A program made the translations under genes and the position numbers. DNA of 63,511 nt from a virus, in IMG/VR virus record IMGVR_UViG_3300042691_011765, positions 1-63,511 of that record; one strand, 5' to 3'. Shown piece by piece: positions 1 to 63,511 of the stretch (the first letter of the stretch is position 1; each line of letters begins with the position of its first letter). The notes beneath the pieces were generated by a model that was not told the origin of the DNA, searched no databases, and saw only the letters and a list, made by a program, of their open reading frames with translations.

Positions 1-64
1 ACCCACCGGCGGCAAAGGTAAGCACGACAGCATGATTGTTATTTTTAAAGGGAAAAAAGTTTAA
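1..64 (+). CDS. C-terminal fragment, probably of a Dam-type DNA N6-adenine methyltransferase
   Basis: An open frame (codons from position 2) enters from the left edge and stops with TAA at 62-64. The visible tail includes H-D-S-M-I-V-I-F-K-G. Phage Dam-family methyltransferases commonly end in a PFPSxIVxF-like strand, which this resembles. The N-terminal part of such an enzyme, with its NPPY motif, is cut off at the right end of the window. The inference is that both are pieces of one gene split by linearising a circular or permuted genome. The fragment is too short to prove the family on its own. Confidence 0.5.
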   Translation, partial: PTGGKGKHDSMIVIFKGKKV

Positions 65-90
65 CCGCGTAATTTTATTTGGAGAACATG

Positions 91-306
91 ATGGCACTAG
101 ACACACAGGTGGGCGGTAACCACTACCGCGACATGAAGATTCAGCCTGTGGAATTTATCCACGCCAACGGCATTCCGTATCTGGAAGGTAACGTCATCAA
201 ATACGTATGCCGACACCGCAACAAGAACGGCATCGAGGACTTGTTCAAGGCGAAGCACTACATCGATCTGTTGATCGCAATGGAATATCAAGAAGAGGAG
301 AAATAA
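91..306 (+). CDS. DUF3310-family small phage protein
   Basis: This 71-residue protein has the DUF3310 pattern: a VGGNHY start, an IQPVEFI segment, then EGNVIKYVCR and a KNGIEDLFKAKHYIDLLI helix. It is common in tailed phages, where it is sometimes annotated as a nucleotide kinase; its function is not established. The ATG at 91 sits 6 nt after GGAG (81-84). ATG at 88 is the alternative and would add one Met. It is the first complete gene of the left early cluster, and the next gene follows within 2 nt. Confidence 0.85.
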   Translation: MALDTQVGGNHYRDMKIQPVEFIHANGIPYLEGNVIKYVCRHRNKNGIEDLFKAKHYIDLLIAMEYQEEEK

Positions 307-307
307 A

Positions 308-640
308 ATGGAACTCGGAGAAGCAGTGATGTGGATTATCGGTGGTTTGCTGATAGCGGGTATGCTCTTGGTGCTTTACATGAGCATGGATATCAAACGA
401 ATAGCGGAGGAGGAAAGTGATGCCCCATACAAACTTGAACCTGCCGAGCAGTTGGCCGTTTCCGAGCAGCCTAAAAAGCGCGGACGACCGGTGGGAAGCA
501 AGAACAAGCAACCGACCCGGGGCTACACCAAGCGAAGCAGCTACTGGACAGACAAGCGCAAGCGGGCTGCTGCCAAAAAAGCGCGGCAAGAAAAAATCAA
601 AACCGCCCGCGCCAAAGCCCGCGAAGCTGTCGGACATTGA
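308..640 (+). CDS. Membrane-anchored basic protein with an AT-hook-like motif
   Basis: This 110-residue protein has a hydrophobic segment at about residues 8-26 (MWIIGGLLIAGMLLVLYM), then a short acidic stretch. Next comes an AT-hook-like core, KKRGRPVGSKNK (about residues 56-67), and a strongly Lys/Arg-rich tail. The layout predicts a cytoplasmic DNA-binding tail tethered to the inner membrane. The start has GAGGAG about 10 nt upstream. The role is unknown; tethering of phage or host DNA at the membrane is one possible inference. A plain basic membrane protein without DNA binding is also possible. Confidence 0.75.
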   Translation: MELGEAVMWIIGGLLIAGMLLVLYMSMDIKRIAEEESDAPYKLEPAEQLAVSEQPKKRGRPVGSKNKQPTRGYTKRSSYWTDKRKRAAAKKARQEKIKTARAKAREAVGH

Positions 641-649
641 GCCAGCACC

Positions 650-1012
650 ATGGTAACCAAGAACGTACCCTCCCCCAAGTTCGATACCAAGAACCTGTCT
701 GCGGTGTTCCGTGACTTCAAACACTACAAGGTCGTTACTAAAAACGGCCAGCCTTACCGCAGGATATACGTGAAAGGTGACCTTAACGTCATCAACACCA
801 CTGCAAGTCGGGTGTTAGGTGCCGGGGCCTACACGATCACAAACTACTGTGACGAATGGTATTACGTGGGATTGAAGGATATAGTCCAGAAGTCTGCCCG
901 AGGCTGGGCGGCAGGACGCCCGAGAAAGACCGACGAGCGTGACATCCTGACAATGCAGTGGACGAGTGCTGATTACTACGAGAGGAGATACACAGATGAA
1001 TGCGAAACTTGA
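650..1012 (+). CDS. Hypothetical phage protein, 120 residues
   Basis: I recognise no family. The protein is basic and mixed alpha/beta in character, with a GRPRKTDE segment near residue 89 that loosely resembles an AT-hook core. The ATG at 650 has only a weak purine tract upstream. It lies in the left early run of short same-strand genes and overlaps the start of the next gene (996) by 17 nt, which supports translation as part of the same mRNA. Confidence 0.65.
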   Translation: MVTKNVPSPKFDTKNLSAVFRDFKHYKVVTKNGQPYRRIYVKGDLNVINTTASRVLGAGAYTITNYCDEWYYVGLKDIVQKSARGWAAGRPRKTDERDILTMQWTSADYYERRYTDECET

Positions 1013-1181
1013 TGCTGCTGTTGCATACCTGCGTGGCCGCAAGAAGTACATCACTGACCTCGGCTGTAAGTTTGTGCCGACCGACTCGGCCAACACCGAC
1101 ATCGCAGAGACCGTACGTCAATATCGGCTAGACGTGGAGAAGCAACCCGCAGTCAAGCTGGTCAAGAAAGGTAGCAAATGA
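996..1181 (+). CDS. Small hypothetical protein, 61 residues
   Basis: The start at 996 is set by AGGAG (983-987), 8 nt upstream. An earlier in-frame start at 966 has no ribosome site. The sequence is Lys-rich with predicted helices and no recognised motif. Its stop overlaps the next start (1178) by 4 nt, a typical translational coupling in this cluster. Confidence 0.65.
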   Translation: MNAKLDAAVAYLRGRKKYITDLGCKFVPTDSANTDIAETVRQYRLDVEKQPAVKLVKKGSK

Positions 1182-1447
1182 GATCAAAAGACCTTGAACG
1201 CGAACACATCGTAAAGATGATTTATCTGTGTGCGACACCGGAGCAGTACACGGATTGGAAGCGCGCCGCACGGATGAGCCCTCCGTCCTACGAATCGTGG
1301 TTCTGTACCGACTGCACCCCGGGGTATCAGCGAGAGATGAAGAAGAAGGGCTGGTGCGCGCGTCCGTACATTCAGTTCAAACGGACGAAGGAAGATGGGC
1401 TTGTGGGTTTTGCACCGCCCAAACATTTACGGAAAGAGAGCGTATGA
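1178..1447 (+). CDS. Small conserved phage protein with Cys cluster
   Basis: This 89-residue protein contains FCTDCTPGYQREMKKKGWCARP (about residues 42-63). The three cysteines, and the motif as a whole, recur in small proteins of many tailed phages and probably bind zinc. The N-terminal part is helical and basic. Function is unknown. It is coupled to neighbours on both sides by 4-nt overlaps. Confidence 0.75.
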   Translation: MRSKDLEREHIVKMIYLCATPEQYTDWKRAARMSPPSYESWFCTDCTPGYQREMKKKGWCARPYIQFKRTKEDGLVGFAPPKHLRKESV

Positions 1448-1710
1448 AAGACGAGCACGATATTGAAGACGAACGCCAACAGATGTTCAACAACGCCATG
1501 GAGATTATCCACAACTGCATCTGGGCCGAAGATGACGATGACGTAGAAGAGTGTGACAAAGGACTGCTTATACATATCAGAGACAGAGGCGAGACCCGCT
1601 CTGTGCGGGTGTTCAAGTTCAACATGGACGACAACGAAGCGCTGGGCATGCTGAAAGTAGTAGCCGTGTCCGCAGTCGAGAAGGATCAAAACGTGGGAAG
1701 GTATAACTGA
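1444..1710 (+). CDS. Acidic hypothetical protein, 88 residues
   Basis: The ATG at 1444 overlaps the previous stop by 4 nt, and the stop at 1708-1710 overlaps the polymerase ATG by one base (TGATG). The protein is rich in Asp/Glu, including an AEDDDDVEE run at about residues 28-36, and has no recognised domain. Tight coupling on both sides suggests it is co-expressed with the DNA polymerase. Confidence 0.65.
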   Translation: MKDEHDIEDERQQMFNNAMEIIHNCIWAEDDDDVEECDKGLLIHIRDRGETRSVRVFKFNMDDNEALGMLKVVAVSAVEKDQNVGRYN

Positions 1711-3668
1711 TGTTCGACAAAATAATGGTGTTGGACTTCGAAACCGCATGGGATCGTAAGGACTACACGCTGTCAAAACTTACAACGGAGCAGTACATAC
1801 GCGACCCGCGCTTCAAGGCGTGGGGTGCGGCATGGCGGTGGTACGGGAGCGGGGAGACTCCGCAGTGGGTGCCTGCGCAAGACCTGCAGGCGTTCTTCGA
1901 TTCGATAGACTGGTCCACCACGGCCGTGCTTGCGCACAACGCACAGTTCGACGTGTCCATCCTGTCATGGCGCTACGGGCACACCCCTGCGTTCATCTTC
2001 GACTCGCTCAGCATGGCGCGGGCGCTGCGTGGGGTGGAGGTGGGCAACAGCCTGAAGAAGCTGGCCGAGACGTTCGGTCTGCCCCCGAAGGGCGACGCAG
2101 TCCACAGCAGTGATGGCTACCTTGAAGCGCTGCCAGAGTCCATCGCCACCGAGCTTGCCGACTACTGCATCCACGACGTTGTGCTTTGTGAGGGTGTGTT
2201 TGACAATCTGATAACCGGCTACCCCAAGAAGGAGTTGCGCCTGATCGACATGACGTTGCGCATGTTCGTGAACCCGGTGCTGAAGCTGGACCCCTACCTG
2301 CTGCAAGACGCCATCAAGGAGGAGAAGGAGCGGCGGGAGGGGCTGCTGGCCAAGCTCGGGGTGCCGGAGTCAGACCTCGCCAGCAACGACAAGTTTGCCA
2401 ACGTGCTGCGCCTGATGGGTGTGGAGCCCCCGACGAAGATCAGCAAGACCACGGGCAAGCAGGCGTTCGCCTTCGCCAAGAACGACGCGCTGTTCCAAGC
2501 CCTGCTCAACGGGGACAACGAGGACGTGTCGCTGCTGTGCGAGGCAAGGCTGGCTGTCAAAAGTACGTTAGACAGAACCCGGGCCCAGCGCTTTCTGGAC
2601 ATCGCGCAGCGGGGCACCCTGCCGGTGCCGCTCAACTACTACGGGGCGCACACCGGGCGCTGGTCGGCCAGCCGGGGCAGCGGCATCAACATGCAGAACC
2701 TGAAGCGCAAGTCGTTCCTGCGCCGCGCCATCATGGCTCCCGAGGGTTACGTGCTGGTGGTGGCTGACCTGTCGCAGATCGAACCGCGTGTGCTGGCGTG
2801 GCTGGCCGACTACCGGGAACTGCTGCAGATTTTCGCCAGCGGGCAGGACGCCTACGCGGCCTTTGGTGCGCAGATGTTCGGCATCCCGGGGCTGACCAAG
2901 GACACGCACCCAGACCTGCGCCAGAGCGCCAAATCAGCCCTGTTGGGAGCCGGCTACGGGCTAGGGTGGACGTCGTTTGCGGCGCAGCTTCTCACCGGCT
3001 TCCTCGGGGCACCGCCCATCCGGTACGACATCTCTTTTGCTAAACAGCTTGGTGTAAACAAGCAATACCTCGACGACTTCGTCAACTACGAACCCAACGT
3101 GGAGAAGGCGCTGGCCATACCGCGCCTGTGCGGGGACGACGAGATCATCGTGCATTCCGTCGCTGCCAAGAAGATCATCGACCTGTACCGGGAGCGGGCG
3201 GGGGCTGTGCGGGACTTCTGGGGGCTGTGCGACGCCATGCTGGTCAAGGCTGTCGCAGGTGGTAAAACGTATCAGCACAAATGCCTGACCTTCGAAAAGG
3301 GGCGCATTCAGTTGCCAAACGGTTTACATCTGCGCTATCCTGACTTGCATGGAAAGCCCGACGAAAAAGGTCGGGTGCAGTGGACGTATGGTGAGCATCA
3401 CAAGAAGCTGTACGGTGGGAAGATCACCGAGAATGTGGTGCAGGCTGTAGCCCGCTGCGTGATGACTGACGGCATGCTGCGGATACAGAAACGCTATCCC
3501 TGCGTGTTGACAGTGCATGACGAGGTAGTGGCGCTGGTGCCCGAGGCCGAGGCCGAAGAAGCCGAGACTTGGTTGCTGGCGCAGATGGTGAAGGAACCGT
3601 CGTACATGCCGGGCATTCCGTTGGCAGCAGAGACTGGAGTGGCTGCACGTTACGGCGACGCGAAGTAA
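1710..3668 (+). CDS. Family A DNA polymerase with 3'-5' exonuclease domain
   Basis: This 652-residue replicative polymerase is close in size to T7 gp5. Exonuclease motifs are visible: LDFET near residue 8 (Exo I), HNAQFD near 76 (Exo II) and YCIHDV near 151 (Exo III). Polymerase motif A is VVADLSQIEPR (about 349-359), motif B is RQSAKSALLGAGYG (about 404-417; many polymerases have Phe where this has Leu) and motif C is VHDEV (about 600). There is no 5'-3' exonuclease domain. It replicates the phage genome together with the primase/helicase at 8658-11591. No thioredoxin-binding insert is obvious. Confidence 0.97.
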   Translation: MFDKIMVLDFETAWDRKDYTLSKLTTEQYIRDPRFKAWGAAWRWYGSGETPQWVPAQDLQAFFDSIDWSTTAVLAHNAQFDVSILSWRYGHTPAFIFDSLSMARALRGVEVGNSLKKLAETFGLPPKGDAVHSSDGYLEALPESIATELADYCIHDVVLCEGVFDNLITGYPKKELRLIDMTLRMFVNPVLKLDPYLLQDAIKEEKERREGLLAKLGVPESDLASNDKFANVLRLMGVEPPTKISKTTGKQAFAFAKNDALFQALLNGDNEDVSLLCEARLAVKSTLDRTRAQRFLDIAQRGTLPVPLNYYGAHTGRWSASRGSGINMQNLKRKSFLRRAIMAPEGYVLVVADLSQIEPRVLAWLADYRELLQIFASGQDAYAAFGAQMFGIPGLTKDTHPDLRQSAKSALLGAGYGLGWTSFAAQLLTGFLGAPPIRYDISFAKQLGVNKQYLDDFVNYEPNVEKALAIPRLCGDDEIIVHSVAAKKIIDLYRERAGAVRDFWGLCDAMLVKAVAGGKTYQHKCLTFEKGRIQLPNGLHLRYPDLHGKPDEKGRVQWTYGEHHKKLYGGKITENVVQAVARCVMTDGMLRIQKRYPCVLTVHDEVVALVPEAEAEEAETWLLAQMVKEPSYMPGIPLAAETGVAARYGDAK

Positions 3669-3694
3669 AACTACAACAACGAAGGAGATGTTCA

Positions 3695-4147
3695 ATGGAC
3701 GCACTCAATATCGGTCGCGCAAAGTACTCACTGCGAACCGTCAAGTCGTTTCCCGACGGGCGGTTGGGTGAGGTTGATTACAAGCATCGAACCATTACGC
3801 TTGCTTCCCACGCTTTCAATGGCAGCCGCTTCACCGTGGCCGAGCGGGAGCAGGCGTTTTGGCACGAGGTTGTCCATGCAGTGTTGCGCGACATGCAACA
3901 CCCATTGGAGCAGGATGAGCGCTTTGTTGACCGTTGTGCCGATAGGCTAACGCAAGTAATCAAACAGGTGTTCAATGGCCATAAGCTGGTCCCACACATC
4001 CCTCAAAGACTTCGAGAACTGCCCGCGCAAGTATCACGAAACGCGGGTACTCAAGAAGCATCCCTTCGTAGAAACGGAGCAAACGCGCTACGGAAACGAA
4101 CTACACAAAGCCGCAGAGCAGTTCGTAAAGGGCACACCGCTGCCTAA
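3695..4147 (+). CDS. Putative HExxH metallopeptidase-like protein with run-on tail
   Basis: The start at 3695 follows GAAGGAG (3681-3687). HEVVH at residues 57-61, with hydrophobic flanks, is a zincin-type motif; similar ~100-residue proteins are frequent in phage replication regions and have no settled role. The expected end of such a protein is near residue 93, but here the frame stays open for 57 more codons. That stretch is out of frame with the first 173 nt of the nuclease gene starting at 3975. The tail is Arg-rich and looks like non-selected sequence. Either the overlap is real or an original stop has been lost. Confidence 0.75.
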   Translation: MDALNIGRAKYSLRTVKSFPDGRLGEVDYKHRTITLASHAFNGSRFTVAEREQAFWHEVVHAVLRDMQHPLEQDERFVDRCADRLTQVIKQVFNGHKLVPHIPQRLRELPAQVSRNAGTQEASLRRNGANALRKRTTQSRRAVRKGHTAA

Positions 4148-4634
4148 ACAGTTCTCGTTTCTCCAGCCGACGTTGACCGCACTCATGGAAAAGCAGGGCA
4201 CCAAGCATGCAGAGTTGAAGCTCGCTGCGACGGTGGACTACGAACCGTGTGAGTGGTTTGACAAGAAGGCGTGGGTGCGGGGTATCGTAGACTTGTTGAT
4301 TCTTGACGAGCCGAACAAAATCGCATGGGTGGTGGACTACAAAACGGGGAACAACAAGTACCCGGATCGAGAGCAGTTGGACTTGATGTCGCTGCTTACG
4401 TTCATACACTACCCACAGATCGAGCGCGTCAATGCGGCGCTGCTGTTTGTCCTCAAGGAGAGCGTGACCAAGCACAAGGTTACAATCGACATGCGGAGCA
4501 GCTTGCAGCAACGCTACCGTGAACGGGTCGCCAGCATCGAAGCATGTATGTCGAACAACGTGTGGAACCCCAAGCAGTCGGGGTTGTGCCCGTGGTGCCC
4601 GGTCAAGTCCTGCGAATTTCACCCCGAACACTAA
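3975..4634 (+). CDS. Cas4/RecB-like PD-(D/E)XK exonuclease
   Basis: This 219-residue protein opens with the family's characteristic SHTSLKDFENCPRKYHE. It carries GIVDLLIL (catalytic Asp near residue 105) and DYKTG (near 120), the D...D-x-K core of PD-(D/E)XK nucleases. It ends with CPWCPVKSC, which together with the early CPRK cysteine suggests an iron-sulphur cluster as in Cas4/AddB. The likely role is DNA end processing or recombination during replication. The conserved N-terminus fixes the start at 3975 despite the long overlap with the preceding gene. Confidence 0.9.
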   Translation: MAISWSHTSLKDFENCPRKYHETRVLKKHPFVETEQTRYGNELHKAAEQFVKGTPLPKQFSFLQPTLTALMEKQGTKHAELKLAATVDYEPCEWFDKKAWVRGIVDLLILDEPNKIAWVVDYKTGNNKYPDREQLDLMSLLTFIHYPQIERVNAALLFVLKESVTKHKVTIDMRSSLQQRYRERVASIEACMSNNVWNPKQSGLCPWCPVKSCEFHPEH

Positions 4635-4644
4635 GGAGCTAATC

Positions 4645-4872
4645 ATGGCCAAGCGCGATTGGAAACACGCATATCAACTTCAACTGAAACGCGGTGAAGA
4701 TAAAGATCAGATCGAGCGCCAACGCGCGCGGCGCATGTATGACAAGAAGGGTATTGACCGCAACGGCAAGGACATCGACCACAAGGTGCCGATCCGCAAG
4801 GGCGGCAAATCTACTGGCGGCAACCTGCGCTTGCGCAGTCGCAGTTCCAACAGAGGAGACAACAAAACGTGA
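4645..4872 (+). CDS. Small HNH-type nuclease-like protein
   Basis: This 75-residue protein contains DHKVPIRKGGKSTGGNLRLR followed by SRSSNRGDN, the DH...N...N pattern of HNH endonucleases. The N-terminal half is basic and helical. The start at 4645 follows AAGGAG (4633-4638). Its position between two DNA-processing enzymes fits a role in replication or recombination, though such small HNH proteins may also act in packaging or as homing remnants. The CxxC pairs found in some HNH proteins are absent. Confidence 0.8.
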   Translation: MAKRDWKHAYQLQLKRGEDKDQIERQRARRMYDKKGIDRNGKDIDHKVPIRKGGKSTGGNLRLRSRSSNRGDNKT

Positions 4873-5180
4873 CAGAGCAGCTACCGCTGTTTGAAAACGA
4901 TTTCAGGGAGCGGCACCCGGAGTTTGCGTCGTGGAGTTTGGAGGAGCTTTTAACGTGCTGGAAAGCACGGTTTAATGGAAAAAGTTTCGTTTGTACTGTT
5001 GAATACGATTATGCACAAGATAAGACTCAAATAATTTATCGGAGCGGCACACAAGAGAAAGTAGACAAGATGTGGATTGCCATGAGTATGTACTTGTTTG
5101 AAAAGAGACTGTTGAGCGTGGACAGATTACACGACCCAGACACTGACTGTTTGAAATACTACTTCTATGCAAATCGTTGA
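4869..5180 (+). CDS. Hypothetical protein, 103 residues
   Basis: It starts with GTG in a GTGA overlap with the HNH stop; AGGAG lies at 4854-4858. The protein is acidic to neutral with many aromatic residues and no recognised motif. It overlaps the helicase start (5167) by 14 nt, so it is translated within the replication operon. Confidence 0.65.
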   Translation: MTEQLPLFENDFRERHPEFASWSLEELLTCWKARFNGKSFVCTVEYDYAQDKTQIIYRSGTQEKVDKMWIAMSMYLFEKRLLSVDRLHDPDTDCLKYYFYANR

Positions 5181-6744
5181 CAACAAAGCGCTGGTGCTGC
5201 GCACCCGGTACCCTGACAAGTATGCGGTCATACCCCGCAGCAAACACGTGTCAGACTTGGGCAACGGCTTGCATGAAGTTGCGGTGTATTGGGGTCTGGA
5301 CGAAGCGCGGGTGCTCAAGAATCTGGGTGTACGCGAAGTGCCCTCGCCAATCCTGCGCAGCTACACGTGGCCCGGTAAATACAAACCGTTCGCCCACCAG
5401 AAAGAAACCGCGTCGTTCCTCACGCTACACCGCCGCGCCTTCGTGTTCTCTGAGCCCGGCACTGGCAAGACGTTGTCGGCGTTGTGGGCTGCGGACTACC
5501 TGATGACTCAAGGCGAAGTGCGGCGCGTGCTGATTATCTGCCCGCTCTCCATCATGCAGTCCGCGTGGATGGGGGACATCGCCAAGAGCATCGTGCATCG
5601 CACGGCCGTCATTGCCTATCACTCGCAGTCAGAGCGGCGCATCGAAGCCGTCAAGAAAGACTACGAGATCGTCATCTGTAACTATGATGGGCTGCCGATG
5701 CTTGCCAACGCCATCACGGAGGACGGGCGCTTTGACCTAATCATCGGTGACGAAGCAAACGCGTGGAAGAACACCAGCACCCGCCGGTGGAAGACGCTGA
5801 ACAAGCTGGTGAAGCCTGAGACGTTTCTGTGGTTGATGACGGGTACGCCGGCAGCGCAGTCGCCCGAGGATGCGTACGGTCTTGCCAAGCTGGTCAATCC
5901 CACGGCAGTGCCGCGCTTCGCTACGGCGTGGCGGGACAAGGTCATGCGCCAGATCACCAAGTTCAAGTGGGTGCCGAAGGACAACGCCGACAGCACGGTG
6001 TTCGAAGCACTGCAACCTGCAATACGTTTTACGAAAGCACAGTGCCTTGACTTGCCCCCTGTCATCACGGTCACCCGTGAGGTCGAGCTTACTCCGCAGC
6101 AGGTCAAGTATTACCGAATACTCAAAGACCAGATGTTGGTCAACACGGCGGGCGAGACCATCACCGCGATCAACGCAGCGGCATCTGTCAACAAGCTGCT
6201 GCAGATAAGTGCCGGCGCTGCCTACACGGACACGATGGAGGTGGTGGAGTTCGACTGTCATCCGCGCCTGAACGTGCTGCTGGAAGCGCTGGAAGAGACG
6301 AAGCGCAAGGTGTTGGTGTTCGCGCCATACCGGCACAGCATCGACACCATCAGCGACTTCCTGACGGCCAAGGGGATCAGCAACAAGAAGATTCATGGCG
6401 ACGTGTCTGCATCCAACAGAGCCATGATTTTCAACGAGTTCCAGAATACCCCTGACCCGCGCGTGCTGGTCATCCAACCGCAGTCTGCATCTCATGGTGT
6501 TACGTTGACAGCAGCCGACACCGTGGTGTTCTGGGGGCCGGTGATGAGCGTGGAGACATACGTGCAGTGCTGCGCTCGCGCGGATCGGCAAGGGCAGACC
6601 AGCGACAGCGTCACCGTCATTCATATACAAGGCAGTGAGATTGAGCGGCGCATGTTTAAACAACTGGAGGCGCGTGTGCTTGATCACACTGATTTGATCA
6701 AACTTTATGAGGAGGAGCTTGCGGACCCAAAAACCCGTGTGTAA
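5167..6744 (+). CDS. SNF2/SWI2-type superfamily 2 helicase
   Basis: This 525-residue DEAD-like ATPase has a Q-like segment FAHQKETASFL, Walker A SEPGTGKT near residues 93-100, and a Walker B variant IIGDEAN near 192-198. Next come the MTGTP motif III-like loop and a C-terminal RecA domain ending with QCCARADRQGQ (motif VI) near residue 470. This architecture is shared by phage SNF2 helicases that remodel or unwind DNA in replication and repair. It is compact, without accessory domains. It overlaps the preceding gene and ends the first replication sub-block before a ~185-nt gap. Confidence 0.93.
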   Translation: MQIVDNKALVLRTRYPDKYAVIPRSKHVSDLGNGLHEVAVYWGLDEARVLKNLGVREVPSPILRSYTWPGKYKPFAHQKETASFLTLHRRAFVFSEPGTGKTLSALWAADYLMTQGEVRRVLIICPLSIMQSAWMGDIAKSIVHRTAVIAYHSQSERRIEAVKKDYEIVICNYDGLPMLANAITEDGRFDLIIGDEANAWKNTSTRRWKTLNKLVKPETFLWLMTGTPAAQSPEDAYGLAKLVNPTAVPRFATAWRDKVMRQITKFKWVPKDNADSTVFEALQPAIRFTKAQCLDLPPVITVTREVELTPQQVKYYRILKDQMLVNTAGETITAINAAASVNKLLQISAGAAYTDTMEVVEFDCHPRLNVLLEALEETKRKVLVFAPYRHSIDTISDFLTAKGISNKKIHGDVSASNRAMIFNEFQNTPDPRVLVIQPQSASHGVTLTAADTVVFWGPVMSVETYVQCCARADRQGQTSDSVTVIHIQGSEIERRMFKQLEARVLDHTDLIKLYEEELADPKTRV

Positions 6745-6929
6745 AATGTTTGACGTGTAGGGAAACGGTGGCATAAGACGTGAGTGTGCCCCGCTGCAGG
6801 TAATGCTCACTGCAAACAACCACGCCAGCATGTGACTGGACTCGATCTGGGTGCATTGATTCTCCATCCGGGGCGCATGTTGACAGCCGGGAAAGACCGG
6901 CCCACAAACATACAACGAAGGAGATGGAC
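6745..6929 (+). promoter_or_regulatory. Intergenic gap with possible promoter elements and a hairpin
   Basis: This 185-nt gap separates the helicase from the next gene. It contains TTGACG at 6749-6754 with a weak ATAAGA 18 nt downstream, and a consensus -35-like TTGACA at 6880-6885 without a good -10. A GCCGG-gaaaga-CCGGC hairpin at 6886-6901 lies just before the ribosome site. A promoter or processing site for the downstream pair of genes is plausible but not proven. I see no tRNA or ORF here. Confidence 0.35.
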
Positions 6930-7337
6930 GTGTCAGAAAACGATGTCATTCCTATGGACACGCTTGCCAAGGTTTACTTGAAGATTCGCGGCAAGATGCA
7001 AGCGCTGACCAAAGAGTACGAAGCCGCACTCGCGGACCTGCAGGCCAAACGCGATGAAGTTGCTGGGGCCATGCGGGACAACATGAAAGCCCTCGGTATC
7101 AAGTCCGTCCGCACGGACTACGGCACCGTCATCATGAGTATCAAGACGCGCTACGAGACTCATGATTGGGAATCGTTCCACAAGTTTGTAGTGCAAAACG
7201 ACGCTGTTGATCTTCTGGAGCGGCGCATCGCGCAGAAGAACATGGCAAAGTTTTTGGAGGAGAACCCGGACAAGCTACCACCCGGGCTCAACTCCGATTC
7301 GAAGTACGAAGTAACTGTTCGCAAACCTACCAATTAA
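6930..7337 (+). CDS. Conserved phage protein with coiled coil, 135 residues
   Basis: The GTG at 6930 is preferred because GGAG (6920-6923) is 6 nt upstream; the ATG at 6924 touches the ribosome site. Residues 10-60 form a likely coiled coil (KIRGKMQALTKEYEAALADLQAKRDEVAG). Then comes GIKSVRTDYGTVIMSIKTRYETHDW and a C-terminus ENPDKLPPGLNSDSKYEVTVRKP. That layout is common among proteins encoded next to phage SSB-like genes, and its role is unknown. It forms a pair with the gene 9 nt downstream. Confidence 0.75.
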   Translation: MSENDVIPMDTLAKVYLKIRGKMQALTKEYEAALADLQAKRDEVAGAMRDNMKALGIKSVRTDYGTVIMSIKTRYETHDWESFHKFVVQNDAVDLLERRIAQKNMAKFLEENPDKLPPGLNSDSKYEVTVRKPTN

Positions 7338-7346
7338 GAGGACAAC

Positions 7347-8306
7347 ATGGCCAACGAAGTAGCCACTTTCAACCCCGCTCAACTGCCGACATTTGCCCGT
7401 AAGCGCGAAGGCAAAGGCATGCTCACCAAAGCCCTCGCGGGTGGCGGTGGTGGCGGGTTCCCGCGCCGCATCTCGATCAAGGGCGGCGTGTTCCGGCTTG
7501 TCGCTGAAGGCAAAGAGATCGCGCAGATCGACGACCGTTATCTTGATGTTGTTATCGTCAACGCTGCACCTACCGTGCAACGCAGCTTCTACGCTGCGAA
7601 ATACAGCGAGAGCGAGACCACCGGCCCGTCCTGCTGGTCTGAGAACGGCGAAGCCCCGGACAGCACTGTGCCGTCCCCGCAGTCCAACGCATGCGCCAAC
7701 TGCCCGCAGAACGTAAAGGGCAGCGGTGATGGTGACACCCGTGCTTGCCGCTTCTCGCAGCGCGTTGCTGTGGTGCTTGCGAACGACATGGAAGGCGACA
7801 TCATGCAGGTGGTCATTCCTGCAAAGTCTCTGTTTGGTAAAGAGGAGAACGGCAACTTCCCGCTGCAGGCATACGCGCGCTGGCTGAGCGCTCAGAACAT
7901 CGAGCCGAACGAAGTCATCACCCGCATGCGTTTCGATACCAAGGCTGAGTCGCCGAAGCTGTTCTTCAAAGCGATGCGCTGGCTGACGGACGAGGAGTTC
8001 GAAGGCGTGTCCAAGCAGTCGGAGTCGGACAATTCCAAGAAGGCTGTCGCACCCGCGCAGTATCAAGCGTCTGATGCACCCAAGGCCAAAGCTGCGCTGC
8101 CCGCGCCGGCAACGGCGATGGGTGATGATGACGAGGAGCCGGCCCCGCCGCCCAAAGCCAAGAAGGCCAAAGCCAAGGCTGAGCCCAAAGAGGAAGAGGC
8201 AGCGGTAGAAGTAGCCGAACCCACCGTGCGCAAGACCCCCGAGCCGCCGGCACCGAAAGCAAAATCGGTTGCTTCGCTGGTTCAAGAGTGGGATACCGAC
8301 GACTAA
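7347..8306 (+). CDS. Putative single-stranded-DNA-binding protein
   Basis: This 319-residue protein has a probable OB-like core (residues 40-215) with a Cys cluster (CWSENGE...CANCPQNV...CRF) that may bind zinc. A low-complexity Ala/Pro/Lys/Glu linker follows, and it ends in the acidic tip VQEWDTDD. An acidic C-terminal tip is the hallmark by which SSBs recruit polymerase and helicase. It lies between helicase and primase genes and is followed directly by an intrinsic terminator. The SSB assignment is inferred from architecture and position, not from a recognised fold. Confidence 0.65.
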   Translation: MANEVATFNPAQLPTFARKREGKGMLTKALAGGGGGGFPRRISIKGGVFRLVAEGKEIAQIDDRYLDVVIVNAAPTVQRSFYAAKYSESETTGPSCWSENGEAPDSTVPSPQSNACANCPQNVKGSGDGDTRACRFSQRVAVVLANDMEGDIMQVVIPAKSLFGKEENGNFPLQAYARWLSAQNIEPNEVITRMRFDTKAESPKLFFKAMRWLTDEEFEGVSKQSESDNSKKAVAPAQYQASDAPKAKAALPAPATAMGDDDEEPAPPPKAKKAKAKAEPKEEEAAVEVAEPTVRKTPEPPAPKAKSVASLVQEWDTDD

Positions 8307-8324
8307 CTGACGACTGACCTTGCA

Positions 8325-8346
8325 GGGGGCTTCGGCCCCCGCTTTT
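8325..8346 (+). terminator. Intrinsic terminator with UUCG tetraloop
   Basis: GGGGGC (8325-8330), TTCG loop, GCCCCC (8335-8340), then GCTTTT. It ends the transcript carrying the SSB-like gene. The start codon of the next gene lies only 5 nt past the T tract, so read-through or a separate promoter must feed the downstream genes. Confidence 0.9.
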
Positions 8347-8350
8347 AAAA

Positions 8351-8629
8351 ATGAATAACACAGAAAAAACTATCGAGAAGCCCGCGCTTGACCCGCTTGC
8401 TTTGTGCGAAGAACTGCGCAAAGAGATGGCGCGTTTGAAAATCTCCGTGATTCGAGTTGCCAAGGCTACCGGCGCTACCCGCCAGACGGTATACAACTGG
8501 TTCGTGGGTAGTCCTGTCGCGCCGTATTATCGCGGCCGCGTTGCTGAAGTCATCGAGATTCTCAAAAGCGCACAGACTGCTGAACAGGCTTGGAGAAAAG
8601 CGTGCATCCAATTCGAAATAAAGAACTGA
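8351..8629 (+). CDS. Small helix-turn-helix DNA-binding protein
   Basis: In this 92-residue protein, residues 27-70 form a XRE/HTH-like unit: KISVIRVAKATGATRQTVYNWF, followed by a conserved ...YRGRV.EVIEIL helix. It probably acts as a transcriptional regulator of the phage. There is no Shine-Dalgarno sequence before 8351, because the preceding terminator occupies that position. An internal Met at residue 27 after AAAGAG is an alternative start but would shorten the N-terminal helix. Expression may depend on read-through of the terminator. Confidence 0.8.
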   Translation: MNNTEKTIEKPALDPLALCEELRKEMARLKISVIRVAKATGATRQTVYNWFVGSPVAPYYRGRVAEVIEILKSAQTAEQAWRKACIQFEIKN

Positions 8630-8657
8630 CGCAGCGCAAATAACCAAGGAGAGGTTC

Positions 8658-11591
8658 ATGACACCGCTTGCTTTCATAGCGGCTGTGGTTCCGTCCGCCG
8701 GTTATTTGTGCATTGCGGAACTAAGCACCAAGAAGAAGCAACACGTCTTCGTACAAGACGTGAACGAGTTCGCAGCAACGCTTGAAGAGTTCAACGCCAA
8801 GAACTTCGACACGTACTTCGCGCTGGGCAGTTTCGTTGAGAGTGGCAATCGCACCATCAGCAACGCGCTATACATGCGCTCTTGCTTCATGGACATCGAC
8901 TGCGGAGAAGGCAAGGCATACCCCTCGAAGCAGGCAGCCGCTACAGCGCTGGACGAGTTTCTGCAAAAGACCGAGCTGGGTATCCTTGGCAATCCGTGGG
9001 TTGTGTCGTCCGGCGGCGGGCTGCACGTGTATTGGCCGTTCACGGACAACGTGCCGATCAATGAATGGCGCAACGCAGCCGAGGCACTCAAGCGGCTGTG
9101 CAAGGAACACGCGCTATCCATTGACTACACGGTCACGGCCGACGCCGCCCGGGTGCTGCGGGTTCCGGGCACCAGCAACTGGAAGAACAAGGCCAACCCC
9201 CGCAAGGTCAAGATTCTGTCCACCGGCGCGCACTTCGACTTCGCCGCGTTCACCAAGGCAGTGGGCAGTGGCGTGGCCCCGGCGGCCGAGCCGATGTCCT
9301 TGATACCCGGGCAGCGCCCCAAGCGCAACCGGGAGAGCGCCACGCAGATCAAGCTGGTCGAGAACAGCGTAACCGTTTTCAAAAACATACTTAACAGAAC
9401 TGTCAGTGGCAGCGGCTGCGCGCAGCTTGCCCACTACATCGAGCATGCCTCCGATGACGGCATGGAGCCCCTGTGGCGAGGGCTGCTGTCGCTGGCCAAG
9501 TCTTGCAGCGATGGGGAGAAGGCGGCGCGCAAGCTGTCCGCGATGCACCCCTATGATGAGAGCAGAACCGCCCAAAAGTGGCGCGAGATCAAGGGACCCT
9601 ACCCCTGCACCAAATTCAACAGCGAGAACCCGGGGGTGTGCCCGGGGTGCCAGCATTGGGGCAAGATCACCAATCCGCTGTTTTTGGGTAGGGAGTTGGC
9701 TACCGACAACGCCGCAAAGGAAATCGTGCTGGAGCCGGCCGAGGCAGCCAACCCCACCGCGCCCACCGCAGTCGTCGTCACCCGCCCCACCCCGCCGCGC
9801 GGCTTCTCCTATGGCAAGAACGGTGGCGTCTACCGCGAGATTGAAACGCAGGACGAGGAAAAGAACATCCTGAAGAAGCAGGTGCTGGTGCTTCCGTACG
9901 ACCTGTTTGCCGTAGACCTGCTTAACGTGGCAGGAGAGCATGTGGTTTACATGCTGGCGATGCGCCCGGAGGGCACGGTCAACGTGACGCTGCCGCAGAA
10001 AGCCGTGGTCAGCAAGGACGAAACGGTCCGGGCGCTGGCTTCGCAGAACATCATCGCCGCCTACGGCGCGGGCAACGACAAGAACCTGTTCGACTACGTT
10101 CGTGGTTGTGTAGAAGATGCTTCCACAAACCGGCATGCCATTCCGGTGCCCACAAGCTACGGCTGGCAGGCAGACGGCAGCTTCGTGGCCGGGGGCAAGA
10201 TATTCATGGTGGACAACACCGTGCGCCAGATACCCATGCCGGGGCTGGAGAACGTGACCTACGGGTGCCAGAGCACGGGCACGCTCGACGCTTGGCGCAA
10301 GTACGTCGATATGATGGTGGGCCGCAAGATGTGGGACGTGCTGGGCATCGGGTGCGGCACCGGCTTCGGATCACCCCTGATGGAGTTCTCGGGGCTGGAC
10401 GGGCTGACCTTCCACGCTGGCTCAACGCAGTCCGGCACCGGCAAGACGTTGGCGCTCAACCTGTCGGCCTCGATCTGGGGGCACCCCCGGGACTACCGCG
10501 TCAACAAGTCCACGTCGCCTGTTGCGCTGCAGCAACGCGCAGGGCTGCTCAAGAATCTGCCCCTGATCTCGGACGAGATCACCAGCAAGAACCGGCGGGA
10601 CTTTGAGTGGTTTCCAGAATTTGTTTTCGACATGGCCGAGGGGCGCGGCAAGGAGCGGATGGAGAGCGGCGCGAACAAGGAGCGCATCAACACGTCCATC
10701 TGGTCGCTGCTTGCGGTGGTGTCGTCAAACACGCACGTCGTGGACTACATGACTGGCGGGCGCAAGCACAGCAGCGAGGGCGAGTTGCGCCGGATGCTGG
10801 AGTGGATCGTCAACGACAAGCTGACGTGGGACCTGCACGAAGTCGAGATCATCAAGTCCCTGCGCTTCAATCACGGCGTGGCGGGCAACGTATACGCGCG
10901 CTGGCTGTCGCTCAACCGCGAGACGGCACTACAGGTTTACCAGCAGGTGTATAGCAAAATCCGTGACGAGTTCAGGATGAGCAACGACGAGCGCTACTGG
11001 CATGCGGGTGTGGCGGCGTGCATCGCGGGGTGCATTCTGGCGGGCCCCAAATACGCCAACATCTGCGCGCTGCCGATCCAACCCCTGATTGCGTTCTTCA
11101 AGAAGCTCGTGGAAGATGCGCGGGGCATACTGCGCTCCAGCGCTCGCAGCGCCGAGGACGTACTCAATGCCTACATCCGCGAATACTACGGCCGGTTCGT
11201 CAACGTGCGCGTGGATGAAGCCTCGAAAACGCTGTACGCGTCCATCGGGGAGAGCAGGGTCATCGACGAGTCTGTTACCCGCACGGAGATTTATGGGCGC
11301 GTGGAGCGGGGGGTTACCCCGGGATACGTAAACTTCTTCATCGAAGAAGCATTGCTCAAGAGTTTCTGTTCCAGCATGTCATATGGATACGCGGACATGC
11401 GCAAGGAACTGGAGCGGAACTACCGGGTGGACTATACCAAAAAAGATATGTTGGCCAAGACCAAGGGTCCGCAGATGCGCGTCAACGCCATCAAGATCAG
11501 TCGCCCGGAGTCGGACTTGCTGGAGTTGAACATTGATGAAAAAGGACCTGAAGGTTCACTACCCTTGGGCGCAGACCCCACCGGGGAGTAG
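8658..11591 (+). CDS. Primase-polymerase fused to DUF927/SF3-type helicase
   Basis: This is a 977-residue fusion. The N-terminal archaeo-eukaryotic primase domain has catalytic DID in FMDIDCGEGK (near residue 77) and the GGGLHVYWPF histidine motif (near 120). A CTKFNSENPGVCPGC cluster near residue 316 may bind zinc. A DUF927 helicase domain follows from about residue 375 (RGFSYGKNGGVYRE). It has Walker A GSTQSGTGKT near 588-597 and LISDEIT as the likely Walker B near 635. The protein can prime and unwind in one chain and partners the family A polymerase. AAGGAGAGG precedes the start. Confidence 0.92.
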   Translation: MTPLAFIAAVVPSAGYLCIAELSTKKKQHVFVQDVNEFAATLEEFNAKNFDTYFALGSFVESGNRTISNALYMRSCFMDIDCGEGKAYPSKQAAATALDEFLQKTELGILGNPWVVSSGGGLHVYWPFTDNVPINEWRNAAEALKRLCKEHALSIDYTVTADAARVLRVPGTSNWKNKANPRKVKILSTGAHFDFAAFTKAVGSGVAPAAEPMSLIPGQRPKRNRESATQIKLVENSVTVFKNILNRTVSGSGCAQLAHYIEHASDDGMEPLWRGLLSLAKSCSDGEKAARKLSAMHPYDESRTAQKWREIKGPYPCTKFNSENPGVCPGCQHWGKITNPLFLGRELATDNAAKEIVLEPAEAANPTAPTAVVVTRPTPPRGFSYGKNGGVYREIETQDEEKNILKKQVLVLPYDLFAVDLLNVAGEHVVYMLAMRPEGTVNVTLPQKAVVSKDETVRALASQNIIAAYGAGNDKNLFDYVRGCVEDASTNRHAIPVPTSYGWQADGSFVAGGKIFMVDNTVRQIPMPGLENVTYGCQSTGTLDAWRKYVDMMVGRKMWDVLGIGCGTGFGSPLMEFSGLDGLTFHAGSTQSGTGKTLALNLSASIWGHPRDYRVNKSTSPVALQQRAGLLKNLPLISDEITSKNRRDFEWFPEFVFDMAEGRGKERMESGANKERINTSIWSLLAVVSSNTHVVDYMTGGRKHSSEGELRRMLEWIVNDKLTWDLHEVEIIKSLRFNHGVAGNVYARWLSLNRETALQVYQQVYSKIRDEFRMSNDERYWHAGVAACIAGCILAGPKYANICALPIQPLIAFFKKLVEDARGILRSSARSAEDVLNAYIREYYGRFVNVRVDEASKTLYASIGESRVIDESVTRTEIYGRVERGVTPGYVNFFIEEALLKSFCSSMSYGYADMRKELERNYRVDYTKKDMLAKTKGPQMRVNAIKISRPESDLLELNIDEKGPEGSLPLGADPTGE

Positions 11592-11736
11592 TTTCTTTGT
11601 ACCAACGCTGGCTCCCCACAAGACGAGGCAGGCAGGGCTACTGGCGGCCCTGCACTGCCGAGTCAAAGCGGTTGCTGCATTTGGCATCAAAGACGGGAAG
11701 CACGGCGTCCTGTTCACTCGGAAGACTGGCGGATGA
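11536..11736 (+). CDS. Small conserved phage protein, 66 residues
   Basis: It begins out of frame inside the last 56 nt of the primase-helicase gene. The sequence YPWAQTPPGSSFFVP...GLLAALHCRVKAVAAFGIKDGKHGVLFTR matches a pattern seen in short phage proteins near replication genes. GGAG lies at 11522-11525. Its 3' end overlaps the 3' end of the giant late gene on the opposite strand by 23 nt, so the two transcription blocks collide here without a visible terminator. Confidence 0.7.
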   Translation: MKKDLKVHYPWAQTPPGSSFFVPTLAPHKTRQAGLLAALHCRVKAVAAFGIKDGKHGVLFTRKTGG

Positions 11737-14700
11737 TGTCCCGATAGGTGGTAGCAACATCAATCTTCAGTTTGCGCAGTTCCTTCAACTCGTCACGCTT
11801 CTGCTCCGGGGTTAGCGCGGGGTCGCGCTTGAGGGCTTCCTCGGCGTCGCGGATGTCTTTCATCTCCTTGCGGAAGTCTGCCACGCTGTCGGACATGGCG
11901 ATGCGCCCAGATTCTTTGTTTATGTAACGGTCGGCTTCGGCATCCCGGTTTTCTTCCAGCAACTTGTTGTAGGTGTTCCGCGCCTGCTCCGCTTTCTCCA
12001 TCTGCTCGTAGACGTAGTCGATGATGCGGTTGCCGTCGTTGGGCTGGATCAGGCTGCCAACCACAGGCGTCTTTGAAGAAGGGAAGGGCTTGTCCGGTGC
12101 CGGCGGCGCGTTAGGGTCGCGCAGTATGGGATTTGCCATTGAGGCAATGGCCACCGCGAGTTGCGTACCCGTGGTTCGCACAAACTGATCAATCTGCACC
12201 GGAGACACAATCCCCTGCCCCATGGAGCTAAGCGTTTTGGCAAGCTCGGTCGTGTCGTCTTTGAAACGCTCCGTGGGATCGAGGCGCTTCATGCGCGAGG
12301 ACTCGATGTCCGCAAGGGTAAAGAAATCTTTGCCCATAGCCAGTTCTATGAACGGCTTGCCCACTTGCGGGATCAGGTTGGGCACCGATTGCCAAGCCAG
12401 CGCACCAAGTCCTTTGGCGATGGGCTTGCCTTCATCCGTGCCAAACACCGTGTTCATGACCGCTTCAGGGAGGGCCTTGAACAGCAGACCGTATTCAAAT
12501 GGGATCGGAATCTTCACCGGCTCTTCAAGCCCCGGGACGCGCACAAACCAGCTCGACAGCCGTTGTTCTGGCGTAGCTGTTTTGTAGGCTTCATCGTCTT
12601 CCATCAACGCCGCGTAGAGCATGGTCATAGCAGCCATACCAATACCACGCCGCACAAACTTGCTCTGAATGTCCAACCGCTTCTCGTATGGCATGCGCCC
12701 CCACGCCGCACGGTAGGTAACATTCAAGCTCTGAAGCTGCGTGTTGAAGAACGGTATCAGCGTGTTGGCCATATACAACGATGGGGACACGCCACGCCGG
12801 TTGAAGTCGATGATGTCGTTGGTTGCCAAGAACGCGTCAAGGTCGTTGAAGCCCATGCGCTTGTAGCTGTCATACGCAGACACCCGGGTGCCCACGTCGG
12901 CGTACATGCTCTTGGACTCCAGCCACGCCAGCGCGGTAGACAGGTTACCTTTGCCCCCGGTAACGCCCCGAAGGATTGTGGACATACCCTCCAACCCTTC
13001 CCCGGCAAGAACTTGACCGCCCAGCAGCCCGCGCTCTTCCAGTTCTTTGGCCGAGGGGCTTTTCTTGATCATCGCTTTGACTACGTTGCGCACCGGATCA
13101 AATACCGGATTAAAATCCGCACCGGACGTGCCGTATGCAGACAGCGAATCACGGATAATCTGCCGAACCGGATACAGCGGGTTCAGCACCACAAACTTAC
13201 GCAGCAACTTAGCCGGCGCACCCAACAACTGCAGCGCTGCCGGGAACGTCGTTTTGACACCCTCCAGACCTTTGACGAGAAGCTCGGCCGGGATGTCTTC
13301 GAAGATGGTGCCTTCGGTTTTTACAATAGCGTGTTTCTCTTCGCCGTTCTCCATGAAGCGGATGGTCAGGGGAGACGCCGGTCCTGCTTTGGGGCGAACA
13401 ACCATACCCCCGCGCCCAGCCTCCAACATACCTAGCTTGCGCAGGGTGTACACCACGTTCTTGGTCGTGATGTTGCGCAGGGCCATGTCCGTCAGCATGT
13501 GCGTGTTCTGTATAGAACTGGTAAACACGTCTTGGATAGGCTTATCACCACCCACCAGTTCGTTCAAATACGGCTGATCTTTCAAGTTACCAATCGTGAT
13601 TGGCGCGCCCTCAGAACCAATAAACAGTTTGACGTCCCCGCCCATCTTTCGGTAGAACGGGATGTAGTCCTTCTTGCGCTTCAGGTCTGCCGCAACTTCG
13701 GGACTAATACGTCCGGCCTGCACAGCAAAGTCAATCAAGCCGGCGTTGTAGGCGTTGTACTCCTTACGCGCTTTCTCAAAGGCTGCAGCAATTTTGGGCT
13801 GCGACGCCACATCTTTCTCGACACCGCGCAGCTTCTCGGCTGTCAGCAGGGGCTGCCCGTCCTTGTCTTTACCGTAGTTGAGCGCTTCGACGCCAATGCC
13901 TTCGTTCTTAACACGTTGCGCAGCCAACCACAGCGTGAACACCCTACCCGCTTCGTCGGCATTCATGCCCGACTCGCCCAGCGCTTTGAACACTTTGATC
14001 AGGTTGGGGTTATCTTTGCCTTCTTTGTTCTGCACCATCCAGTAATTGGCGGCACCCTCGGTAAATTTCTTCAGTTCCAGCGGGCCGTTTGCAGCCACGT
14101 TGCGGGTAAAGTTCATCCGCTTATCGTGCGCTACAAGGTAGTAGCGTGCTTGGCTGGCTTCCAATTCCGAGATTTTCCCGGCAGCCACACCCTTCTGCAG
14201 CGCCGCCAAGAACGGGGCAGTTCTGTCGATAATCTGCGTCACCCCGGTCAGGCCCAGCACGTTACCCTTGACGGTATCAATGGCTGATTTTTCCTGCGCC
14301 ACGACGCGGCGTAGCACATCTTTTGACGTGTCGCTCATCCAGTCAAGGTCAGACGAAGCGCCATCACGGAAGACTGCATTGCCATCAGGGGAGATGTATA
14401 CCCCGGGGCGGCTGTTCTTGAGTTCGCGCTCGGCATTGCGGATCAAAGCCTGTATCTGCTTGGTGTCTTGCTTGGCCAGATCAGACAGACCGCTGTTGCG
14501 GAACCACCCACGCACCGCGCCAATCATGTCACGGATAAACGTCTTGACCTTCTCCGCAAAGGTGGGGGCGACGCGCCGTCCTTCCGCAGCCCGGGCGATA
14601 AGCTCTCGGACGATTACGTTTTTGGTATCAGTGCTTTGCCCCACGGCAAGCCGCGCCGAAGCAACGTCCGGGTAAATACCCAGCCCCACGGCCACCTCGG

Positions 14701-17700
14701 CTACGTGATCCAGACCGCGCCCAAACAGTTTGTCCGTAAGCGCTTGCACCCCGTCCTTGCCGAGCACCATGTCAGCGCCGTAGTGGCCGATCAGTTCGTG
14801 GGCAATGGTTTCCTGCAGGTCGGCCGTAGATTTGTGCGCCTCCCCAACTACGATAACCGTGCCGTCCGGCATGACCGCGCCCTTGGCTGCGGTACGTCCG
14901 CTACGCTCCAGTGCTTTCTTGAAGGCGGCGGGAGCATCGACCAGTGTCGGGGCGTAGACAAACTTTACCCCCTCCGGCAGTGCTTTCTGCACCCGATCAG
15001 CAACGGCTTTGGCTTCGCCAGTATCGACCCCAGTATCAGCGGCAGAAGCATCACGGAAGTCTGGTTCACCGTAGACAGGGCCTTCATCTTCTAAGGGCCG
15101 TGCAGCTTTGCGACGTTCCCTACTTTCTTTTTCCTGCGCTTTTTCTTCTTCCGTGCGCATTTCAGGAACTTTTGATTTGGCAGCGCGTTTGCGCTGCACT
15201 CCATAAATGGTTTCTCGATCAGATATGTCAAACGCAGCGCGCGTCAAAGGCTGCATCGCTTTTTGCGTTTCTTGTTTAGTAGACCTTGCAACCAAGTCAA
15301 CGTCGTATTTAACCGCACGTTGTGCAATGTCTCGCCGTTGATCTTTCAACGCCGTCAGTTGGGTTTCTAAAGCAGGGCGTGTTCTTTTATTAAGCGCTTT
15401 GTTAATAGCGCGTATTTGTGCGCGCAGCTTGCCAATTTGGCTCTTACCCACTGCGATAGCTTCTTCCGAAGCATTTTTATTTACTTTTTTAATACGCCCT
15501 ATTTCTTTTGAATACTGTGTAACGCTATCCCTAAGTCGTTTTATTGCAGCTTTTGACTTTGGCAAGTCCGCAATTTGTTTTTTAACCTTGGCAATTTCAA
15601 TTTCGACTTCGTTGTATTGACGTGGCAACACACGCGACCAGTAGCCTGCCCTTTGTTCTTGCTTGTCGCTTGTTTCTTTTTCTGCACGCTCTTCAGCGTT
15701 TGGCGCTCGCGTAGTAATAGAGCGACGCGTAACCATGCGTTCACGCAACTGCGCGCGTTCGTCAATAAGCTCAAGACGCTGGTTGTATAGCTTGCGTTGT
15801 TTGCTGTCAAATTTACGGACAGTGTCTGCATCCAAAAACGGGTCCAGCGCTTGCTGTTCTTTGGTTTTTAAACCAAGCGTTTTTGCAATACTACGTATCT
15901 GTTCTGTAAGTTCGTTTATGCGAGCTTGCGTTTGAAGCAGTTCTCCACGTTTTTCTTCCGGGGTTGCTTCGATAAGTTTTGACGATACTTTTACAGGCGT
16001 CCGCTCAACAGTAACCGTGCGGGTTGTTGCGCCAGAGGCTTCCGCCCACTTCTTCAATTTAGCAGCGGCGTCGTCGTGCGCGTCGTACAGTTGCCGGTCT
16101 GTTTGCTTACGCGCGTTTTCTACAGCGTCAAGTCGTTTCTTCAACGCTTGCGCTTGACCCATCGTCTTCAGTTCGGCGATATATTTTTCTGCCGCAGCCA
16201 ACCGCGACAGCGCATCTTGGTACTGTTTGTTTGCTTTGAGTACAGTTTGCAGATACTGCTCGTTGTAAAAAACATCCTTATCAAACTGTTGTTGCTCTTC
16301 CGCTGTTTTTTCGTACTGCGCAGCCAACGCTTTGGTTTCAGCAGGGTCAAGCGTGGGGTTCAGACCGAGCAACTTTTTAAACTGCGCAAGCGTAAAGGTT
16401 TTGCTGCGTAACCCCTGCGCCATTTTTACAAATTCGTTTGTCTTTGCGATTGCGTCCCTAATGCGCTGCTCTTCTTTCCTGACAATGGTGTTTGCTTCAC
16501 GTTTGGCTTCTTCAAACGCTTGCTCCGCAGTTTCAATCTTTTGCGCAGGCGTAAGCCCCTGCTCTGCACGTTCCTTGTCTTCTTCAGCACGTTTCTTGGC
16601 TTCTTCAACACGCTTACGTTCTTGGGCTTTACCCTTTTGGATAAACGCAGCGCGCTTCAAGTTAGCCGGAGTGGCGCGCATAAACGACCGCGCTTCAGGC
16701 ATTTCAATTTCACGTTGCCCCGGGGCTTCTAGCAGCGCTTCTTCTGCGCGGCGCAGTTCGCTTTGCAAACCGCTCAAATCCGCTTCCCGGCCCATCAGTA
16801 TGCTGTCGGCAACATCGTTTACTTCTGCAACAAGCTCCTTGGGGACCGAGCCCCGCGCCAGCATATCTGCCGCACGTTCTAGCACAGCACGATCAGCTTC
16901 CGGAACACCACGCCGCAGCGCTTCATCAAGTTTGTTTGCAGCGTCCTGTTTATCCGCCGTAGCCGGAGCACGCAGTCCCTGAAGAATTTCTTCAGCGCGC
17001 GCAACACCCTGTTTATCCCCTTCCGCTTTGGCTCTTGCCAGCATTTTTTGCACTGCGGCAACTTTGCGCTCTGCGGCCATTTCGCTTCGAAGAGCAAACG
17101 GCGGAGTAACGCGCTGCTTAGCCGCGCGCTGTGCATACCCTAGCTTGTAGATTGTTTTGGCAATTTCAGTCTGCAAACGACCAAGTTCACTCTCGCCTTG
17201 CGCAATACGTTGAGCGGGATACGCTAGTTTCGTAATATCTCCCGTAGTCATACCACGCGCAATTACTGGTGGCTGATACCCAGCCTGACCAAAGGCTTCC
17301 GCCATGGCCGTAGGGGTAGACAAACGCTGACGTTCTCTCGCCAGTTCTTGCCGATAGCGCGCAATACCTGCGCGGTCTTGGTTTTGAATTGCATCTGCCA
17401 GCAGGCGCATCAAATCGGCTTCGCGTTGCGACCCTGCAGGTTTGGCATTTTCCAGAAGCTGTTCAAGCCTCGCGCGAAGGGGGCGTACAAGCTGGTTAAT
17501 TTGTTCGGGCGAAGCCGCACCCTTGTTATTCATGACCCGCGCCAGTTGCGCTTCACGGGTTACAAGAAACATCAAGTTGTTAATCAGATCGCGGGTTCTT
17601 TGTTTATCCGCTTCAATTTCTGCAGGATCAGTAGTTTCACCGCGCCGCAAACCATCAATAGCCGCCCCAAAATCAGACAATGCTGCAGCGCGTTGCTGGC

Positions 17701-20416
17701 GCAGGCTGTCTATCAACTCCTCCGCTTTTGCGGGGGTCACGCGGGACTCAGGAAGCGCGCCCAGTTTTTCAACCGCAGTGCGTTCCGCAGCGGTTAGTTC
17801 GGGTTGCGGTAGCGACATCTTGGCAACAGACTCAAAGCGCCGCAGAACGTTAAGCGCTGCTTCCGTGCCTACAAGGCGCTGTCCATCTTTTGTAAGTTTG
17901 CCGTCTTCTACCAACGTCTTGCTGGGAAACTCCGTACGCCGTGCCGACTCCAGCTCGTAAATGCGCTGTTGAATAATTGGCAAAGCAGTCTGCGCACCTT
18001 GCCCGTCGGCCAAAGACACTTCTTGCGGCAGCGTCAGACCCAACAGTTTTTGAACCGGAGCCGTCAGGTTTACGTTATCAATACTCTCCCGCAGGCTGCT
18101 GGTCGTAACTCCTTTTCCAAGACCCGACAGAATTTTTTCTTTGCGGGGCTGCGCCAGCACTTCTTTGGTCAACGTTTTGCGTTTCAAGCTGCGCGGTTGG
18201 GGTTCTTCAACCTTGATCCCCCGCGCAATGAGCATGGCTTCAATTGGGGCAACTTGCGCAATCTGTTCGCTGCGCTCGCCAACCTGCTGCGCTTCTGCTT
18301 CTTCCCGGCGTTGTTGACGCTGGGCATTAAACACGTCGCGCGCTTGCTGCAGCCGCGCTTCTTGGGCTTCAGTCAGTTGCTCCAGCGCTTGTTCACCAAA
18401 AACTTCGCCGCTTACGTACTCGGCGGGTACAACCCCTTGCTGCTGCAACGCATTGATGTCTCGATCTAACGCGTTTATTTGGTTTTGAATATAGTTTGCG
18501 CGCGCACCAGACGTGGCTTTCTTTTGCTGTACAAGCTGCGCACGTTGTTCTTGGAGCTGTTCAATTTCCGCAGCAACTTCAGGCGGTACTTTCGGCCGTG
18601 CGGCTTGGGGCTCGACCGTTGGGAAAGGCTGCGCTTCCATCTCTTCAGCAAACAACGCAGCTTGCCGTTCAGCGCGCTGACCCGCTTCTCGCTCCAGCGG
18701 AGTACCCGTAGTCTCTGCAAGCTGTTGCTCTAAAGCCGTAATGCGAGGCTGCAGTGCTTCGGCTTCGTCGTACTTGCCTTTGCTGTTGAGCGTTTTCTGA
18801 CGGTTGCGTAGCGCTTGAAGCTGCCCCACAACACCGCGCGATGCCACGCTAAGCTCGTCTTCGGAAATACCGAGTTTCTTGCCCTGCTCTTCAAACGTAT
18901 CCAGCGCGGCTTTGCGCTGCTGCTCCAACCGACCAAAGTAGCTGATGGCCGCTTGGTTATTCATTTCTTCCGCTTGGGCTTTCTGCGCGCTGATCTGTTC
19001 AAGGTCGTTCAACGCCCGACGGTAGTTTGTCAGGAATTGCTGTTTGTCTTGTTCGGTAGCCGCCTCTGGTTTTTTTGGAGGGGCAAAAGAAGCCAACGCC
19101 TCTTCGCGCTGATTGATAATGTCACTGAGCTGTTCTACTGCAGATATGTTGCCAGCAGCTTTTGCACTTTCAAGTTGCGCTTTTAAATTCTGAATATCTT
19201 GTTGAGCACGACGGTAGTTGGCTCCAAAACTTACAGCTTCTTCGGACGGCTGTAACGGAGTAAACCCACCACCCACTTCCCCAAACAGATCGGTCTGCGT
19301 GCCACCGTACCCCGCCAGTTGCTTGGCTTGCTGGAGCCTGCGGATTTCTTGCCGCAGGGCGTTGGCTTCAGGCGAGCCGCCGCGTTGTTGCTTGCCCAGC
19401 GTTTTGAGGTCTGCCTTGATTGCTGCAATTTTTTGGTCTGCAGACGCTACTTTGTCTGCCGGTATTTCTCCCGGGAGCGCATTGAACGCGTCAACCACGG
19501 CTTGCTTCTCTGCAGCCTTGCGTTCTTCCTCCAGCCTCTGGGCCCGTTCGGCTTCGCCTCTGGGCGCGGCACGACGGCCGGCTACGGCATCCACCAAGAA
19601 CTGCACAATGGCACCGGCACCTACCCCGTATGCAGCCTGTTCTCCAACGCCTTCAATCAGTTCTTGGCTGGGCTTGTATATGCCTCTGGCAATCAGGTTC
19701 TGCGCAACAGCGGACGCGGCTTCCTGCGCGCCTTCAAAACCACCGGTAACCAGCGCCCGTTTGACCCGCTCCAGAATCCCGCCTTTGAGTTCGTCCGGCA
19801 TCTTACGGAAAATGCGCTCAATCGGAAGCATCTCGGCCAGACCCGGAACGACGCCGGCAGTAGTAGCAGTCTGAATCTGTTCCGGGGTAGCACCCGCAGC
19901 AACAGCGCGTTCACGGGCCTCGCCAGCACCCATAGCGCCGGCAATCGGGGTAGTGGCTGCAAGTTGGGCAACCCGTTGTGCGCCTTGAGCCGCGCCAAGA
20001 CCTTTGGCTGCCAGTCCTGCAGCGCCGCCGGGCACCAGCAGGGTACCCATAGAACCAAGGGCTTCAGCCAGTTTGACCGGAATGGCTTCTTCGTAGCCAG
20101 CGGCTACGGACGGTTTGAACCGTTCGGCCAGACCCTTGATACCTTCCCGGGCAGTCTTTTCAAACCCGGTTCCCGTATCTCCCGGCAGCAGCGCTGCAGC
20201 GCCCAGCGCCGCGCTTTCAAGACCGCCAACAAAGCCACGGGGTATGGCTTTCAGAGATTCACGGGCGTAACCGCCCATGGTAAGTTCGGGAGCAGGGATT
20301 GCGGCGTCTGGATTTTGCGCTAATACAGCCCGCGCTACATCTTCACGACTTGCGCCTTCCGGACCTTCAATACGATAACGTTTGCCATTGGGCGCGGTGA
20401 TTTCGTAAAGCGGCAT
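11714..20416 (-). CDS. Giant phage polyvalent internal virion protein (2900 residues)
   Basis: The start at 20416 has GGGAGGT 7 nt upstream. The N-terminus, MPLYEITAPNGKRYRIEGPEG, carries a short module typical of phage virion proteins. Next come Gly/Ala-rich hydrophobic helices and a very long coiled-coil region (about residues 290-1750). A HELIGHYGAD zincin-like motif lies near residue 1871. The C-terminal ~600 residues end in a conserved helical domain of the large polyvalent protein type (LPD38-like: FEYGLLFKALPEAVMN). Such proteins are packaged and probably injected with DNA, carrying several activities in one chain. It is the last gene of the late block. No virion RNA polymerase motifs are recognised. 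Confidence 0.85.
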   Translation of the reverse strand: MPLYEITAPNGKRYRIEGPEGASREDVARAVLAQNPDAAIPAPELTMGGYARESLKAIPRGFVGGLESAALGAAALLPGDTGTGFEKTAREGIKGLAERFKPSVAAGYEEAIPVKLAEALGSMGTLLVPGGAAGLAAKGLGAAQGAQRVAQLAATTPIAGAMGAGEARERAVAAGATPEQIQTATTAGVVPGLAEMLPIERIFRKMPDELKGGILERVKRALVTGGFEGAQEAASAVAQNLIARGIYKPSQELIEGVGEQAAYGVGAGAIVQFLVDAVAGRRAAPRGEAERAQRLEEERKAAEKQAVVDAFNALPGEIPADKVASADQKIAAIKADLKTLGKQQRGGSPEANALRQEIRRLQQAKQLAGYGGTQTDLFGEVGGGFTPLQPSEEAVSFGANYRRAQQDIQNLKAQLESAKAAGNISAVEQLSDIINQREEALASFAPPKKPEAATEQDKQQFLTNYRRALNDLEQISAQKAQAEEMNNQAAISYFGRLEQQRKAALDTFEEQGKKLGISEDELSVASRGVVGQLQALRNRQKTLNSKGKYDEAEALQPRITALEQQLAETTGTPLEREAGQRAERQAALFAEEMEAQPFPTVEPQAARPKVPPEVAAEIEQLQEQRAQLVQQKKATSGARANYIQNQINALDRDINALQQQGVVPAEYVSGEVFGEQALEQLTEAQEARLQQARDVFNAQRQQRREEAEAQQVGERSEQIAQVAPIEAMLIARGIKVEEPQPRSLKRKTLTKEVLAQPRKEKILSGLGKGVTTSSLRESIDNVNLTAPVQKLLGLTLPQEVSLADGQGAQTALPIIQQRIYELESARRTEFPSKTLVEDGKLTKDGQRLVGTEAALNVLRRFESVAKMSLPQPELTAAERTAVEKLGALPESRVTPAKAEELIDSLRQQRAAALSDFGAAIDGLRRGETTDPAEIEADKQRTRDLINNLMFLVTREAQLARVMNNKGAASPEQINQLVRPLRARLEQLLENAKPAGSQREADLMRLLADAIQNQDRAGIARYRQELARERQRLSTPTAMAEAFGQAGYQPPVIARGMTTGDITKLAYPAQRIAQGESELGRLQTEIAKTIYKLGYAQRAAKQRVTPPFALRSEMAAERKVAAVQKMLARAKAEGDKQGVARAEEILQGLRAPATADKQDAANKLDEALRRGVPEADRAVLERAADMLARGSVPKELVAEVNDVADSILMGREADLSGLQSELRRAEEALLEAPGQREIEMPEARSFMRATPANLKRAAFIQKGKAQERKRVEEAKKRAEEDKERAEQGLTPAQKIETAEQAFEEAKREANTIVRKEEQRIRDAIAKTNEFVKMAQGLRSKTFTLAQFKKLLGLNPTLDPAETKALAAQYEKTAEEQQQFDKDVFYNEQYLQTVLKANKQYQDALSRLAAAEKYIAELKTMGQAQALKKRLDAVENARKQTDRQLYDAHDDAAAKLKKWAEASGATTRTVTVERTPVKVSSKLIEATPEEKRGELLQTQARINELTEQIRSIAKTLGLKTKEQQALDPFLDADTVRKFDSKQRKLYNQRLELIDERAQLRERMVTRRSITTRAPNAEERAEKETSDKQEQRAGYWSRVLPRQYNEVEIEIAKVKKQIADLPKSKAAIKRLRDSVTQYSKEIGRIKKVNKNASEEAIAVGKSQIGKLRAQIRAINKALNKRTRPALETQLTALKDQRRDIAQRAVKYDVDLVARSTKQETQKAMQPLTRAAFDISDRETIYGVQRKRAAKSKVPEMRTEEEKAQEKESRERRKAARPLEDEGPVYGEPDFRDASAADTGVDTGEAKAVADRVQKALPEGVKFVYAPTLVDAPAAFKKALERSGRTAAKGAVMPDGTVIVVGEAHKSTADLQETIAHELIGHYGADMVLGKDGVQALTDKLFGRGLDHVAEVAVGLGIYPDVASARLAVGQSTDTKNVIVRELIARAAEGRRVAPTFAEKVKTFIRDMIGAVRGWFRNSGLSDLAKQDTKQIQALIRNAERELKNSRPGVYISPDGNAVFRDGASSDLDWMSDTSKDVLRRVVAQEKSAIDTVKGNVLGLTGVTQIIDRTAPFLAALQKGVAAGKISELEASQARYYLVAHDKRMNFTRNVAANGPLELKKFTEGAANYWMVQNKEGKDNPNLIKVFKALGESGMNADEAGRVFTLWLAAQRVKNEGIGVEALNYGKDKDGQPLLTAEKLRGVEKDVASQPKIAAAFEKARKEYNAYNAGLIDFAVQAGRISPEVAADLKRKKDYIPFYRKMGGDVKLFIGSEGAPITIGNLKDQPYLNELVGGDKPIQDVFTSSIQNTHMLTDMALRNITTKNVVYTLRKLGMLEAGRGGMVVRPKAGPASPLTIRFMENGEEKHAIVKTEGTIFEDIPAELLVKGLEGVKTTFPAALQLLGAPAKLLRKFVVLNPLYPVRQIIRDSLSAYGTSGADFNPVFDPVRNVVKAMIKKSPSAKELEERGLLGGQVLAGEGLEGMSTILRGVTGGKGNLSTALAWLESKSMYADVGTRVSAYDSYKRMGFNDLDAFLATNDIIDFNRRGVSPSLYMANTLIPFFNTQLQSLNVTYRAAWGRMPYEKRLDIQSKFVRRGIGMAAMTMLYAALMEDDEAYKTATPEQRLSSWFVRVPGLEEPVKIPIPFEYGLLFKALPEAVMNTVFGTDEGKPIAKGLGALAWQSVPNLIPQVGKPFIELAMGKDFFTLADIESSRMKRLDPTERFKDDTTELAKTLSSMGQGIVSPVQIDQFVRTTGTQLAVAIASMANPILRDPNAPPAPDKPFPSSKTPVVGSLIQPNDGNRIIDYVYEQMEKAEQARNTYNKLLEENRDAEADRYINKESGRIAMSDSVADFRKEMKDIRDAEEALKRDPALTPEQKRDELKELRKLKIDVATTYRDIIRQSSE

Positions 20417-20418
20417 TA

Positions 20419-22956
20419 CTACCTCCCAACTTGTTGCGATTGACCCCACTTGGAAAGATCAAGACCTGCCCCCGGCGCAGCAGGTGCAACCGCACCAAGA
20501 CCGGCACCGGGCATAAGCGTTTTAAGATAGCTTTGGAACAGCGCGGATTCAATCTGTGCATTGTCCATATTGGGAAACCGCTTGCGCAAAGCCGCTATTT
20601 TTGTGGGGCTGTCCATAGCTTCTTGAGTAAGCTTTGCCGCGTTGTTACGCGCTTGAAGATCAAGCCGATTTTCCTGCGTTCCGCCCCTGCCGCCAAGCAC
20701 GCCTATGTAAGCCATACGGTACGCGTTTTCAAGATTGTTGTTACGCGTAATTTCGCTGAGTTTCTGGCCTTCCATTTCCAAAGAAGCCTTGCGCCAAGCT
20801 GCAAGCCCCGCTTGCTCAGCCGCCTTAATCTTTCGATCTTCCGACTTGTCCATAAGCCTTGCGCCAAGCTCGTAGTCACCCTGCTTGAACGCCATTTCAG
20901 CCTTGGCCATATCCATCTGCGACGCCCGCAGTTCTTTCTCCGCCCCGCGCCGTTCTTTGCCATACTGCATGCCGGTCTCGCCGGCAGCGCCCAGCGCAGC
21001 GCCAATTGATTCGATACCGCGACGCCCACCCTTGGACAGTTCAGCAGCCGCACGCAGTGCAGCCAAGCCCTTGGCTTCTTCGCCAAGCGCAGACAACCCC
21101 TTCCGGGCTTCTTCTTCCGACGCTTTCTGAGCACTGCGGAACGCTTCACGCGGTTCCTTCATATACCCAGCCGCCTTCTCCGCGTAGCTCTTTATCAAAT
21201 CGTCTTCGGACATCTCTGGCTGCGTAGCGCCTTGCAGCGTGGCAACCCCAGCATTGCGCGCACGGTCCTCGGCGGCAAATTCTTCCGGGCTGACCTCGGG
21301 CACAACAGCGCGCGCCGTCTTGGTCTTGGATTTGGCTTTGGGCGCGGCCACGGCCGCAATACCGGTGCTTGGCACTTCGCTGTATTGGTCGCTGTATTTA
21401 CGGTCCACAACATCGGATACCGGAATCCGCAAACCAGTAACAGGGTCGGTCGTAAACCCACTCATAACGTCGGGTGCTGCTGCCAACAGTGGTTCTTTTT
21501 TGACAATTTCTAAACGTTGCGCGCGGGCTTCTTCAGCGGGGGTAGCGTACGTTCTTTTGCGGTAATATAAATCCCGCAATGCTTGTGGTATCAAAGAAGG
21601 CACTTCACCTTGATTTTGAAACCGAATGGCCCCACCCTGCGCGGCGGCAGGCAGCGCTTCTTCGTCCTCGGCTTCCCCAACAATGCCGCCGTCAGGAATG
21701 TCCATGTCGGCCATATCGCCCAGACCCAGTATCTGATCCTTGACCGAAGGCTGGGCAAGCTGCGCTTGCGCTTGCTCCCCTTCCATGGCCGTCTGCGCCT
21801 GCTTCTTCTGGTTCAACACCAGCAACGCAACACCCTGCTCAATTGGACCCGGCATGCCTTGCAGAATTTGCTGCAAGCGCTCAATCGGCATGCGCAGCGC
21901 CATCTCGTACTGGGCCTGCGGGCTCTTCACGGCACCACCCACAGCGTAGCCATCCACAGCGCCACCGCCGGCGTATCCCTTAATCTCCCCGCCTTCTTTG
22001 GCAAACATCTTGCCAATACCGTACGCACCCAACCCCGCGCTCATCAGTTGGTTGACCGGCGACGCCGGGGCTTGATACTGATACATGGTTTGCTGCGGTG
22101 CAACCGGGACGCCCCGGAGCAACGAGCTGTAGAACTGCAGTTGCGACTGCGGGTACAGCGTCTGCTGCATGAAATCTTCGTAGCGCTTGTTGATTACGTC
22201 CTGCGCTTGCGCCTGCTGTGCGGCACCGGCTTGCTGTTGGGCTTGGAGCGCGGCGGCCTGCTGCCCAAAGGCTTGTTGCCCAAGCTGCCCGAACTGCTGC
22301 CCCATCTGCCCCGCCAGCCCAAAGCCCTGTAGCCCGAGGTTGGCCCCAAACTGCTGAGCCTGTCGAGCCGCATCAAACGCTGACTGCGAACCCTGTGCCT
22401 GAATACCCGCCAGTTGGTTCTGCAGGTTACGCTGGGCTTCAGCTTCTACGATTGCCTGTCGGGAACCGCCAAAAGCCCCCGCACGGGTAGCCGCCGCCTG
22501 CTGGCCGGGAAGCTGACGAGCGTAGTCTTGAACAGCTTGTGACTTCTGGAAGTCCACCACGTTCTGCATGTAGGGGGACATGAACGACCGGATGGCGTTG
22601 GGGTCAGTCGCCATCTGCTGATATTGCTGCCCAGCGCCCAGACCGCCCAATCCAGCCATGCCGGAGAAAGCCGCACCGGTACCAACCAGCGGCGACGGCC
22701 CCAAGTTCTGGATGCCCTCAAATGCTTTTTCTTGTAGCGGCGTGAACCCCGCAGTGCGCTCGCCGGTGTAGGGCTGATACTCTACCTGTGAGGCTTCTTG
22801 CCCCCGCTTCATAAGGTCTTCGAAATACGGGCGCGCGTACTCCGGCAGGTTGGTCTGCGTTACGTTCTGCTGGGTAGGCTGCGAAGAACCACCACCACCA
22901 CCGCCAAAGTAATGGATAAACGCGGTGCCGTTGAAGTATTTAAGAAGCCATTTCAT
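20419..22956 (-). CDS. Internal virion / DNA-ejection protein (845 residues)
   Basis: The N-terminus is a short hydrophobic and poly-Gly stretch (residues 13-24). A Gln/Ala-rich helical region (about 90-280) follows, with repeated AGQMGQQFGQLGQQAFGQQ-type units. Then come a Gly-rich hinge (KEGGEIKGYAGGGAVDGYAVGGAV) and a Lys/Glu-rich C-terminal helical half. This composition is typical of proteins packed in the podovirus head and ejected ahead of DNA. It sits immediately upstream of the giant polyvalent gene (2-nt gap), which suggests joint assembly. No enzymatic motif is seen. Confidence 0.7.
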   Translation of the reverse strand: MKWLLKYFNGTAFIHYFGGGGGGSSQPTQQNVTQTNLPEYARPYFEDLMKRGQEASQVEYQPYTGERTAGFTPLQEKAFEGIQNLGPSPLVGTGAAFSGMAGLGGLGAGQQYQQMATDPNAIRSFMSPYMQNVVDFQKSQAVQDYARQLPGQQAAATRAGAFGGSRQAIVEAEAQRNLQNQLAGIQAQGSQSAFDAARQAQQFGANLGLQGFGLAGQMGQQFGQLGQQAFGQQAAALQAQQQAGAAQQAQAQDVINKRYEDFMQQTLYPQSQLQFYSSLLRGVPVAPQQTMYQYQAPASPVNQLMSAGLGAYGIGKMFAKEGGEIKGYAGGGAVDGYAVGGAVKSPQAQYEMALRMPIERLQQILQGMPGPIEQGVALLVLNQKKQAQTAMEGEQAQAQLAQPSVKDQILGLGDMADMDIPDGGIVGEAEDEEALPAAAQGGAIRFQNQGEVPSLIPQALRDLYYRKRTYATPAEEARAQRLEIVKKEPLLAAAPDVMSGFTTDPVTGLRIPVSDVVDRKYSDQYSEVPSTGIAAVAAPKAKSKTKTARAVVPEVSPEEFAAEDRARNAGVATLQGATQPEMSEDDLIKSYAEKAAGYMKEPREAFRSAQKASEEEARKGLSALGEEAKGLAALRAAAELSKGGRRGIESIGAALGAAGETGMQYGKERRGAEKELRASQMDMAKAEMAFKQGDYELGARLMDKSEDRKIKAAEQAGLAAWRKASLEMEGQKLSEITRNNNLENAYRMAYIGVLGGRGGTQENRLDLQARNNAAKLTQEAMDSPTKIAALRKRFPNMDNAQIESALFQSYLKTLMPGAGLGAVAPAAPGAGLDLSKWGQSQQVGR

Positions 22957-23402
22957 TTCATTATCTCCGCCTTGTATTCGTCAAATCTTTCATTGACGAC
23001 GTCCTTCCACACTTCAGGCAATACTTCCTTTGCCTTCTCCGGGCCCAAGCAGACATGCACCGCGTACGCAATAATGTTGCCTGCTGCGTAGCGCAACGTG
23101 TGGGCAATTTCTACACCGTGTTCGTCCTTCGTCCGCTCAAAGAAATTGGCGGTTTGATACGCGGAGACTACCGTCAGCCACATGGGCATGATGTCTCGTT
23201 GGATGTGCTGGTAAAACGGATTTGCTGGTAGATAGACCAGCGCTATCAAAAAAGCGTTGTTGATTTGGTCGTCGCTGACGGGTTTGTCCCTGTCAATCAG
23301 ATCATCCCATGTATGCGCCATATCGACAAACAGGCGGTACATGTTGAGCGCGTCCTGATTGCCCCCAAACCATTCCAGCTTTCCATAATTGGCAAAGCTC
23401 AT
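22953..23402 (-). CDS. Conserved all-helical phage protein, 149 residues
   Basis: The protein contains MAHTWDDLIDRDKPV (about residues 28-42), a conserved feature of a phage family of unknown function. Its aspartates recall, superficially, the Asp-rich helix of terpenoid synthase folds. The predicted structure is all alpha. It lies between two internal virion protein genes and overlaps both by 4 nt, so it is probably a minor virion component or assembly factor. Function is unknown. Confidence 0.7.
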   Translation of the reverse strand: MSFANYGKLEWFGGNQDALNMYRLFVDMAHTWDDLIDRDKPVSDDQINNAFLIALVYLPANPFYQHIQRDIMPMWLTVVSAYQTANFFERTKDEHGVEIAHTLRYAAGNIIAYAVHVCLGPEKAKEVLPEVWKDVVNERFDEYKAEIMK

Positions 23403-24577
23403 GCCGGGACGAACCTGTCAGGGTTGATCTGCCGCCCTTGCTTAGTGGTGCCGGTGCGCGCCTTCCTGACTTTGTCCATCATGGCGTACAACTTCTTCGA
23501 CCCGCGTTTTTGATCACCCTTGCCAAGCCGGGCGACTTCGTTCCGGTCAATGTACGCCTCGCCCGAGGCAACCCGAGCTTCCTGCACGCCGTTGATCAGT
23601 GCGCGGTTGGAGTCACTCATGCCGTCGCCGGCTCCTTTGATGGGCTGCGCCCGGGTTTTGCGCTGCAGCGCTTGGAGCCCGGCGTCCGTATCCCCGTTAC
23701 CCAGATGGCTGACCACGTCGGCGGGCACCACGAAGCCGCCGTCCTTCATGTTCAGAGTACCACCTTTTGCGGCATACGTCGGGGTCAGGATTCCATAATC
23801 CGTATACAAGTTACGCTCTGGATCGTAGGGCCGGCGGATTTTGCCAGAAAGCTGACCCGTGAAGCGCTCCTGTTGCGGCATCGGAGGCATCTCCGGGGGT
23901 TCAAAGGCACCCACGGCATTAAGCGCGCCGGCACCGGCAGCCATCTTGGCCGTCGTAGTGGGGAACTGCTGGCCAAGTGCAGAACCAAACTGCGACAAAC
24001 TACCGGGCTGACCCATCTGCTGCAGACCCGCCGCAACGTCACCAAAGCGTTGGCTACCCAAAAGCGGCGCATTCTGTGCATTAGCGAGCGCAGCCTGTTG
24101 CGCTGCTGGTTTGAACCCGGCAGCCATTTCCGCGCCAATTTCGCTAGGCATCATACCCAACGACGCCGCTTCTGCTTGAATAGCAGGTTGGGCGGCAGAA
24201 AGCGCAGTTTGCTGTGCCGCACTCGCACCCACGCTCTCCAATGCCCCAGTCAAACCAGCGCCGCCGTAGGCACCCAGACCCGCCATGATGCCTTTGCCGA
24301 CGTCGCCAGTGCGCGCTGCTTGGATACCCCCAGTGATCAGGCCGGCAGCCCACGGCTGCATGCCGGGAACCATCATCAAACCTGCGCCAATAATTGTCGG
24401 CAATAAGTTATCCAGAAACCCGGCTTCGGGTAGTCCAGTTTGTGGATTCGTAGTCAGGGAGCCGCCATGGGCCATGGCGAGTTGTTGCAGGCCAGCCACC
24501 TCCCGGGGAGACATGTGGACGAGCATCGAGTCGGGGCCACGCCCCAGAGCTGCCAAACCAGCGGCGGTATCTCTCAT
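23399..24577 (-). CDS. Internal virion protein-like, 392 residues
   Basis: The first ~55 residues include a conserved segment (MLVHMSPREVAGLQQLAMAHGG). Then comes an Ala/Gly-rich hydrophobic region (60-220) resembling membrane-active segments. The basic C-terminal half contains KGGTLNMKDGGFVVPADVVSHLGNG and ends KQGRQINPDRFVPA. The amphipathic Gly/Ala region suggests a protein ejected into the host envelope. It belongs to the ejection gene group with the genes at 20419 and 11714. Confidence 0.65.
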   Translation of the reverse strand: MRDTAAGLAALGRGPDSMLVHMSPREVAGLQQLAMAHGGSLTTNPQTGLPEAGFLDNLLPTIIGAGLMMVPGMQPWAAGLITGGIQAARTGDVGKGIMAGLGAYGGAGLTGALESVGASAAQQTALSAAQPAIQAEAASLGMMPSEIGAEMAAGFKPAAQQAALANAQNAPLLGSQRFGDVAAGLQQMGQPGSLSQFGSALGQQFPTTTAKMAAGAGALNAVGAFEPPEMPPMPQQERFTGQLSGKIRRPYDPERNLYTDYGILTPTYAAKGGTLNMKDGGFVVPADVVSHLGNGDTDAGLQALQRKTRAQPIKGAGDGMSDSNRALINGVQEARVASGEAYIDRNEVARLGKGDQKRGSKKLYAMMDKVRKARTGTTKQGRQINPDRFVPA

Positions 24578-24604
24578 AGAACCCCCAGAATTTTCAACAT
24601 AATA

Positions 24605-25471
24605 TCATGCGTAAACAGGTGGTAGTACATTTGAAACCCTAGCTACCGTCAGGATCACGGAAGGGGTGGCAGGTCGGGTTGGGCTGGACTGAGTAGGTAG
24701 GTGCTGGATGCTGACATCGGAGCTCTCAGTTGACCACATCAGTTCGAAAAAATCCCCAGCCGCTGCCGTAACAAAATAGTTCCAAGCCGCGATCAACCGA
24801 CCATCCGTAGACCCGTGTTTTGCGGGTATAGAAATATCGCCGTTGGACGCTGGAATATCTACCCCATTTTGACGCGCCCACACGCTGACCGCCTGATCAT
24901 TAGCGTTTACATTGATAAACTGAATGCTGAACTGAATGTTGTAAACACCCGCGTCTTCGACAGTAACCTTGGTCGGCAGGGTGCCGGTAATGGTGGTGCT
25001 GGCGACCGTCTGTGAAGCACTAACGGTGTAGGTGCCGGTTAATCCAGTGCCCGTGCCAAAGGCCGTAATCGTAGTGCCCGCCGTCACCCCGGTTCCAGTG
25101 ATCGGCATCCCGATGTACAGAGCCCCGGTGGTAGGAGCAACAGTAACCGTCAACGTAGTCCCTGTGATGTCTCCGGTGAATGTGATCGACCGGTTCGCAA
25201 CCGTTACCCCTTGGCTTAAGTCTGTGGTGTTTAAACGGACAAAGTACGCACGGGTTGTGTCGCCGTCGGTCTGATCGGTATCGTCGTAGAAAGAACCGTA
25301 GGAGAACGTCAGGTAGTCACCACCAAGCGGGCCAAACAGGGCTCCAAGATTGTTGTCAACGGTGTTGAAGTACACCCGCAGTTCACGATTGAGCTGATCT
25401 TGGTATCGCGCTGCATACTCTTGCGGAGCATTGATAAGATTCGGCGCTCTGGAGTTACGAAGGATGGGCAT
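24605..25471 (-). CDS. Virion surface/tail protein with shared Gly-Thr module
   Basis: In this 288-residue protein, residues 1-85 begin with [30 protein letters not shown], a helical start common in phage tail proteins. Residues ~100-165 carry the module [19 protein letters not shown]..., which is also present in the neighbouring 796-residue protein. The rest is beta-rich ([27 protein letters not shown]), like a jelly-roll receptor or decoration domain. It is probably a tail-exposed structural protein. Confidence 0.7.
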
Positions 25472-27862
25472 TTATCTCTTCCCGTCCGGCCTGATATCAA
25501 TACGGGGTACACCTAACTGCCACGCTACACCTTGCCCGGTAGACCTGATCTCAAACGCCATCTGCCGCCCACGCACCCGGGTGTAGACCTGCCCCGTGTA
25601 TTCCTGAATGTTGTACGTCCTAACATTCGGATCGCTGTAGTCGTTACCGCTAACAACCGCCTCGGCACTCGGGGTGCCATACGCAGAACCCGAGAACTGC
25701 CGGGGCTTGCAGACCATGGTCACCGAGGGCGTCCCGGTGGCAGTGGTGGAGCTGTCAAAGGTCAAGTCGGGGATGATCCGCCAGACGAACCCAAAGTTGT
25801 GACCGTCGCCAATGTCGAAGTCCGAAGAGCTGATGTACGCCTCAATCGGCACCAGCGTGTCCGTGGAGTTGTCGTCGTTCCCAATCTCGTGGAACATGAC
25901 TTGGTTGGATACGATCAGAGGCACCGAATCGTAAGCATCGTGAGAGGCTGCGGTACTGTCCACGCCTCGGGTGCAACCGGTCAAAGCCACGTTGTTCCTG
26001 TTGGTGTATGTGATCTTCTCGCTGCCAATCTGGACGGTTCCAGAATACGGGTAGCTTGATGCGTCCAGAAGGTTGATGGTCGTGACGGAAGAGTTGATGC
26101 TGGAGGCCAGATAGCTGGTCTTGATGCTGAACGAACCCATCGGGCGCTCGCGCAAGGAAGAATCCAACCACGCGGTTCTGAGCATCGTTCCGTAGTACCA
26201 AGTGTTCTCAAGGTAGTTGTAAATCACATACCGGTCATTGACCGTGCTACCAGCAGACGGGTAGAACCACCATACCTCGCTGTATTGCTCGTTGCCACCA
26301 GCGACGACTTGGAACGACTGATCCATGTTGAAATCGTCGAAGATGAATTGGCGCACACTGCAAGGTAGCGTTTGGACGCGACCGTCATACATATAGAACT
26401 TGTCGATGCCCATCCAGAACATCAGGTTGCTGGCACCCACCACGGCGTTGGGAGAGGCGATGGAGATACCGTCCATCAGAAGGTTTACACCCCAGACATA
26501 CGGTGGCCCCAGATACTGCATAGAGTAGATGGCGCTGTCCGACCAGACCACAAACTCCTGCCTGCCATGGCGAGCAGTCACCAGCCGTGAGCCATGCGAA
26601 AACCTAATCTCACCAGCTTGATTATCAGCAGCGGGAACCCACTGATAAATGTTCTCCTGATCCGACCAGCGAACCAGCATGGGGTCAAATTCTGTCTCGG
26701 AATCACCCGGGTCATACGAGTTAGCGCCGATACAAATGGCAAACCGCTGCACCCCGGAAGTGTGGACTTCAAATACCCGGTTTGGCACAAAGTCGCCGTC
26801 GTATCCTGCGGTGTTTGCCTTAAGCTCCAGCGTTTCCGCTCGTGGCGGGCTGGTTGTCGTATTTACTGTCCAATAGAATATCGCGCCCTCACGCACAGCA
26901 GCTACGAGGTCTTGGCCGTAGTTGTCGAGAGACCAGAGGCGCAGTCCGTTTGTCTCCTGCACCGGTGCAGTTCCAGAAAACTCTTCGCCCCAGCCGTCAA
27001 GGTAGCCAACGATGCTGGACGTAGATGCAATTTCTTGGGACACGCTGACGGTGTAGGTGCCAACCCCACCGGTTCCGCTACCAAGCGCAGTAACGGTAGT
27101 GCCCGCCGTAATCCCCGTGCCGCTGATAACCATGCCCACAGAGATGGTGCCGGAAGCTATCGCAGAAACAGTCATCACCGTGCCCGCGCCCGGAGGGGTG
27201 CCATCATCAATGGTCGCCGTGAAATCGGCGTAGACCGTATTCCCACCCCAAGGCCCGACACCCCAGCCGGTGCTGGGAGACACCACAGAATTACCTGCGT
27301 TGATCTGGTAGACCGCAGTAACAGAACCTCCGCCTCCAGAACCCGTCACTGTAGCGTTTGATGAAAGCACGACTTCGTAGAAGTTTGAATTGATGACGCG
27401 AATGACCTCAAACTCGCCATTCATGACCGTGTAGCCAGCGCCAGTTGCCCCGGCAAAAGTAACGTAGGTTCCGGTCGTTGCGCTGTGCGCAGTGTCATTA
27501 ACGACAACCAGCTTGCTGCCAGAGGTCAGGGCAAACGGATTGTTGGCAAGCGAAACCGATTCACGGAGCGGCGTAATGTCGTAGTAAGCGCCGCCGTTCT
27601 CAACGTAGAGCTTTTGCTCCGTACCCAAGGCCAGCAGGTTGCTGCTGTTGAGGGTAATCCAGTTCCAGAGGTTGCGGCATATGCCTTTAAACGTGCCAAG
27701 GGCACCTGCACCGGAGGAGGCTATGTTCTGCCAGCCGCCGATCTTCTCCGGGTAGCCCGAGCGGAAACGAACCTTGTCGCAGTCGAACCAACCCCCTTCA
27801 CCGGCATAATTGGTATTCTCTCGATTGATGCCCGGTTTAAATTGGAGCTTGGATAACGGCAT
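25472..27862 (-). CDS. Tail/connector protein, P22 gp10-like (796 residues)
   Basis: The N-terminus [37 protein letters not shown] is the hallmark of phage proteins that plug or stabilise the head-tail junction after packaging. Most of the chain is beta-rich with [11 protein letters not shown] and [11 protein letters not shown] segments. Residues ~225-290 contain an inserted Gly-Thr module ([21 protein letters not shown]) shared with the next gene. It probably forms a tail tube or hub. The assignment to gp10-like function is from N-terminal resemblance and position. Confidence 0.75.
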
Positions 27863-27865
27863 GTG

Positions 27866-28348
27866 TCAGTCCCCCAGCAAATACATCGCTTGCTCGTCCT
27901 TACGGCGTTTAACCAGCCCGGGAAGCTCCCGGCCACCAGCCTTAGTCCAAGCCATGAACGCTTCGGCAGCGCCTTCGAAGTCGCCCCGATTGTGCTTCAT
28001 CCGGATTGTAGAACGCTGCAAGTTTCCCAGCCCTACATTGAAACTGAAGGAAACCAGCGCATCAAAGCGACGCTGATTAAGGCCAGCAGGGCACAGTCGT
28101 AGAACCCCCTGTTCAAAGCGTCGGAGATCAGCCGCAAGAATTTGATCCACTTCATCGGGTGTCAGAGTCCTATCCCATCCGTCCGGTATCGGCAGCGCCT
28201 TCCTGTCGGCCAGCGGCACCGCAATATGCTTGGGGTCGATGACATGCCCCACCCCCACAGTCCAGAGCAAGGCAGGGCACCGATAGGGTTTAAACCTCAC
28301 CCCCTCGTGGTGCTTGATCACCTTGATAGCCTCTGGGCTTACTTTCAT
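27866..28348 (-). CDS. Endolysin, GH24 phage lysozyme
   Basis: This 160-residue muramidase cleaves peptidoglycan at lysis. The catalytic signature E15-(8 residues)-C24-(5)-T30 within KHHEGVRFKPYRCPALLWTVGVGH matches the T4-lysozyme family, with Cys in place of Asp as in many P22/P21-like lysozymes. ALVSFSFNVGLGNLQRST is the conserved C-terminal helix. There is no signal peptide, so release needs the adjacent holin. The start at 28348 begins MKVSPEAI and overlaps the holin stop by 4 nt. Confidence 0.93.
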   Translation of the reverse strand: MKVSPEAIKVIKHHEGVRFKPYRCPALLWTVGVGHVIDPKHIAVPLADRKALPIPDGWDRTLTPDEVDQILAADLRRFEQGVLRLCPAGLNQRRFDALVSFSFNVGLGNLQRSTIRMKHNRGDFEGAAEAFMAWTKAGGRELPGLVKRRKDEQAMYLLGD

Positions 28349-28830
28349 TTCTTGCTGAATGCCTGCGTACCAAACCAAAAAGCCACCACGGACGACCAGA
28401 TCAGTTGCGTCTCGTCATCCCACAGTTGATCCAGCATGACCTCAAAGTCCGTCCCCATCTTCAAGGCGTAGTAGAACCCGGCCACCTCGACGAAGCAGAA
28501 CAGGATGAACAGCCCGTAGGTGATGGCAGGGCGCACCATAGCCCTCGCGTTGACCACCCACTGACTCGCACCCTTCCCGATTTCAATGTCGTGCTTGTAG
28601 AGGGATTCTCGCTCCTGAACGGCGGTCTGCATGGCCACCTGATCCGTCCGGATTTCCTCGACCCTTTGCTGCGCTGCAAAACCCAGCTTCAGGGTTTCAA
28701 GTTCCTTCTCCCGCTGCATCTGCGCCAGAGCCAGCTCGTGCTTCTTGTCGGCCCGGTCTTGGAAGAAGTCCAGCAGCTTCGGCAGGCCACCTGCCAGAAA
28801 CGATACGAGGGTGGAGAGTAGGGTAATCAT
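28345..28830 (-). CDS. Holin of the three-TM, GTA-type family
   Basis: This 161-residue protein has a short hydrophobic N-terminus (LLSTLVSFLAGGL), a long charged helix (about 22-90) and two further hydrophobic segments: RPAITYGLFILFCFVEVAGFYYAL and LIWSSVVAFWFGTQAF. The layout and the RPAITY/FWFG motifs fit holins known from gene transfer agents and many tailed phages. It would form the membrane lesion that frees the endolysin encoded just downstream. Together with the next two genes it makes a compact lysis cassette. Confidence 0.8.
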   Translation of the reverse strand: MITLLSTLVSFLAGGLPKLLDFFQDRADKKHELALAQMQREKELETLKLGFAAQQRVEEIRTDQVAMQTAVQERESLYKHDIEIGKGASQWVVNARAMVRPAITYGLFILFCFVEVAGFYYALKMGTDFEVMLDQLWDDETQLIWSSVVAFWFGTQAFSKK

Positions 28831-29180
28831 TCGCCTTCCTTCTTCATGGTCACGGTATCCTCGCCCTTGGCAACGGTCACCTTCTCGCCGTCTACCTGCA
28901 CCTTCATGGGCGGCTCCTTCTGGTCGAGGCGCTGGATCAGGTCAGCAATGACCTTAAACTCCGGCTTCTCTTCCTTGTCCTTCGTGCCTGCAACGCCGTT
29001 CATCATGGAGATCAGGGCGGTCAAGGACGCGCCAAGCAGCCCCATCACCGCAGCCATCTTGGACTCCTCCAGCACGATAGAAGCCCCTACCCCTACGCAG
29101 ACGATCAGGGTGATGTAGGCCAGCCCCTGCTTGCCGATAGTCTTACCAGCGACTTCCTTGGCGGATTCGTTCTCGTTCAT
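28827..29180 (-). CDS. Small two-TM membrane protein in the lysis cassette
   Basis: This 117-residue protein has two hydrophobic segments at about residues 19-36 (LAYITLIVCVGVGASIVL) and 42-62 (MAAVMGLLGASLTALISMM). A charged Lys/Glu-rich C-terminal tail follows. It overlaps both neighbours by 4 nt and lies beside the three-TM holin, so it may be a second holin, an antiholin or a pinholin. It has no recognised family. Confidence 0.65.
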   Translation of the reverse strand: MNENESAKEVAGKTIGKQGLAYITLIVCVGVGASIVLEESKMAAVMGLLGASLTALISMMNGVAGTKDKEEKPEFKVIADLIQRLDQKEPPMKVQVDGEKVTVAKGEDTVTMKKEGE

Positions 29181-29440
29181 TTCTGCTTCTGCCTTTCTTC
29201 CATCAGCTTCAACCTGACCTGAAGATCGTGGAGGTCATGGTAAATCTGCTCCTTCAGCCTGTGCCTATGTTCCGCAGACAGCGGGCTGTCCGTTGGGGTG
29301 CCTTGCGGAGTGATGAGGGCAGGCATCTGCCCCTCGATCTTGGTCAGGCGAGTATTGAAGGATGATACCTCCCCCAGCAGCCAAGCAAGCGCGGCCACCA
29401 CGATGGGGATGACCGCCTTCAGTACGTCTTGCCAATTCAT
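29177..29440 (-). CDS. Single-TM coiled-coil protein, possible lysis accessory
   Basis: The start at 29440 follows GGAGGT. The 87-residue protein has one N-terminal membrane segment (VLKAVIPIVVAALAWLLG). A charged helical region (HRHRLKEQIYHDLHDLQVRLKLMEERQKQK) follows. This resembles spanin i-subunits or antiholin-type proteins, but no outer-membrane partner is visible. The position at the head of the lysis cassette supports a role in lysis. Confidence 0.6.
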   Translation of the reverse strand: MNWQDVLKAVIPIVVAALAWLLGEVSSFNTRLTKIEGQMPALITPQGTPTDSPLSAEHRHRLKEQIYHDLHDLQVRLKLMEERQKQK

Positions 29441-29454
29441 TTGATACCTCCGCA

Positions 29455-29655
29455 TTAGCCGCTGAACGCGACTTCAGAGAACGCAGCGGAACCAAACGCG
29501 CCCGATGCGCTGCTTGGGTAATACACTAACTTCCATACCCCGCTTTGTTTTACGTATATAGCAACGGGCGCTTTCCAGACGCCTGCGTCTTTGACGTAGG
29601 CAAAAACCACCTGCTTGATGGTTCCGCTTTGCTTTACGTAAATTGAAGAAGCCAT
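29455..29655 (-). CDS. Small tail-associated protein with YVKxxGxWK repeats
   Basis: In this 66-residue protein the start at 29655 gives MASSIYVKQSG. Three imperfect repeats of about 14-15 residues follow: IYVKQSGTIKQ, AYVKDAGVWKA and IYVKQSGVWKL. This is a motif that recurs in phage tail-fibre-region proteins. The C-terminus ends in small residues (GAFGSAAFSEVAFSG), echoing the FSDAPFS units of the giant repeat protein at 31460. Probably a small virion or fibre-tip component. Confidence 0.65.
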   Translation of the reverse strand: MASSIYVKQSGTIKQVVFAYVKDAGVWKAPVAIYVKQSGVWKLVYYPSSASGAFGSAAFSEVAFSG

Positions 29656-30287
29656 TACGTGGCAACCTGATACCAAATGTCTCCGTCAGTCCCGCCGGTC
29701 GGAGTGCTGGTGGATACAGTTCTTGTCCCGTATCCGTTTGAGGTAGCGTTGGAGATACTGATGTTCCAAGACCCCGTTGCATCAGTGCCATCTCTGGCAG
29801 GGACATCCAAGTTTGTTCGTGCGCCAGATGCCGTAGTTGCTCCAGTGCCACCATACAAAACAGGCAGCCGGGATATCTGCGGAACGACGTTTGTGCCGTC
29901 CGAATACACCTGCAGGTAAGTGCCATTCGCCACCGTCACACCGGTTCCTGCCGAGGTCTTGACGACTATACTCTGACTACCTGACGTATTGTTGTAAATC
30001 AGGTAGGTCTTCTGGATCGCCGGATCAATAATCAGATTCCGGGTCGCCGTAAGGGATACAGAGGATGTGACGTTTAAAGCATAACAGCGAGCCGCTTGGC
30101 TGGCGTTGCTGTTTGTTATGGCTATGGTTTTATCAGCGTCGGTCGCAAAGTCAACCGTGCCATAACCAACAATCGCCTGCTCCAGCGCATACCGAAAGTT
30201 GTCGTTGGTCGTTGACCCCCAAGTACCCGCCTGTTCGCCGGTCTGAATCAGTTCGATCTTGAGGTTAGTGGAGTACTGGGAAGCCAT
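29655..30287 (-). CDS. Tail fibre-like protein, 210 residues
   Basis: The conserved N-terminus YSTNLKIELIQTGEQAGTWG-STTNDNFRYALEQAIVGY is widespread in phage fibre/tail-tip proteins. The middle is beta-rich. The C-terminal part contains LPVLYGGTGATTASGARTNL, the collagen-like GGTGA element typical of fibre proteins. It lies among other fibre genes and likely contributes to host recognition. Confidence 0.75.
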   Translation of the reverse strand: MASQYSTNLKIELIQTGEQAGTWGSTTNDNFRYALEQAIVGYGTVDFATDADKTIAITNSNASQAARCYALNVTSSVSLTATRNLIIDPAIQKTYLIYNNTSGSQSIVVKTSAGTGVTVANGTYLQVYSDGTNVVPQISRLPVLYGGTGATTASGARTNLDVPARDGTDATGSWNISISNATSNGYGTRTVSTSTPTGGTDGDIWYQVAT

Positions 30288-30299
30288 AGTGTTGACCCT

Positions 30300-30557
30300 T
30301 TACGCAGGTGCTTGGGGTTTGGGCTCGTTCACCACCGGACTTATGGCATCCGAAACAGTGTCGTACCAGAACTGATCAGCAATTACAGTGGCGTCGCAAT
30401 CAATCCAAAACAGTGGAGGTGCGACTTCAAATGCAGCATCCTCAACCTCGCATATACGAGCACTGTTAGGGTAGGTAGAAAATACGGGCTTTAGAGGATT
30501 ACCAGCCCATGAAGAAATATAAGAAACAGATGCCCTCGGGTCAATCAATGCTTTCAT
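30300..30557 (-). CDS. Small conserved tail-region protein, 85 residues
   Basis: The sequence starts MKALIDPRASVSYISSW and contains ARICEVEDAAFEVAPPLFWIDCDATVIADQFWYD. This pattern is found in small proteins encoded beside tail fibres in many phages; they may be fibre assembly factors. Function is unproven. Confidence 0.65.
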   Translation of the reverse strand: MKALIDPRASVSYISSWAGNPLKPVFSTYPNSARICEVEDAAFEVAPPLFWIDCDATVIADQFWYDTVSDAISPVVNEPKPQAPA

Positions 30558-30560
30558 GGT

Positions 30561-31439
30561 TTATCCTATGTATTCGATATAGACTGCGCCACTGGTGCCG
30601 CCGGTTGCGTTACCTCCAGATACGTTTTCACCTAGACCGTTGGCACCGGGAATATAGTTAATAGAAGCCGACCAAGTCTGCGCTGTTGTAGAAGATAACG
30701 CATTCAGCCTTGTCGATCTTCCGGCAAAAACAACGCCGGTGCTGCCGTAAACACCGCCAGTAGATACCGAAGCGTTCGCGGTTATGCCGTTAGAACCAGC
30801 GCCGTCTGCTCCGTCACCGCCGTTTGATATACCTCCAGCCCCTCCAGTAGCGGAAATAAGGGAGCCAAGAGAGCTGGAGTTCCCAGAGGCTCCGTTGGCG
30901 GAAGTTAACCCCCCATTACCCCCTGCTCCAACAGTTACCGAATAGCCGGTTCCGGGCGTTACCGTATAAATGCCGATTGCCAGACCGCCTTTCCCACCAG
31001 CGCCGCCGGGGTCACCGTTATTGCCACCACCACCTCCGCCGCCAGCAATACAAACCACCCTAATCCGACTAACACCGACCGGGCAAGTCCATGTGTTATT
31101 GGCGGTGTAAAGGTCGTATTTAAGTTGCTGATCGGCAACACTGGCGGGGAACGTTACAAACACATCCTTGGTGCCCGCTGAGAAGTTGACGAGGGAGCCA
31201 GCGTTTGATGACGCATAAACAGTGGTGCGGGCCAAGGTGGTCGAAGCGGACAGCGTACCAAGCCCTACCTCCCACTCCGAAGTGCCCTGCCCGGCAATAC
31301 AGTAGTACGTCGTGTTGCTGGTGCCGATAGCCGCGTTAAAGTTCTGGAAGCCCGTAGGCGCGGTGCCGGACAGCGTGACGCTGCCGGTTCCGGTCGTGGT
31401 GGTCGTGTCTTTGACACGGTCTTTTAGAACAAATGCCAT
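30561..31439 (-). CDS. Glycine-rich tail fibre / receptor-recognition protein
   Basis: In this 292-residue protein, residues 1-115 form a conserved attachment domain (FVLKDRVKDTTTTTGTGSVTLSG...FPASVADQQLKYD). The C-terminal part starts with WTCPVGVSRIRVVCIAGGGGGGG and continues with many Gly-rich loops (GGAGGKGGLAIG, GGNGGLTS, GGDGADGAG) before SGAVYIEYIG. Polyglycine-II-type sandwiches of this sort form adhesin tips in phages. Likely a host-binding component and a good candidate for host-range variation. Confidence 0.75.
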   Translation of the reverse strand: MAFVLKDRVKDTTTTTGTGSVTLSGTAPTGFQNFNAAIGTSNTTYYCIAGQGTSEWEVGLGTLSASTTLARTTVYASSNAGSLVNFSAGTKDVFVTFPASVADQQLKYDLYTANNTWTCPVGVSRIRVVCIAGGGGGGGNNGDPGGAGGKGGLAIGIYTVTPGTGYSVTVGAGGNGGLTSANGASGNSSSLGSLISATGGAGGISNGGDGADGAGSNGITANASVSTGGVYGSTGVVFAGRSTRLNALSSTTAQTWSASINYIPGANGLGENVSGGNATGGTSGAVYIEYIG

Positions 31440-31459
31440 GGTTTAGTCCTTATCGGTTG

Positions 31460-34400
31460 TCACTCAGTTATTTCTTCCCATTCAGGGTCTTGTACTGTGT
31501 TTATTTCAGACCAGTTACCTGATGCCGCGCCGGTATTGATGGGAGTCCACCCCGGAGACTGCTGGCTACCGACAGCCGACCAGCCCGCACTTTGGACAGA
31601 ACCTATCATACCCCAGTTTGGCGTCTGAACGGTATTGATCTGGCCCCACGAAGTCGAGGGTTCCCCGGTGATTTCCACCCATCCGGGCTGCTGAACCGTG
31701 CTGATCGCAACCCAACTGCCGGTAGCCGATCCGGTGTTGATGGTCACCCACCCCGGGGTTTGCTGGTTGCTGATGGCAGCCCAGTTCGCGTTCTGGTTGG
31801 CGGTGATGTCGCCCCAGTTCGGGGTCTGGGTAGAGTCGATAACCACCCACAGGGGCGGCGGGAACACTTCCCCGGTCTCACCCGCTGCGAAAACCCCGGT
31901 AATGGTCACCGTAGCGCCGTTTGCGAGGGTTCCCACCTCGCCGGTCGCGGATACCCCGGACAGCGAAATCGTGATGACTGCGCCAAAGGCACCCACCCCG
32001 GAGACCGTCTGAACCCCGGTGATCTCCTGAGAATACCCCGCTCCAACGGAACCGACCTCGCCGGTGCCCTCCACCCCGGTCACAGTCACTATGGGGAAGG
32101 TGCCGACCTCGCCTGTAGCCTCTACCCCCGAAAGCTCGACCGTCGCGCTGGTGCTGATGCCGACATCGCCAACCTCACCGGCAGCTTCAACGCCCACCAG
32201 TTGGACTGAGACTGCGGCAGCAACATCGCCAAGCTGGCCGTAAGCAATGACGGGGGGAGTGCCTTCAGACCCAGCAAACGGGGCATACGCAAACGGTGCG
32301 TCACTGAACGCCCCTGCCCCCTCGATACCGCCGTTGATGGGAACCGTCGAGCTGGTGCTGACAGTGAAGGTTCCGACCTCGCCGGTCGCCTCCACCCCGG
32401 ACAGTTCGAAGCCGATGCCGACCGTGCCGGTCTCGCCGGTAGCCTCAACGCCAGAGAGCTGGACGGAGACCGCTACGCCGGTGTCACCAACCTGACCGAC
32501 CGCCGCTACGAGGGGGGTGCCCGAGAACCCGGCGAAGTTGGCATATGAGAACGGCGCATCGCTGAAGGCACCCGCGCCTTCGATTCCGCCGTTGATCTCT
32601 ACGGTTTTGCTGACGCTGACGACAAAGGTTCCTACCTCGCCCGTAGCCTGAACACCCGTCAGCTCAAACCCAACCCCTACGCTACCCGTCTCGCCAGTGG
32701 CCTCAACGCCAGACAGGGCGACCGTGATTTGGGCGGCGGCATCGCCAACCTGCCCAACGGCAGCAACCAGAGGAGTGCCCGCGTAACCCGCAAAGTTAGC
32801 GTAAGAGAACGGAGCGTCACTGAATGCGCCGACACCTTCGATGCCGCCGTTAAGCTCAACCGTTGCGCTGGTGCTGATTGCAAAACTACCGACTTCGCCC
32901 GTAGCCGAAACACCGGACAGCAGAACAGAAACGTCTGCACCAAGGGAACCGACCTCACCGGTAGCTTCAACCCCGGTAATCCCAACCGACGTTGTGGAGG
33001 CAACATCCCCAAGCTGACCAATCGCAATGACCGGCGGAGTGCCTACGTAGCCCGCGAAGTTTGCATAAGAGAACGGCGCGTCACTGAACGCGCCAACGCC
33101 CTCTATACCACCATTCAACTCGACGGTGGCACTGACGCTGATGATTACACTACCGACTTCTCCGGTGCCGGATACGCCAGACAGCTCAACCTGCCGGACT
33201 ACATTGCCAACCTCGCCCGTTGCTTCAACGCCAGAAATCAGAACCGAGGTGGTCGTGGCAACATCGCCAACTTGGCCAACCGCAGCAACCGGTGGCGTGC
33301 CAACAAAGCCAGCGAAGTTGGCGTAAGAGAATGGGGCATCGCTGAACGCTCCAGCGCCCTCTATGCCTCCGTTGATCTCCTGCGTAAACGAAACGCTAGT
33401 GGTTACACTGCCTACTTCCCCGGTGGCAGCGACGCCGGTAAGGGCTACAGATACTGAAACCCCCGCGTTGCCAACCTGACCCGTGGCAATAACGCCATCT
33501 TCCTGCGCGGAAGTGGAGTCAGTCACATCCCCAACGACGCCGGTGGCAGAGACTCCGGTTATCGCTACAGTGGTGCTTGGCGCTTCGTCGCCGGTTTGGC
33601 CAGTGGCGGCATTGCCAGAAATACCTACGGTGTAGGAGACATCTCCAACTGCGCCAGTAGCCGATACCCCGGAAAGAGTTACCGAGATCGTCTCGGCAAC
33701 ATCCCCAACCGCACCGGTTGCAGCAACCCCTGTGAGCGCAACGGAAACGGAGACCGCAACATTGCCGACACCTCCGGTGGCTTCAACCCCGGTAAGCGCA
33801 GCGGTCTGTATGGCCTCGCCAACAACATTTCCGACGATGCCCTGCGCATATACCCCGGGCGGGGTAGAGTCCCCGCTGAAGGGGGACACTGCAAACGGCG
33901 TCTCGCTGAACGCGCCCGTGCTCGACCACTTCGATATTTCAACCGTGGTCGATGGAGCCTCATCACCAGTCTGGCCGGTAGCAGCGTTACCGGATGCGGC
34001 GACAGTCGTGGACTCAGTGGGGTCTCCAACCTGACCTGTTGCCGCAACACCGGATAGCCCCACGGTGTAGAGGACGCTGCCCACCGCCCCGGTAGCAGAT
34101 ACCCCGGATAGCGCGATGGTTGTGGTTTCTGTCGGATCACCAAGCTGACCAGTAGCCGAAACGCCAGACAGAGCAACGGATGTAGTCTCTGTAGGATCAC
34201 CAACTTGACCCGTGGCTGAATTGCCGCTCAGCCCAACGGTGTAGAGAACGTTACCAACAGCGCCGGTGGCAGATACACCAGACAGAGCAACGGTCGTGGA
34301 TTCGGTGGGGTCTCCGACCTGCCCAGTTGCGGATACGCCGGACAGAGCTACCGTTGTGGATTCGGTGGGGTCTCCGACCTGACCCGTAGCGGCGTTGCCG

Positions 34401-34888
34401 GTAAGGCCAACCGAATACAGGACATCGCCAACCTGCCCGGTAGCCGAGTTACCGGTGATGGCAACGGTCGTGGACTCAGCAAAATCGCCGACCTGCCCGG
34501 TGGCCTCAACGCCCGTTAGGGATACGGTTCCATCAGCCGTTCCGACTACGGTGCCGACTTGCCCGGTAGCGGCATTGCCCGTGAGGGCAACAGAAGTGGA
34601 CTCGGTTGGATCACCAACTTGACCGGTAGCCGCATTACCGGTGAGAGCGATTGTTCTTGAGGTGGTTACACTTCCAACCGCACCCGTGGCAGCGTTGCCA
34701 GTGAGGGCTTTGGTGTTTGTCTTGCCGAGACTACCCACCGCGCCCGTGGCGGCATTGCCGGAGAGGGCTCGGGTGTAAGAAACACTACCAACGGCACCGG
34801 TCGCCGCAACCCCAGAAAGGGCTACGGACTTGACCGTCGTTGCCAGCGCACTAAACGGAGCCGCTGAAAATGGGGCGTCGCTAAACAT
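31460..34888 (-). CDS. Giant repeat protein: ATGxVG repeats, FSDAPFS units and a Trp-rich tail
   Basis: This 1142-residue protein is almost wholly repetitive. A unit of about 15-20 residues, consensus xVALSGVxATGxVGDV, recurs across residues 20 to ~1010. Five longer blocks begin GAFSDAPFSYANFAG and continue TPxVxAxGQxGDV; degenerate versions occur at the N-terminus (MFSDAPFSAAPFS) and near residue 340. The last ~125 residues switch to a Trp repeat of the form QTPNWxxIxTxQxPxW. It is probably a fibrous virion protein. No Shine-Dalgarno precedes the start; a GC-rich hairpin lies there instead. Repeats make copy-number change likely. Confidence 0.75.
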   Translation of the reverse strand: MFSDAPFSAAPFSALATTVKSVALSGVAATGAVGSVSYTRALSGNAATGAVGSLGKTNTKALTGNAATGAVGSVTTSRTIALTGNAATGQVGDPTESTSVALTGNAATGQVGTVVGTADGTVSLTGVEATGQVGDFAESTTVAITGNSATGQVGDVLYSVGLTGNAATGQVGDPTESTTVALSGVSATGQVGDPTESTTVALSGVSATGAVGNVLYTVGLSGNSATGQVGDPTETTSVALSGVSATGQLGDPTETTTIALSGVSATGAVGSVLYTVGLSGVAATGQVGDPTESTTVAASGNAATGQTGDEAPSTTVEISKWSSTGAFSETPFAVSPFSGDSTPPGVYAQGIVGNVVGEAIQTAALTGVEATGGVGNVAVSVSVALTGVAATGAVGDVAETISVTLSGVSATGAVGDVSYTVGISGNAATGQTGDEAPSTTVAITGVSATGVVGDVTDSTSAQEDGVIATGQVGNAGVSVSVALTGVAATGEVGSVTTSVSFTQEINGGIEGAGAFSDAPFSYANFAGFVGTPPVAAVGQVGDVATTTSVLISGVEATGEVGNVVRQVELSGVSGTGEVGSVIISVSATVELNGGIEGVGAFSDAPFSYANFAGYVGTPPVIAIGQLGDVASTTSVGITGVEATGEVGSLGADVSVLLSGVSATGEVGSFAISTSATVELNGGIEGVGAFSDAPFSYANFAGYAGTPLVAAVGQVGDAAAQITVALSGVEATGETGSVGVGFELTGVQATGEVGTFVVSVSKTVEINGGIEGAGAFSDAPFSYANFAGFSGTPLVAAVGQVGDTGVAVSVQLSGVEATGETGTVGIGFELSGVEATGEVGTFTVSTSSTVPINGGIEGAGAFSDAPFAYAPFAGSEGTPPVIAYGQLGDVAAAVSVQLVGVEAAGEVGDVGISTSATVELSGVEATGEVGTFPIVTVTGVEGTGEVGSVGAGYSQEITGVQTVSGVGAFGAVITISLSGVSATGEVGTLANGATVTITGVFAAGETGEVFPPPLWVVIDSTQTPNWGDITANQNANWAAISNQQTPGWVTINTGSATGSWVAISTVQQPGWVEITGEPSTSWGQINTVQTPNWGMIGSVQSAGWSAVGSQQSPGWTPINTGAASGNWSEINTVQDPEWEEITE

Positions 34889-34896
34889 GCGCTATT

Positions 34897-34920
34897 GGGG
34901 GGATACCATCCCCCCTTTTT
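34897..34920 (+). terminator. Hairpin between structural genes, oriented as a + strand terminator
   Basis: GGGGGGAT (34897-34904), ACC loop, ATCCCCCC (34908-34915), then TTTTT on the + strand. All genes here run on the - strand, for which the T tract is on the wrong side. It either blocks antisense transcription or acts as a structured 5' leader for the giant repeat gene. Confidence 0.55.
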
Positions 34921-34929
34921 GGCTTGAAG

Positions 34930-35388
34930 TTAAGCCAGACGAATCAGCGCCGAAGTCGAGTTGTTGGTCGGCATCGTCAGCGTAAACGTCCCCGCAGTAA
35001 CCGTCTGGCTACCGAAGGTGTGCGCACTGACTGCACGGTTACCCTGCGTGAAGTTGTAAATCAGAACGCAGTCGAACGCCGTGGTGAGCGAAACCGTCGT
35101 GTAGGTGATGCTCGCGGTCGGCGTGGTAAATGCAGTGGTGCCCGAGCTGGACGGCGCGTTCCACGAAGTAATAGCAACACCGCCAGCGGTGTAGTTGGTG
35201 CCCGTCACCTCGCCAGTGGTGGTATACACCGTGGTAGTCGAGTTGATCGTCGCGGAAGCAAGATACAGCGCGGCTTTGAACGAGTCCGCAGTGTTGATCG
35301 TGCGGGCAGGGTTCGTTGCGCTGAAGTTGTGATAGGCATTGAGCAACTCGGCTTTGAACGAGGTTGCCATTGCTTGAGTATTGGCCAT
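34930..35388 (-). CDS. Structural protein, paralogue of the 36348-36794 product
   Basis: This 152-residue protein is beta-rich and Thr/Ser-rich. It shares with the 148-residue protein at 36348 a GEVTGTNYTAGGVAI element in the middle and a C-terminal FxxxxPxxxSTSALIRLA. AAGGAG precedes the start. It probably decorates the capsid or tail. The two copies flank the glycosyltransferase-like gene, which suggests duplication followed by insertion. Confidence 0.7.
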   Translation of the reverse strand: MANTQAMATSFKAELLNAYHNFSATNPARTINTADSFKAALYLASATINSTTTVYTTTGEVTGTNYTAGGVAITSWNAPSSSGTTAFTTPTASITYTTVSLTTAFDCVLIYNFTQGNRAVSAHTFGSQTVTAGTFTLTMPTNNSTSALIRLA

Positions 35389-35405
35389 TTCAGACTCCTT
35401 TTAAA

Positions 35406-35609
35406 TTAGGCGATCATTGCGGCGACGCCGTCAGAAAATACGTTCTTCTTGAGGTGGACATGCACAGAACGATGCACTAGCTCCCCCTCGTGCCAGTATT
35501 CGACCCAGTTCACGATTTCATGATCGTTTTCATCCGACCCTACCCGCTTCTCCAACAGGGACTCGTCCATCTCGCCCTTGGTCGTAGTTACCAGCGTCTT
35601 TAGCTCCAT
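35406..35609 (-). CDS. Small conserved protein, 67 residues
   Basis: The start at 35609 (MELKTLVTTTKGEMDESLLEKRV) is supported by GAGGTG about 8 nt upstream. The sequence contains WVEYWHEGELVHRSVHVHL. It overlaps the 3' end of the upstream glycosyltransferase-like gene by 80 nt in another frame. Function is unknown. Confidence 0.65.
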   Translation of the reverse strand: MELKTLVTTTKGEMDESLLEKRVGSDENDHEIVNWVEYWHEGELVHRSVHVHLKKNVFSDGVAAMIA

Positions 35610-36351
35610 GTTGCGCACCTCTAATAACAGGAATGGCTGAACCTTCAAAAAGATAAGAACCAACGTGCCCCAATTTTACCCACGGAGCAGCGTAAATTTG
35701 TATCCCATTCTCACGACATACATGACAGAACCCGTAGTCCTCGGACATGTGCCTGCCGGTGCCCGGGTCTTTCATGGTCTTGAAGAAGTCATGAACGATC
35801 TGATCGCCTTCGCCGTCGATGTAGGTATCTACAACAGGAATCAGATTTTCAAAGACCCGGCGCTTGATGAGCATGAAACCCGTGCCTACGCCGAACACCT
35901 CCATAGGCTCATGGATGTTGGCCACCTGCTCTTTTGAGTGATTCAAAAGATCGACAACGTGTTCTGCCGTGTATTTCTTGAGGTCGTCTGGGCCAGCGCC
36001 AGCCAGCGCCATTTTATGCACCATCCCCCAGTTGATCTGCTTCTTGGGGTAAATGCCCGCGATGACATCCTTGTCCGCGCACATCATCTTCCAGATGTCC
36101 ATGGCTTCAAATTTGATGTCCGCGTCAATGAACATCATGTGCGTAGCATCGCTGGAAAGGAAAATGGAGGCGAGTTGATTCCTTGCGCTGGGGATGAGGC
36201 TATTGTTGTACATGAACGCGTAGAACACATCCACGTTATAGCTGTTCATGACCATGTTGATGCTAAGACAAGACCGCGTGTATTCCCCGCTGCACATACC
36301 GCCATACATCGGGGTTGCGATCATTACCTTTGCGCGTTTTTTGTCTGTCAT
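35530..36351 (-). CDS. Glycosyltransferase-like protein (GT-A fold)
   Basis: In this 273-residue protein, residues 8-16 (VMIATPMYG) and the FIDADI DxD-type motif near residues 74-79 fit a nucleotide-sugar-dependent transferase of the GT-A type. A conserved GTGFMLIKRRVFENL and SEDYGFCHVCRENG support this. Its location within the structural block suggests glycosylation of virion or host surface components. The last ~32 residues (after ...GSAIPVI) are translated out of frame over the start of the 67-residue gene and look non-conserved, so the functional protein may end near residue 240. Confidence 0.78.
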   Translation of the reverse strand: MTDKKRAKVMIATPMYGGMCSGEYTRSCLSINMVMNSYNVDVFYAFMYNNSLIPSARNQLASIFLSSDATHMMFIDADIKFEAMDIWKMMCADKDVIAGIYPKKQINWGMVHKMALAGAGPDDLKKYTAEHVVDLLNHSKEQVANIHEPMEVFGVGTGFMLIKRRVFENLIPVVDTYIDGEGDQIVHDFFKTMKDPGTGRHMSEDYGFCHVCRENGIQIYAAPWVKLGHVGSYLFEGSAIPVIRGAQHGAKDAGNYDQGRDGRVPVGEAGRVG

Positions 36352-36794
36352 CCTAGCCTCAGTATGGCGGAGGTGCTGGTTGCCGCCGGAAATTGAATTT
36401 GAAACGTCGTGGTTGAAGTCTTATCGGAGCCAAAATCCAAAACACAAACAGCAGGGTTGGTAGAACCGTTGTACCTGTAGATCAACGCGCCACGGGCCGT
36501 AATTGCGCCAGACCATGTCACGTTTGAAAACGACCAGTAGGCTACTGCACCGCTGCCAGTCTGGTTACCAAGCGTGGGAACTTGGTTGATTGTTAGTGTA
36601 GCACCACCAGCAGAGTATCCTGCATCGGTGACCTCGCCGGTAGCCGTATAAGCCGTGGTATCCGCGTCCAGCGTAGCCGCGTTGGTGTAGAGCGCCACCT
36701 TGTAGACATCGGTCGTGCCGGTGTTGAAGTTGTACGTACCAGACGGCAAGCCGGTCTTGAAGACGTTGCACAGCGCGTTACCGGTGAAAGCCAT
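36348..36794 (-). CDS. Structural protein, paralogue of the 34930-35388 product
   Basis: This 148-residue beta-rich protein contains VYKVALYTNAATLDADTTAYTATGEVTDAGYSAGGATL and ends FQIQFPAATSTSAILRLG. The same YTxTGEVTxxxYxAGG and STSAxxRL elements appear in the 152-residue protein 1 kb downstream. Such pairs are usual in phage head-tail regions and may be decoration or tail-completion proteins. Confidence 0.7.
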   Translation of the reverse strand: MAFTGNALCNVFKTGLPSGTYNFNTGTTDVYKVALYTNAATLDADTTAYTATGEVTDAGYSAGGATLTINQVPTLGNQTGSGAVAYWSFSNVTWSGAITARGALIYRYNGSTNPAVCVLDFGSDKTSTTTFQIQFPAATSTSAILRLG

Positions 36795-36795
36795 A

Positions 36796-37500
36796 TCAGC
36801 TTACCGGGACACGAGGCGTCCCGCTCCTGTATTGATCCTGCTTCTCCATGCCATCGCCAAGACGCTTGGCCAGCATCAGTGCTTCCTGATACTTCTTCTC
36901 GTAGTTGGCCACCATGTCTGGCTCACCCTTCATGAACGTGTAGGCTTCCACCAGCGAGCCGTAAAGCAGCACGGGGTCGTAGTTCTCGCTCAGCCACGTA
37001 TATCCGCCAGCAACGGTGGTGATGGACTCAGGGTAGTAGAAGTAGTGCAGCTCCAGCGTGTAGGCTGCATCCGGAGTCGGCCCAAGGATGAAGGTCAGTT
37101 CGGTCTCGTCGTTCGATACCGGGCCGAACATGGCGTAGTAAGCGGGGAGACCCGTCGCTGTCGGAACAGGGTACGCTTCGCGGATGTAACTCACATCCTT
37201 GTTGAGCAGGTAGTTGTACGCGCCAGTCCCGTCTATCACCGCAATCGAGTAAACCGCCAGAAAATCCAATGGGCAGTTCAGGTATTTGTTGTTCGGCGCA
37301 GCAGTGCCGGTAACATTCTTTCGCAGGGCGGGGAACAGGACGGTGTTATAGATTCGCTGCTCGGCCTGAGTAATGAAGGTATTGATCTGCTCGGCGCTGG
37401 TGAGCGTGTCAGCACTCCCCGTGCTACCAGTAAAGACGGTATCTGGGAAGTCGTTTTCAAGGTAACCCTTGATCGTTGTAAACAGCGTCGAGTAGTTCAT
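36796..37500 (-). CDS. Head-tail adaptor / tail tubular protein A-like
   Basis: In this 234-residue protein the N-terminal segments YSTLFTTIKGYLENDFPDT and EQINTFITQAEQRIYNTVLFPALRKNV form the helical start seen in gp11-like tail tubular/adaptor proteins of podoviruses. They are followed by LNCPLDFLAVYSIAV and a C-terminal helical part. It likely forms a ring below the portal. Its gene follows the connector gene at 38276 and four small genes. Confidence 0.75.
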   Translation of the reverse strand: MNYSTLFTTIKGYLENDFPDTVFTGSTGSADTLTSAEQINTFITQAEQRIYNTVLFPALRKNVTGTAAPNNKYLNCPLDFLAVYSIAVIDGTGAYNYLLNKDVSYIREAYPVPTATGLPAYYAMFGPVSNDETELTFILGPTPDAAYTLELHYFYYPESITTVAGGYTWLSENYDPVLLYGSLVEAYTFMKGEPDMVANYEKKYQEALMLAKRLGDGMEKQDQYRSGTPRVPVS

Positions 37501-37508
37501 GCCTCACC

Positions 37509-37700
37509 TCAAGCCATCGGGCCTCGTGCCATCACGCCCTTGGTAGCCGCACCGGTGCCGCGAATCTTGATGCCGGTGGTCTTGGGCTCCGGGTAGTCCT
37601 TGCTGGCGATGTTGGCAGCACCCGCATTCATGTTGTTGATGGTCTCACGGTTCTTGGCGAGTCCCACCGGAGCGACTTTGACGGGTTTGATCTTGGCCAT
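37509..37700 (-). CDS. Small basic protein, 63 residues
   Basis: The ATG at 37700 shares one base with the stop of the preceding gene (TGATG); GGGAG lies upstream. The protein is Lys/Ala/Gly-rich (MAKIKPVKVAPVGLAKNRETINNMNAGAAN) and has no recognised domain. It is one of a run of small basic proteins in this part of the late operon, possibly DNA-associated or head-completion factors. Confidence 0.6.
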   Translation of the reverse strand: MAKIKPVKVAPVGLAKNRETINNMNAGAANIASKDYPEPKTTGIKIRGTGAATKGVMARGPMA

Positions 37701-37846
37701 CACTTGCTCCCTTGATTCTTGGCGCGGGCCATATTACGACCCATTTTCTTCATTTCCATCGAGGTCACGCCGCCCTTTTTGAAGGTCGGCTTCTTGCCCG
37801 GGTGCATCCGTTGTTCGTGTTTCTTGACAGCTTTTTTGGCGTCCAT
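37700..37846 (-). CDS. Very small basic protein, 48 residues
   Basis: The ATG at 37846 has AGGAG 6 nt upstream, and the frame reads MDAKKAVKKHEQRMHPGKKP...FKKGGVTSMEMKKMGRNMARAKNQGSK. Over a third of residues are Lys/Arg. The FKKGGV element resembles the KKGG(S)V stretch in neighbouring minor head proteins. It is translationally coupled to the next gene by a one-base stop/start overlap. The good ribosome site and coupling make it credible despite its size. Confidence 0.7.
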   Translation of the reverse strand: MDAKKAVKKHEQRMHPGKKPTFKKGGVTSMEMKKMGRNMARAKNQGSK

Positions 37847-37855
37847 GTTTCACTC

Positions 37856-38266
37856 CTAAGTGACGGACACGGTTACCGTGCCCAATGAAATGGTCGGGGC
37901 CAGCGAATTTGGGGTCAGATTATCATCGTTGGCCCTAGCCCCGCCAACAGGTGCCCACCCCCACTGGATTATACGGCTACCGCCCTCCGGTGTCCCGGTG
38001 TCGTTCGGACTAATCTGCAGCCCGCTGGTGCCCGAAGTCCGATAGCTCACATCCGGGCGGGGCTGGCGCACGGCTTGGGGGTCGTTTACGGGGTACATCC
38101 CAAGCTGCAACTGTGGGTGGTCCTGCTCCCAGCACTGGCGGCAGACCTTGATTTCGACGTTCTTGGTCTTGATGACCAGCGTCTTCAACTGCTTCAGCTT
38201 GAATCGAAACCCGCAGCGGTCGCACTCCGCTATTGCGAATTTTCCAGAGGAAAACTGATTGGGCAC
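37856..38266 (-). CDS. Zinc-ribbon-like conserved phage protein, 136 residues
   Basis: It starts with GTG after AGGGG. CDRCGFRFKLKQL and KVCRQCWEQDHPQLQLG form a CxxC...CxxC zinc ribbon in the first 50 residues. DPQAVRQPRPDVS follows, then a variable tail. This arrangement is conserved beside the connector genes of podovirus-like phages. Probably a virion or assembly protein of unknown function. Confidence 0.75.
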   Translation of the reverse strand: MPNQFSSGKFAIAECDRCGFRFKLKQLKTLVIKTKNVEIKVCRQCWEQDHPQLQLGMYPVNDPQAVRQPRPDVSYRTSGTSGLQISPNDTGTPEGGSRIIQWGWAPVGGARANDDNLTPNSLAPTISLGTVTVSVT

Positions 38267-38275
38267 GGTTTCCCC

Positions 38276-38998
38276 TTACCCGATGAACATCTGCCTCGGG
38301 ACGAACCGGATCGACGCTTTTTCCCGATCCTCTTCCGCCGCCAACGCAAACTGCTGCTCATAGTCCGCCTTCAGCTCCATCCGGCGGGCCGGATCAACCT
38401 CGGGCATCTTCATCGACAGGTAGTAGGCCAGCCCCGACACCATGCAGGGGAGGAACCGGAACGGGATGTCTTGGCCGTTGATACCGTTGCCAGCATCCTG
38501 AATTCGCCGCAGCCGCCAGTACACGAAGGTGTAGGTCTGGGAGTTGTCCGGCTTCGGCCAGACATGTATTTGGGGATACTCAATGACGTTGGTGGAGTCG
38601 GTCGCACCCGTCTTACGCTGGAACCACACCTGAATCGGGCGGCCCGTGGCGTTCTTGTTCGGGATCGTAGCGTAGGTGGAGACGCTGATCCGGGTGATGT
38701 TGATGTCGGTCTGGTTGGTGCCGGTGCCCGTGCGGATGACGTGATCCAGCAAGTCGATGGTATCGACCGGCATGTCGTAGTCGCCGACGTTGTAAGTGAG
38801 TACTTGCGAACCCTGTTCAATAGTCCACAAGTTGATACCACGATTTGCCCATTCGATAGTCAGCAGGTTCAGCGACCGCCGCGCCGTACGGAAGTCGTAG
38901 CCCGACCGCAGCTCCTTGCCGCAACGCTCAAACGCTTCTTCAATCAGCGTGTTGAGATCGAGGTTGAACTCGGTGGTGTCTGTGGTCTTGAAAGCCAT
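38276..38998 (-). CDS. Head-tail connector / adaptor protein, 240 residues
   Basis: A helical N-terminus (FNLDLNTLIEEAFERCG...RSLNLLTIEWANRGINLW) is followed by a beta domain and a C-terminal helical end (LAYYLSMKMPEVD...LKADYEQQFALAAEEDREKAS). This is the pattern of P22 gp4-like/T7 gp11-like adaptors that bind the portal. GAGGTT precedes the start. Its position downstream of capsid genes and near another adaptor (36796) supports the call. Confidence 0.75.
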   Translation of the reverse strand: MAFKTTDTTEFNLDLNTLIEEAFERCGKELRSGYDFRTARRSLNLLTIEWANRGINLWTIEQGSQVLTYNVGDYDMPVDTIDLLDHVIRTGTGTNQTDINITRISVSTYATIPNKNATGRPIQVWFQRKTGATDSTNVIEYPQIHVWPKPDNSQTYTFVYWRLRRIQDAGNGINGQDIPFRFLPCMVSGLAYYLSMKMPEVDPARRMELKADYEQQFALAAEEDREKASIRFVPRQMFIG

Positions 38999-39231
38999 TA
39001 CCGGAACCTCGCGGTCTTCTTAGCGATGCCCTTGGGTTGGGCGACGAACTGCTTGCCCGCCCGCTTACCACGGCGCTTCGCAGCGGTGGTGGCAGCGTAT
39101 TCAGCGGGACTCAGGGACTTGATGGCGGCCTCGGGCAGATAACGCTCCCCGGTCTTGCTGGAGGGCTTACCCGACTTGGTACGCCACTTCTGGGCGGTCC
39201 AGTCTTTCAGGCTTTGCTGGGGAGACTTCAA
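38998..39231 (-). CDS. Small basic conserved protein (DUF5872-like), 77 residues
   Basis: It starts with TTG. The sequence KSPQQSLKDWTAQKWRTKSGKPSSKTGERYLPEAAIKSL is a well-conserved phage and viral motif that I associate with DUF5872. The rest is Lys/Arg-rich. Function is unknown; nucleic-acid binding is plausible from its charge. It overlaps the preceding gene by 4 nt. Confidence 0.7.
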   Translation of the reverse strand: MKSPQQSLKDWTAQKWRTKSGKPSSKTGERYLPEAAIKSLSPAEYAATTAAKRRGKRAGKQFVAQPKGIAKKTARFR

Positions 39232-39509
39232 TCCCGATACCCCCCGCCCTTGGCCTTGTACTGCTTGGCCAGCAGTTGCGCTTTACGGGCGCTCCATTGG
39301 CCTGCAGCCGTGCCCTGCACCGCCCGGGCTTTGATGCTCTTGAACAGCGACTCCCGCATCCCGGGCTTGGTGTAGTTGCCTGCCTGATTGACGCGGGATT
39401 CCCCGCCAGCCTTGAACAGCTTGACCGGCTCGTTACCGTCGCGCTTCTTGACGGTCTTCTTGGGATGTTTGGAGGGGGCGATAACCCCCATCCCGCGAGA
39501 GGACATCAT
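39228..39509 (-). CDS. Small basic conserved phage protein, 93 residues
   Basis: The N-terminus GVIAPSKHPKKTVKKRDGNEPVKLFKAGG and C-terminus GQWSARKAQLLAKQYKAKGGGYRD follow a pattern seen in many tailed phages in the head-completion region. A start a few residues in (MGVIAPS) is also possible. It is highly basic and likely a minor virion protein. Confidence 0.7.
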   Translation of the reverse strand: MMSSRGMGVIAPSKHPKKTVKKRDGNEPVKLFKAGGESRVNQAGNYTKPGMRESLFKSIKARAVQGTAAGQWSARKAQLLAKQYKAKGGGYRD

Positions 39510-39826
39510 CAGCAGGCCCTACCACCCTTGGCCATCTTGATCATCTTGCCCTTGGTTTTACCCTTGGACTCGATGCCACCGCCTTTGGCGTATTTCTTCA
39601 TGCCGGCTTCCGCCATTTCGTGCTTCAGCATGGACTTCGGAGCGCCTTTCTTTTTCATGAAGGACACTTCTTTCTTCATCATCGCTTTGGACTCTTTCAC
39701 AGGACCACCTCCTTTTTTAGAGAACTCTCGCCCCACAGATTGCGGGACACCCACCTTCTTGGCGAACCCTTTGTTATGGGCCACCGCCTGCATGAAACGT
39801 TTTTGCTTCTCGGACACCGCAGGCAT
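39509..39826 (-). CDS. Small basic protein with KGKTKG tag, 105 residues
   Basis: The first half (SEKQKRFMQAVAHNKGFAKKVGVPQSVGREF) is a conserved helical phage segment. The second half is Lys/Met-rich with MKKYAKGGGIESKGKTKGKMIKMAKGGRAC. The KGKTKGKMI element recurs at the C-termini of the next two upstream proteins, pointing to a shared targeting or binding tag. Confidence 0.7.
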   Translation of the reverse strand: MPAVSEKQKRFMQAVAHNKGFAKKVGVPQSVGREFSKKGGGPVKESKAMMKKEVSFMKKKGAPKSMLKHEMAEAGMKKYAKGGGIESKGKTKGKMIKMAKGGRAC

Positions 39827-40107
39827 CAGATCATCCGACCTTTGGTTTTACCACGTTGCGCGATACCGTCTGCACGACGGGAAGCGGAAACAGAACCGCC
39901 TTTTTTCATACCCGCAGTCGGAGCTTTGATGACGGGGGAAGCCGTAGCGGTGGCAGCATTTCGCGCCTTTTCTTCCTCGCGGTCTTGGAGTCTATCGTAG
40001 GCTAGATTCCCAATAAGCCCGACACCGCGAAGCAACTTGGGGTTATCCGCTATCACTGCCGGAATAACACCCAGCGCCCCGCTCTTCAAAAAGTCCTTGG
40101 CACTCAT
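39826..40107 (-). CDS. Small protein with C-terminal SRRADGIAQRGKTKGRMI tag, 93 residues
   Basis: A short hydrophobic stretch lies at residues 10-20 (GALGVIPAVIA). A charged helix (YDRLQDREEEKARNAATA) follows, then the tag KKGGSVSASRRADGIAQRGKTKGRMI. The upstream neighbour ends in almost the same 25 residues. Probably a minor head protein; function unknown. Confidence 0.7.
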   Translation of the reverse strand: MSAKDFLKSGALGVIPAVIADNPKLLRGVGLIGNLAYDRLQDREEEKARNAATATASPVIKAPTAGMKKGGSVSASRRADGIAQRGKTKGRMI

Positions 40108-40412
40108 CAGATAATCCTACCCTTGGTCTTGCCTTTGGTAGCGATACCATCAGCGCGGCGAGAGGCGGAGCCTACGGAGCCGCCTTTTTTGTACCCTGCG
40201 TCTTTGTATGCTTCATATTCACGGGCCGCCGAAGGTACAGACTCGCGCATACGTTTTGCGAGTTTTTGATCGTCGCTTGCGGCTTTGCGCATAGTGGGCG
40301 CAATACGAGACAGAAAGTCAGATTCACCGGAGATACCGCGCTTCATAATCTCCCGGGATTTATCCAATTTTTCCTGCTCTGCTTCCGTCGGTTTACGGTA
40401 GTTTTGTGGCAT
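40107..40412 (-). CDS. Small protein with C-terminal SRRADGIATKGKTKGRII tag, 101 residues
   Basis: Residues 1-75 are charged and helical (PTEAEQEKLDKSREIMKRGISGESDFL...LAKRMRESVPSAAREYEAYKDAGY). They are followed by KKGGSVGSASRRADGIATKGKTKGRII, nearly the same tag as in the next gene. The two genes overlap by one base. The bodies differ while the tags match, which suggests that the tag is the shared functional unit. Confidence 0.7.
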   Translation of the reverse strand: MPQNYRKPTEAEQEKLDKSREIMKRGISGESDFLSRIAPTMRKAASDDQKLAKRMRESVPSAAREYEAYKDAGYKKGGSVGSASRRADGIATKGKTKGRII

Positions 40413-40414
40413 CT

Positions 40415-40666
40415 CTATCCCCTTTGCGCTTTCGCAAGGTCATCAATTTTTGCTTCAAGACGTTTAAACCCGTCATCAAAGCGTTCAACAATCCGGTCAA
40501 CCTTGTCATCAACCTCTTTGCGAGTGATGTGCTCACGAGCGACCTCCTCCCTCGTTTTGTTCAAAAGGATGCTGATGCGATTAAGCTCGTCTACCTTACC
40601 TTTGAGCATAAACCCCATTCCGGCGACGAAAAACGACAGGATCGCGTTCCAAAGCATCATCTCCAT
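40415..40666 (-). CDS. Small single-TM coiled-coil protein, 83 residues
   Basis: The N-terminal hydrophobic segment is LWNAILSFFVAGMGFML. A long charged helix with heptad character (KGKVDELNRISILLNKTREEVAREHITRKEVDDKVDRIVERFDDGFKRLEAKIDDLAKA) follows. Such proteins in phages may be membrane-associated virion or lysis-control proteins; the family is not assigned. Confidence 0.65.
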   Translation of the reverse strand: MEMMLWNAILSFFVAGMGFMLKGKVDELNRISILLNKTREEVAREHITRKEVDDKVDRIVERFDDGFKRLEAKIDDLAKAQRG

Positions 40667-40669
40667 GGC

Positions 40670-40924
40670 TTAGCATTTCCATGCGCGGAGGCTTTTGTTA
40701 ATACGGCTGTTCGGGTCGTTCGCTGTCTTCGCTGAAGTCAGCTTCTTCTTCATACCCTTCATACGAGCGCAGAAGCTGTCTCTCCGAGGGCCGCCTTCGG
40801 GTTGAGGGGCCTTCAAACCGGGTTTGCCGGGGTTTGCCGCGTTGTAGGAAGCCCTCCCCTTCGCGTTCAAACCACCTTTCGGATTTTTGCCTTCTTTTCG
40901 CTGCCATGCTGGACTCTTAGCCAT
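40670..40924 (-). CDS. Conserved small basic phage protein, 84 residues
   Basis: The start at 40924 gives MAKSPAWQRKEGKNPKGGLNAKGRASYN, followed by KPGLKAPQPEGGPRRDSFCARMKGMKKKLTS and NDPNSRINKSLRAWKC. This strongly conserved layout is found in many phages. Function is unknown; the invariant RRDSFCARMKGM and C-terminal Cys suggest a structural role in the virion. Confidence 0.75.
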   Translation of the reverse strand: MAKSPAWQRKEGKNPKGGLNAKGRASYNAANPGKPGLKAPQPEGGPRRDSFCARMKGMKKKLTSAKTANDPNSRINKSLRAWKC

Positions 40925-40928
40925 GGAA

Positions 40929-41213
40929 TCATCCGTAGTAAGCAGTGACGGCTGCCGCACCGTTGATGTCGAGGAACAACCCATTCTCGCCCAAAATACC
41001 TTGGCCGGGGATGTTGACCGGGAACGTGCCAGTTGCTGCCGTGCTGACCGTCAGGAGTGCCGTGCCAGAAGCCGCAGCCGCATTGTCATAAACGATAAGA
41101 GCAGCGCCAGCAGAGGTAACCGTCACGGTTAAGCCCTTGAGGCGCGCCCTTCCTGCGAATATCACACCATCGCCGGTGAGATATTTTGATTGAACATCGG
41201 TTTGCATTGCCAT
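40929..41213 (-). CDS. Small beta-rich structural protein, 94 residues
   Basis: The sequence MAMQTDVQSKYLTGDGVIFAGRARLKGLTVT...GENGLFLDINGAAAVTAYYG is beta-rich with small residues, typical of capsid decoration proteins. It lies between the methyltransferase-like gene and the minor basic proteins. A role on the virion is inferred. Confidence 0.6.
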   Translation of the reverse strand: MAMQTDVQSKYLTGDGVIFAGRARLKGLTVTVTSAGAALIVYDNAAAASGTALLTVSTAATGTFPVNIPGQGILGENGLFLDINGAAAVTAYYG

Positions 41214-41225
41214 GTTATTGCCCTC

Positions 41226-41858
41226 TTAGGCTGCGGTCTTTTGGACGATCACTTGGTAGAATTTATGAACCAAGTTGATTCGATCTTGGTAGATGTTCAG
41301 GAAGGCGTCGATAGCGATTGTGGGCTTGTGCGTTTCTGGAAGACCCCCGCCCCAGCCGTAGTCGTCGAATATCATGATCCCGCCAACCTTGAGCAGACCC
41401 CACGACATGACGGCATCGGTGATAACGTCTGGCGCTTGATGAGACCCGTCGATATACACAAAGTCGAACTTTGCTTGATCGTCAGGCTTTTCCGATAGCA
41501 GTTGGGAAAGCGCGTTCTGCGAGGTGTCACGGATGGTGCGTACCCCAATTTTCTTGGAGCCAACTCTATCCTGCGCCAGTCTGATGTTTTGGTGGAAACG
41601 TCTTTCGACTGCCCCCATGTCGTGGCCCTGCGGCTTGTGTTCTTCACCGCCTTCCCACGTATCCACGCAAACTAGCTCACCACCGTCTGCCACTGCATTC
41701 TCAATCAACCAAACCGCACTTCGGCCTTCAAACGAACCTATCTCCAGAAACCTACCGCGTGAAGACATCTGCCGAACAATCTGAGACCAGATAGGGGGCG
41801 ACCACGAAAACCAATCGGTCGTGAACTCATACGGTACCTGTACCTCAAGGGTATCCAC
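41226..41858 (-). CDS. Class I SAM-dependent methyltransferase
   Basis: In this 210-residue protein with a GTG start, GRFLEIGSFEGRSAVWLIE (about residues 35-53) is the AdoMet-binding motif I. LVCVDTW is the acidic motif II and FDFVYIDGSHQAPDV the motif IV-like segment of the Methyltransf_24 group. These enzymes often act on sugars or small molecules. Located in the structural block like the glycosyltransferase at 35530, it may modify a virion glycan or host surface; the substrate is unknown. Confidence 0.82.
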   Translation of the reverse strand: MDTLEVQVPYEFTTDWFSWSPPIWSQIVRQMSSRGRFLEIGSFEGRSAVWLIENAVADGGELVCVDTWEGGEEHKPQGHDMGAVERRFHQNIRLAQDRVGSKKIGVRTIRDTSQNALSQLLSEKPDDQAKFDFVYIDGSHQAPDVITDAVMSWGLLKVGGIMIFDDYGWGGGLPETHKPTIAIDAFLNIYQDRINLVHKFYQVIVQKTAA

Positions 41859-41885
41859 GGTACGCCCCTAATCTGGCGCTACAGA

Positions 41886-42419
41886 TTACGAATCAGCAAA
41901 CGGAGTCGCTACTGTACCGGAGCCGAGGAGAACGCCTTCCACGTAGTACTTGTTCGCGGCAAGAACCGTGCAACGAATCCAAGAACCCGCAGCGCCACCG
42001 GTGGTGGTTCCATTCAGGTTAATGTAATCATTTGCGGCGGCGGGGGCGTACCCGGTAACAGCGCCAGCGGTATCGGTATCCACCACGAGGATAGAACCAA
42101 CGTATTTATCAGTTCCGTTGGTGGCGATGGATACAGCGGTAGCCGCAGTCTCGATGAAGAACGTATAGCTGGTGCCGACGTTGTTCAGAGTATTCGGGTC
42201 AACACCCGGACCCGCCGAAGTGGGGCTGGCGCTGGTATTGATCGCCGGGAGAGTGATGACCAGAGTGGCGTCGTTGGTGCGGATCAGGCGACCCGCATAG
42301 TTTGCGACGTTCAGCGTAACGGTGTTGGTACCGTTCGGCAGGTTAATGACGGCGTTAGGGCCTTGGGAGTAGAAACCGCCAAGCGACCGCACTGGGCCTT
42401 CAAAAGTAGAAATAGCCAT
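41886..42419 (-). CDS. Virion structural protein, possible capsid decoration
   Basis: This 177-residue protein opens with AISTFEGPVRSLGGFYSQGPNA and continues with TLNVANYAGRLIRTNDATLVITLP. It is beta-rich with a FFIETAATAVSIATNG core. The same start is common in proteins encoded next to phage major capsid genes. It is the first gene after the strong promoter at 42510-42538. Confidence 0.7.
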   Translation of the reverse strand: MAISTFEGPVRSLGGFYSQGPNAVINLPNGTNTVTLNVANYAGRLIRTNDATLVITLPAINTSASPTSAGPGVDPNTLNNVGTSYTFFIETAATAVSIATNGTDKYVGSILVVDTDTAGAVTGYAPAAANDYINLNGTTTGGAAGSWIRCTVLAANKYYVEGVLLGSGTVATPFADS

Positions 42420-42509
42420 GTCTTACCTTTCGTGTGTTAGCACTCCCCGCATCGTCTCTAACAAGTCTGCCCAGCCAGTCGATACGGGTAAATATCTGGG
42501 GCTAGGAGG

Positions 42510-42538
42510 GTTATAGCAGGTGGGGTTGGGGGTGTCAA
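42510..42538 (-). promoter_or_regulatory. Strong sigma70-like promoter
   Basis: On the - strand, TTGACA (42533-42538) and TATAAC (42510-42515) are separated by exactly 17 nt. The -35 is a perfect consensus match and the -10 matches five of six bases. It lies directly after the terminator of the capsid gene and overlaps its T tract. It would restart transcription of the minor head and tail genes around position 42503. Confidence 0.85.
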
Positions 42539-42565
42539 GAAAAAGGCCCACCGAAGTGGGCCTTT
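42535..42565 (-). terminator. Intrinsic terminator after the major capsid gene
   Basis: On the - strand, AAAGGCCCAC and GTGGGCCTTT form a 10-bp stem with a TTCG loop, followed by TTCTTG. The stem occupies 42542-42565. It would limit read-through from the highly expressed capsid gene, and its T tract merges with the -35 of the next promoter. Confidence 0.9.
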
Positions 42566-42578
42566 CCCAGAGCCGGGT

Positions 42579-43487
42579 TTAGGCACCCGGGCTGCCGAAC
42601 ATGCCCAGCGGGTCGCTCCAGCCGAAGCTGTAACGCTCACGGGACTTGTAACGGACGTTGCCGGTGTCGAAGTCTCCATCCATGCTGTTTTGCAGCGGGG
42701 TGCGGACGAAGTGCTTCAGACCATTCGGCACGTCAGTGCAGAGGAACCAAGCGTTGGTATCCGTGAGGAAGTGGTTCACACGGAAGCCTTCGGGGATGGA
42801 ACCCATGGTCTTGATCGCGTTCACGTCGTTGTTGTTCGTACCGACGCGCAGCTCAGTCTCAAGCAGGCGGGTAGCAACGAACATCAGGTTCGGCGGCACG
42901 ATCAGTTTGCGGGGTTTGGCGGCAATCAGCAGGCCACGCTCGTCCGTCCACGCGGCGATCTGGATAACGGCGGCCTCAAGCGAGGTCTCGTTCAGATCGG
43001 CGGCGGTCGCCGGTTCGTTGCTGTTGGTGCCACCAGAAACCAGCGGGTGGTCGGTCGCAAACAGTTCCTTGCCGTCGCCACCGGTGTAGCTGGCCGAGAA
43101 ACCGTTGTTGAGAACCGACGCGGCCTTAACCTGCTTGGTATAGGCCATCGCACGAGCCAGAGCCTTGGTGTACCGGGACGACAGGGAGTCGTACAGGTTG
43201 TCCTCAATCGCCTCTTCGGTGATCGAGAAACCCAGAGCAATGGTTTCGTGGCTGTAGCGGGCAGTCCATGCTTCCTGCGCGTTGTCGTAGGCGATGGACG
43301 CACCCTCGGCCTTAACAGGAGCAGTTTGGAAACCCGACAGCTTGGTTTCTTCTTCGAAGGAACGCTCGGAGGTTTCGGTTTCGAAAATCTCTTTGTGCTC
43401 TTCGCCGTAGCGGGCATACTCCATACCGAACAAAGCGTTCAGGCCGGGGAGCAGCTCTTTCAGTAGTTGTGCGCGTGAAATAGCCAT
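42579..43487 (-). CDS. Major capsid protein (HK97 fold, Mu gpT-like)
   Basis: In this 302-residue protein, residues 24-50 (ARYGEEHKEIFETETSERSFEEE) and the ALGFSITEEAIEDNLYDSLSSRYTKALARAMAYTKQ helix fit the Mu gpT-like capsid group. So do ELFATDHPLVSGGTNSN and KPRKLIVPPNLMFVATRLLETELRVG. The C-terminus ends in RYSFGWSDPLGMFGSPGA. AAGGAG precedes the start. It follows the scaffold and a putative decoration gene and is bounded downstream by a strong terminator, as expected for the most abundant protein. Confidence 0.93.
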   Translation of the reverse strand: MAISRAQLLKELLPGLNALFGMEYARYGEEHKEIFETETSERSFEEETKLSGFQTAPVKAEGASIAYDNAQEAWTARYSHETIALGFSITEEAIEDNLYDSLSSRYTKALARAMAYTKQVKAASVLNNGFSASYTGGDGKELFATDHPLVSGGTNSNEPATAADLNETSLEAAVIQIAAWTDERGLLIAAKPRKLIVPPNLMFVATRLLETELRVGTNNNDVNAIKTMGSIPEGFRVNHFLTDTNAWFLCTDVPNGLKHFVRTPLQNSMDGDFDTGNVRYKSRERYSFGWSDPLGMFGSPGA

Positions 43488-43499
43488 GTTTTATTCTCC

Positions 43500-44111
43500 T
43501 TACAGGCCGACGTTGTTGGTGTACTGATGAGCGCCGGGGTTGAACTTAACCAGCACATCAGTGAACGCATCGCCCGGGGTGGACGCAAAACCCACGATAC
43601 GGAACGCGGCAGCGGCGGTCTGAACAGTTGCATCCAGAGCCGAAGTCGAGTTACCGGTACGAGTGGAGCCAGTGCTGGTGCTTTGCACAGCAGCGAAGAA
43701 CGTGTTCGTGCCCAGAACAGTTTGGTCGCCCGTACCGTCCAGTTGCGCTTGAAACACCACGTTCGGGTCGGTCACGACAAACGCCGTGATCGGGCCACCA
43801 TTGGAAGTGCCAGACGGGTAGTACTGCGCATTGACGATTTGCCCTTGCGCATTGGTGTACTGACAGCCGACAAACACGCCAATAGCACCGACGCCGGTGG
43901 TGCCGCTGATGCTGTTGGTGGTCAGGTCAGCGCCCGTACCAGTAGCAAGAGCGATGTAACCATCAGCGCCAATGATGACGACTTGGCCATAAAACAGATT
44001 GGTGCCTTCACCGGCGGGATCAATCAGGAGGGCCTGAGTTGCTCCGGCGTACGGCATCCCATCGACACGATTTACGGGGCGAAGCCCGTAGGGAGCGGCA
44101 GTAGTTGCCAT
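43500..44111 (-). CDS. Capsid-associated structural protein, 203 residues
   Basis: The N-terminus MATTAAPYGLRPVNRVDGMPYAGATQALLI is a conserved start in phage proteins encoded immediately before major capsid genes. The body is beta-rich (YGQVVIIGADGYIALATGTG, GVFVGCQYTNAQGQ). It is probably a decoration or head-stabilising protein. AGGAG precedes the start. Confidence 0.75.
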   Translation of the reverse strand: MATTAAPYGLRPVNRVDGMPYAGATQALLIDPAGEGTNLFYGQVVIIGADGYIALATGTGADLTTNSISGTTGVGAIGVFVGCQYTNAQGQIVNAQYYPSGTSNGGPITAFVVTDPNVVFQAQLDGTGDQTVLGTNTFFAAVQSTSTGSTRTGNSTSALDATVQTAAAAFRIVGFASTPGDAFTDVLVKFNPGAHQYTNNVGL

Positions 44112-44131
44112 TGTTTATACTCCTAAAAGGG

Positions 44132-44584
44132 TTATTTAGAGCCTTTACCGAAACGAACTTCCGAACGCTTTTCGCTAAACAGCGGCATCCGGGCGTCGTT
44201 CATTTTCATAAAACTGTTGTCCACGGCTTGGATTTGCGATTCAGCTTGCCTCGCGTAGTGCGCGTTGCGTTGCTCAACCAATTCAATCGGGGCCTTGCAC
44301 AACAGCAGGCCGCCAACCTCCACATTGTCTTTGAAACGACTTGCGGGATCAGCGTAAGTTTGCAGTTCCGGGTGGTCTTCCGCCTTTACAGGCACCCAAC
44401 CTTCACGGAGCTTTGCGGACGTATTTGTGGGATCAACTTTCCCCATCAGGCTCGTCCGAATCCATCTAAACCGGTACCCATCCTCATCTCGCGGAGTAGG
44501 AAGAAGGTCCGGTTGTACCCACGCCGCTTTGCGTTGCGTGGTTTCGCGCGTAGCGCTATCTCTGGTAAGGCGGTTATCACCCAT
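44132..44584 (-). CDS. Conserved head-region protein, 150 residues
   Basis: The start at 44584 (MGDNRLTRDSATRETTQRKAAW) follows GGAG. The sequence contains PTPRDEDGYRFRWIRTSLMGKVDPTNTSAKLREGWVPV and LLLCKAPIELVEQRNAHYARQAE. This pattern recurs in podovirus-like genomes next to scaffold and capsid genes. It is probably a minor capsid or assembly protein; the mechanism is unknown. Confidence 0.7.
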   Translation of the reverse strand: MGDNRLTRDSATRETTQRKAAWVQPDLLPTPRDEDGYRFRWIRTSLMGKVDPTNTSAKLREGWVPVKAEDHPELQTYADPASRFKDNVEVGGLLLCKAPIELVEQRNAHYARQAESQIQAVDNSFMKMNDARMPLFSEKRSEVRFGKGSK

Positions 44585-45545
44585 TTGAAGTCTCCAATGC
44601 AGCAAGTTGTTTGGCGTACACGTTCAGCGGAACTCCCAAGCGCTTGGCAATTGCAACTTGAGTCTTTGTCAAAGAAACTTTCTTTGCTCCGGTAGACCGA
44701 TTCGCCGGCGCTACAACCGTAGCAGCTTTTTTCACCCCTGCAGGCTCGTTAGACTCCTTCGTTTCCTCGAAAAAATCGGGAAACACCTTACGCACGCGAG
44801 CGTCAATACGCTCGAAATACTCATCAGAACGCGGGTCTACACCCGATTCGACCAACTTCTTATGCGCAAGCATAGCGATGGCGGTCATTTCATCATCGGA
44901 CCCGAACCACTGATTACGCTGTTGCCACTTGAGCGTTTTCTCGTCGATTTGGGGCCGTGCTACCTGCGTAGGTTCATTTTCTACAGGAGTTTCTGGCTCT
45001 TGTAAAGAACTTGGCTTAAACGACTGCGCGTCCCGCAGTTTGATCTGAGCGGCAAGCAGTTCTTCTTGCGCTTCCAACAGGGCGTCGGAGTCAAACGCTT
45101 CGTGCGCTTCCTTGTACTTCTTCTTGGCAATCTCGATTTCGGCCTTTGCAGCCGCTTCAAGGGTGCCCGCGTAGACCTTTTCGCCGTTGGCGGCGTAGGC
45201 TTTGAGTCGTTTGTTTTCCTCAATAAGTTTATGAGAAAGACGTTCCAGCTCCTCGCGCTCGCGCGCGATGGCTTCCTTGGCCCGGCGCTCGTCGTGCCGC
45301 GCGTGGGTCAAGTCCTTGATTCTTTTCTGAACTGACGACGTGTATTGCGCCAGCTCTTCGTCCGACACTTCCTCCGGTTCTTTGGCCAGCGGACGCCGTT
45401 TACGGTCATCCTCCGGGGTATCGTCAACAATCTCCAGATCAACGTCGTCTTCAACTACAGCTTCGACTTCCTGTTCGTTTTGTTGCTCTGCAGCATTTTC
45501 CTTGTTTTCCTGTTCGTCAGGAAACTTGTAGGCTTGCTGGGTCAT
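44577..45545 (-). CDS. Scaffolding protein
   Basis: In this 322-residue protein the first 70 residues are very acidic (EDDVDLEIVDDTPEDDRKRRP). The middle (75-180) is a long Glu/Lys/Arg/Ala coiled coil (ERRAKEAIAREREELERLSHKLIEENKRLKAY). The C-terminus is basic (GAKKVSLTKTQVAIAKRLGVPLNVYAKQLAAL) and probably binds the capsid. Composition and position between the portal group and the capsid gene are those of phage scaffolds. AAGGAG precedes the start. Confidence 0.8.
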   Translation of the reverse strand: MTQQAYKFPDEQENKENAAEQQNEQEVEAVVEDDVDLEIVDDTPEDDRKRRPLAKEPEEVSDEELAQYTSSVQKRIKDLTHARHDERRAKEAIAREREELERLSHKLIEENKRLKAYAANGEKVYAGTLEAAAKAEIEIAKKKYKEAHEAFDSDALLEAQEELLAAQIKLRDAQSFKPSSLQEPETPVENEPTQVARPQIDEKTLKWQQRNQWFGSDDEMTAIAMLAHKKLVESGVDPRSDEYFERIDARVRKVFPDFFEETKESNEPAGVKKAATVVAPANRSTGAKKVSLTKTQVAIAKRLGVPLNVYAKQLAALETSNG

Positions 45546-45556
45546 TTACGTACTCC

Positions 45557-45967
45557 TTATTTGCGGCGGATTCCACGGGGGTCTTCGACCACCGCTTCGA
45601 CCGTGTCGTCGTTGATGATGCGGAACTCTTTGCCGTGGATGTCCAGACGGGTGCCGCTGTTGGAGCGGACAATCACGAAATCACCCTCTTTGCACCACGG
45701 TCCCGTAGGGAACTTCACCGCGTCTTTGTACGCGTCCGGGCCAAGTTTGATGACGAACAACACCGTGGTCAGAATCTCCTCGTGGTGACGGGTAATGTCT
45801 GCCTTGATGATGCCGCTGTCGTACTTGTTCTCAATCTCCGGTATTGCGCACAGGATTCGGTACCCCTGCGGTTCAGGTAGCTGCTTTGCCTTCCGTTCTG
45901 CTGCTACCTTTTCCTCTGCCCACTTCTGCTCCAGTGCGGTTGGTAGCACTGTCTCAGTCGCCGTCAT
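45557..45967 (-). CDS. GroES-like co-chaperonin domain protein
   Basis: This 136-residue protein shows the Cpn10 layout: GYRILCAIPEIENKYDSGIIKAD near residue 40, then GPWCKEGDFVIVRSNSGTRLDIHGKEFRIINDDTVEAVVEDP. These correspond to the GroES mobile-loop strand and C-terminal barrel. Phage co-chaperonins (for example T4 gp31) replace GroES to fold the capsid protein, and the location in the head operon fits this. The start at 45967 is 7 nt after GGAG; ATG at 45970 is an alternative. Confidence 0.72.
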   Translation of the reverse strand: MTATETVLPTALEQKWAEEKVAAERKAKQLPEPQGYRILCAIPEIENKYDSGIIKADITRHHEEILTTVLFVIKLGPDAYKDAVKFPTGPWCKEGDFVIVRSNSGTRLDIHGKEFRIINDDTVEAVVEDPRGIRRK

Positions 45968-46154
45968 CATCAGTCTCCAGTTTTTCAAGAAGGTCTTTTA
46001 AGTGGCGCTCTGCGATAGCAAGACCTTCGATCACACCGCAGAGACGTTTGTAATCCTCAAAACTTCTGCAACTACCCGTGGCCACATCATCAGCGTAGTT
46101 GTTCATATCTTCGCGCAGCTTGCGATTTAACGCTTCTGCGAATGCTTTCATCAT
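45954..46154 (-). CDS. Small conserved portal-adjacent protein, 66 residues
   Basis: The helical, acidic sequence MNNYADDVATGSCRSFEDYKRLCGVIEGLAIAERHLKDLLEKLE follows a pattern (DYKRLCGVIEGLA.AE..L.DL) found directly after portal genes in many phages. It overlaps the portal stop and the next gene. Function is unknown; it is possibly a head-assembly helper. Confidence 0.75.
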   Translation of the reverse strand: MMKAFAEALNRKLREDMNNYADDVATGSCRSFEDYKRLCGVIEGLAIAERHLKDLLEKLETDDDGD

Positions 46155-48559
46155 TGTCTGGTTGTCCTTTTAGACTGATCAGCTTTCGACGCAGCATCAG
46201 TGATAACGCGTAGCGTATCCGTCTGCTGTTTTCCTACAATTTCCTGCTCCCGCAACCGCAATTCATCTGCTTTAGCCGCAGCATCGACCGCCAGTTTTTT
46301 CTCCTTGAACGTAGCGTCTTGCTGTTGTTTCTGTGCTTTGAGGTCCAACTCCTGTTTCTGAAGCTGCAGCAGGGGGTCCTGCATGTTCTGCTGGGCCTGC
46401 TGTTGTGCAACCATTGCTTTGCTCTGGGCAAGAACCTGCGGTGCAGCCTGCGCAAGCAGCTTGGAGAGCTGAAATTCAACTTCTTCCGGCATCCCTTCAT
46501 CTTTATCAGCCTGCGGGATGGGCACACCCAACGCCTCACTGATTTTGTTCTTGTATGCAAACCCAACGTGTTCGGCGATGTGGGCTTCCATCGCCCCAAT
46601 CAGCGCGTTGACACGCGGATTTTGCCCAACAATCTGCTGAATCATCGGGTCCTGCTTCATCATCATGTGTACCGCGATGTGCGCTTCGTGATCCTGATAC
46701 GCAAATGCCTTCACCGGCTTGCCGTTCAGGATATTCATGTTCTCCGTCACGGGGTCCACGGGCTTGAGGTCATCCTCTGTGGGCACGAGCTTGTCCACAT
46801 TCTTTATGCCCAAGACGTTCAGCATCTGCTTGTGCAACTCCGGCAGGTTGTAAATCTGCGGCGCGCTCTGGGAGAGCTGGACCACTGCCTGATACTGAAC
46901 GATGCGCTGCGTCAGCGTAGCCGCGTTGGGGTCGGAGACCGGGATAATTTCTACATGCCGGTAGTCCTCGTACTTGGCCTTGCGCCCTTGCGGCGCATCC
47001 ACGTCATATGAGTACTCTTCGTTGGCCGGGGAGTCCTCACGGACAATCTCGGCGATCAACTGCAGCTCGTGTTTGAACGAGTAGTGGACCCGCGCCTGCA
47101 CAGCCGTCAGGGGCTTTAGCGTCCGCTCCAGCAGGGCAAGCGTAGTGCCAACCGGAGTCTGCGCGGACATGTCCGCAATCTTCAGATCGCTGGAAGCAGC
47201 CAGCCGGCGGCCTTCGTCAATGATCTTGTCCAGCAGCCCAGCCAGCACCTGCGACGGTTCCTTGTAGGGCAGCGGCAGAATGTTGTCACGGATGGCTCCG
47301 CTACCCACATCAACGTCCCTGAACTCGCCCGGAGCAATGGGCGTGTCGTCGCCCTTGATGCGCAGACCCCTCGACTTCAGGCCGCCGGGCAGGTTTGACA
47401 ACGTACCCGCATCCACCAACTGCCGCAGGATGGACGTGCCGGCCTTGGCGTAGCCACCGATCAGGTGGAAGAGACCGAACCCGTAGGGCCCGAACCCGGG
47501 CACATAGGTGTACTGCACGTAGTGCAGGCGCTTCCTGCGCTTGTTGTCGTTCTCGCGCCAGTTGCGACGCAGCGACAGCGGGATGTTGGACCCCACGACG
47601 TAAGTCAGGATGTAGGGCAGCGCAACACCGGTGGGGTTACCGTCCTTGTCCACATCCTCGTACCCGGGCAGGTCGAGGTCCACGCACACTTCGTCAATCA
47701 GGTACCGGTCATCGTTGATGGCGGAGACACCGGCTTCGGTGTCCTTGGTCTTGCGAATGTCGTCCACCATCCGCGAGGGCTCGCCCAGATCGGAGTCCAC
47801 CCAGAACCCATCGGCCTGCAGCATGGCCACTTCGTTCTTGGTCTTGCGCATGCGGTGGGTGATGCGCGGCGAAGTCTGAAGGTCGGACGCGCCGTAGGGC
47901 AGGATGATGTCCTCGGCCGCTACATATACGGAAGTCTGGCGGTCGAGCATGGGGTCCTTGTAGACCTTCTTGAACGCCGCGCCGGAAGCCGGCAGTCCCC
48001 ACAGCATCTTCTCGTGCTCGGGCCGGAACTCTGACATGTTCTCGGTCAACTGCCAGTTGAGGTCTTCTGCAACGCGCGCAGCCGCCTCCTCTTTCTCACG
48101 GGTAATCTTGCCGACAATCTTGGTCTTGACGGGCCCGGGCGCGGGGAACGTCTCCATGATCGTGTCCGCCTGAAACCGCACCACGGCTTCGGTAATCATG
48201 GGGTGGAACACGCCACACGCGCCGGACCACGGCTCGCTGCGCTCCTCGTACTTCAAACCCAGCAACTGGATGCCTTCCTTCAGCATCTTCTCCCAGTCGG
48301 AGCGGCTGTTTAGGTCGTTGCGCACATCCCCGGCAACTTGTGAGACGATGGACTCCATCTCGCCCGCATCAAGAAACTCCACGAGGTTGGCGTTGAAGTC
48401 CTCCGAAGTCTCCTGCCCGGGCGTGATCTCAATCTCCACGCCGTCCATGCCGATGGTGACCGACTCCGGATCAACGATTTCGATCTCGACCTCCGGCTCC
48501 GCCATCGCGGCTTCTTCAAGACCCACCGGGGCTTCGTACAGCGCTTTATCAATTGCCAT
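46151..48559 (-). CDS. Portal protein (large podovirus type, 802 residues)
   Basis: The acidic N-terminus is followed by WEKMLKEGIQLLGLKYEERSEPWSGACGVFHPMITEAVVRFQADTIMETFPAPGP, the signature of the large portals found in N4-like and related phages. The body contains YVAAEDIILPYGASDLQTSPRITHRM and the crown/stem helices. The C-terminal ~120 residues form a Gln/Lys-rich coiled coil (QQAQQNMQDPLLQLQKQELDLKAQKQQQDATFKEKK). As a dodecamer it forms the DNA channel. AGGAG precedes the start. Confidence 0.9.
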   Translation of the reverse strand: MAIDKALYEAPVGLEEAAMAEPEVEIEIVDPESVTIGMDGVEIEITPGQETSEDFNANLVEFLDAGEMESIVSQVAGDVRNDLNSRSDWEKMLKEGIQLLGLKYEERSEPWSGACGVFHPMITEAVVRFQADTIMETFPAPGPVKTKIVGKITREKEEAAARVAEDLNWQLTENMSEFRPEHEKMLWGLPASGAAFKKVYKDPMLDRQTSVYVAAEDIILPYGASDLQTSPRITHRMRKTKNEVAMLQADGFWVDSDLGEPSRMVDDIRKTKDTEAGVSAINDDRYLIDEVCVDLDLPGYEDVDKDGNPTGVALPYILTYVVGSNIPLSLRRNWRENDNKRRKRLHYVQYTYVPGFGPYGFGLFHLIGGYAKAGTSILRQLVDAGTLSNLPGGLKSRGLRIKGDDTPIAPGEFRDVDVGSGAIRDNILPLPYKEPSQVLAGLLDKIIDEGRRLAASSDLKIADMSAQTPVGTTLALLERTLKPLTAVQARVHYSFKHELQLIAEIVREDSPANEEYSYDVDAPQGRKAKYEDYRHVEIIPVSDPNAATLTQRIVQYQAVVQLSQSAPQIYNLPELHKQMLNVLGIKNVDKLVPTEDDLKPVDPVTENMNILNGKPVKAFAYQDHEAHIAVHMMMKQDPMIQQIVGQNPRVNALIGAMEAHIAEHVGFAYKNKISEALGVPIPQADKDEGMPEEVEFQLSKLLAQAAPQVLAQSKAMVAQQQAQQNMQDPLLQLQKQELDLKAQKQQQDATFKEKKLAVDAAAKADELRLREQEIVGKQQTDTLRVITDAASKADQSKRTTRQ

Positions 48560-48569
48560 AATTCATCTC

Positions 48570-50042
48570 CTAGTAATACGCTACACGGCGGCGCTTGAAG
48601 AACCTCGGCTCGTCTTTTTCGTCAAGGTCGTTACTGATGAACCCGCCTTGCCGGAAGCGCAGCAGCGCTTGTGTCGTCGTGTCTACATAGTCATCGTGCT
48701 CGCCCACTGGGAAAGCCGCCAACTCCTCAATTACATCCCTAGCCCAACGGGTGTCCGGTGCCCACACCAGCCCGCTGCTGAACATATCGCTTACCGCATT
48801 TACGCGGACTGTCTTGTCGTTGCCCCGGCTTGGAGAAAACTCCTGCACCGGTATGCCCATCGAGCGCAATTCCTGAATCAGCGGGCCACCCGCCGCCTTC
48901 TTTTCAACGATGAACGCGTCTGGGTTCCACGACTTCCAATGGTCGAAGGCAACCTGCTTCAACTCCGGAAACTCCATCCGATCCTTGAACGCATCCAGCA
49001 GAATCAGACTTGGGCGGTTGTTCTGTTCTTCGTTGTACCAAACCCCCCAAGTCGTACAGGCGGAGTAGTCCGACGAAGTTTTCGTATCGTGCGCGGTATC
49101 CCACGACTGTATCACGTATTCACAGCGCGGCGGGTTTTCTCCCTCCCAGATGCGCCAGTAGTCTCGCTTGATGAGCGCCGCCACATCTGCGGTCGGCTGC
49201 TGCATGTACTGTGCGTTCCAGAACCGAGGGTCGATGGTAGCCTTGGTCTTGAGCAGTTCTTCCACCGGCCACTTCTCTGGCCACAGCGCCTTGCCTGACG
49301 GCAGGATCGCCGGAAACTCAACAACCTCCCACTGATCGGCGTCGGGGTTCTTGGTCTGGTAGTTCACCAGCTTGGACGTAAGATCAAGCTCACCCCATCG
49401 GGTCATCACGACAATAATCGCGCCGCCCCACATCAAGCGCTGGCGCGGGCCGGTCTGGTACCAATTCCACGCCTGCTCAAACGGTAACTTGCTCCCGCTC
49501 TTCAAGTCCTGTTCCGAGTGGGGGTCGTCAATGACGAGCAAATTAGCGCCTCGACCTGCCAGCGCACCGCCCACACCCACGGCGTAGTACTTGCCGCCCG
49601 CCTGTGTCGCCCAACTGCCCGCACCCTTTTTGTCGTCAGCCAGTTGGGTCTTGCCAAATATTGAGCGGTACTCTGCTGAGGCAATCAGGTTTCGCACCCG
49701 CCCGCCAAAGTCTTCCGAGAGGGACGCCGTGTGCGTGGCCATGATGATCTGGTGATCCGGGTGCAAACCCAGATACCACGCCGGCAGGAGAAACGATGTC
49801 AGCTCGGACTTGCCGTGGCGCGGGGCGATGTTGATGATCACCCGCTTTTTCTTGCCGGCCGCTACATCCTTGAAGATGCGGGCCATGTGGCGGTGGTGCG
49901 CGCCGACGCTGTAGTTAGGGTAGACCTTCTTGGCAAACTCCAGCAAATCATTTCGGGCCGCCTGCACTTCCAGACGCTTAATCCGCTCGTCCAGAAGGCT
50001 CAGCAGCGCTTCGCGCTCCTCACGACTCTGCGGGGCTGTCAT
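48570..50042 (-). CDS. terL: Terminase large subunit
   Basis: This 490-residue packaging motor has Walker A APRHGKSE (about residues 73-80) and Walker B LLVIDDPHS near 170. It also has VVMTRWGELD and the nuclease aspartates/glutamates in SWDTAHD, VEKKAAGGPL and EHDDYVDT. It cleaves concatemers and drives DNA into the prohead through the portal. ATG at 50042 is preferred over an upstream TTG; it overlaps the small subunit gene by 23 nt. The C-terminal RFFKRRRVAYY is a conserved basic end. Confidence 0.95.
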   Translation of the reverse strand: MTAPQSREEREALLSLLDERIKRLEVQAARNDLLEFAKKVYPNYSVGAHHRHMARIFKDVAAGKKKRVIINIAPRHGKSELTSFLLPAWYLGLHPDHQIIMATHTASLSEDFGGRVRNLIASAEYRSIFGKTQLADDKKGAGSWATQAGGKYYAVGVGGALAGRGANLLVIDDPHSEQDLKSGSKLPFEQAWNWYQTGPRQRLMWGGAIIVVMTRWGELDLTSKLVNYQTKNPDADQWEVVEFPAILPSGKALWPEKWPVEELLKTKATIDPRFWNAQYMQQPTADVAALIKRDYWRIWEGENPPRCEYVIQSWDTAHDTKTSSDYSACTTWGVWYNEEQNNRPSLILLDAFKDRMEFPELKQVAFDHWKSWNPDAFIVEKKAAGGPLIQELRSMGIPVQEFSPSRGNDKTVRVNAVSDMFSSGLVWAPDTRWARDVIEELAAFPVGEHDDYVDTTTQALLRFRQGGFISNDLDEKDEPRFFKRRRVAYY

Positions 50043-50652
50043 CGGTAACGGGCGCGGCTTCGGCAACAGGGACTTCGTTTTCCAGCGTTTCGCCCTCAAC
50101 GACCTTCATCAAGTGCATGTACTTGCCCATGCGCTTGTCGATCTCAGCCTGCAGCTCTGTATCGGACAGCTCGGTTTTCTTTACTTCGACGCGCTCGGTG
50201 AAGAGCGCCACCTCCGTCACCTTGCCCAGCAACTCAATCGACTTCAACCGGACTTTGGCGTCGGGGTGTTTCGTTTCTTCAAGGAGTTGGGCGATGCAGT
50301 AGCCCCGAAGCTCCTTCGCCTGCTCGACAAAGGCCCAGTCGTAGGCGGTCAGCATGCCCACCAGATGTTTTACCGCGTTCGGCACCTCTACGTGTGCCAA
50401 GGCTTTCTTCTGCTCTTCGACGTCAAGGGGCGTGGTGAGCGCGGCGAATGCCTGTTGGGCGCTCTTCTTTTCGGCGTCGTCGATTACTTCGTCGTCATCG
50501 ATGCCAAGTCCTTGAAGCCACTCGGCGGTTTTGACTTTACCGTCGATGATTTCATGGGGCGCGACCTTGCCGTCAGGTGTGAAAGCGCCGGGAGCTGTGA
50601 GAATCTCCGGCACGAAGTCAGCGTCGTTCGCCGTTACAAGATGGTCAAACAT
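50020..50652 (-). CDS. terS: Terminase small subunit (putative)
   Basis: In this 210-residue protein the ATG at 50652 follows GGAG by 5 nt. It opens MFDHLVTANDADFVPEILTAPGAFTPDGK; a long helical region (about 75-185) includes KVRLKSIELLGKVTEVALF. An acidic C-terminal tail with VAEAAPVTDDSPAES follows. Its position immediately upstream of terL, size and helical content support a DNA-recognition subunit, although no clear helix-turn-helix is visible. It is the first gene of the late block. Confidence 0.7.
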   Translation of the reverse strand: MFDHLVTANDADFVPEILTAPGAFTPDGKVAPHEIIDGKVKTAEWLQGLGIDDDEVIDDAEKKSAQQAFAALTTPLDVEEQKKALAHVEVPNAVKHLVGMLTAYDWAFVEQAKELRGYCIAQLLEETKHPDAKVRLKSIELLGKVTEVALFTERVEVKKTELSDTELQAEIDKRMGKYMHLMKVVEGETLENEVPVAEAAPVTDDSPAES

Positions 50653-50661
50653 TTTACTCCG

Positions 50662-50694
50662 CGCTATATAGCGTACGGGGTTTACGGTAACCCC
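50662..50694. promoter_or_regulatory. Palindrome and hairpin in the terS leader
   Basis: CGCTATATAGCG (50662-50673) is a perfect 12-bp palindrome placed 10 nt before the terS start. GGGGTT-tacggt-AACCCC (50677-50694) is an adjacent 6-bp inverted repeat. Both lie in the 5' leader of the leftward late transcript and could serve as an operator or translation control element. Confidence 0.45.
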
Positions 50695-50709
50695 AACCAG
50701 TAGTATACT
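50681..50709 (+). promoter_or_regulatory. Rightward promoter of a putative small RNA
   Basis: TTTACG (50681-50686) and TATACT (50704-50709) are spaced by 17 nt. The -10 matches five of six consensus bases and the -35 four of six. A start near 50716 leads straight into a structured region and an intrinsic terminator 80 nt further on. Confidence 0.6.
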
Positions 50710-50715
50710 GCAAGC

Positions 50716-50798
50716 TCCTTCGTTGTAGTGCCTCGCGTCCACACGCAAGCTACTTAGGCACCTTAAGCCCCGGGCACCTCCTCCCCGGGGCTTTTTTT
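50716..50798 (+). ncRNA. Candidate small structured RNA (about 83 nt)
   Basis: The predicted transcript can fold with GTGCCT (50728-50733) pairing AGGCAC (50756-50761). This encloses GCGT-ccac-ACGC (50735-50746), and the transcript ends in the GC-rich terminator hairpin with seven Ts. No reading frame of note lies inside. It sits in the divergent region between the late and early blocks, just upstream of the terS leader on the opposite strand. The promoter, fold and terminator together support a real RNA gene; function is unknown. Confidence 0.5.
50765..50798 (+). terminator. Strong intrinsic terminator on the + strand
   Basis: AAGCCCCGGG and CCCGGGGCTT form a 10-bp stem around a 9-nt loop, followed by TTTTTTT in total (50792-50798). 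No protein-coding gene on the + strand lies immediately upstream, so it most likely ends the short RNA starting near 50716 or blocks antisense transcription. Confidence 0.88.
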
Positions 50799-51010
50799 GA
50801 CAGATCGTGTCAAAAATTTTACAAAAAATTTTTTGTGTCTAATATTTTACACATAGGGGTGGTATTTATAAATATTGGAGACAAACAGTGTTATTGCGTC
50901 GCTGCCGCGCTGCTGGGCCAAAAGGTGTCCCCGCCCTCCAGTGGGGTCTGCCGCAGGGCTGAAAGGGGTTCCTAGCCCCTGAGCCACAGAGTCTCCAAAA
51001 CGTGCTGTGG
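50799..51010 (+). promoter_or_regulatory. AT-rich divergent control region
   Basis: No gene is seen here. TGACA-gatcg-TGTCA (inverted repeat) starts at 50799. TTTACA and TAATAT spaced by 16 nt (about 50818-50845) form a possible rightward promoter. TATTTATAAATA is a perfect 12-bp palindrome near 50860. AGGGG-ttcctag-CCCCT lies near 50963-50980. The stretch 50800-50880 is by far the most AT-rich part of the neighbourhood and probably holds promoters or operators for both blocks; I could not identify a convincing leftward late promoter. Confidence 0.5.
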
Positions 51011-51016
51011 TATAAT
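51008..51016 (+). promoter_or_regulatory. Extended -10 promoter for the right early block
   Basis: TGGTATAAT contains a perfect TATAAT (51011-51016) preceded by TGG, the extended -10 element that makes a -35 unnecessary. The -35 position (about 50988-50993) is poor. A start near 51022 would read into the hairpin leader and the first early gene at 51116. Confidence 0.8.
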
Positions 51017-51027
51017 GGAGTCATCTG

Positions 51028-51075
51028 ATCGGTGCCCGATTGGATGCGCTGCCCCGCCGCTTGCGGGGCTTTCTT
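51028..51075 (+). terminator. Leader hairpins with terminator-like stem (possible attenuator)
   Basis: ATCGG-tgc-CCGAT (51028-51040) is followed by GCCCCGC-cgctt-GCGGGGC (51051-51069) and TTTCTT. The second hairpin resembles an intrinsic terminator only ~30 nt after the predicted transcription start. Together with the repeat hairpin at 51076-51094 it forms a three-hairpin leader before the first early gene. Confidence 0.6.
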
Positions 51076-51094
51076 GTGGGACTTCGTGTCCCAC
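51076..51094 (+). repeat. GGGAC hairpin repeat, copy 1
   Basis: GTGGGAC-ttcgt-GTCCCAC: a perfect 7-bp stem followed by TTTCTTTTT, 21 nt before the start codon at 51116. It is the first of eight related hairpins in the right early region and the one, with copy 6, most like a terminator. Confidence 0.8.
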
Positions 51095-51115
51095 TTTCTT
51101 TTTAGGAGAATCATC

Positions 51116-51481
51116 ATGACGTTCAAGAAACTCATCGCCATCGCTGTTCAATTCAAACGCGGCGCTGCCGCTCAGCAGGACGCGGCCACCAAGCTGCGGA
51201 AGGCGTGCAGGAGCAGGGAAGCGGCGAAGGCCGCGATGCTGCCTGCGATTGCGCGGGCATACGGTGCCAAGACCAGCGAGACCAAGGCGGGCAATGTCCG
51301 TTGGGTCAAGGGTGACAAGGCGGCCGTGGCCGCCAAGCGAGCGCTCAATCGCCTGCTGGCGATGGCGTATCCAGGCAAGGCGACCAAGCGGGCGAAGGTT
51401 GACCCTGTGGTCACGCTGCTGCGGAAGTTCGGCAAGCTCAGTGCAGCGCAGCAGCGCCGCTTCCTGAAGTCTGCCAAGTAA
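51116..51481 (+). CDS. Basic hypothetical protein, 121 residues
   Basis: This is the first gene of the right early block; its start at 51116 follows AGGAG in the recurring leader AGGAGAATCATCATG. The protein is Ala/Lys/Arg-rich and helical: many charged helices such as AAAQQDAATKLRKACRSREAAKAAMLPAIARAYG and VVTLLRKFGKLSAAQQRRFLKSAK. The charge suggests nucleic-acid or membrane association. No family is recognised. Being first in the block, it may act early against the host, which is inference only. Confidence 0.7.
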   Translation: MTFKKLIAIAVQFKRGAAAQQDAATKLRKACRSREAAKAAMLPAIARAYGAKTSETKAGNVRWVKGDKAAVAAKRALNRLLAMAYPGKATKRAKVDPVVTLLRKFGKLSAAQQRRFLKSAK

Positions 51482-51560
51482 TTTGGCAGTTTGTTTCTGA
51501 GAGACAGGGCGCGCGAGGGTGTCGGCGCTGTTTCGGCCCCTTGCGCGCTCAATCAAAAAC

Positions 51561-51577
51561 GGGACACTTTGTCCCAC
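51561..51577 (+). repeat. GGGACA hairpin repeat, copy 2
   Basis: GGGACA-ctt-TGTCCC followed by ACTTTCTATT. The stem is 6 bp with a 3-nt loop, 20 nt before the start codon at 51596. Confidence 0.75.
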
Positions 51578-51595
51578 TTTCTATTGGAGAAACGG

Positions 51596-51838
51596 ATGCA
51601 CAAAGCCTACAAAGCCAACGTAACGGCCACGCCCAGCAAGCAACCAGACACCCCGCCCACGTGGCGGGTCACGCTCTACACCCACAGCGAGGACGGCGTG
51701 CAGATCGAGTTCTTCGGGGAGTTCTTCGAACAGGGGGACGCGGAAGCAATCTGCGCCGCATGGCGGGACGAGAAGCAACGCCCCGTGATCTGGTTGAGCA
51801 TCAATCTGCGCAGCCCCCGCGCGCAGTTTTACAAGTGA
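51596..51838 (+). CDS. Hypothetical protein, 80 residues
   Basis: The start at 51596 follows TTGGAGAAACGG. The sequence TWRVTLYTHSEDGVQIEFFGEFFEQGDAEAICAAWRDEKQRPVIWLSINLR suggests a small alpha/beta fold. It has no recognised family. Its stop codon lies inside repeat hairpin copy 3. Confidence 0.65.
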   Translation: MHKAYKANVTATPSKQPDTPPTWRVTLYTHSEDGVQIEFFGEFFEQGDAEAICAAWRDEKQRPVIWLSINLRSPRAQFYK

Positions 51839-51852
51839 GACATCTGTCCCAC
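51835..51852 (+). repeat. GGGAC hairpin repeat, copy 3
   Basis: GTGAGAC-atct-GTCCCAC: a 7-bp stem with one A/C mismatch. It includes the TGA stop of the preceding gene and ends 20 nt before the start codon at 51872. Confidence 0.65.
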
Positions 51853-51871
51853 TTCACACAGGAGAAACACC

Positions 51872-52108
51872 ATGAGCAGAATAAAAGCGTTCGCCCTCGA
51901 CACCATCGAGGAGTGCATCGCCCACGACAAGGGCCGCACCACGTCCGCGCGGCTCAGCGTCCGCCTCACTACGCTGGGCTTCAAGATGACTGACGACCAA
52001 GCCGCCACGCTGGCGCGCAGCTTCGGGTTCAAGGTCATCCCGCACCGCTTCACCTGCGGCACCGAAGCCCGAAAGCGGGACACGCTGTCCCACTTCATCT
52101 CTCACTAA
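51872..52108 (+). CDS. Hypothetical protein, 78 residues
   Basis: The start follows AGGAGAAACACC. The N-terminal part is helical (FALDTIEECIAHDKGRTTSARLSVRLTTLG). Its last codons (ARKRDTLSHFISH) are encoded by repeat hairpin copy 4, so the repeat sequence has become coding. No family is recognised. Confidence 0.6.
   Translation: MSRIKAFALDTIEECIAHDKGRTTSARLSVRLTTLGFKMTDDQAATLARSFGFKVIPHRFTCGTEARKRDTLSHFISH
52077..52093 (+). repeat. GGGACA hairpin repeat, copy 4 (inside a coding end)
   Basis: GGGACA-cgc-TGTCCC plus ACTTC. It lies within the last 32 nt of the gene ending at 52108, and the next gene start is nearly 400 nt away. This copy is therefore not simply a leader of the next gene. Confidence 0.75.
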
Positions 52109-52123
52109 CGTGTTACACACAGA

Positions 52124-52143
52124 CATGTCAAATTTTTGACATG
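52124..52143. promoter_or_regulatory. 20-bp palindrome, probable operator
   Basis: CATGTCAAATTTTTGACATG has 9-bp perfect arms (CATGTCAAA/TTTGACATG) around TT. Symmetry and length fit a binding site for a dimeric regulator. It lies 9 nt before the left mirrored element. Confidence 0.65.
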
Positions 52144-52152
52144 CCGGACATT

Positions 52153-52246
52153 TGTCCAGTGCGTCCAATTTCAGACCCCCGATATTGGCGCAAATTACTG
52201 AGACAAATCAACGATGTTCCGTCCACCTGTCCAGATGTCCACATAT
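52153..52246 (+). repeat. Mirrored 94-bp element, left arm
   Basis: Six boxes occur in order: TGTCCA (52153), CGTCCAA (52162), ACCCCCGATATTGGCGCA (52175-52192), ATCAAC (52207), TGTCC (52228) and ATGTCCACATAT (52235-52246). The same boxes, with the same spacings of 3, 6, 14, 15 and 2 nt, occur on the other strand at 52335-52428. Confidence 0.9.
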
Positions 52247-52334
52247 ATATACTCTTTTCCCTTCCTAAATATATATACAACGTTTAAGTGGACGTTTTCC
52301 TTTGAAAGAAAGTCGGAAAGCTTAAAGGTCGAAA

Positions 52335-52428
52335 ATATGTGGACATTCGGACACGCTCGCACTAAGCTGTTGATCTTGCAAGAATATCTGCGCCAATATC
52401 GGGGGTTTCGTTTTGGACGTAGTGGACA
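52335..52428 (-). repeat. Mirrored 94-bp element, right arm
   Basis: The inverted counterpart of 52153-52246: ATATGTGGACAT (52335-52346), GGACA (52349), GTTGAT (52369), TGCGCCAATATCGGGGGT (52389-52406), TTGGACG (52413) and TGGACA (52423-52428). At least 54 of 94 positions match. The spacers differ in sequence but not in length, the pattern left when protein-contact boxes are conserved and spacing is constrained. Confidence 0.9.
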
Positions 52429-52482
52429 CAGCAGACACAAATCGCTAACACGTTGATTAACAACGAAAAGGAATTTTTAAAC

Positions 52483-52887
52483 ATGCCAAAAATAATTTGG
52501 ACCTGCCCTGTTTGCAACGAAAAACGGGATCGAAAAGCCTTTTTGCGCCCGTTTAAGCAGCGTTTAGTGGTCGAGCGTGCGTGCGACCAGTGTCGGCATT
52601 CCGTGCTTCTGCGCGACAATTCCGGCCGCGCCATCCAACGTGCGTTGTGGCGTGGCGACATCACCGAACTGCAAGCGCGCGCACTCCACGCCGAACTCAA
52701 ACCCTTGCGCGAAGCGCGGGCGAAGAAACGCCGCGACAGTGTCGTGGCCAAGCTGCGCAAGCGGCAGGCTGATCTGAAGCGTCACGGCAAGGGGCTGGAG
52801 AAAGAACAGGAGCGGCGCGCCAAGATCAGCGCAGCGCTGACCGGCCGCAAGCGCGGCAGTTACATGACCAGCAAAACCAGAATTTGA
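52483..52887 (+). CDS. Zinc-ribbon basic protein, 134 residues
   Basis: The start at 52483 (MPKIIWTCPVCNEKRDRKAF) follows AAGGAA. CPVC (residues 8-11) and CDQC (near 34-37) form a zinc ribbon. The remainder is a long Arg/Lys-rich helix (REARAKKRRDSVVAKLRKRQADLKRHGKGLEKEQERRAKIS). It is probably a DNA- or RNA-binding protein. Its gene directly follows the mirrored repeat region, so it is a candidate for the protein that binds there; this is inference. Confidence 0.7.
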   Translation: MPKIIWTCPVCNEKRDRKAFLRPFKQRLVVERACDQCRHSVLLRDNSGRAIQRALWRGDITELQARALHAELKPLREARAKKRRDSVVAKLRKRQADLKRHGKGLEKEQERRAKISAALTGRKRGSYMTSKTRI

Positions 52888-52888
52888 A

Positions 52889-52927
52889 GTGGGACGTGGT
52901 TTATAAAAGCAGGACGCCCTGTCCCAC
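52889..52927 (+). repeat. GGGAC hairpin repeat, copy 5 (long-loop form)
   Basis: GTGGGAC (52889-52895) and GTCCCAC (52921-52927) pair over a 25-nt loop that itself contains AGGAC next to GTCC. The left arm begins within 2 nt of the preceding stop, and the gene start at 52989 is 61 nt downstream, farther than for other copies. Confidence 0.65.
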
Positions 52928-52988
52928 TTTGGATGCAGCACCCGCAGCACAACCAGCAACACTTACCAACACACTTAGGAGAATCATC

Positions 52989-53195
52989 ATGCGTATCAAG
53001 CACAGCAACCACAACGTCTACAACCTGCTGCTCAACCCCCGCGACCGCGCTTATCCGGCCGCCCTTCAACCCTTTGTCACCATCACCATGCCGCGCCCCA
53101 TCGCTTACTGCGCTGGCCGGCTGATCAACCCACGCACCACGCCGACCATCACCACCAAGCGTGTCCCCGCGTGGCGCAACGAGCACCTGCAGTAA
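52989..53195 (+). CDS. Small basic hypothetical protein, 68 residues
   Basis: The start follows the recurring leader AGGAGAATCATCATG. The sequence (MRIKHSNHNVYNLLLNPRDRAYPAALQPFVTITMPRPIAYCAGRLINP) is basic and Pro-rich with no recognised fold. Confidence 0.55.
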   Translation: MRIKHSNHNVYNLLLNPRDRAYPAALQPFVTITMPRPIAYCAGRLINPRTTPTITTKRVPAWRNEHLQ

Positions 53196-53238
53196 CAAAG
53201 CGCAAGCCGAACCCCCAACCCAACCAAGGAGAATCACC

Positions 53239-53766
53239 ATGACTGACAACGTCACCCCCATCAACGTCGCCATCAACACCGAAGCGCCCACCCCTGCGCG
53301 CGCGACCCTGCAAGACAACCTGCAGTTACTTTTTGGTAACTTCTTTTCAAGTCTTGCCAACATGATCACCGACGAGGTGGAGCAGCGCATCAAGGCCGCG
53401 CAGGTGGAGAAGGACAGCAGCGCGCCAGCGGTGCCCACGGTGGATGAACTGTCCGAGTCGCTGATGCTGGCGATGCAGCAGGCCGAGTGGGTCAAGGACT
53501 TGCTGGCCAACCACGTTGCCACGCAGGACTTCAGCGGCGAGATATCGGATCAAGTGGACAAACACATGCGCAACGTCGATTTCAGCGATGACATCCAGCG
53601 CGTGTTGGACTACCACGATTTCAGTTCTGACATTCAGAGCGTGCTGAACAACTACGACTTCGACGAGAAGATACAGGAGGCCATCGACAACTACGACTTC
53701 AGTTCGGACATCGAGCGCGCAGTCGAGGACAAGATGAGCGAAGCGAAGATCAGCGTGCAGTTCTAA
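53239..53766 (+). CDS. Protein with tandem DFSSDI helical repeats, 175 residues
   Basis: The start follows AAGGAGAATCACC. Residues 1-60 include a helical LQDNLQLLFGNFFSSLANMITDEVEQRIKAA. From about residue 95 there are five acidic units of 12-16 residues: QDFSGEISDQVDKHMRN, VDFSDDIQRVLDY, HDFSSDIQSVLNN, YDFDEKIQEAIDN and YDFSSDIERAVED. These likely form an extended helical or coiled oligomer. The family is unknown. The acidic repeats could bind a basic partner or mimic DNA charge. Confidence 0.7.
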   Translation: MTDNVTPINVAINTEAPTPARATLQDNLQLLFGNFFSSLANMITDEVEQRIKAAQVEKDSSAPAVPTVDELSESLMLAMQQAEWVKDLLANHVATQDFSGEISDQVDKHMRNVDFSDDIQRVLDYHDFSSDIQSVLNNYDFDEKIQEAIDNYDFSSDIERAVEDKMSEAKISVQF

Positions 53767-53786
53767 CGGCAACGCTGCGTGACCAC

Positions 53787-53813
53787 AAGCGGGACATGGT
53801 GTCCCGCTTTTTT
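53787..53813 (+). terminator. GGGACA hairpin repeat, copy 6 (terminator-like)
   Basis: AAGCGGGACA-tgg-TGTCCCGCTT: a perfect 10-bp stem with a 3-nt loop running into a T tract. It is the most stable of the repeat family and a good intrinsic terminator, 14-17 nt before the start codon at 53827. Confidence 0.75.
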
Positions 53814-53826
53814 ATGGAGATGAGCA

Positions 53827-54135
53827 ATGAAAGTCAAAGTATCTGAAGCAGAAGGTGCGGTGTTGAACAAGCTGGTGAACATGGCCGATGGGCTGCATGG
53901 TGTCCTTGCCCCCGTGGAATACAGCACCCGCTGGGAGTTTGGTGGGACGATCATTGATAGAAGTTTAATTGCGCTAGAACCCATGACGCATGATGAACAC
54001 GGCGATGGGTGGTTAGCCACGCGAGGCGAAGGTTCAAATATTTACATGGAGTTTGGTCACACTGCGCTGATCGCAGCCATGCGCTGCTACGTCGCATCAA
54101 AACTTGGTGACTTCGTCACCATACCGGAGGAGTGA
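53827..54135 (+). CDS. NinX-like protein (DUF2591), copy 1
   Basis: This 102-residue protein ends with the conserved HTALIAAMRCYVASKLGDFVTIPEE, the mark of the P22 NinX/DUF2591 family, and carries EFGGTIIDRSLIAL in the middle. NinX proteins lie in lambdoid nin regions, and their function is unknown. A second, diverged copy is 436 nt downstream (54571) with one gene between. Confidence 0.8.
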   Translation: MKVKVSEAEGAVLNKLVNMADGLHGVLAPVEYSTRWEFGGTIIDRSLIALEPMTHDEHGDGWLATRGEGSNIYMEFGHTALIAAMRCYVASKLGDFVTIPEE

Positions 54136-54136
54136 G

Positions 54137-54574
54137 ATGAACGAGTCTACGAAAACCCAAGAATGGGTGGAAAAAATGAGTAACTATAAAAAGCTGTGGG
54201 AGGTTCAAGTCGGGCAGTTCCCCGACTCGGTATATCTGAACGACACGCAGGTGCTCAACCTGATCATGTCAGCTGTGCCGGACTGGCTGCGTGACATGAC
54301 GTGGGACATGTGGGACAGGAAAGGAGACTACGACAACGACATGGAGGCACGGCTGGCGTTCTACGAGTGGCGTGAAAAGGAGATCACGAAGAACCGTTTC
54401 ATCTGGGCAATCAACGCGTTCTCCAACCGGTCGCAGTCAAGCGATGGGTTCTTCTACGCATGCGGCAAACGTGAGGACGGTCGGTATAAACACATCGGGT
54501 TCCGCACGGGGCTTGAGCCATCCGACTACTCATCAGGTTACATGGGGCTTAACTACAAGGAGAACGGGAAATGA
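54137..54574 (+). CDS. Hypothetical protein, 145 residues
   Basis: The start at 54137 follows GGAGGAG. It contains many Trp/Asp residues (VPDWLRDMTWDMWDRKGDYDNDMEARLAFYEWREKE) and ends with Gly/Tyr-rich HIGFRTGLEPSDYSSGYMGLNYKENGK. No family is recognised. It sits between two NinX paralogues and overlaps the second by 4 nt. Confidence 0.6.
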   Translation: MNESTKTQEWVEKMSNYKKLWEVQVGQFPDSVYLNDTQVLNLIMSAVPDWLRDMTWDMWDRKGDYDNDMEARLAFYEWREKEITKNRFIWAINAFSNRSQSSDGFFYACGKREDGRYKHIGFRTGLEPSDYSSGYMGLNYKENGK

Positions 54575-54918
54575 AGATTAAACCGAGTGAGTTAAAGGGC
54601 GAGGCCCTTGATACGCTGGTGGCTAAGTGCGAGGGAAAAACATCGCTTGAAAAATACTGGTTCTTTCCCTCAACCGACTGGGCGCAAGCTGGCCCGATCA
54701 TCGAGCGGGAGTTCATCAGCATTTTCGATCTTCCAAGCGGAATTGACGTTACGCAACACCCAACATTCACCGAAGGTGATTTGTGGGAAGCTGAGATTAT
54801 TCCTGCTGGTGAAGACTCTATCCGTTACTGCGGCCCTACCCCGCTAGTCGCAGCCATGCGCTGCTATGTTGCAAGCAAACTCGGTGACGAAGTCACCATA
54901 CCGGAGGAAGTGAAATGA
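54571..54918 (+). CDS. NinX-like protein (DUF2591), copy 2
   Basis: In this 115-residue protein, FPSTDWAQAGPIIEREFISIF and PTPLVAAMRCYVASKLGDEVTIPEEVK match the NinX/DUF2591 pattern more fully than copy 1. The last ~20 residues are nearly identical in the two copies while the rest has diverged. It is coupled to genes on both sides by 4-nt overlaps. Confidence 0.85.
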   Translation: MKIKPSELKGEALDTLVAKCEGKTSLEKYWFFPSTDWAQAGPIIEREFISIFDLPSGIDVTQHPTFTEGDLWEAEIIPAGEDSIRYCGPTPLVAAMRCYVASKLGDEVTIPEEVK

Positions 54919-55094
54919 ACGTAGGGAACATACCAGTGCAGGACAAGGAGCGGGATGCCGCTTGGGCGGCGTTCATCAAGCGTAAGGACGTTCAAGAGTT
55001 CTTTGCAGGTAAGGACGATGCGTTCAAGTTCCCGCTTGAGCGTGGATGGTATGAGGTCTGGTGCCAAGCGTGGCACAAAGCGAAAGGAGAGTGA
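54915..55094 (+). CDS. Small Trp-rich protein, 59 residues
   Basis: The ATG at 54915 overlaps the NinX stop by 4 nt; GGAGGAAG lies upstream. It reads MNVGNIPVQDKERDAAWAAFIKRK...FPLERGWYEVWCQAWHKAKGE. The AW...F.....W..VW..AW spacing of aromatics is common in small phage proteins of unknown role. Confidence 0.65.
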   Translation: MNVGNIPVQDKERDAAWAAFIKRKDVQEFFAGKDDAFKFPLERGWYEVWCQAWHKAKGE

Positions 55095-55095
55095 A

Positions 55096-55281
55096 ATGAG
55101 CGTGAGATGTTGGATTGTGTGCAGACCTTGCGGTGACCCGTATTACGACGGGCACCCAACGGGTATGGTGTTCACCGATGAAGCGAAGGCCAAGGAATAC
55201 ATCGCGCACGCGAACGGCCCGCGCAGCGAAGGCGACACCGGCGAGCATGACTACTACTTACAGGAAGGGTATTTGGAATGA
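55096..55281 (+). CDS. Small hypothetical protein, 61 residues
   Basis: The start follows AAAGGAGAG. It contains CWIVCRPCGDP and a MVFTDEAKAKEYIAHANGP segment, a beta-helix pattern of host-takeover-type small proteins. No family is assigned. Its stop overlaps the next start by 4 nt. Confidence 0.6.
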   Translation: MSVRCWIVCRPCGDPYYDGHPTGMVFTDEAKAKEYIAHANGPRSEGDTGEHDYYLQEGYLE

Positions 55282-55460
55282 GCACACCACGTGATTGGGA
55301 AGAAGCAATGAACGAACTGGCGAACGAGCACGACGCGCTGTGGGTGTGCCTCGATAACATCGTGGCACTGTGGGACATGGAAGCACCCATGTCAGAGATC
55401 GAGAACGCAATGGCCCGCGCCAAAGTAATCCTCAACGAAACCAAAACGGAGCAATCGTAA
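55278..55460 (+). CDS. Small acidic hypothetical protein, 60 residues
   Basis: Helical and acidic (DWEEAMNELANEHDALWVCLDNIVALWDMEAPMSEIENAMARAKVIL). It overlaps both neighbours (4 nt and 1 nt), so it is translated as part of a coupled chain. No family is recognised. Confidence 0.6.
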   Translation: MSTPRDWEEAMNELANEHDALWVCLDNIVALWDMEAPMSEIENAMARAKVILNETKTEQS

Positions 55461-56017
55461 TGAGTTACGAACACACCAAAGAAACACGCAACGGCTACAC
55501 CCTGCGCATCCTGACGGATGATGACCCCTGTTCCCCTGCAGAGTGGGACAACCTTGGGCAGATCGCATATTGGTCTAACCACTACACGCTGGGCACGGAG
55601 CACGTATCCCGTGATCGTCTCGATGAGATTGCAGCAGGCATCGAGGATGGTTCGCTCATCGGCCTGCCGGTGTTCGCATACGTTCACGGAGCGGCAACAA
55701 TCAGCACTTCCCCGTTCTCTTGCCCTTGGGACAGTGGACAGTGCGGCTTTGTCTATTGCACCAGAGAGAAGGCAGTCGCGGAATGGGGTGATACCCCGGA
55801 CTGCGAAACCAATGCCCTGCGTGTCCTGTCCGGTGAGGTCAAGACGTTCGACCAATATCTGACCGGTGACGTCTACGGCTACACAATAACAGACGCCCAC
55901 GGCGACATCGTTGATTCATGCTGGGGTTTCTACGGCATCGAGCATGCCGAGGAAGAAGCCCGATCAGCCCTGAACTACTGGGCCACCAAACAGGGTGAGT
56001 TGTTCGAAACTGCGTGA
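55460..56017 (+). CDS. Conserved phage protein, 185 residues
   Basis: The start at 55460 shares one base with the previous stop. Conserved stretches include LPVFAYVHGAATISTSPFSCPWDSGQCGFVYCTREKA, EVKTFDQYLTGDVYGYTI and CWGFYGIEHAEEEARSALNYW. Similar proteins occur in many unrelated tailed phages and in some mobile elements. The biochemical role is unknown to me. Confidence 0.75.
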   Translation: MSYEHTKETRNGYTLRILTDDDPCSPAEWDNLGQIAYWSNHYTLGTEHVSRDRLDEIAAGIEDGSLIGLPVFAYVHGAATISTSPFSCPWDSGQCGFVYCTREKAVAEWGDTPDCETNALRVLSGEVKTFDQYLTGDVYGYTITDAHGDIVDSCWGFYGIEHAEEEARSALNYWATKQGELFETA

Positions 56018-56037
56018 CCACAATCAATTACCAAACC

Positions 56038-56054
56038 GGGACACCCCGTCCCAC
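56038..56054 (+). repeat. GGGACA hairpin repeat, copy 7
   Basis: GGGAC-acccc-GTCCC then ACTTTC. A 5-bp stem, the weakest pairing of the set but with the same conserved downstream CACTTT, 21 nt before the start codon at 56076. Confidence 0.65.
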
Positions 56055-56075
56055 TTTCAACCAAGGAGAATCACC

Positions 56076-57128
56076 ATGTCGTTTTCAAGCTCAATCTACA
56101 AACTCCCCACCATCAGCGGCTACCCGCAAGCACACCGCTACTTCAACGAGACGCGCAAGCCGCCACGCTCCAAGCGTTGGGAAGAACACCAGCGCCCGCT
56201 CTACACCGTGTCGGCAACGCACTACCGCATCGAGCGCAGCGCTGCCGCAAAGCACGGCACGCCAGAGTATTACGACTTGATGCTCTACGGCACACCGCTC
56301 GTGCGTTACTTCCAGCCCGAGGCTGATGGGTCCTTCGTCATGTGGCTGCACGGCCACATGTCCAACGCGTCTCGGCAGTTCTTGTGGCGTTTGTCCAACT
56401 TCGGTTATGCCAGCAAACGGAACATTGCAACAGACACAAATATGCCCGGCGTAGGCAACCCACCCTCAAGCGCGCACGTCCCGTTGTCTCCGGCAATACA
56501 GCGCGACTACGTTGCCGACAACGGCGTCACGGTGCCTATGTTTTGGAGCGCCGTGCTGACCTGTGTGCCCTCACCCTACGGCCCGTTGATCGACACCACC
56601 CGCTCCGCGCATCGCCCCATCTACGCGCACCGCACCAGCAGCGAGGCCACCGCTACGCGCACGGCGTTCCTCAACAAGCTGAAGCCTTACATCGACATCC
56701 TGATGCTGTCGCTGCCTTCGGTTCATGCCTCGACGTTGATCAGCACGCGTGACGGGCGAGCGTTTCAAGGTGTCCGTTACGACCCCACACAGACCGCCGG
56801 TGAAGTGTTGCAGCGGTGGGTTGACGGGGACGACGCCGACATGTCCGAGTCGCTGTTCAAGGTGCTGCAGGACATATTCGCAGCGGTCTACAAGAATGCG
56901 TTCGGGGCTTGGGTGCAGCGCGAGTTGCCGTGGAGTGAGATATCCAAGAACTTTACATGGCACGGTGGCCACATCCCCGAGCACATGGCCGTGCTCCCCA
57001 CGGAGACGGTCCGCAGCGCCCTCCTGCGCTACCTGCGCGACAACATCTGCCCCACCAAGAAGGGTGACACGCCCGTGGACCTCGGGCAGTTCCCTGTGTC
57101 TATCCCCAAAACGTATTACTACAAGTGA
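56076..57128 (+). CDS. Hypothetical protein, 350 residues
   Basis: The start follows AAGGAGAATCACC. It is one of the larger unassigned proteins of the early block, with a globular composition, many aromatics, and segments such as RHYR-type basic loops and FTWHGGHIPEHMAVLPTETVRSALLRYLRDNICP near the C-terminus. No catalytic signature is evident. It precedes the MoxR/VWA cassette but is separated from it by a promoter and a repeat hairpin, so it is probably a separate unit. Confidence 0.65.
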   Translation: MSFSSSIYKLPTISGYPQAHRYFNETRKPPRSKRWEEHQRPLYTVSATHYRIERSAAAKHGTPEYYDLMLYGTPLVRYFQPEADGSFVMWLHGHMSNASRQFLWRLSNFGYASKRNIATDTNMPGVGNPPSSAHVPLSPAIQRDYVADNGVTVPMFWSAVLTCVPSPYGPLIDTTRSAHRPIYAHRTSSEATATRTAFLNKLKPYIDILMLSLPSVHASTLISTRDGRAFQGVRYDPTQTAGEVLQRWVDGDDADMSESLFKVLQDIFAAVYKNAFGAWVQRELPWSEISKNFTWHGGHIPEHMAVLPTETVRSALLRYLRDNICPTKKGDTPVDLGQFPVSIPKTYYYK

Positions 57129-57144
57129 AGGAGATGTAAACTAC

Positions 57145-57173
57145 TTGACACCTAGTGTTTAGTTCTGTAGTCT
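57145..57173 (+). promoter_or_regulatory. Promoter upstream of the MoxR/VWA cassette
   Basis: A perfect TTGACA (57145-57150) lies 17 nt before TAGTCT (57168-57173). The -10 is weak (three of six). The predicted start near 57180 precedes repeat hairpin copy 8 and the ATPase gene, indicating independent control of the cassette. Confidence 0.6.
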
Positions 57174-57191
57174 CCCAAATAAACAATACAA

Positions 57192-57211
57192 AGTGGGACA
57201 CAAGTCCCACT
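57192..57211 (+). repeat. GGGAC hairpin repeat, copy 8
   Basis: AGTGGGAC-acaa-GTCCCACT: a perfect 8-bp stem, 22 nt before the start codon at 57234 and immediately after the promoter. It would be the 5' end structure of the cassette mRNA. Confidence 0.8.
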
Positions 57212-57233
57212 CTCACAACGAAGGAGTATTACC

Positions 57234-58361
57234 ATGCAGATTCCGACTCTGTCGCACTCGCAAGTCCGTGACCTCATCAAGTCCGTGGGTCACAAGCGCA
57301 CCGTCATCGTCCTTGGCGAGAACGGCGTAGGCAAGACCAGCATCCAATACGAGCTTCGCCAAGACCCTGCGTTCTTGGGCTACAACGTGCTCGACCCCAT
57401 CGACTGCACTCAGTTGTCCGATGGCAGCGTGTGGATGCCGGACATTGACCGTGAGGCTGGCGTGTCGCGCGAGCTTCCCAACGAGCGCTTCTGTCTCAGC
57501 AAGTCCAACCATCGGGGGCTTGCCGGTAGCCGGCCGTCCATCATCTGCCTTGACGAGTTGTTCAAGGCCCCGCAGTTCATCAAGAACGTGCTGGCCCCGG
57601 TGATCTTTGAGCGGCGCACCGGCACCCTGCACTACCCCGAGGGCAGCATCGTCTGGGGCACCAGTAACCTCGCAGTCGAGGGGCTGGGCGACTCTGTGCT
57701 GGCGCACCTGCGCACCCGCATGCTCAAGGTCATCATGCGCAAGCCCACCAAGGACGAGTGGAAGAACGAGTTCGCGTATCCGTTCGGGCTGCACCACGCC
57801 ATCATCGTGTTCGTTGACCAGAACCCTGTCGTGTTCGAGTCGTTCATGGACTACGAGCCGGGCGGTATCAACGCGGGCAAGGACATGAGCAAGTGCAACG
57901 TGTATCCGTTCAACCCACGTATCAAGCAGGACGGCTACGTCAGCCCTCGCACACTGCATGCAGCCAGCGACGTGTTGCACACGTGCGGTCACCTCGATCA
58001 CGACACGCTGTTGGCCGCGCTTGCCGGTGCGATGGGCGAGGCCGCTGCCCGCACGCTGATGGCGTTGGTTGCACTTGACCGTGACATCCCGCTGTATGAC
58101 CGCGTCGTTGCCGATCCCGTCAACACACCCATCGTTGACAACCCTGCAGCGCAACTCATGCAGATACAGCAGTTCATCGTCAACACCAAGTCCCGCGAGG
58201 ATGCGCAAGCAGTCACGGTCTACATCAAGCGCATGCGCTCGGAGATGCAGTCGCTGTTCGTCAATCAGATAGCCAACAGCCCACGCTTGACTACCTTCGC
58301 TACCGTGGATGCCTTCCGGTCCATGATGACGGACAACAAGCTGTTCCTCAACCTGAAGTAA
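57234..58361 (+). CDS. MoxR-type AAA+ ATPase
   Basis: In this 375-residue protein, Walker A is GENGVGKT (about residues 28-35) and Walker B IICLDELFK (about 102-110). FERRTGTLHYPEGSIVWGTSNL is the sensor-1/pre-sensor region and LAHLRTRMLKVIMRKP contains the likely arginine finger. This is the MoxR/N4 gp24-like family. MoxR ATPases act with VWA-domain partners as chaperones that remodel protein complexes, and the partner is encoded directly downstream. ACGAAGGAG precedes the start. The target in the phage cycle is unknown. Confidence 0.88.
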   Translation: MQIPTLSHSQVRDLIKSVGHKRTVIVLGENGVGKTSIQYELRQDPAFLGYNVLDPIDCTQLSDGSVWMPDIDREAGVSRELPNERFCLSKSNHRGLAGSRPSIICLDELFKAPQFIKNVLAPVIFERRTGTLHYPEGSIVWGTSNLAVEGLGDSVLAHLRTRMLKVIMRKPTKDEWKNEFAYPFGLHHAIIVFVDQNPVVFESFMDYEPGGINAGKDMSKCNVYPFNPRIKQDGYVSPRTLHAASDVLHTCGHLDHDTLLAALAGAMGEAAARTLMALVALDRDIPLYDRVVADPVNTPIVDNPAAQLMQIQQFIVNTKSREDAQAVTVYIKRMRSEMQSLFVNQIANSPRLTTFATVDAFRSMMTDNKLFLNLK

Positions 58362-58388
58362 CGCAGCACCCACAACTGGAGAATCATC

Positions 58389-59597
58389 ATGCTACCTGAA
58401 CGTGTATGGCAGGCGCAGGACTTGTCCGCGCGCATCAAGGTTGTCCACACCGACATCATGCGGCACCCCGAGTTTTCGTTGCTTGCGGGTATCGTGTGCA
58501 TGGGCAACGTCAGTATCAGCGACAAATACCCCACTGCTGCAACCAACGGCCGCGACGTGTTTTACGGCCACAAGTTCTGCGACGCCCTCAACCAGAAGCA
58601 GATGCGCTACGTCGTGCTGCACGAGAACGGCCACAAGTCGCTGCGCCACTGCGTTGAGTATCGGGAGATCGTCAAGAAGTATCCCAAGCTCAGCAACATT
58701 GCGCAGGACCACGTCATCAACCTGATGATCGAGGAGTGCGACCCCCACTGGCAGTTCGTGCAGCTACCGGTGGACGGTATGTTTCGTGACCCCAAATACA
58801 AGGGCTGGAGCTTCATCGAAATCCTGCAAGACCTTATCAAGAACAGCAAGCCCGATGATGACGGTGACGATGGGGACTCGGGCGGTTCGTTCGATGAGCA
58901 CCTCGATGGTAGCGAGCTTGGCGATGACGAGATGCAGCGTGTCGGCAAGCAGGTCGATGAGGCGCTGCGGCAGGGCAAGATTCTGTCCGACAAGCTGCGC
59001 GGTCGTGGCACCGGCAACGGCGGCAACCCGCTCGACGCCACCATTCAGCAACGCGAGACCGACTGGCGCGAGGCGCTGCGTGACTTCGTCCAGTCCATGT
59101 GCTCGGGCTACGACAACAGCCGCTTCTGCCCGCCCAACAAGCGCTTGCAGCCGCTGGGCTTCATCATGCCCTCACACTTCAGCGAGACCATCGGCGAGTT
59201 GATCGTCGCATGCGACGCATCGGGTTCGATGGGTGGCGTGTATCCCACGGTGTTCGGCGAGATTGCGCGCATCTGCGAGACCGTGCGGCCGGAGCGTGTC
59301 CGCATCATATGGTGGGACGATGGCGTCAACAGCGAGCAGGAGTTCACCCCCGACGACTACGACAAGATCGCCGGTCTGATGAAGCCGCAGGGTGGCGGCG
59401 GCACGCGCGTGTCCTGCGTTGCCGAGTATGTAGCAGCGAAGCAATACAAGCCTGTAGCAGTGGTCTACCTCACGGATGGCTACATCGAGAGCAGCTACAC
59501 CGTTCCCGACGTGCCGTGTCTGTGGGGCGTGGTTGACAACAAGTCCTTCAAGCCGCGCGTTGGCATGAAGGTTGACATCAGCAGCATCAAAATCTAA
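58389..59597 (+). CDS. Metallopeptidase-like/VWA protein (DUF2201), MoxR partner
   Basis: In this 402-residue protein the N-terminal domain has VVLHENGHKSLRH (HExxH near residues 78-82) and AQDHVINLMIEE, as in the DUF2201 putative metallopeptidase domain. A low-complexity acidic linker (DDDGDDGDSGGSFDEHLDG) follows near 157-175. The C-terminal VWA-like domain has the MIDAS motif ACDASGSM near 275-282 and YLTDGYIES. The same pair occurs in N4-like phages (gp24/gp25) and in bacteria as MoxR/VWA systems. A zinc peptidase activity is possible but unproven. Confidence 0.87.
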   Translation: MLPERVWQAQDLSARIKVVHTDIMRHPEFSLLAGIVCMGNVSISDKYPTAATNGRDVFYGHKFCDALNQKQMRYVVLHENGHKSLRHCVEYREIVKKYPKLSNIAQDHVINLMIEECDPHWQFVQLPVDGMFRDPKYKGWSFIEILQDLIKNSKPDDDGDDGDSGGSFDEHLDGSELGDDEMQRVGKQVDEALRQGKILSDKLRGRGTGNGGNPLDATIQQRETDWREALRDFVQSMCSGYDNSRFCPPNKRLQPLGFIMPSHFSETIGELIVACDASGSMGGVYPTVFGEIARICETVRPERVRIIWWDDGVNSEQEFTPDDYDKIAGLMKPQGGGGTRVSCVAEYVAAKQYKPVAVVYLTDGYIESSYTVPDVPCLWGVVDNKSFKPRVGMKVDISSIKI

Positions 59598-59613
59598 CCA
59601 AGGAGTTACTGTA

Positions 59614-59976
59614 ATGAGCAAGCTGCACAATCGAAGCATCGACATCGCCCTCAACATCCTGACCGCGCTCGACGCGTCGTATGTAGTCACGCTGCCTGAC
59701 GGCACCCGCCACACTCGGGGTGAAGTCGTAGGGGTCAAGAAGGCGCGGCGCAGGCGTCCGATGCGTGACAACCGCAAGTATGGGGAGATGTCTGCGCACT
59801 ACCGTCCGTATCTGCAGCCCTTGATCCCGGGGCAGATTACGAAAGTGCCGTGTGATCGGTTCAAGCCGGCCCACCTGTCAAGCTCCCTGTCTGCGTGGGC
59901 ATGCACCAACTGGGGCACCGGGTCTGTAATGGTTGCCGCAAGCAAAGAGCATATCGAAGTGATGCGCGTTAAGTAA
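59614..59976 (+). CDS. Hypothetical protein in the MoxR/VWA cassette, 120 residues
   Basis: The start at 59614 follows AAGGAG. It is basic, with a short KKARRRRPMRDNRKYG stretch near residue 45. The C-terminal part contains ACTNWGTGSVMVAASKEHIEVMRVK. No family is recognised. It lies between the VWA gene and its probable partner at 59996, which suggests participation in the same system. Confidence 0.6.
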   Translation: MSKLHNRSIDIALNILTALDASYVVTLPDGTRHTRGEVVGVKKARRRRPMRDNRKYGEMSAHYRPYLQPLIPGQITKVPCDRFKPAHLSSSLSAWACTNWGTGSVMVAASKEHIEVMRVK

Positions 59977-59995
59977 CTAACCAAGGAGAATCAAA

Positions 59996-60904
59996 ATGCA
60001 ACGCTACAACATTGATACCTGTGCCATGCTCGTCGAGTTCAACGCCAGCGTGTGGACCGCGCGCAAGCTGGACCGTGGTGTGACTGACGAGGTGGTGCGT
60101 GACAAGGGCGCATCCGAGAAGGGCGCTGCGCGCGTCAACAAGAACCTGCTGGCTGGGCGCAAGGAGTTGGAGGTCATCCAGCAGTTCATCAGCGAGGTGC
60201 GCAACTTTGTGTATGCCAACACCCTGCCGTGGTCTGACAGCGGGCTGCGCTTGCTGCCGGTCATCAAGTTCCAGAGCTTCAACGCTGACATGGTTGCGAA
60301 CGAGGACAAGTATTGGAAGCTGTGCGAAGACTTTGTGGCAGTGTATCCGTCACTCATCACTGCGCAAGCGATGGCGTTGGGTAGCATGTTCAAGCGCGAC
60401 GAGTATCCGTCGCCCGACACCATCAAGGGCAAGTTCGGGTTCAACGTCAACTACATGCCGGTGCCCACTTCGGGTGACTTCCGCGTCGATGTCGGTGACG
60501 CTGCGCAAGCAGAACTGCAGAAGCAACTGGCAGAACTGGCAGACAAGCGTGTGGAGAGCGCGATGGCTGACGTGCGCTCCCGTATCAGTGACCACCTGAA
60601 ACGCATGTCCGACCGATTGACTGTTGACATTGTGGACGGACAGCCCAAACCGCGCCGCTTCCATGATACGTTGGTGGAGTCGGGGCTGGAGTTGTGTGAC
60701 ATGGTCAAGGCGCTGAACATCACGCAGGACGCAGACCTTGAGCGTGCGCGGGTGTCGCTGGAGCGCAGCTTGACCAGTGTCAACGTCCTTGCCAAGAAGA
60801 GCGGTCGGGAGTTGTCAGTCGCCGACACGTTGCGTGAGGACATGCAGCAGCGCAGTGCCCTCAAGACGCAGGTCGATGAAATGCTGGGCAAGTTCAACTG
60901 GTAA
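59996..60904 (+). CDS. Helical partner of the MoxR/VWA system (DUF3150-like)
   Basis: In this 302-residue protein the N-terminal SVWTARKLDRGVTDEVVRDKGASEKGAARVNKNLLAG and FVYANTLPWSDSGLRLLPVIKF recall DUF3150 proteins, which are encoded beside MoxR-type ATPases and VWA proteins in phages and bacteria. Further conserved parts are MFKRDEYPSPDTIKGKFGFNVNYMPVPTSGDFRV and a long C-terminal coiled coil (about 175-300). It probably acts as the substrate, adaptor or third component of the complex. The leader AAGGAGAATCAAAATG matches neighbouring genes. Confidence 0.7.
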   Translation: MQRYNIDTCAMLVEFNASVWTARKLDRGVTDEVVRDKGASEKGAARVNKNLLAGRKELEVIQQFISEVRNFVYANTLPWSDSGLRLLPVIKFQSFNADMVANEDKYWKLCEDFVAVYPSLITAQAMALGSMFKRDEYPSPDTIKGKFGFNVNYMPVPTSGDFRVDVGDAAQAELQKQLAELADKRVESAMADVRSRISDHLKRMSDRLTVDIVDGQPKPRRFHDTLVESGLELCDMVKALNITQDADLERARVSLERSLTSVNVLAKKSGRELSVADTLREDMQQRSALKTQVDEMLGKFNW

Positions 60905-60912
60905 GGACACGC

Positions 60913-61113
60913 ATGACAACGAAATTAGCACCGAACAAGGACGTAGCGCGAGAGCTGGAGGTGGTAGTGCAGGACAACGGCCCGAGAAATCTGGTCGTTA
61001 CCATCAGGTCAGATGGCGTGATGTTCCTGCGCGCCAAAGGGTTGCAGCGCCAAGTCATGTGGAAGTTGGACGCGCTGTATGAGAAAGGCATAAAAGAAGG
61101 AAGGAGCATCTGA
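60913..61113 (+). CDS. Small hypothetical protein, 66 residues
   Basis: The sequence ELEVVVQDNGPRNLVVTIRSDGVMFLRAKGLQRQVMWKLDALYEKGIKEG looks like a small beta-alpha fold, conserved in character with small phage proteins near VRR-NUC genes. It overlaps the nuclease start by one base. Function unknown. Confidence 0.65.
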   Translation: MTTKLAPNKDVARELEVVVQDNGPRNLVVTIRSDGVMFLRAKGLQRQVMWKLDALYEKGIKEGRSI

Positions 61114-61412
61114 TGGCTATGACGCCAGAGGGTAAGGTCAAGAAGAAAGTCGTGGAGATATTGAAATCGGCGGGTGCATATTACTTCTTCCCCGCAACGG
61201 GCGGCTATGGCCGCTCGGGTATCCCTGACATCATTGCTTGCGTCGAGGGTAAGTTTGTTGCTATCGAGTGCAAGGCAGGCAAGGGCAAGACCACAGCACT
61301 GCAAGACCGCGAGCTTATGAACATCTGGAAAGCTGGTGGTGCAACGTGGGTGGTGAACGAAGAGAAGATCGAGGAGTTTCAGGATTGCTTGATCAACGGG
61401 AGGCTATCGTGA
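61113..61412 (+). CDS. VRR-NUC-domain nuclease
   Basis: This 99-residue single-domain PD-(D/E)XK nuclease has an N-terminal helix (EGKVKKKVVEILKSAGAYYFF). GRSGIPDIIAC contains the catalytic Asp and FVAIECKAGKGKTTALQDRELMNI the E-x-K and trailing Gln of the VRR-NUC family. Such phage enzymes act on branched or structured DNA and resemble the nuclease domain of FAN1. AAGGAAGG precedes the start. It is likely to act in recombination or junction resolution. Confidence 0.9.
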   Translation: MAMTPEGKVKKKVVEILKSAGAYYFFPATGGYGRSGIPDIIACVEGKFVAIECKAGKGKTTALQDRELMNIWKAGGATWVVNEEKIEEFQDCLINGRLS

Positions 61413-61639
61413 ACCATAAGATTGTAGAGCAGGGTGAGATAACGCGGGGCAAAGTGTATGTGTTCGTGCTCGGTCTGGTCACCGGCATGGCGCTAACCGT
61501 GTGGCTGATGCGTGAGCCTGTCGTGGATGAGCGGCAGGAGCGGGCGATGGTCAATGCTTGCAAGTTCCCCCGTGTCAACGGGGCCATGACGGTCATTACC
61601 ATGATCGATGACAAGTTCACTTGCTGGGTGTGGCAATGA
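61409..61639 (+). CDS. Small single-TM protein, 76 residues
   Basis: The GTG start in a GTGA overlap with the nuclease stop has GGGAGG upstream. The membrane segment is VYVFVLGLVTGMALTVWLM (about residues 15-33). A soluble part with two cysteines (NACKFPRV...FTCWVWQ) follows; it would be periplasmic if the N-terminus is inside. Function unknown; possibly an envelope-acting early protein. Confidence 0.65.
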   Translation: MNHKIVEQGEITRGKVYVFVLGLVTGMALTVWLMREPVVDERQERAMVNACKFPRVNGAMTVITMIDDKFTCWVWQ

Positions 61640-62160
61640 TTTACACCACACTTAACAAAATCCGCGCATGTGAACCATGCAGCGATGGATGGGAAAAACT
61701 GCTTAAGAATTTAGGCAAAACGAAGGCGGATGACGAGCCATTGTCAATGCTTGAAATCCTAAACAGCAACGGCTTTGATGACGCCGTGTGGTGTCTCAGG
61801 GCGTGCGAAGGCGTTGATAAAGAGGCCAGATTGTTTAGCGTAGCCTGCGCTCGTCGGGTGCAGCATCTGATGACTGACCAAAGCATTAACGCATTGGATG
61901 TTGCGGAGCGTTACGCGCACGGACAAGCGACGGAACATGAGTTAGCTGCTGCGCGGGCTGCTGCGTGGGATGATGCTGCGTGGGGTGCTGCTGCGTGGGG
62001 TGCTGCTGCGAGGGCTGCTGCAAGGGCTGCTGTGTGGGATGCGTGGGCTGCTGCGCGGGCTGCGCGGGCTGCGCGGGCTGCGGGGGATGCCGCGTGGGAT
62101 GCAGAATGCAAATGGCAGGAACAGGAGTTTAAACGAGTGTTTTGTGGAGATGAGAAATGA
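61636..62160 (+). CDS. Protein with Ala/Trp-rich low-complexity repeat, 174 residues
   Basis: The start at 61636 overlaps the previous stop by 4 nt. Residues 1-110 are a conserved domain (IYTTLNKIRACEPCSDGWEKLLKNLGKTKADDEPLSMLEILNSNGFDDAVWCLRAC). Residues ~110-160 consist of AAWGAAA, ARAA and WDAW units encoded by repeated GCTGCG/GGGCT sequence. The repeat would form an amphipathic helix and is prone to slippage. Similar repeats occur at the end of this domain in other phages. Function unknown. Confidence 0.7.
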   Translation: MIYTTLNKIRACEPCSDGWEKLLKNLGKTKADDEPLSMLEILNSNGFDDAVWCLRACEGVDKEARLFSVACARRVQHLMTDQSINALDVAERYAHGQATEHELAAARAAAWDDAAWGAAAWGAAARAAARAAVWDAWAAARAARAARAAGDAAWDAECKWQEQEFKRVFCGDEK

Positions 62161-62426
62161 ACCGCGATGACATCATCCGCACGGCTCGTGAGGCGGGGTT
62201 TACGCAAGGCGACTTGGCGGATTTTTCCGATTTAATCGTTCACTTCGCCGCCCTTGTTGCTGCTGCCGAGCGTGAGGAATGCGCGAAGGTGTGTGACGCT
62301 GCAAGCGGACGAAACTTCACTTTGATTCGCAGTGAAACAACAGAGGACGGTAAGCATAAACGTGGCGCAAAGGCTGCCGCGCTTATGGAAGCCGCCGCCG
62401 CAATCCGAGCAAGGGGAGAGAAATGA
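62157..62426 (+). CDS. Small conserved phage protein, 89 residues
   Basis: The central AALVAAAEREECAKVCDAAS and final EAAAAIRARGEK are typical of a very common small phage protein found in lambdoid and related phages. It overlaps its neighbours by 4 nt on each side. No function is known. Confidence 0.7.
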   Translation: MNRDDIIRTAREAGFTQGDLADFSDLIVHFAALVAAAEREECAKVCDAASGRNFTLIRSETTEDGKHKRGAKAAALMEAAAAIRARGEK

Positions 62427-62731
62427 CCGACAGAGAACTGATGCAGCAGGCGCTGGATGACATCTGTGGCGCGAAGCTTTGCGAAATAAACAGCATGAGC
62501 AGCCGCCACGAAATGATCCGGCTAATGGACAAAGCCATCACCGCCCTGCGCGAGAGGCTGGCGCAGGAGCCGGTGGCAACGCCGAGCAGAAGTTTTGAGG
62601 ATGTCTACAAGGTGCAGACTGAGCGACTCGCCACCGAGCGCGAACGGGCGGACAAGGCGGAGCAGAACTACCGGCTTATGATCAAGAACCATGTTCCTCG
62701 AAATATTTTCGACTGGAACACGCGTAAGTAA
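62423..62731 (+). CDS. Small conserved phage protein, 102 residues
   Basis: MTDRELMQQALDDI...ITALRERLAQEPVAT is a widespread phage motif. The C-terminal part is a charged helix (LATERERADKAEQNYRLMIKN). It ends NIFDWNTRK. No assigned function. Preceded by GGGGAGAG. Confidence 0.7.
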   Translation: MTDRELMQQALDDICGAKLCEINSMSSRHEMIRLMDKAITALRERLAQEPVATPSRSFEDVYKVQTERLATERERADKAEQNYRLMIKNHVPRNIFDWNTRK

Positions 62732-62763
62732 GCCGTAGAAGCCAAACTCAAGGAGAAGAACAC

Positions 62764-62919
62764 ATGACCATCCTGACCAAAGAACAACTGATCAAAGACA
62801 TCGAAGCCATGATCAGTAAGGTAGCAGACGAACACGGTATGACTTATGACGAGCTGCTCCGAGTATGGGCAGTCTTAGAAGGTGGTGTTGTTGTTAACGA
62901 GGAGAAGAACGGTGGCTAA
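62764..62919 (+). CDS. Very small acidic protein, 51 residues
   Basis: The ATG at 62764 follows AAGGAG. It reads MTILTKEQLIKDIEAMISKVADEHGMTYDELLRVWAVLEGGVVVNEEKNGG. It is helical and acidic. It overlaps the next gene's GTG by 8 nt. The ribosome site, helical heptads and coupling support it as real. Confidence 0.6.
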   Translation: MTILTKEQLIKDIEAMISKVADEHGMTYDELLRVWAVLEGGVVVNEEKNGG

Positions 62920-63109
62920 ACTACCCTACACGTTCACCGTGTGTGAACCGAACGAACCGCCCAAGAGCTACACCGCCATGACGCCGCAGTTGATTAACGC
63001 CAGCAGGCATGGGCGTGACCTGACGATTGACCAGCGGCAATACGTTTACCCCTGCGTATCGACTGACTTCGAGGGGCGACTGCGTGAGATGTTGGAGAGG
63101 ATGAAATGA
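62912..63109 (+). CDS. Small hypothetical protein, 65 residues
   Basis: The GTG start at 62912 has GAGGAG upstream. It contains KLPYTFTVCEPNEPPKSYTAMTPQLINASRHGRDLTIDQRQYVYP. No family is recognised. It is coupled to the following gene by a 4-nt overlap. Confidence 0.55.
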   Translation: MAKLPYTFTVCEPNEPPKSYTAMTPQLINASRHGRDLTIDQRQYVYPCVSTDFEGRLREMLERMK

Positions 63110-63318
63110 AACTGTTCATGCGAAGTTTGTACGACAAGACCGACAAGCGCACAGAGATCGGAAACCCGATGGACTACAGGGTGATCTGCCTGCGCTGTGC
63201 TGGAACGATGGGTGGTAAACCAGCAGACCGGATGCAGACATGGCACATCGCGCACTGCGATTGCTGTGGGCTGGAGACGAGCGTTACTCAACCGCGTGAT
63301 TTTATCTGGAGGACATGA
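63106..63318 (+). CDS. Small zinc-finger-like phage protein, 70 residues
   Basis: It has CLRC (residues 28-31) and HCDCCG (near 50-55), a likely zinc-binding pair. Conserved surroundings are TWHIAHCDCCGLETSVTQPRDF. Proteins of this pattern are common next to phage methyltransferase genes. It overlaps the start of the methyltransferase gene by 4 nt (ATGA). Function unknown. Confidence 0.7.
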   Translation: MKLFMRSLYDKTDKRTEIGNPMDYRVICLRCAGTMGGKPADRMQTWHIAHCDCCGLETSVTQPRDFIWRT

Positions 63319-63511
63319 TGGCTAAGACCAGAAGTGGAGATAAAGAAGATGATCATTTTCAAACACCTCCAGATTTATACGCCAGACTAGACGCGGAGTT
63401 TCATTTTGACTGCGACCCATGCCCGTACCATGCCACATTTGATGGGCTAGACCCCAAGTTTAAATGGGGGCAAAGCAATTTCATTAACCCGCCCTACAAT
63501 CGCAGAGACAA
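63315..63511 (+). CDS. dam: Dam-type DNA N6-adenine methyltransferase, N-terminal part
   Basis: 65 residues are visible before the right edge. HFQTPPDLYARLDAEFHFDCDPCPYHAT is the opening typical of phage Dam-family enzymes, and NFINPPYN contains the catalytic NPPY tetrapeptide that binds the flipped adenine. It methylates phage DNA, perhaps against host restriction. ATG at 63315 or 63318; GGAGG lies upstream. The frame at the right edge continues in register into the open frame at the left edge of the window. Confidence 0.88.
   Translation, partial: MMAKTRSGDKEDDHFQTPPDLYARLDAEFHFDCDPCPYHATFDGLDPKFKWGQSNFINPPYNRRD

Follow-up and report, generated by a model that had tools for sequence, protein, structure and literature searches.

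Mirrored blocks of binding-site-like boxes around an AT-rich core form a candidate replication origin in phages related to DSL-LC04

At archaeal oriC, inverted origin recognition boxes are arranged around an unwinding element. The headful pac sites known so far are found within the small terminase gene (terS) or beside it. PICI/SaPI origins have lineage-specific site sequences and a core comparable in size to the one described below. In PICI origins, two outward-oriented sets of sites surround a melting core (PMC6092414), and pRN-type plasmids retain a stem-loop without conserving its sequence (PMC4234260).

The origins of most environmental phages are unknown, and the passages on promoters, origins, and intergenic features consulted in papers on related phages describe none. 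Here we report a 276-base stretch of a phage genome in which two mirror-image blocks of binding-site-like boxes flank an AT-rich core. The element, which was detected by symmetry rather than by sequence, is a recognizable and testable candidate that would serve a widespread group related to the freshwater phage DSL-LC04 and the HTVC-type pelagiphages.

The mirrored element and its surroundings

The window, by which we mean the whole stretch of DNA analyzed, is a 63,511-bp IMG/VR virus contig classed as linear. Its plus strand carries replication genes (family A DNA polymerase, PD-(D/E)XK nuclease, SNF2 helicase, and a primase-polymerase/DUF927 protein), and its minus strand carries structural genes (terminase, portal, capsid). 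The element occupies a 374-bp gap (52109-52482) between a 78-aa ORF and the gene of a 134-aa C4 zinc-ribbon protein. This gap belongs to the early operon, at a distance of about 2 kb from the terminase genes. The features are as follows.

51872-52108, plus strand: 78-aa ORF, left neighbor of the element, conserved in L006, L007, and L010
52124-52143, no strand: palindrome CATGTCAAATTTTTGACATG flanking the left arm; L006, L007, L010, and L012 have similar versions
52153-52246, plus strand: left arm, from direct reading and inverted-repeat search
52153-52158, 52162-52168, 52175-52192, 52207-52212, 52228-52232, and 52235-52246, plus strand: left-arm boxes, positions kept in L006/L007 with small changes
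52247-52334, no strand: AT-rich core, candidate duplex-unwinding element, with two TATATA-type tracts at its edges
52335-52428, minus strand: right arm, the reverse-complement copy of the left, from direct reading and inverted-repeat search
52335-52346, 52349-52353, 52369-52374, 52389-52406, 52413-52419, and 52423-52428, minus strand: right-arm boxes
52340-52368, plus strand: rightward promoter-like site in the right arm, TGGACA-17 nt-TAAGCT, same spacing in L012 and L018
52423-52451, plus strand: promoter-like site at the right end, TGGACA-17 nt-TAACAC, 31 bp before the zinc-ribbon start codon
52483-52887, plus strand: 134-aa C4 zinc-ribbon protein, long helix at the C terminus, candidate binding protein
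8658-11591, plus strand: 977-aa primase-polymerase/DUF927 helicase-like protein, second candidate initiator, not next to the element

An earlier note on this DNA had described six boxes in mirror order with equal spacers around an AT-rich center, and direct reading confirms all of this exactly. The left-arm boxes are, in order, TGTCCA, CGTCCAA, ACCCCCGATATTGGCGCA, ATCAAC, TGTCC, and ATGTCCACATAT, separated by spacers of 3, 6, 14, 15, and 2 nt. Reverse-complemented, the right arm repeats all six of these boxes at identical spacer lengths. The two arms agree at 63 of 94 positions without gaps and at 69 of 91 aligned positions with gaps, and a repeat search recovered the element as two inverted pairs. 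The GGAC sites face outward in both arms, by 9 to 1 in the window and by 95 to 34 over 17 elements, a total that includes two close pairs (the window and L006, L010 and L012).

The best mirrored-arm score in the 374-bp gap is 34, against a mean of 9.9 (SD 1.5, maximum 18) in 1000 dinucleotide shuffles of the gap. It is also the highest in the whole 63.5-kb record, where the runner-up reaches 18.0; all mirrored-arm scores depend on a single alignment scheme. Rfam models gave no match at gathering scores across the whole window, and a tRNA scan found none.

A+T makes up 67% of the core, and the genome as a whole is about 57% G+C. The record contains two TATATATA sites, both inside the element, and in the related loci tabulated this sequence, where present, is confined to the element. 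The core region contains nearly the weakest 40 bp in the record, with only 0.008% of windows weaker, and is narrowly beaten by 50808. In most loci tabulated the least stable 40 bp falls in the element, 023Pt_psg01 being an exception, with a core that is not unusually unstable.

The 50808 minimum belongs to an AT-rich stretch with promoter-like sites (50760-50900) that separates the probable terS from the first early gene. The region at 50.7-50.9 kb is likely the early/late divergence region, separate from the element. The probable terS itself (50020-50652, minus strand) adjoins terL; a distance of about 1.5 kb that includes several plus-strand ORFs separates it from the element.

Short hairpins of the form GGGACA...TGTCCCACTT are repeated near early-gene ends at 51556-51579, 52072-52095, and 52906-52929. 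Relatives bear their own versions, AACTCAGGGACA...TGTCCCTGAGTT in L025 and TAACTCAGTAGCACGTTGCTACTGAGT in L021. Elsewhere in the window, a 2911-aa ORF (11714-20449, minus strand) matches two PHROGs families of unknown function, in its C-terminal part only. An ATPase (phrog_1297; 57234-58361) and a DUF2201/VWA-like protein (58389-59597) are adjacent on the plus strand, a pairing that resembles MoxR-type systems.

Recurrence and concerted change of the arms

A nucleotide search of the phage collection gave no matches, near or distant. A search with the terminase yielded 80 related IMG/VR loci, 30 of which include 3.4 kb or more of sequence upstream of the terL match. Of these 30, 20 gave a strong element in the symmetric-arm scan; removal of L021, whose mirrored match, like that of L022, is an artefact of repeated hairpins, left 19. 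The 19 loci and two published complete genomes, DSL-LC04 and 023Pt_psg01, contain one element each in the same place, or in a comparable one for the two genomes; in the true loci it lies about 2.0-3.5 kb upstream of terL. The element scores 29 in DSL-LC04 (next best 18.5) and 25.5 in 023Pt_psg01 (next best 21), with shorter arms that lack GGAC boxes. Ten of the 30 loci fall under the score threshold, some of them having an AT core and weak arms. No clear counterpart was found within 12 kb of terL in the isolates HTVC027P, HTVC023P, and Pag-Yong1.

Two close relatives (L004/L006 on one contig, L005/L007 on another) retain the entire gap and not the boxes alone. The right arm of L006/L007 has a first spacer of 4 nt and an 18-bp box that reads GCGTA, and the left arm has lost ATCAAC. 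In L010/L012, the 18-bp box is altered in both arms, most in the right.

In 13 lineages, the two arms of a genome score 29-45 against each other. Between lineages the mean scores are about 8-10, compared with 7.7 for shuffled arms; the lineages used here and in the orientation counts were hand-chosen and are not fully independent. The closest pair, the window and L012, still has the left arm in common (35). Since arms match within a lineage and fall near the shuffled level between lineages, both arms change together. The earlier note had expected related phages to share the box sequences, and this did not hold: the boxes differ from lineage to lineage and in every one are mirrored between the arms, so that the conserved features are architecture and position.

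Among close relatives, 20 of 361 arm-identical positions changed, compared with 30 of 137 non-identical ones (p about 4e-7), in line with the claim that selection has kept the boxes rather than the spacers. Six close comparisons showed no compensatory changes, and one-sided changes break pairs. Conservation of the arm-identical positions without compensation is therefore read as a sign of duplex-DNA binding sites and against a hairpin, and speaks for the boxes as putative sites of this kind. Over 22 related elements, arm mismatches on the strand towards the downstream gene are 143 A-C and 73 G-U, an asymmetry for which we have no explanation.

Origin and rival readings

We consider that the element is probably a replication origin, with two oppositely facing sets of sites around a melting core in a PICI/SaPI-like layout; this judgment comes from sequence comparison. 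A phage initiator, either the zinc-ribbon protein or the primase-polymerase/helicase, would bind duplex DNA at the boxes of each arm. The opposed site sets would let two complexes assemble face to face across the AT-rich core, which would then melt. Helicase and primase would be loaded, probably once per direction, giving bidirectional initiation. The earlier note had favored an origin with two opposed complexes; this idea, a probable one, stands as the best reading of the single strong copy per genome, the conserved place, the easily melted core, the outward orientation of the short sites, the conservation of arm-shared positions, and the co-changing arms. Arms that match within and not between lineages are expected if the initiator and both site sets change together. 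Also in favor of this reading, the element belongs to the early operon and is separate from the main early/late divergence, which maps near 50.7-50.9 kb.

GC skew, proposed earlier as a check, gave a detrended minimum at 53370 in the window, near the element but coincident with the change of gene strand. In DSL-LC04 the minimum is at 27853 and the element at 20737, and in 023Pt_psg01 a maximum, not a minimum, is found at the element. Because gene strand confounds GC skew, and the genomes disagree, it was set aside as evidence on the origin.

The zinc-ribbon gene adjoins the element in many lineages, not all. An iterated profile collected 25 ORFs of the C4 zinc-ribbon family, the last few with other domain content. 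The protein has no convincing Pfam or PDB relative. Its PHROGs matches are weak and point to endonuclease VII/HNH families (best E 6e-5), with phrog_2340 matched in 11 of 18 members. The predicted structure, a small zinc fold and a long helix, gave no fold match at E below 0.001. The protein was named earlier as the binding partner and is plausible as such, but several element-bearing lineages, such as L028, L030-L036, L047, L051, and L066, showed no such gene beside the element. The profile has no match in the records behind L028, L030, L033, L034, L047, L051, L066, and L071. The primase-polymerase assignment in the window comes from a weak Pfam match and PHROGs matches. The primase-polymerase/helicase is present in four long records (G001, G006, G008, and G010) and absent from DSL-LC04, 023Pt_psg01, HTVC027P, HTVC023P, and Pag-Yong1; its absence from several other records says little because these are short fragments. 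In the contig behind L043 (G008:C1:37876-40932), the homologue is in two pieces with an internal TAA.

A regulatory region appears unlikely. Promoters and mirrored operators, the latter bound on both sides by a phage regulator, would here control the zinc-ribbon and downstream early genes, perhaps by looping, in keeping with the position directly upstream of an early gene, the operator-like palindrome in the left flank, and the two rightward TGGACA sites. In the window, L012, and L018, the right arms have TGGACA or TGGACG with a TAAnnn hexamer at the same 17-nt spacing, and the promoter-like sites of the window may drive the zinc-ribbon gene. In contrast, the left arms show no peak of -10-like hexamers at 16-18 nt, and the left neighbors lie on the plus strand, so a leftward promoter would have no gene there. 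A divergent sigma70 promoter pair was rejected, the -10-like hexamers at 17 nt peaking on right arms only. The earlier statement that the element is no ordinary promoter needs amending for the right arm, where promoter-like sites exist, although promoters do not account for the left arm. The single copy per genome and the separate divergent early/late control region also weigh against regulation, and looping needs no AT-rich core so extreme.

The terminase neighborhood invites a packaging initiation site of pac or cos type, with terminase binding both arms and cutting in the core. The conserved distance of about 2-3.5 kb from terL and the annotated terS close to the element in DSL-LC04 and 023Pt_psg01 agree with this, and HTVC023P-type genomes circularize by terminal overlap (PMC9599517), which allows headful packaging. 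We nevertheless hold packaging to be decidedly improbable: the probable terS of the window is neither around nor next to the element, and a one-directional process needs neither mirror symmetry nor a melting core. A folded single strand, that is, a long imperfect RNA or DNA hairpin like the stem-loop origin proposed for pRN1-type plasmids, is very improbable. Folding of the plus strand does give z about -8 for both RNA and DNA, the window encodes a primase-polymerase, and the pRN-type stem-loop is likewise kept without sequence conservation (PMC4234260). The low folding energy, however, follows from the arms being inverted copies. Compensatory changes are missing, the spacers are diverged and unpaired, and plus-strand mismatches show no excess of G-U (73, versus 143 A-C), so that a strong fold without helix covariation leaves the hairpin disfavored. 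A functionless inverted duplication kept similar by gene conversion is hardly credible. Arms are indeed far more alike than those of other lineages, but divergence is patchy, with long identical boxes next to fully diverged spacers; the arm-identical positions are conserved between relatives; and the element persists at the same place across many lineages.

Returning to the origin reading, it is possible, and we suggest it tentatively, that these elements make up a family-wide class of phage origin, with two long composite mirror arms whose boxes are exchanged in concert from one lineage to the next, making the arms a lineage-specific identity code. If so, the arms would be read by a matching initiator. 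The co-changing arms provide a natural series of site variants for matching a candidate initiator.

Comparison with known systems

Archaeal oriC resembles the element in having oppositely facing initiator sites around an AT-rich core. It differs in its initiator, with no Orc1/Cdc6-like protein among the window proteins scanned. Headful pac/cos sites are likewise noncoding, placed in the terminase neighborhood, and recognized on two sides, whereas the element is a mirror-symmetric part of the early operon with an AT-rich core, and in the window about 1.5 kb separates it from the probable terS.

The stem-loop origins of pRN1-type and BIP-1 primase-polymerase systems are large inverted structures in which symmetry is kept and sequence is not (PMC4234260), and the window encodes a primase-polymerase/helicase-like protein. 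In contrast to these, the element shows no helix covariation in the six close comparisons, an 88-nt core separates its arms, and the primase gene is far away.

The layout of PICI/SaPI origins, where two sets of short sites flank an AT-rich stretch (PMC6092414), is shared by the element. Its position differs: it lies 5' of the zinc-ribbon gene and not immediately 3' of a primase or replication gene, the primase-polymerase/helicase being encoded at 8658-11591. The element belongs to a phage genome of the 60-kb class rather than to a satellite, and its arms of about 80-150 bp combine several different boxes where PICI/SaPI origins repeat one iteron.
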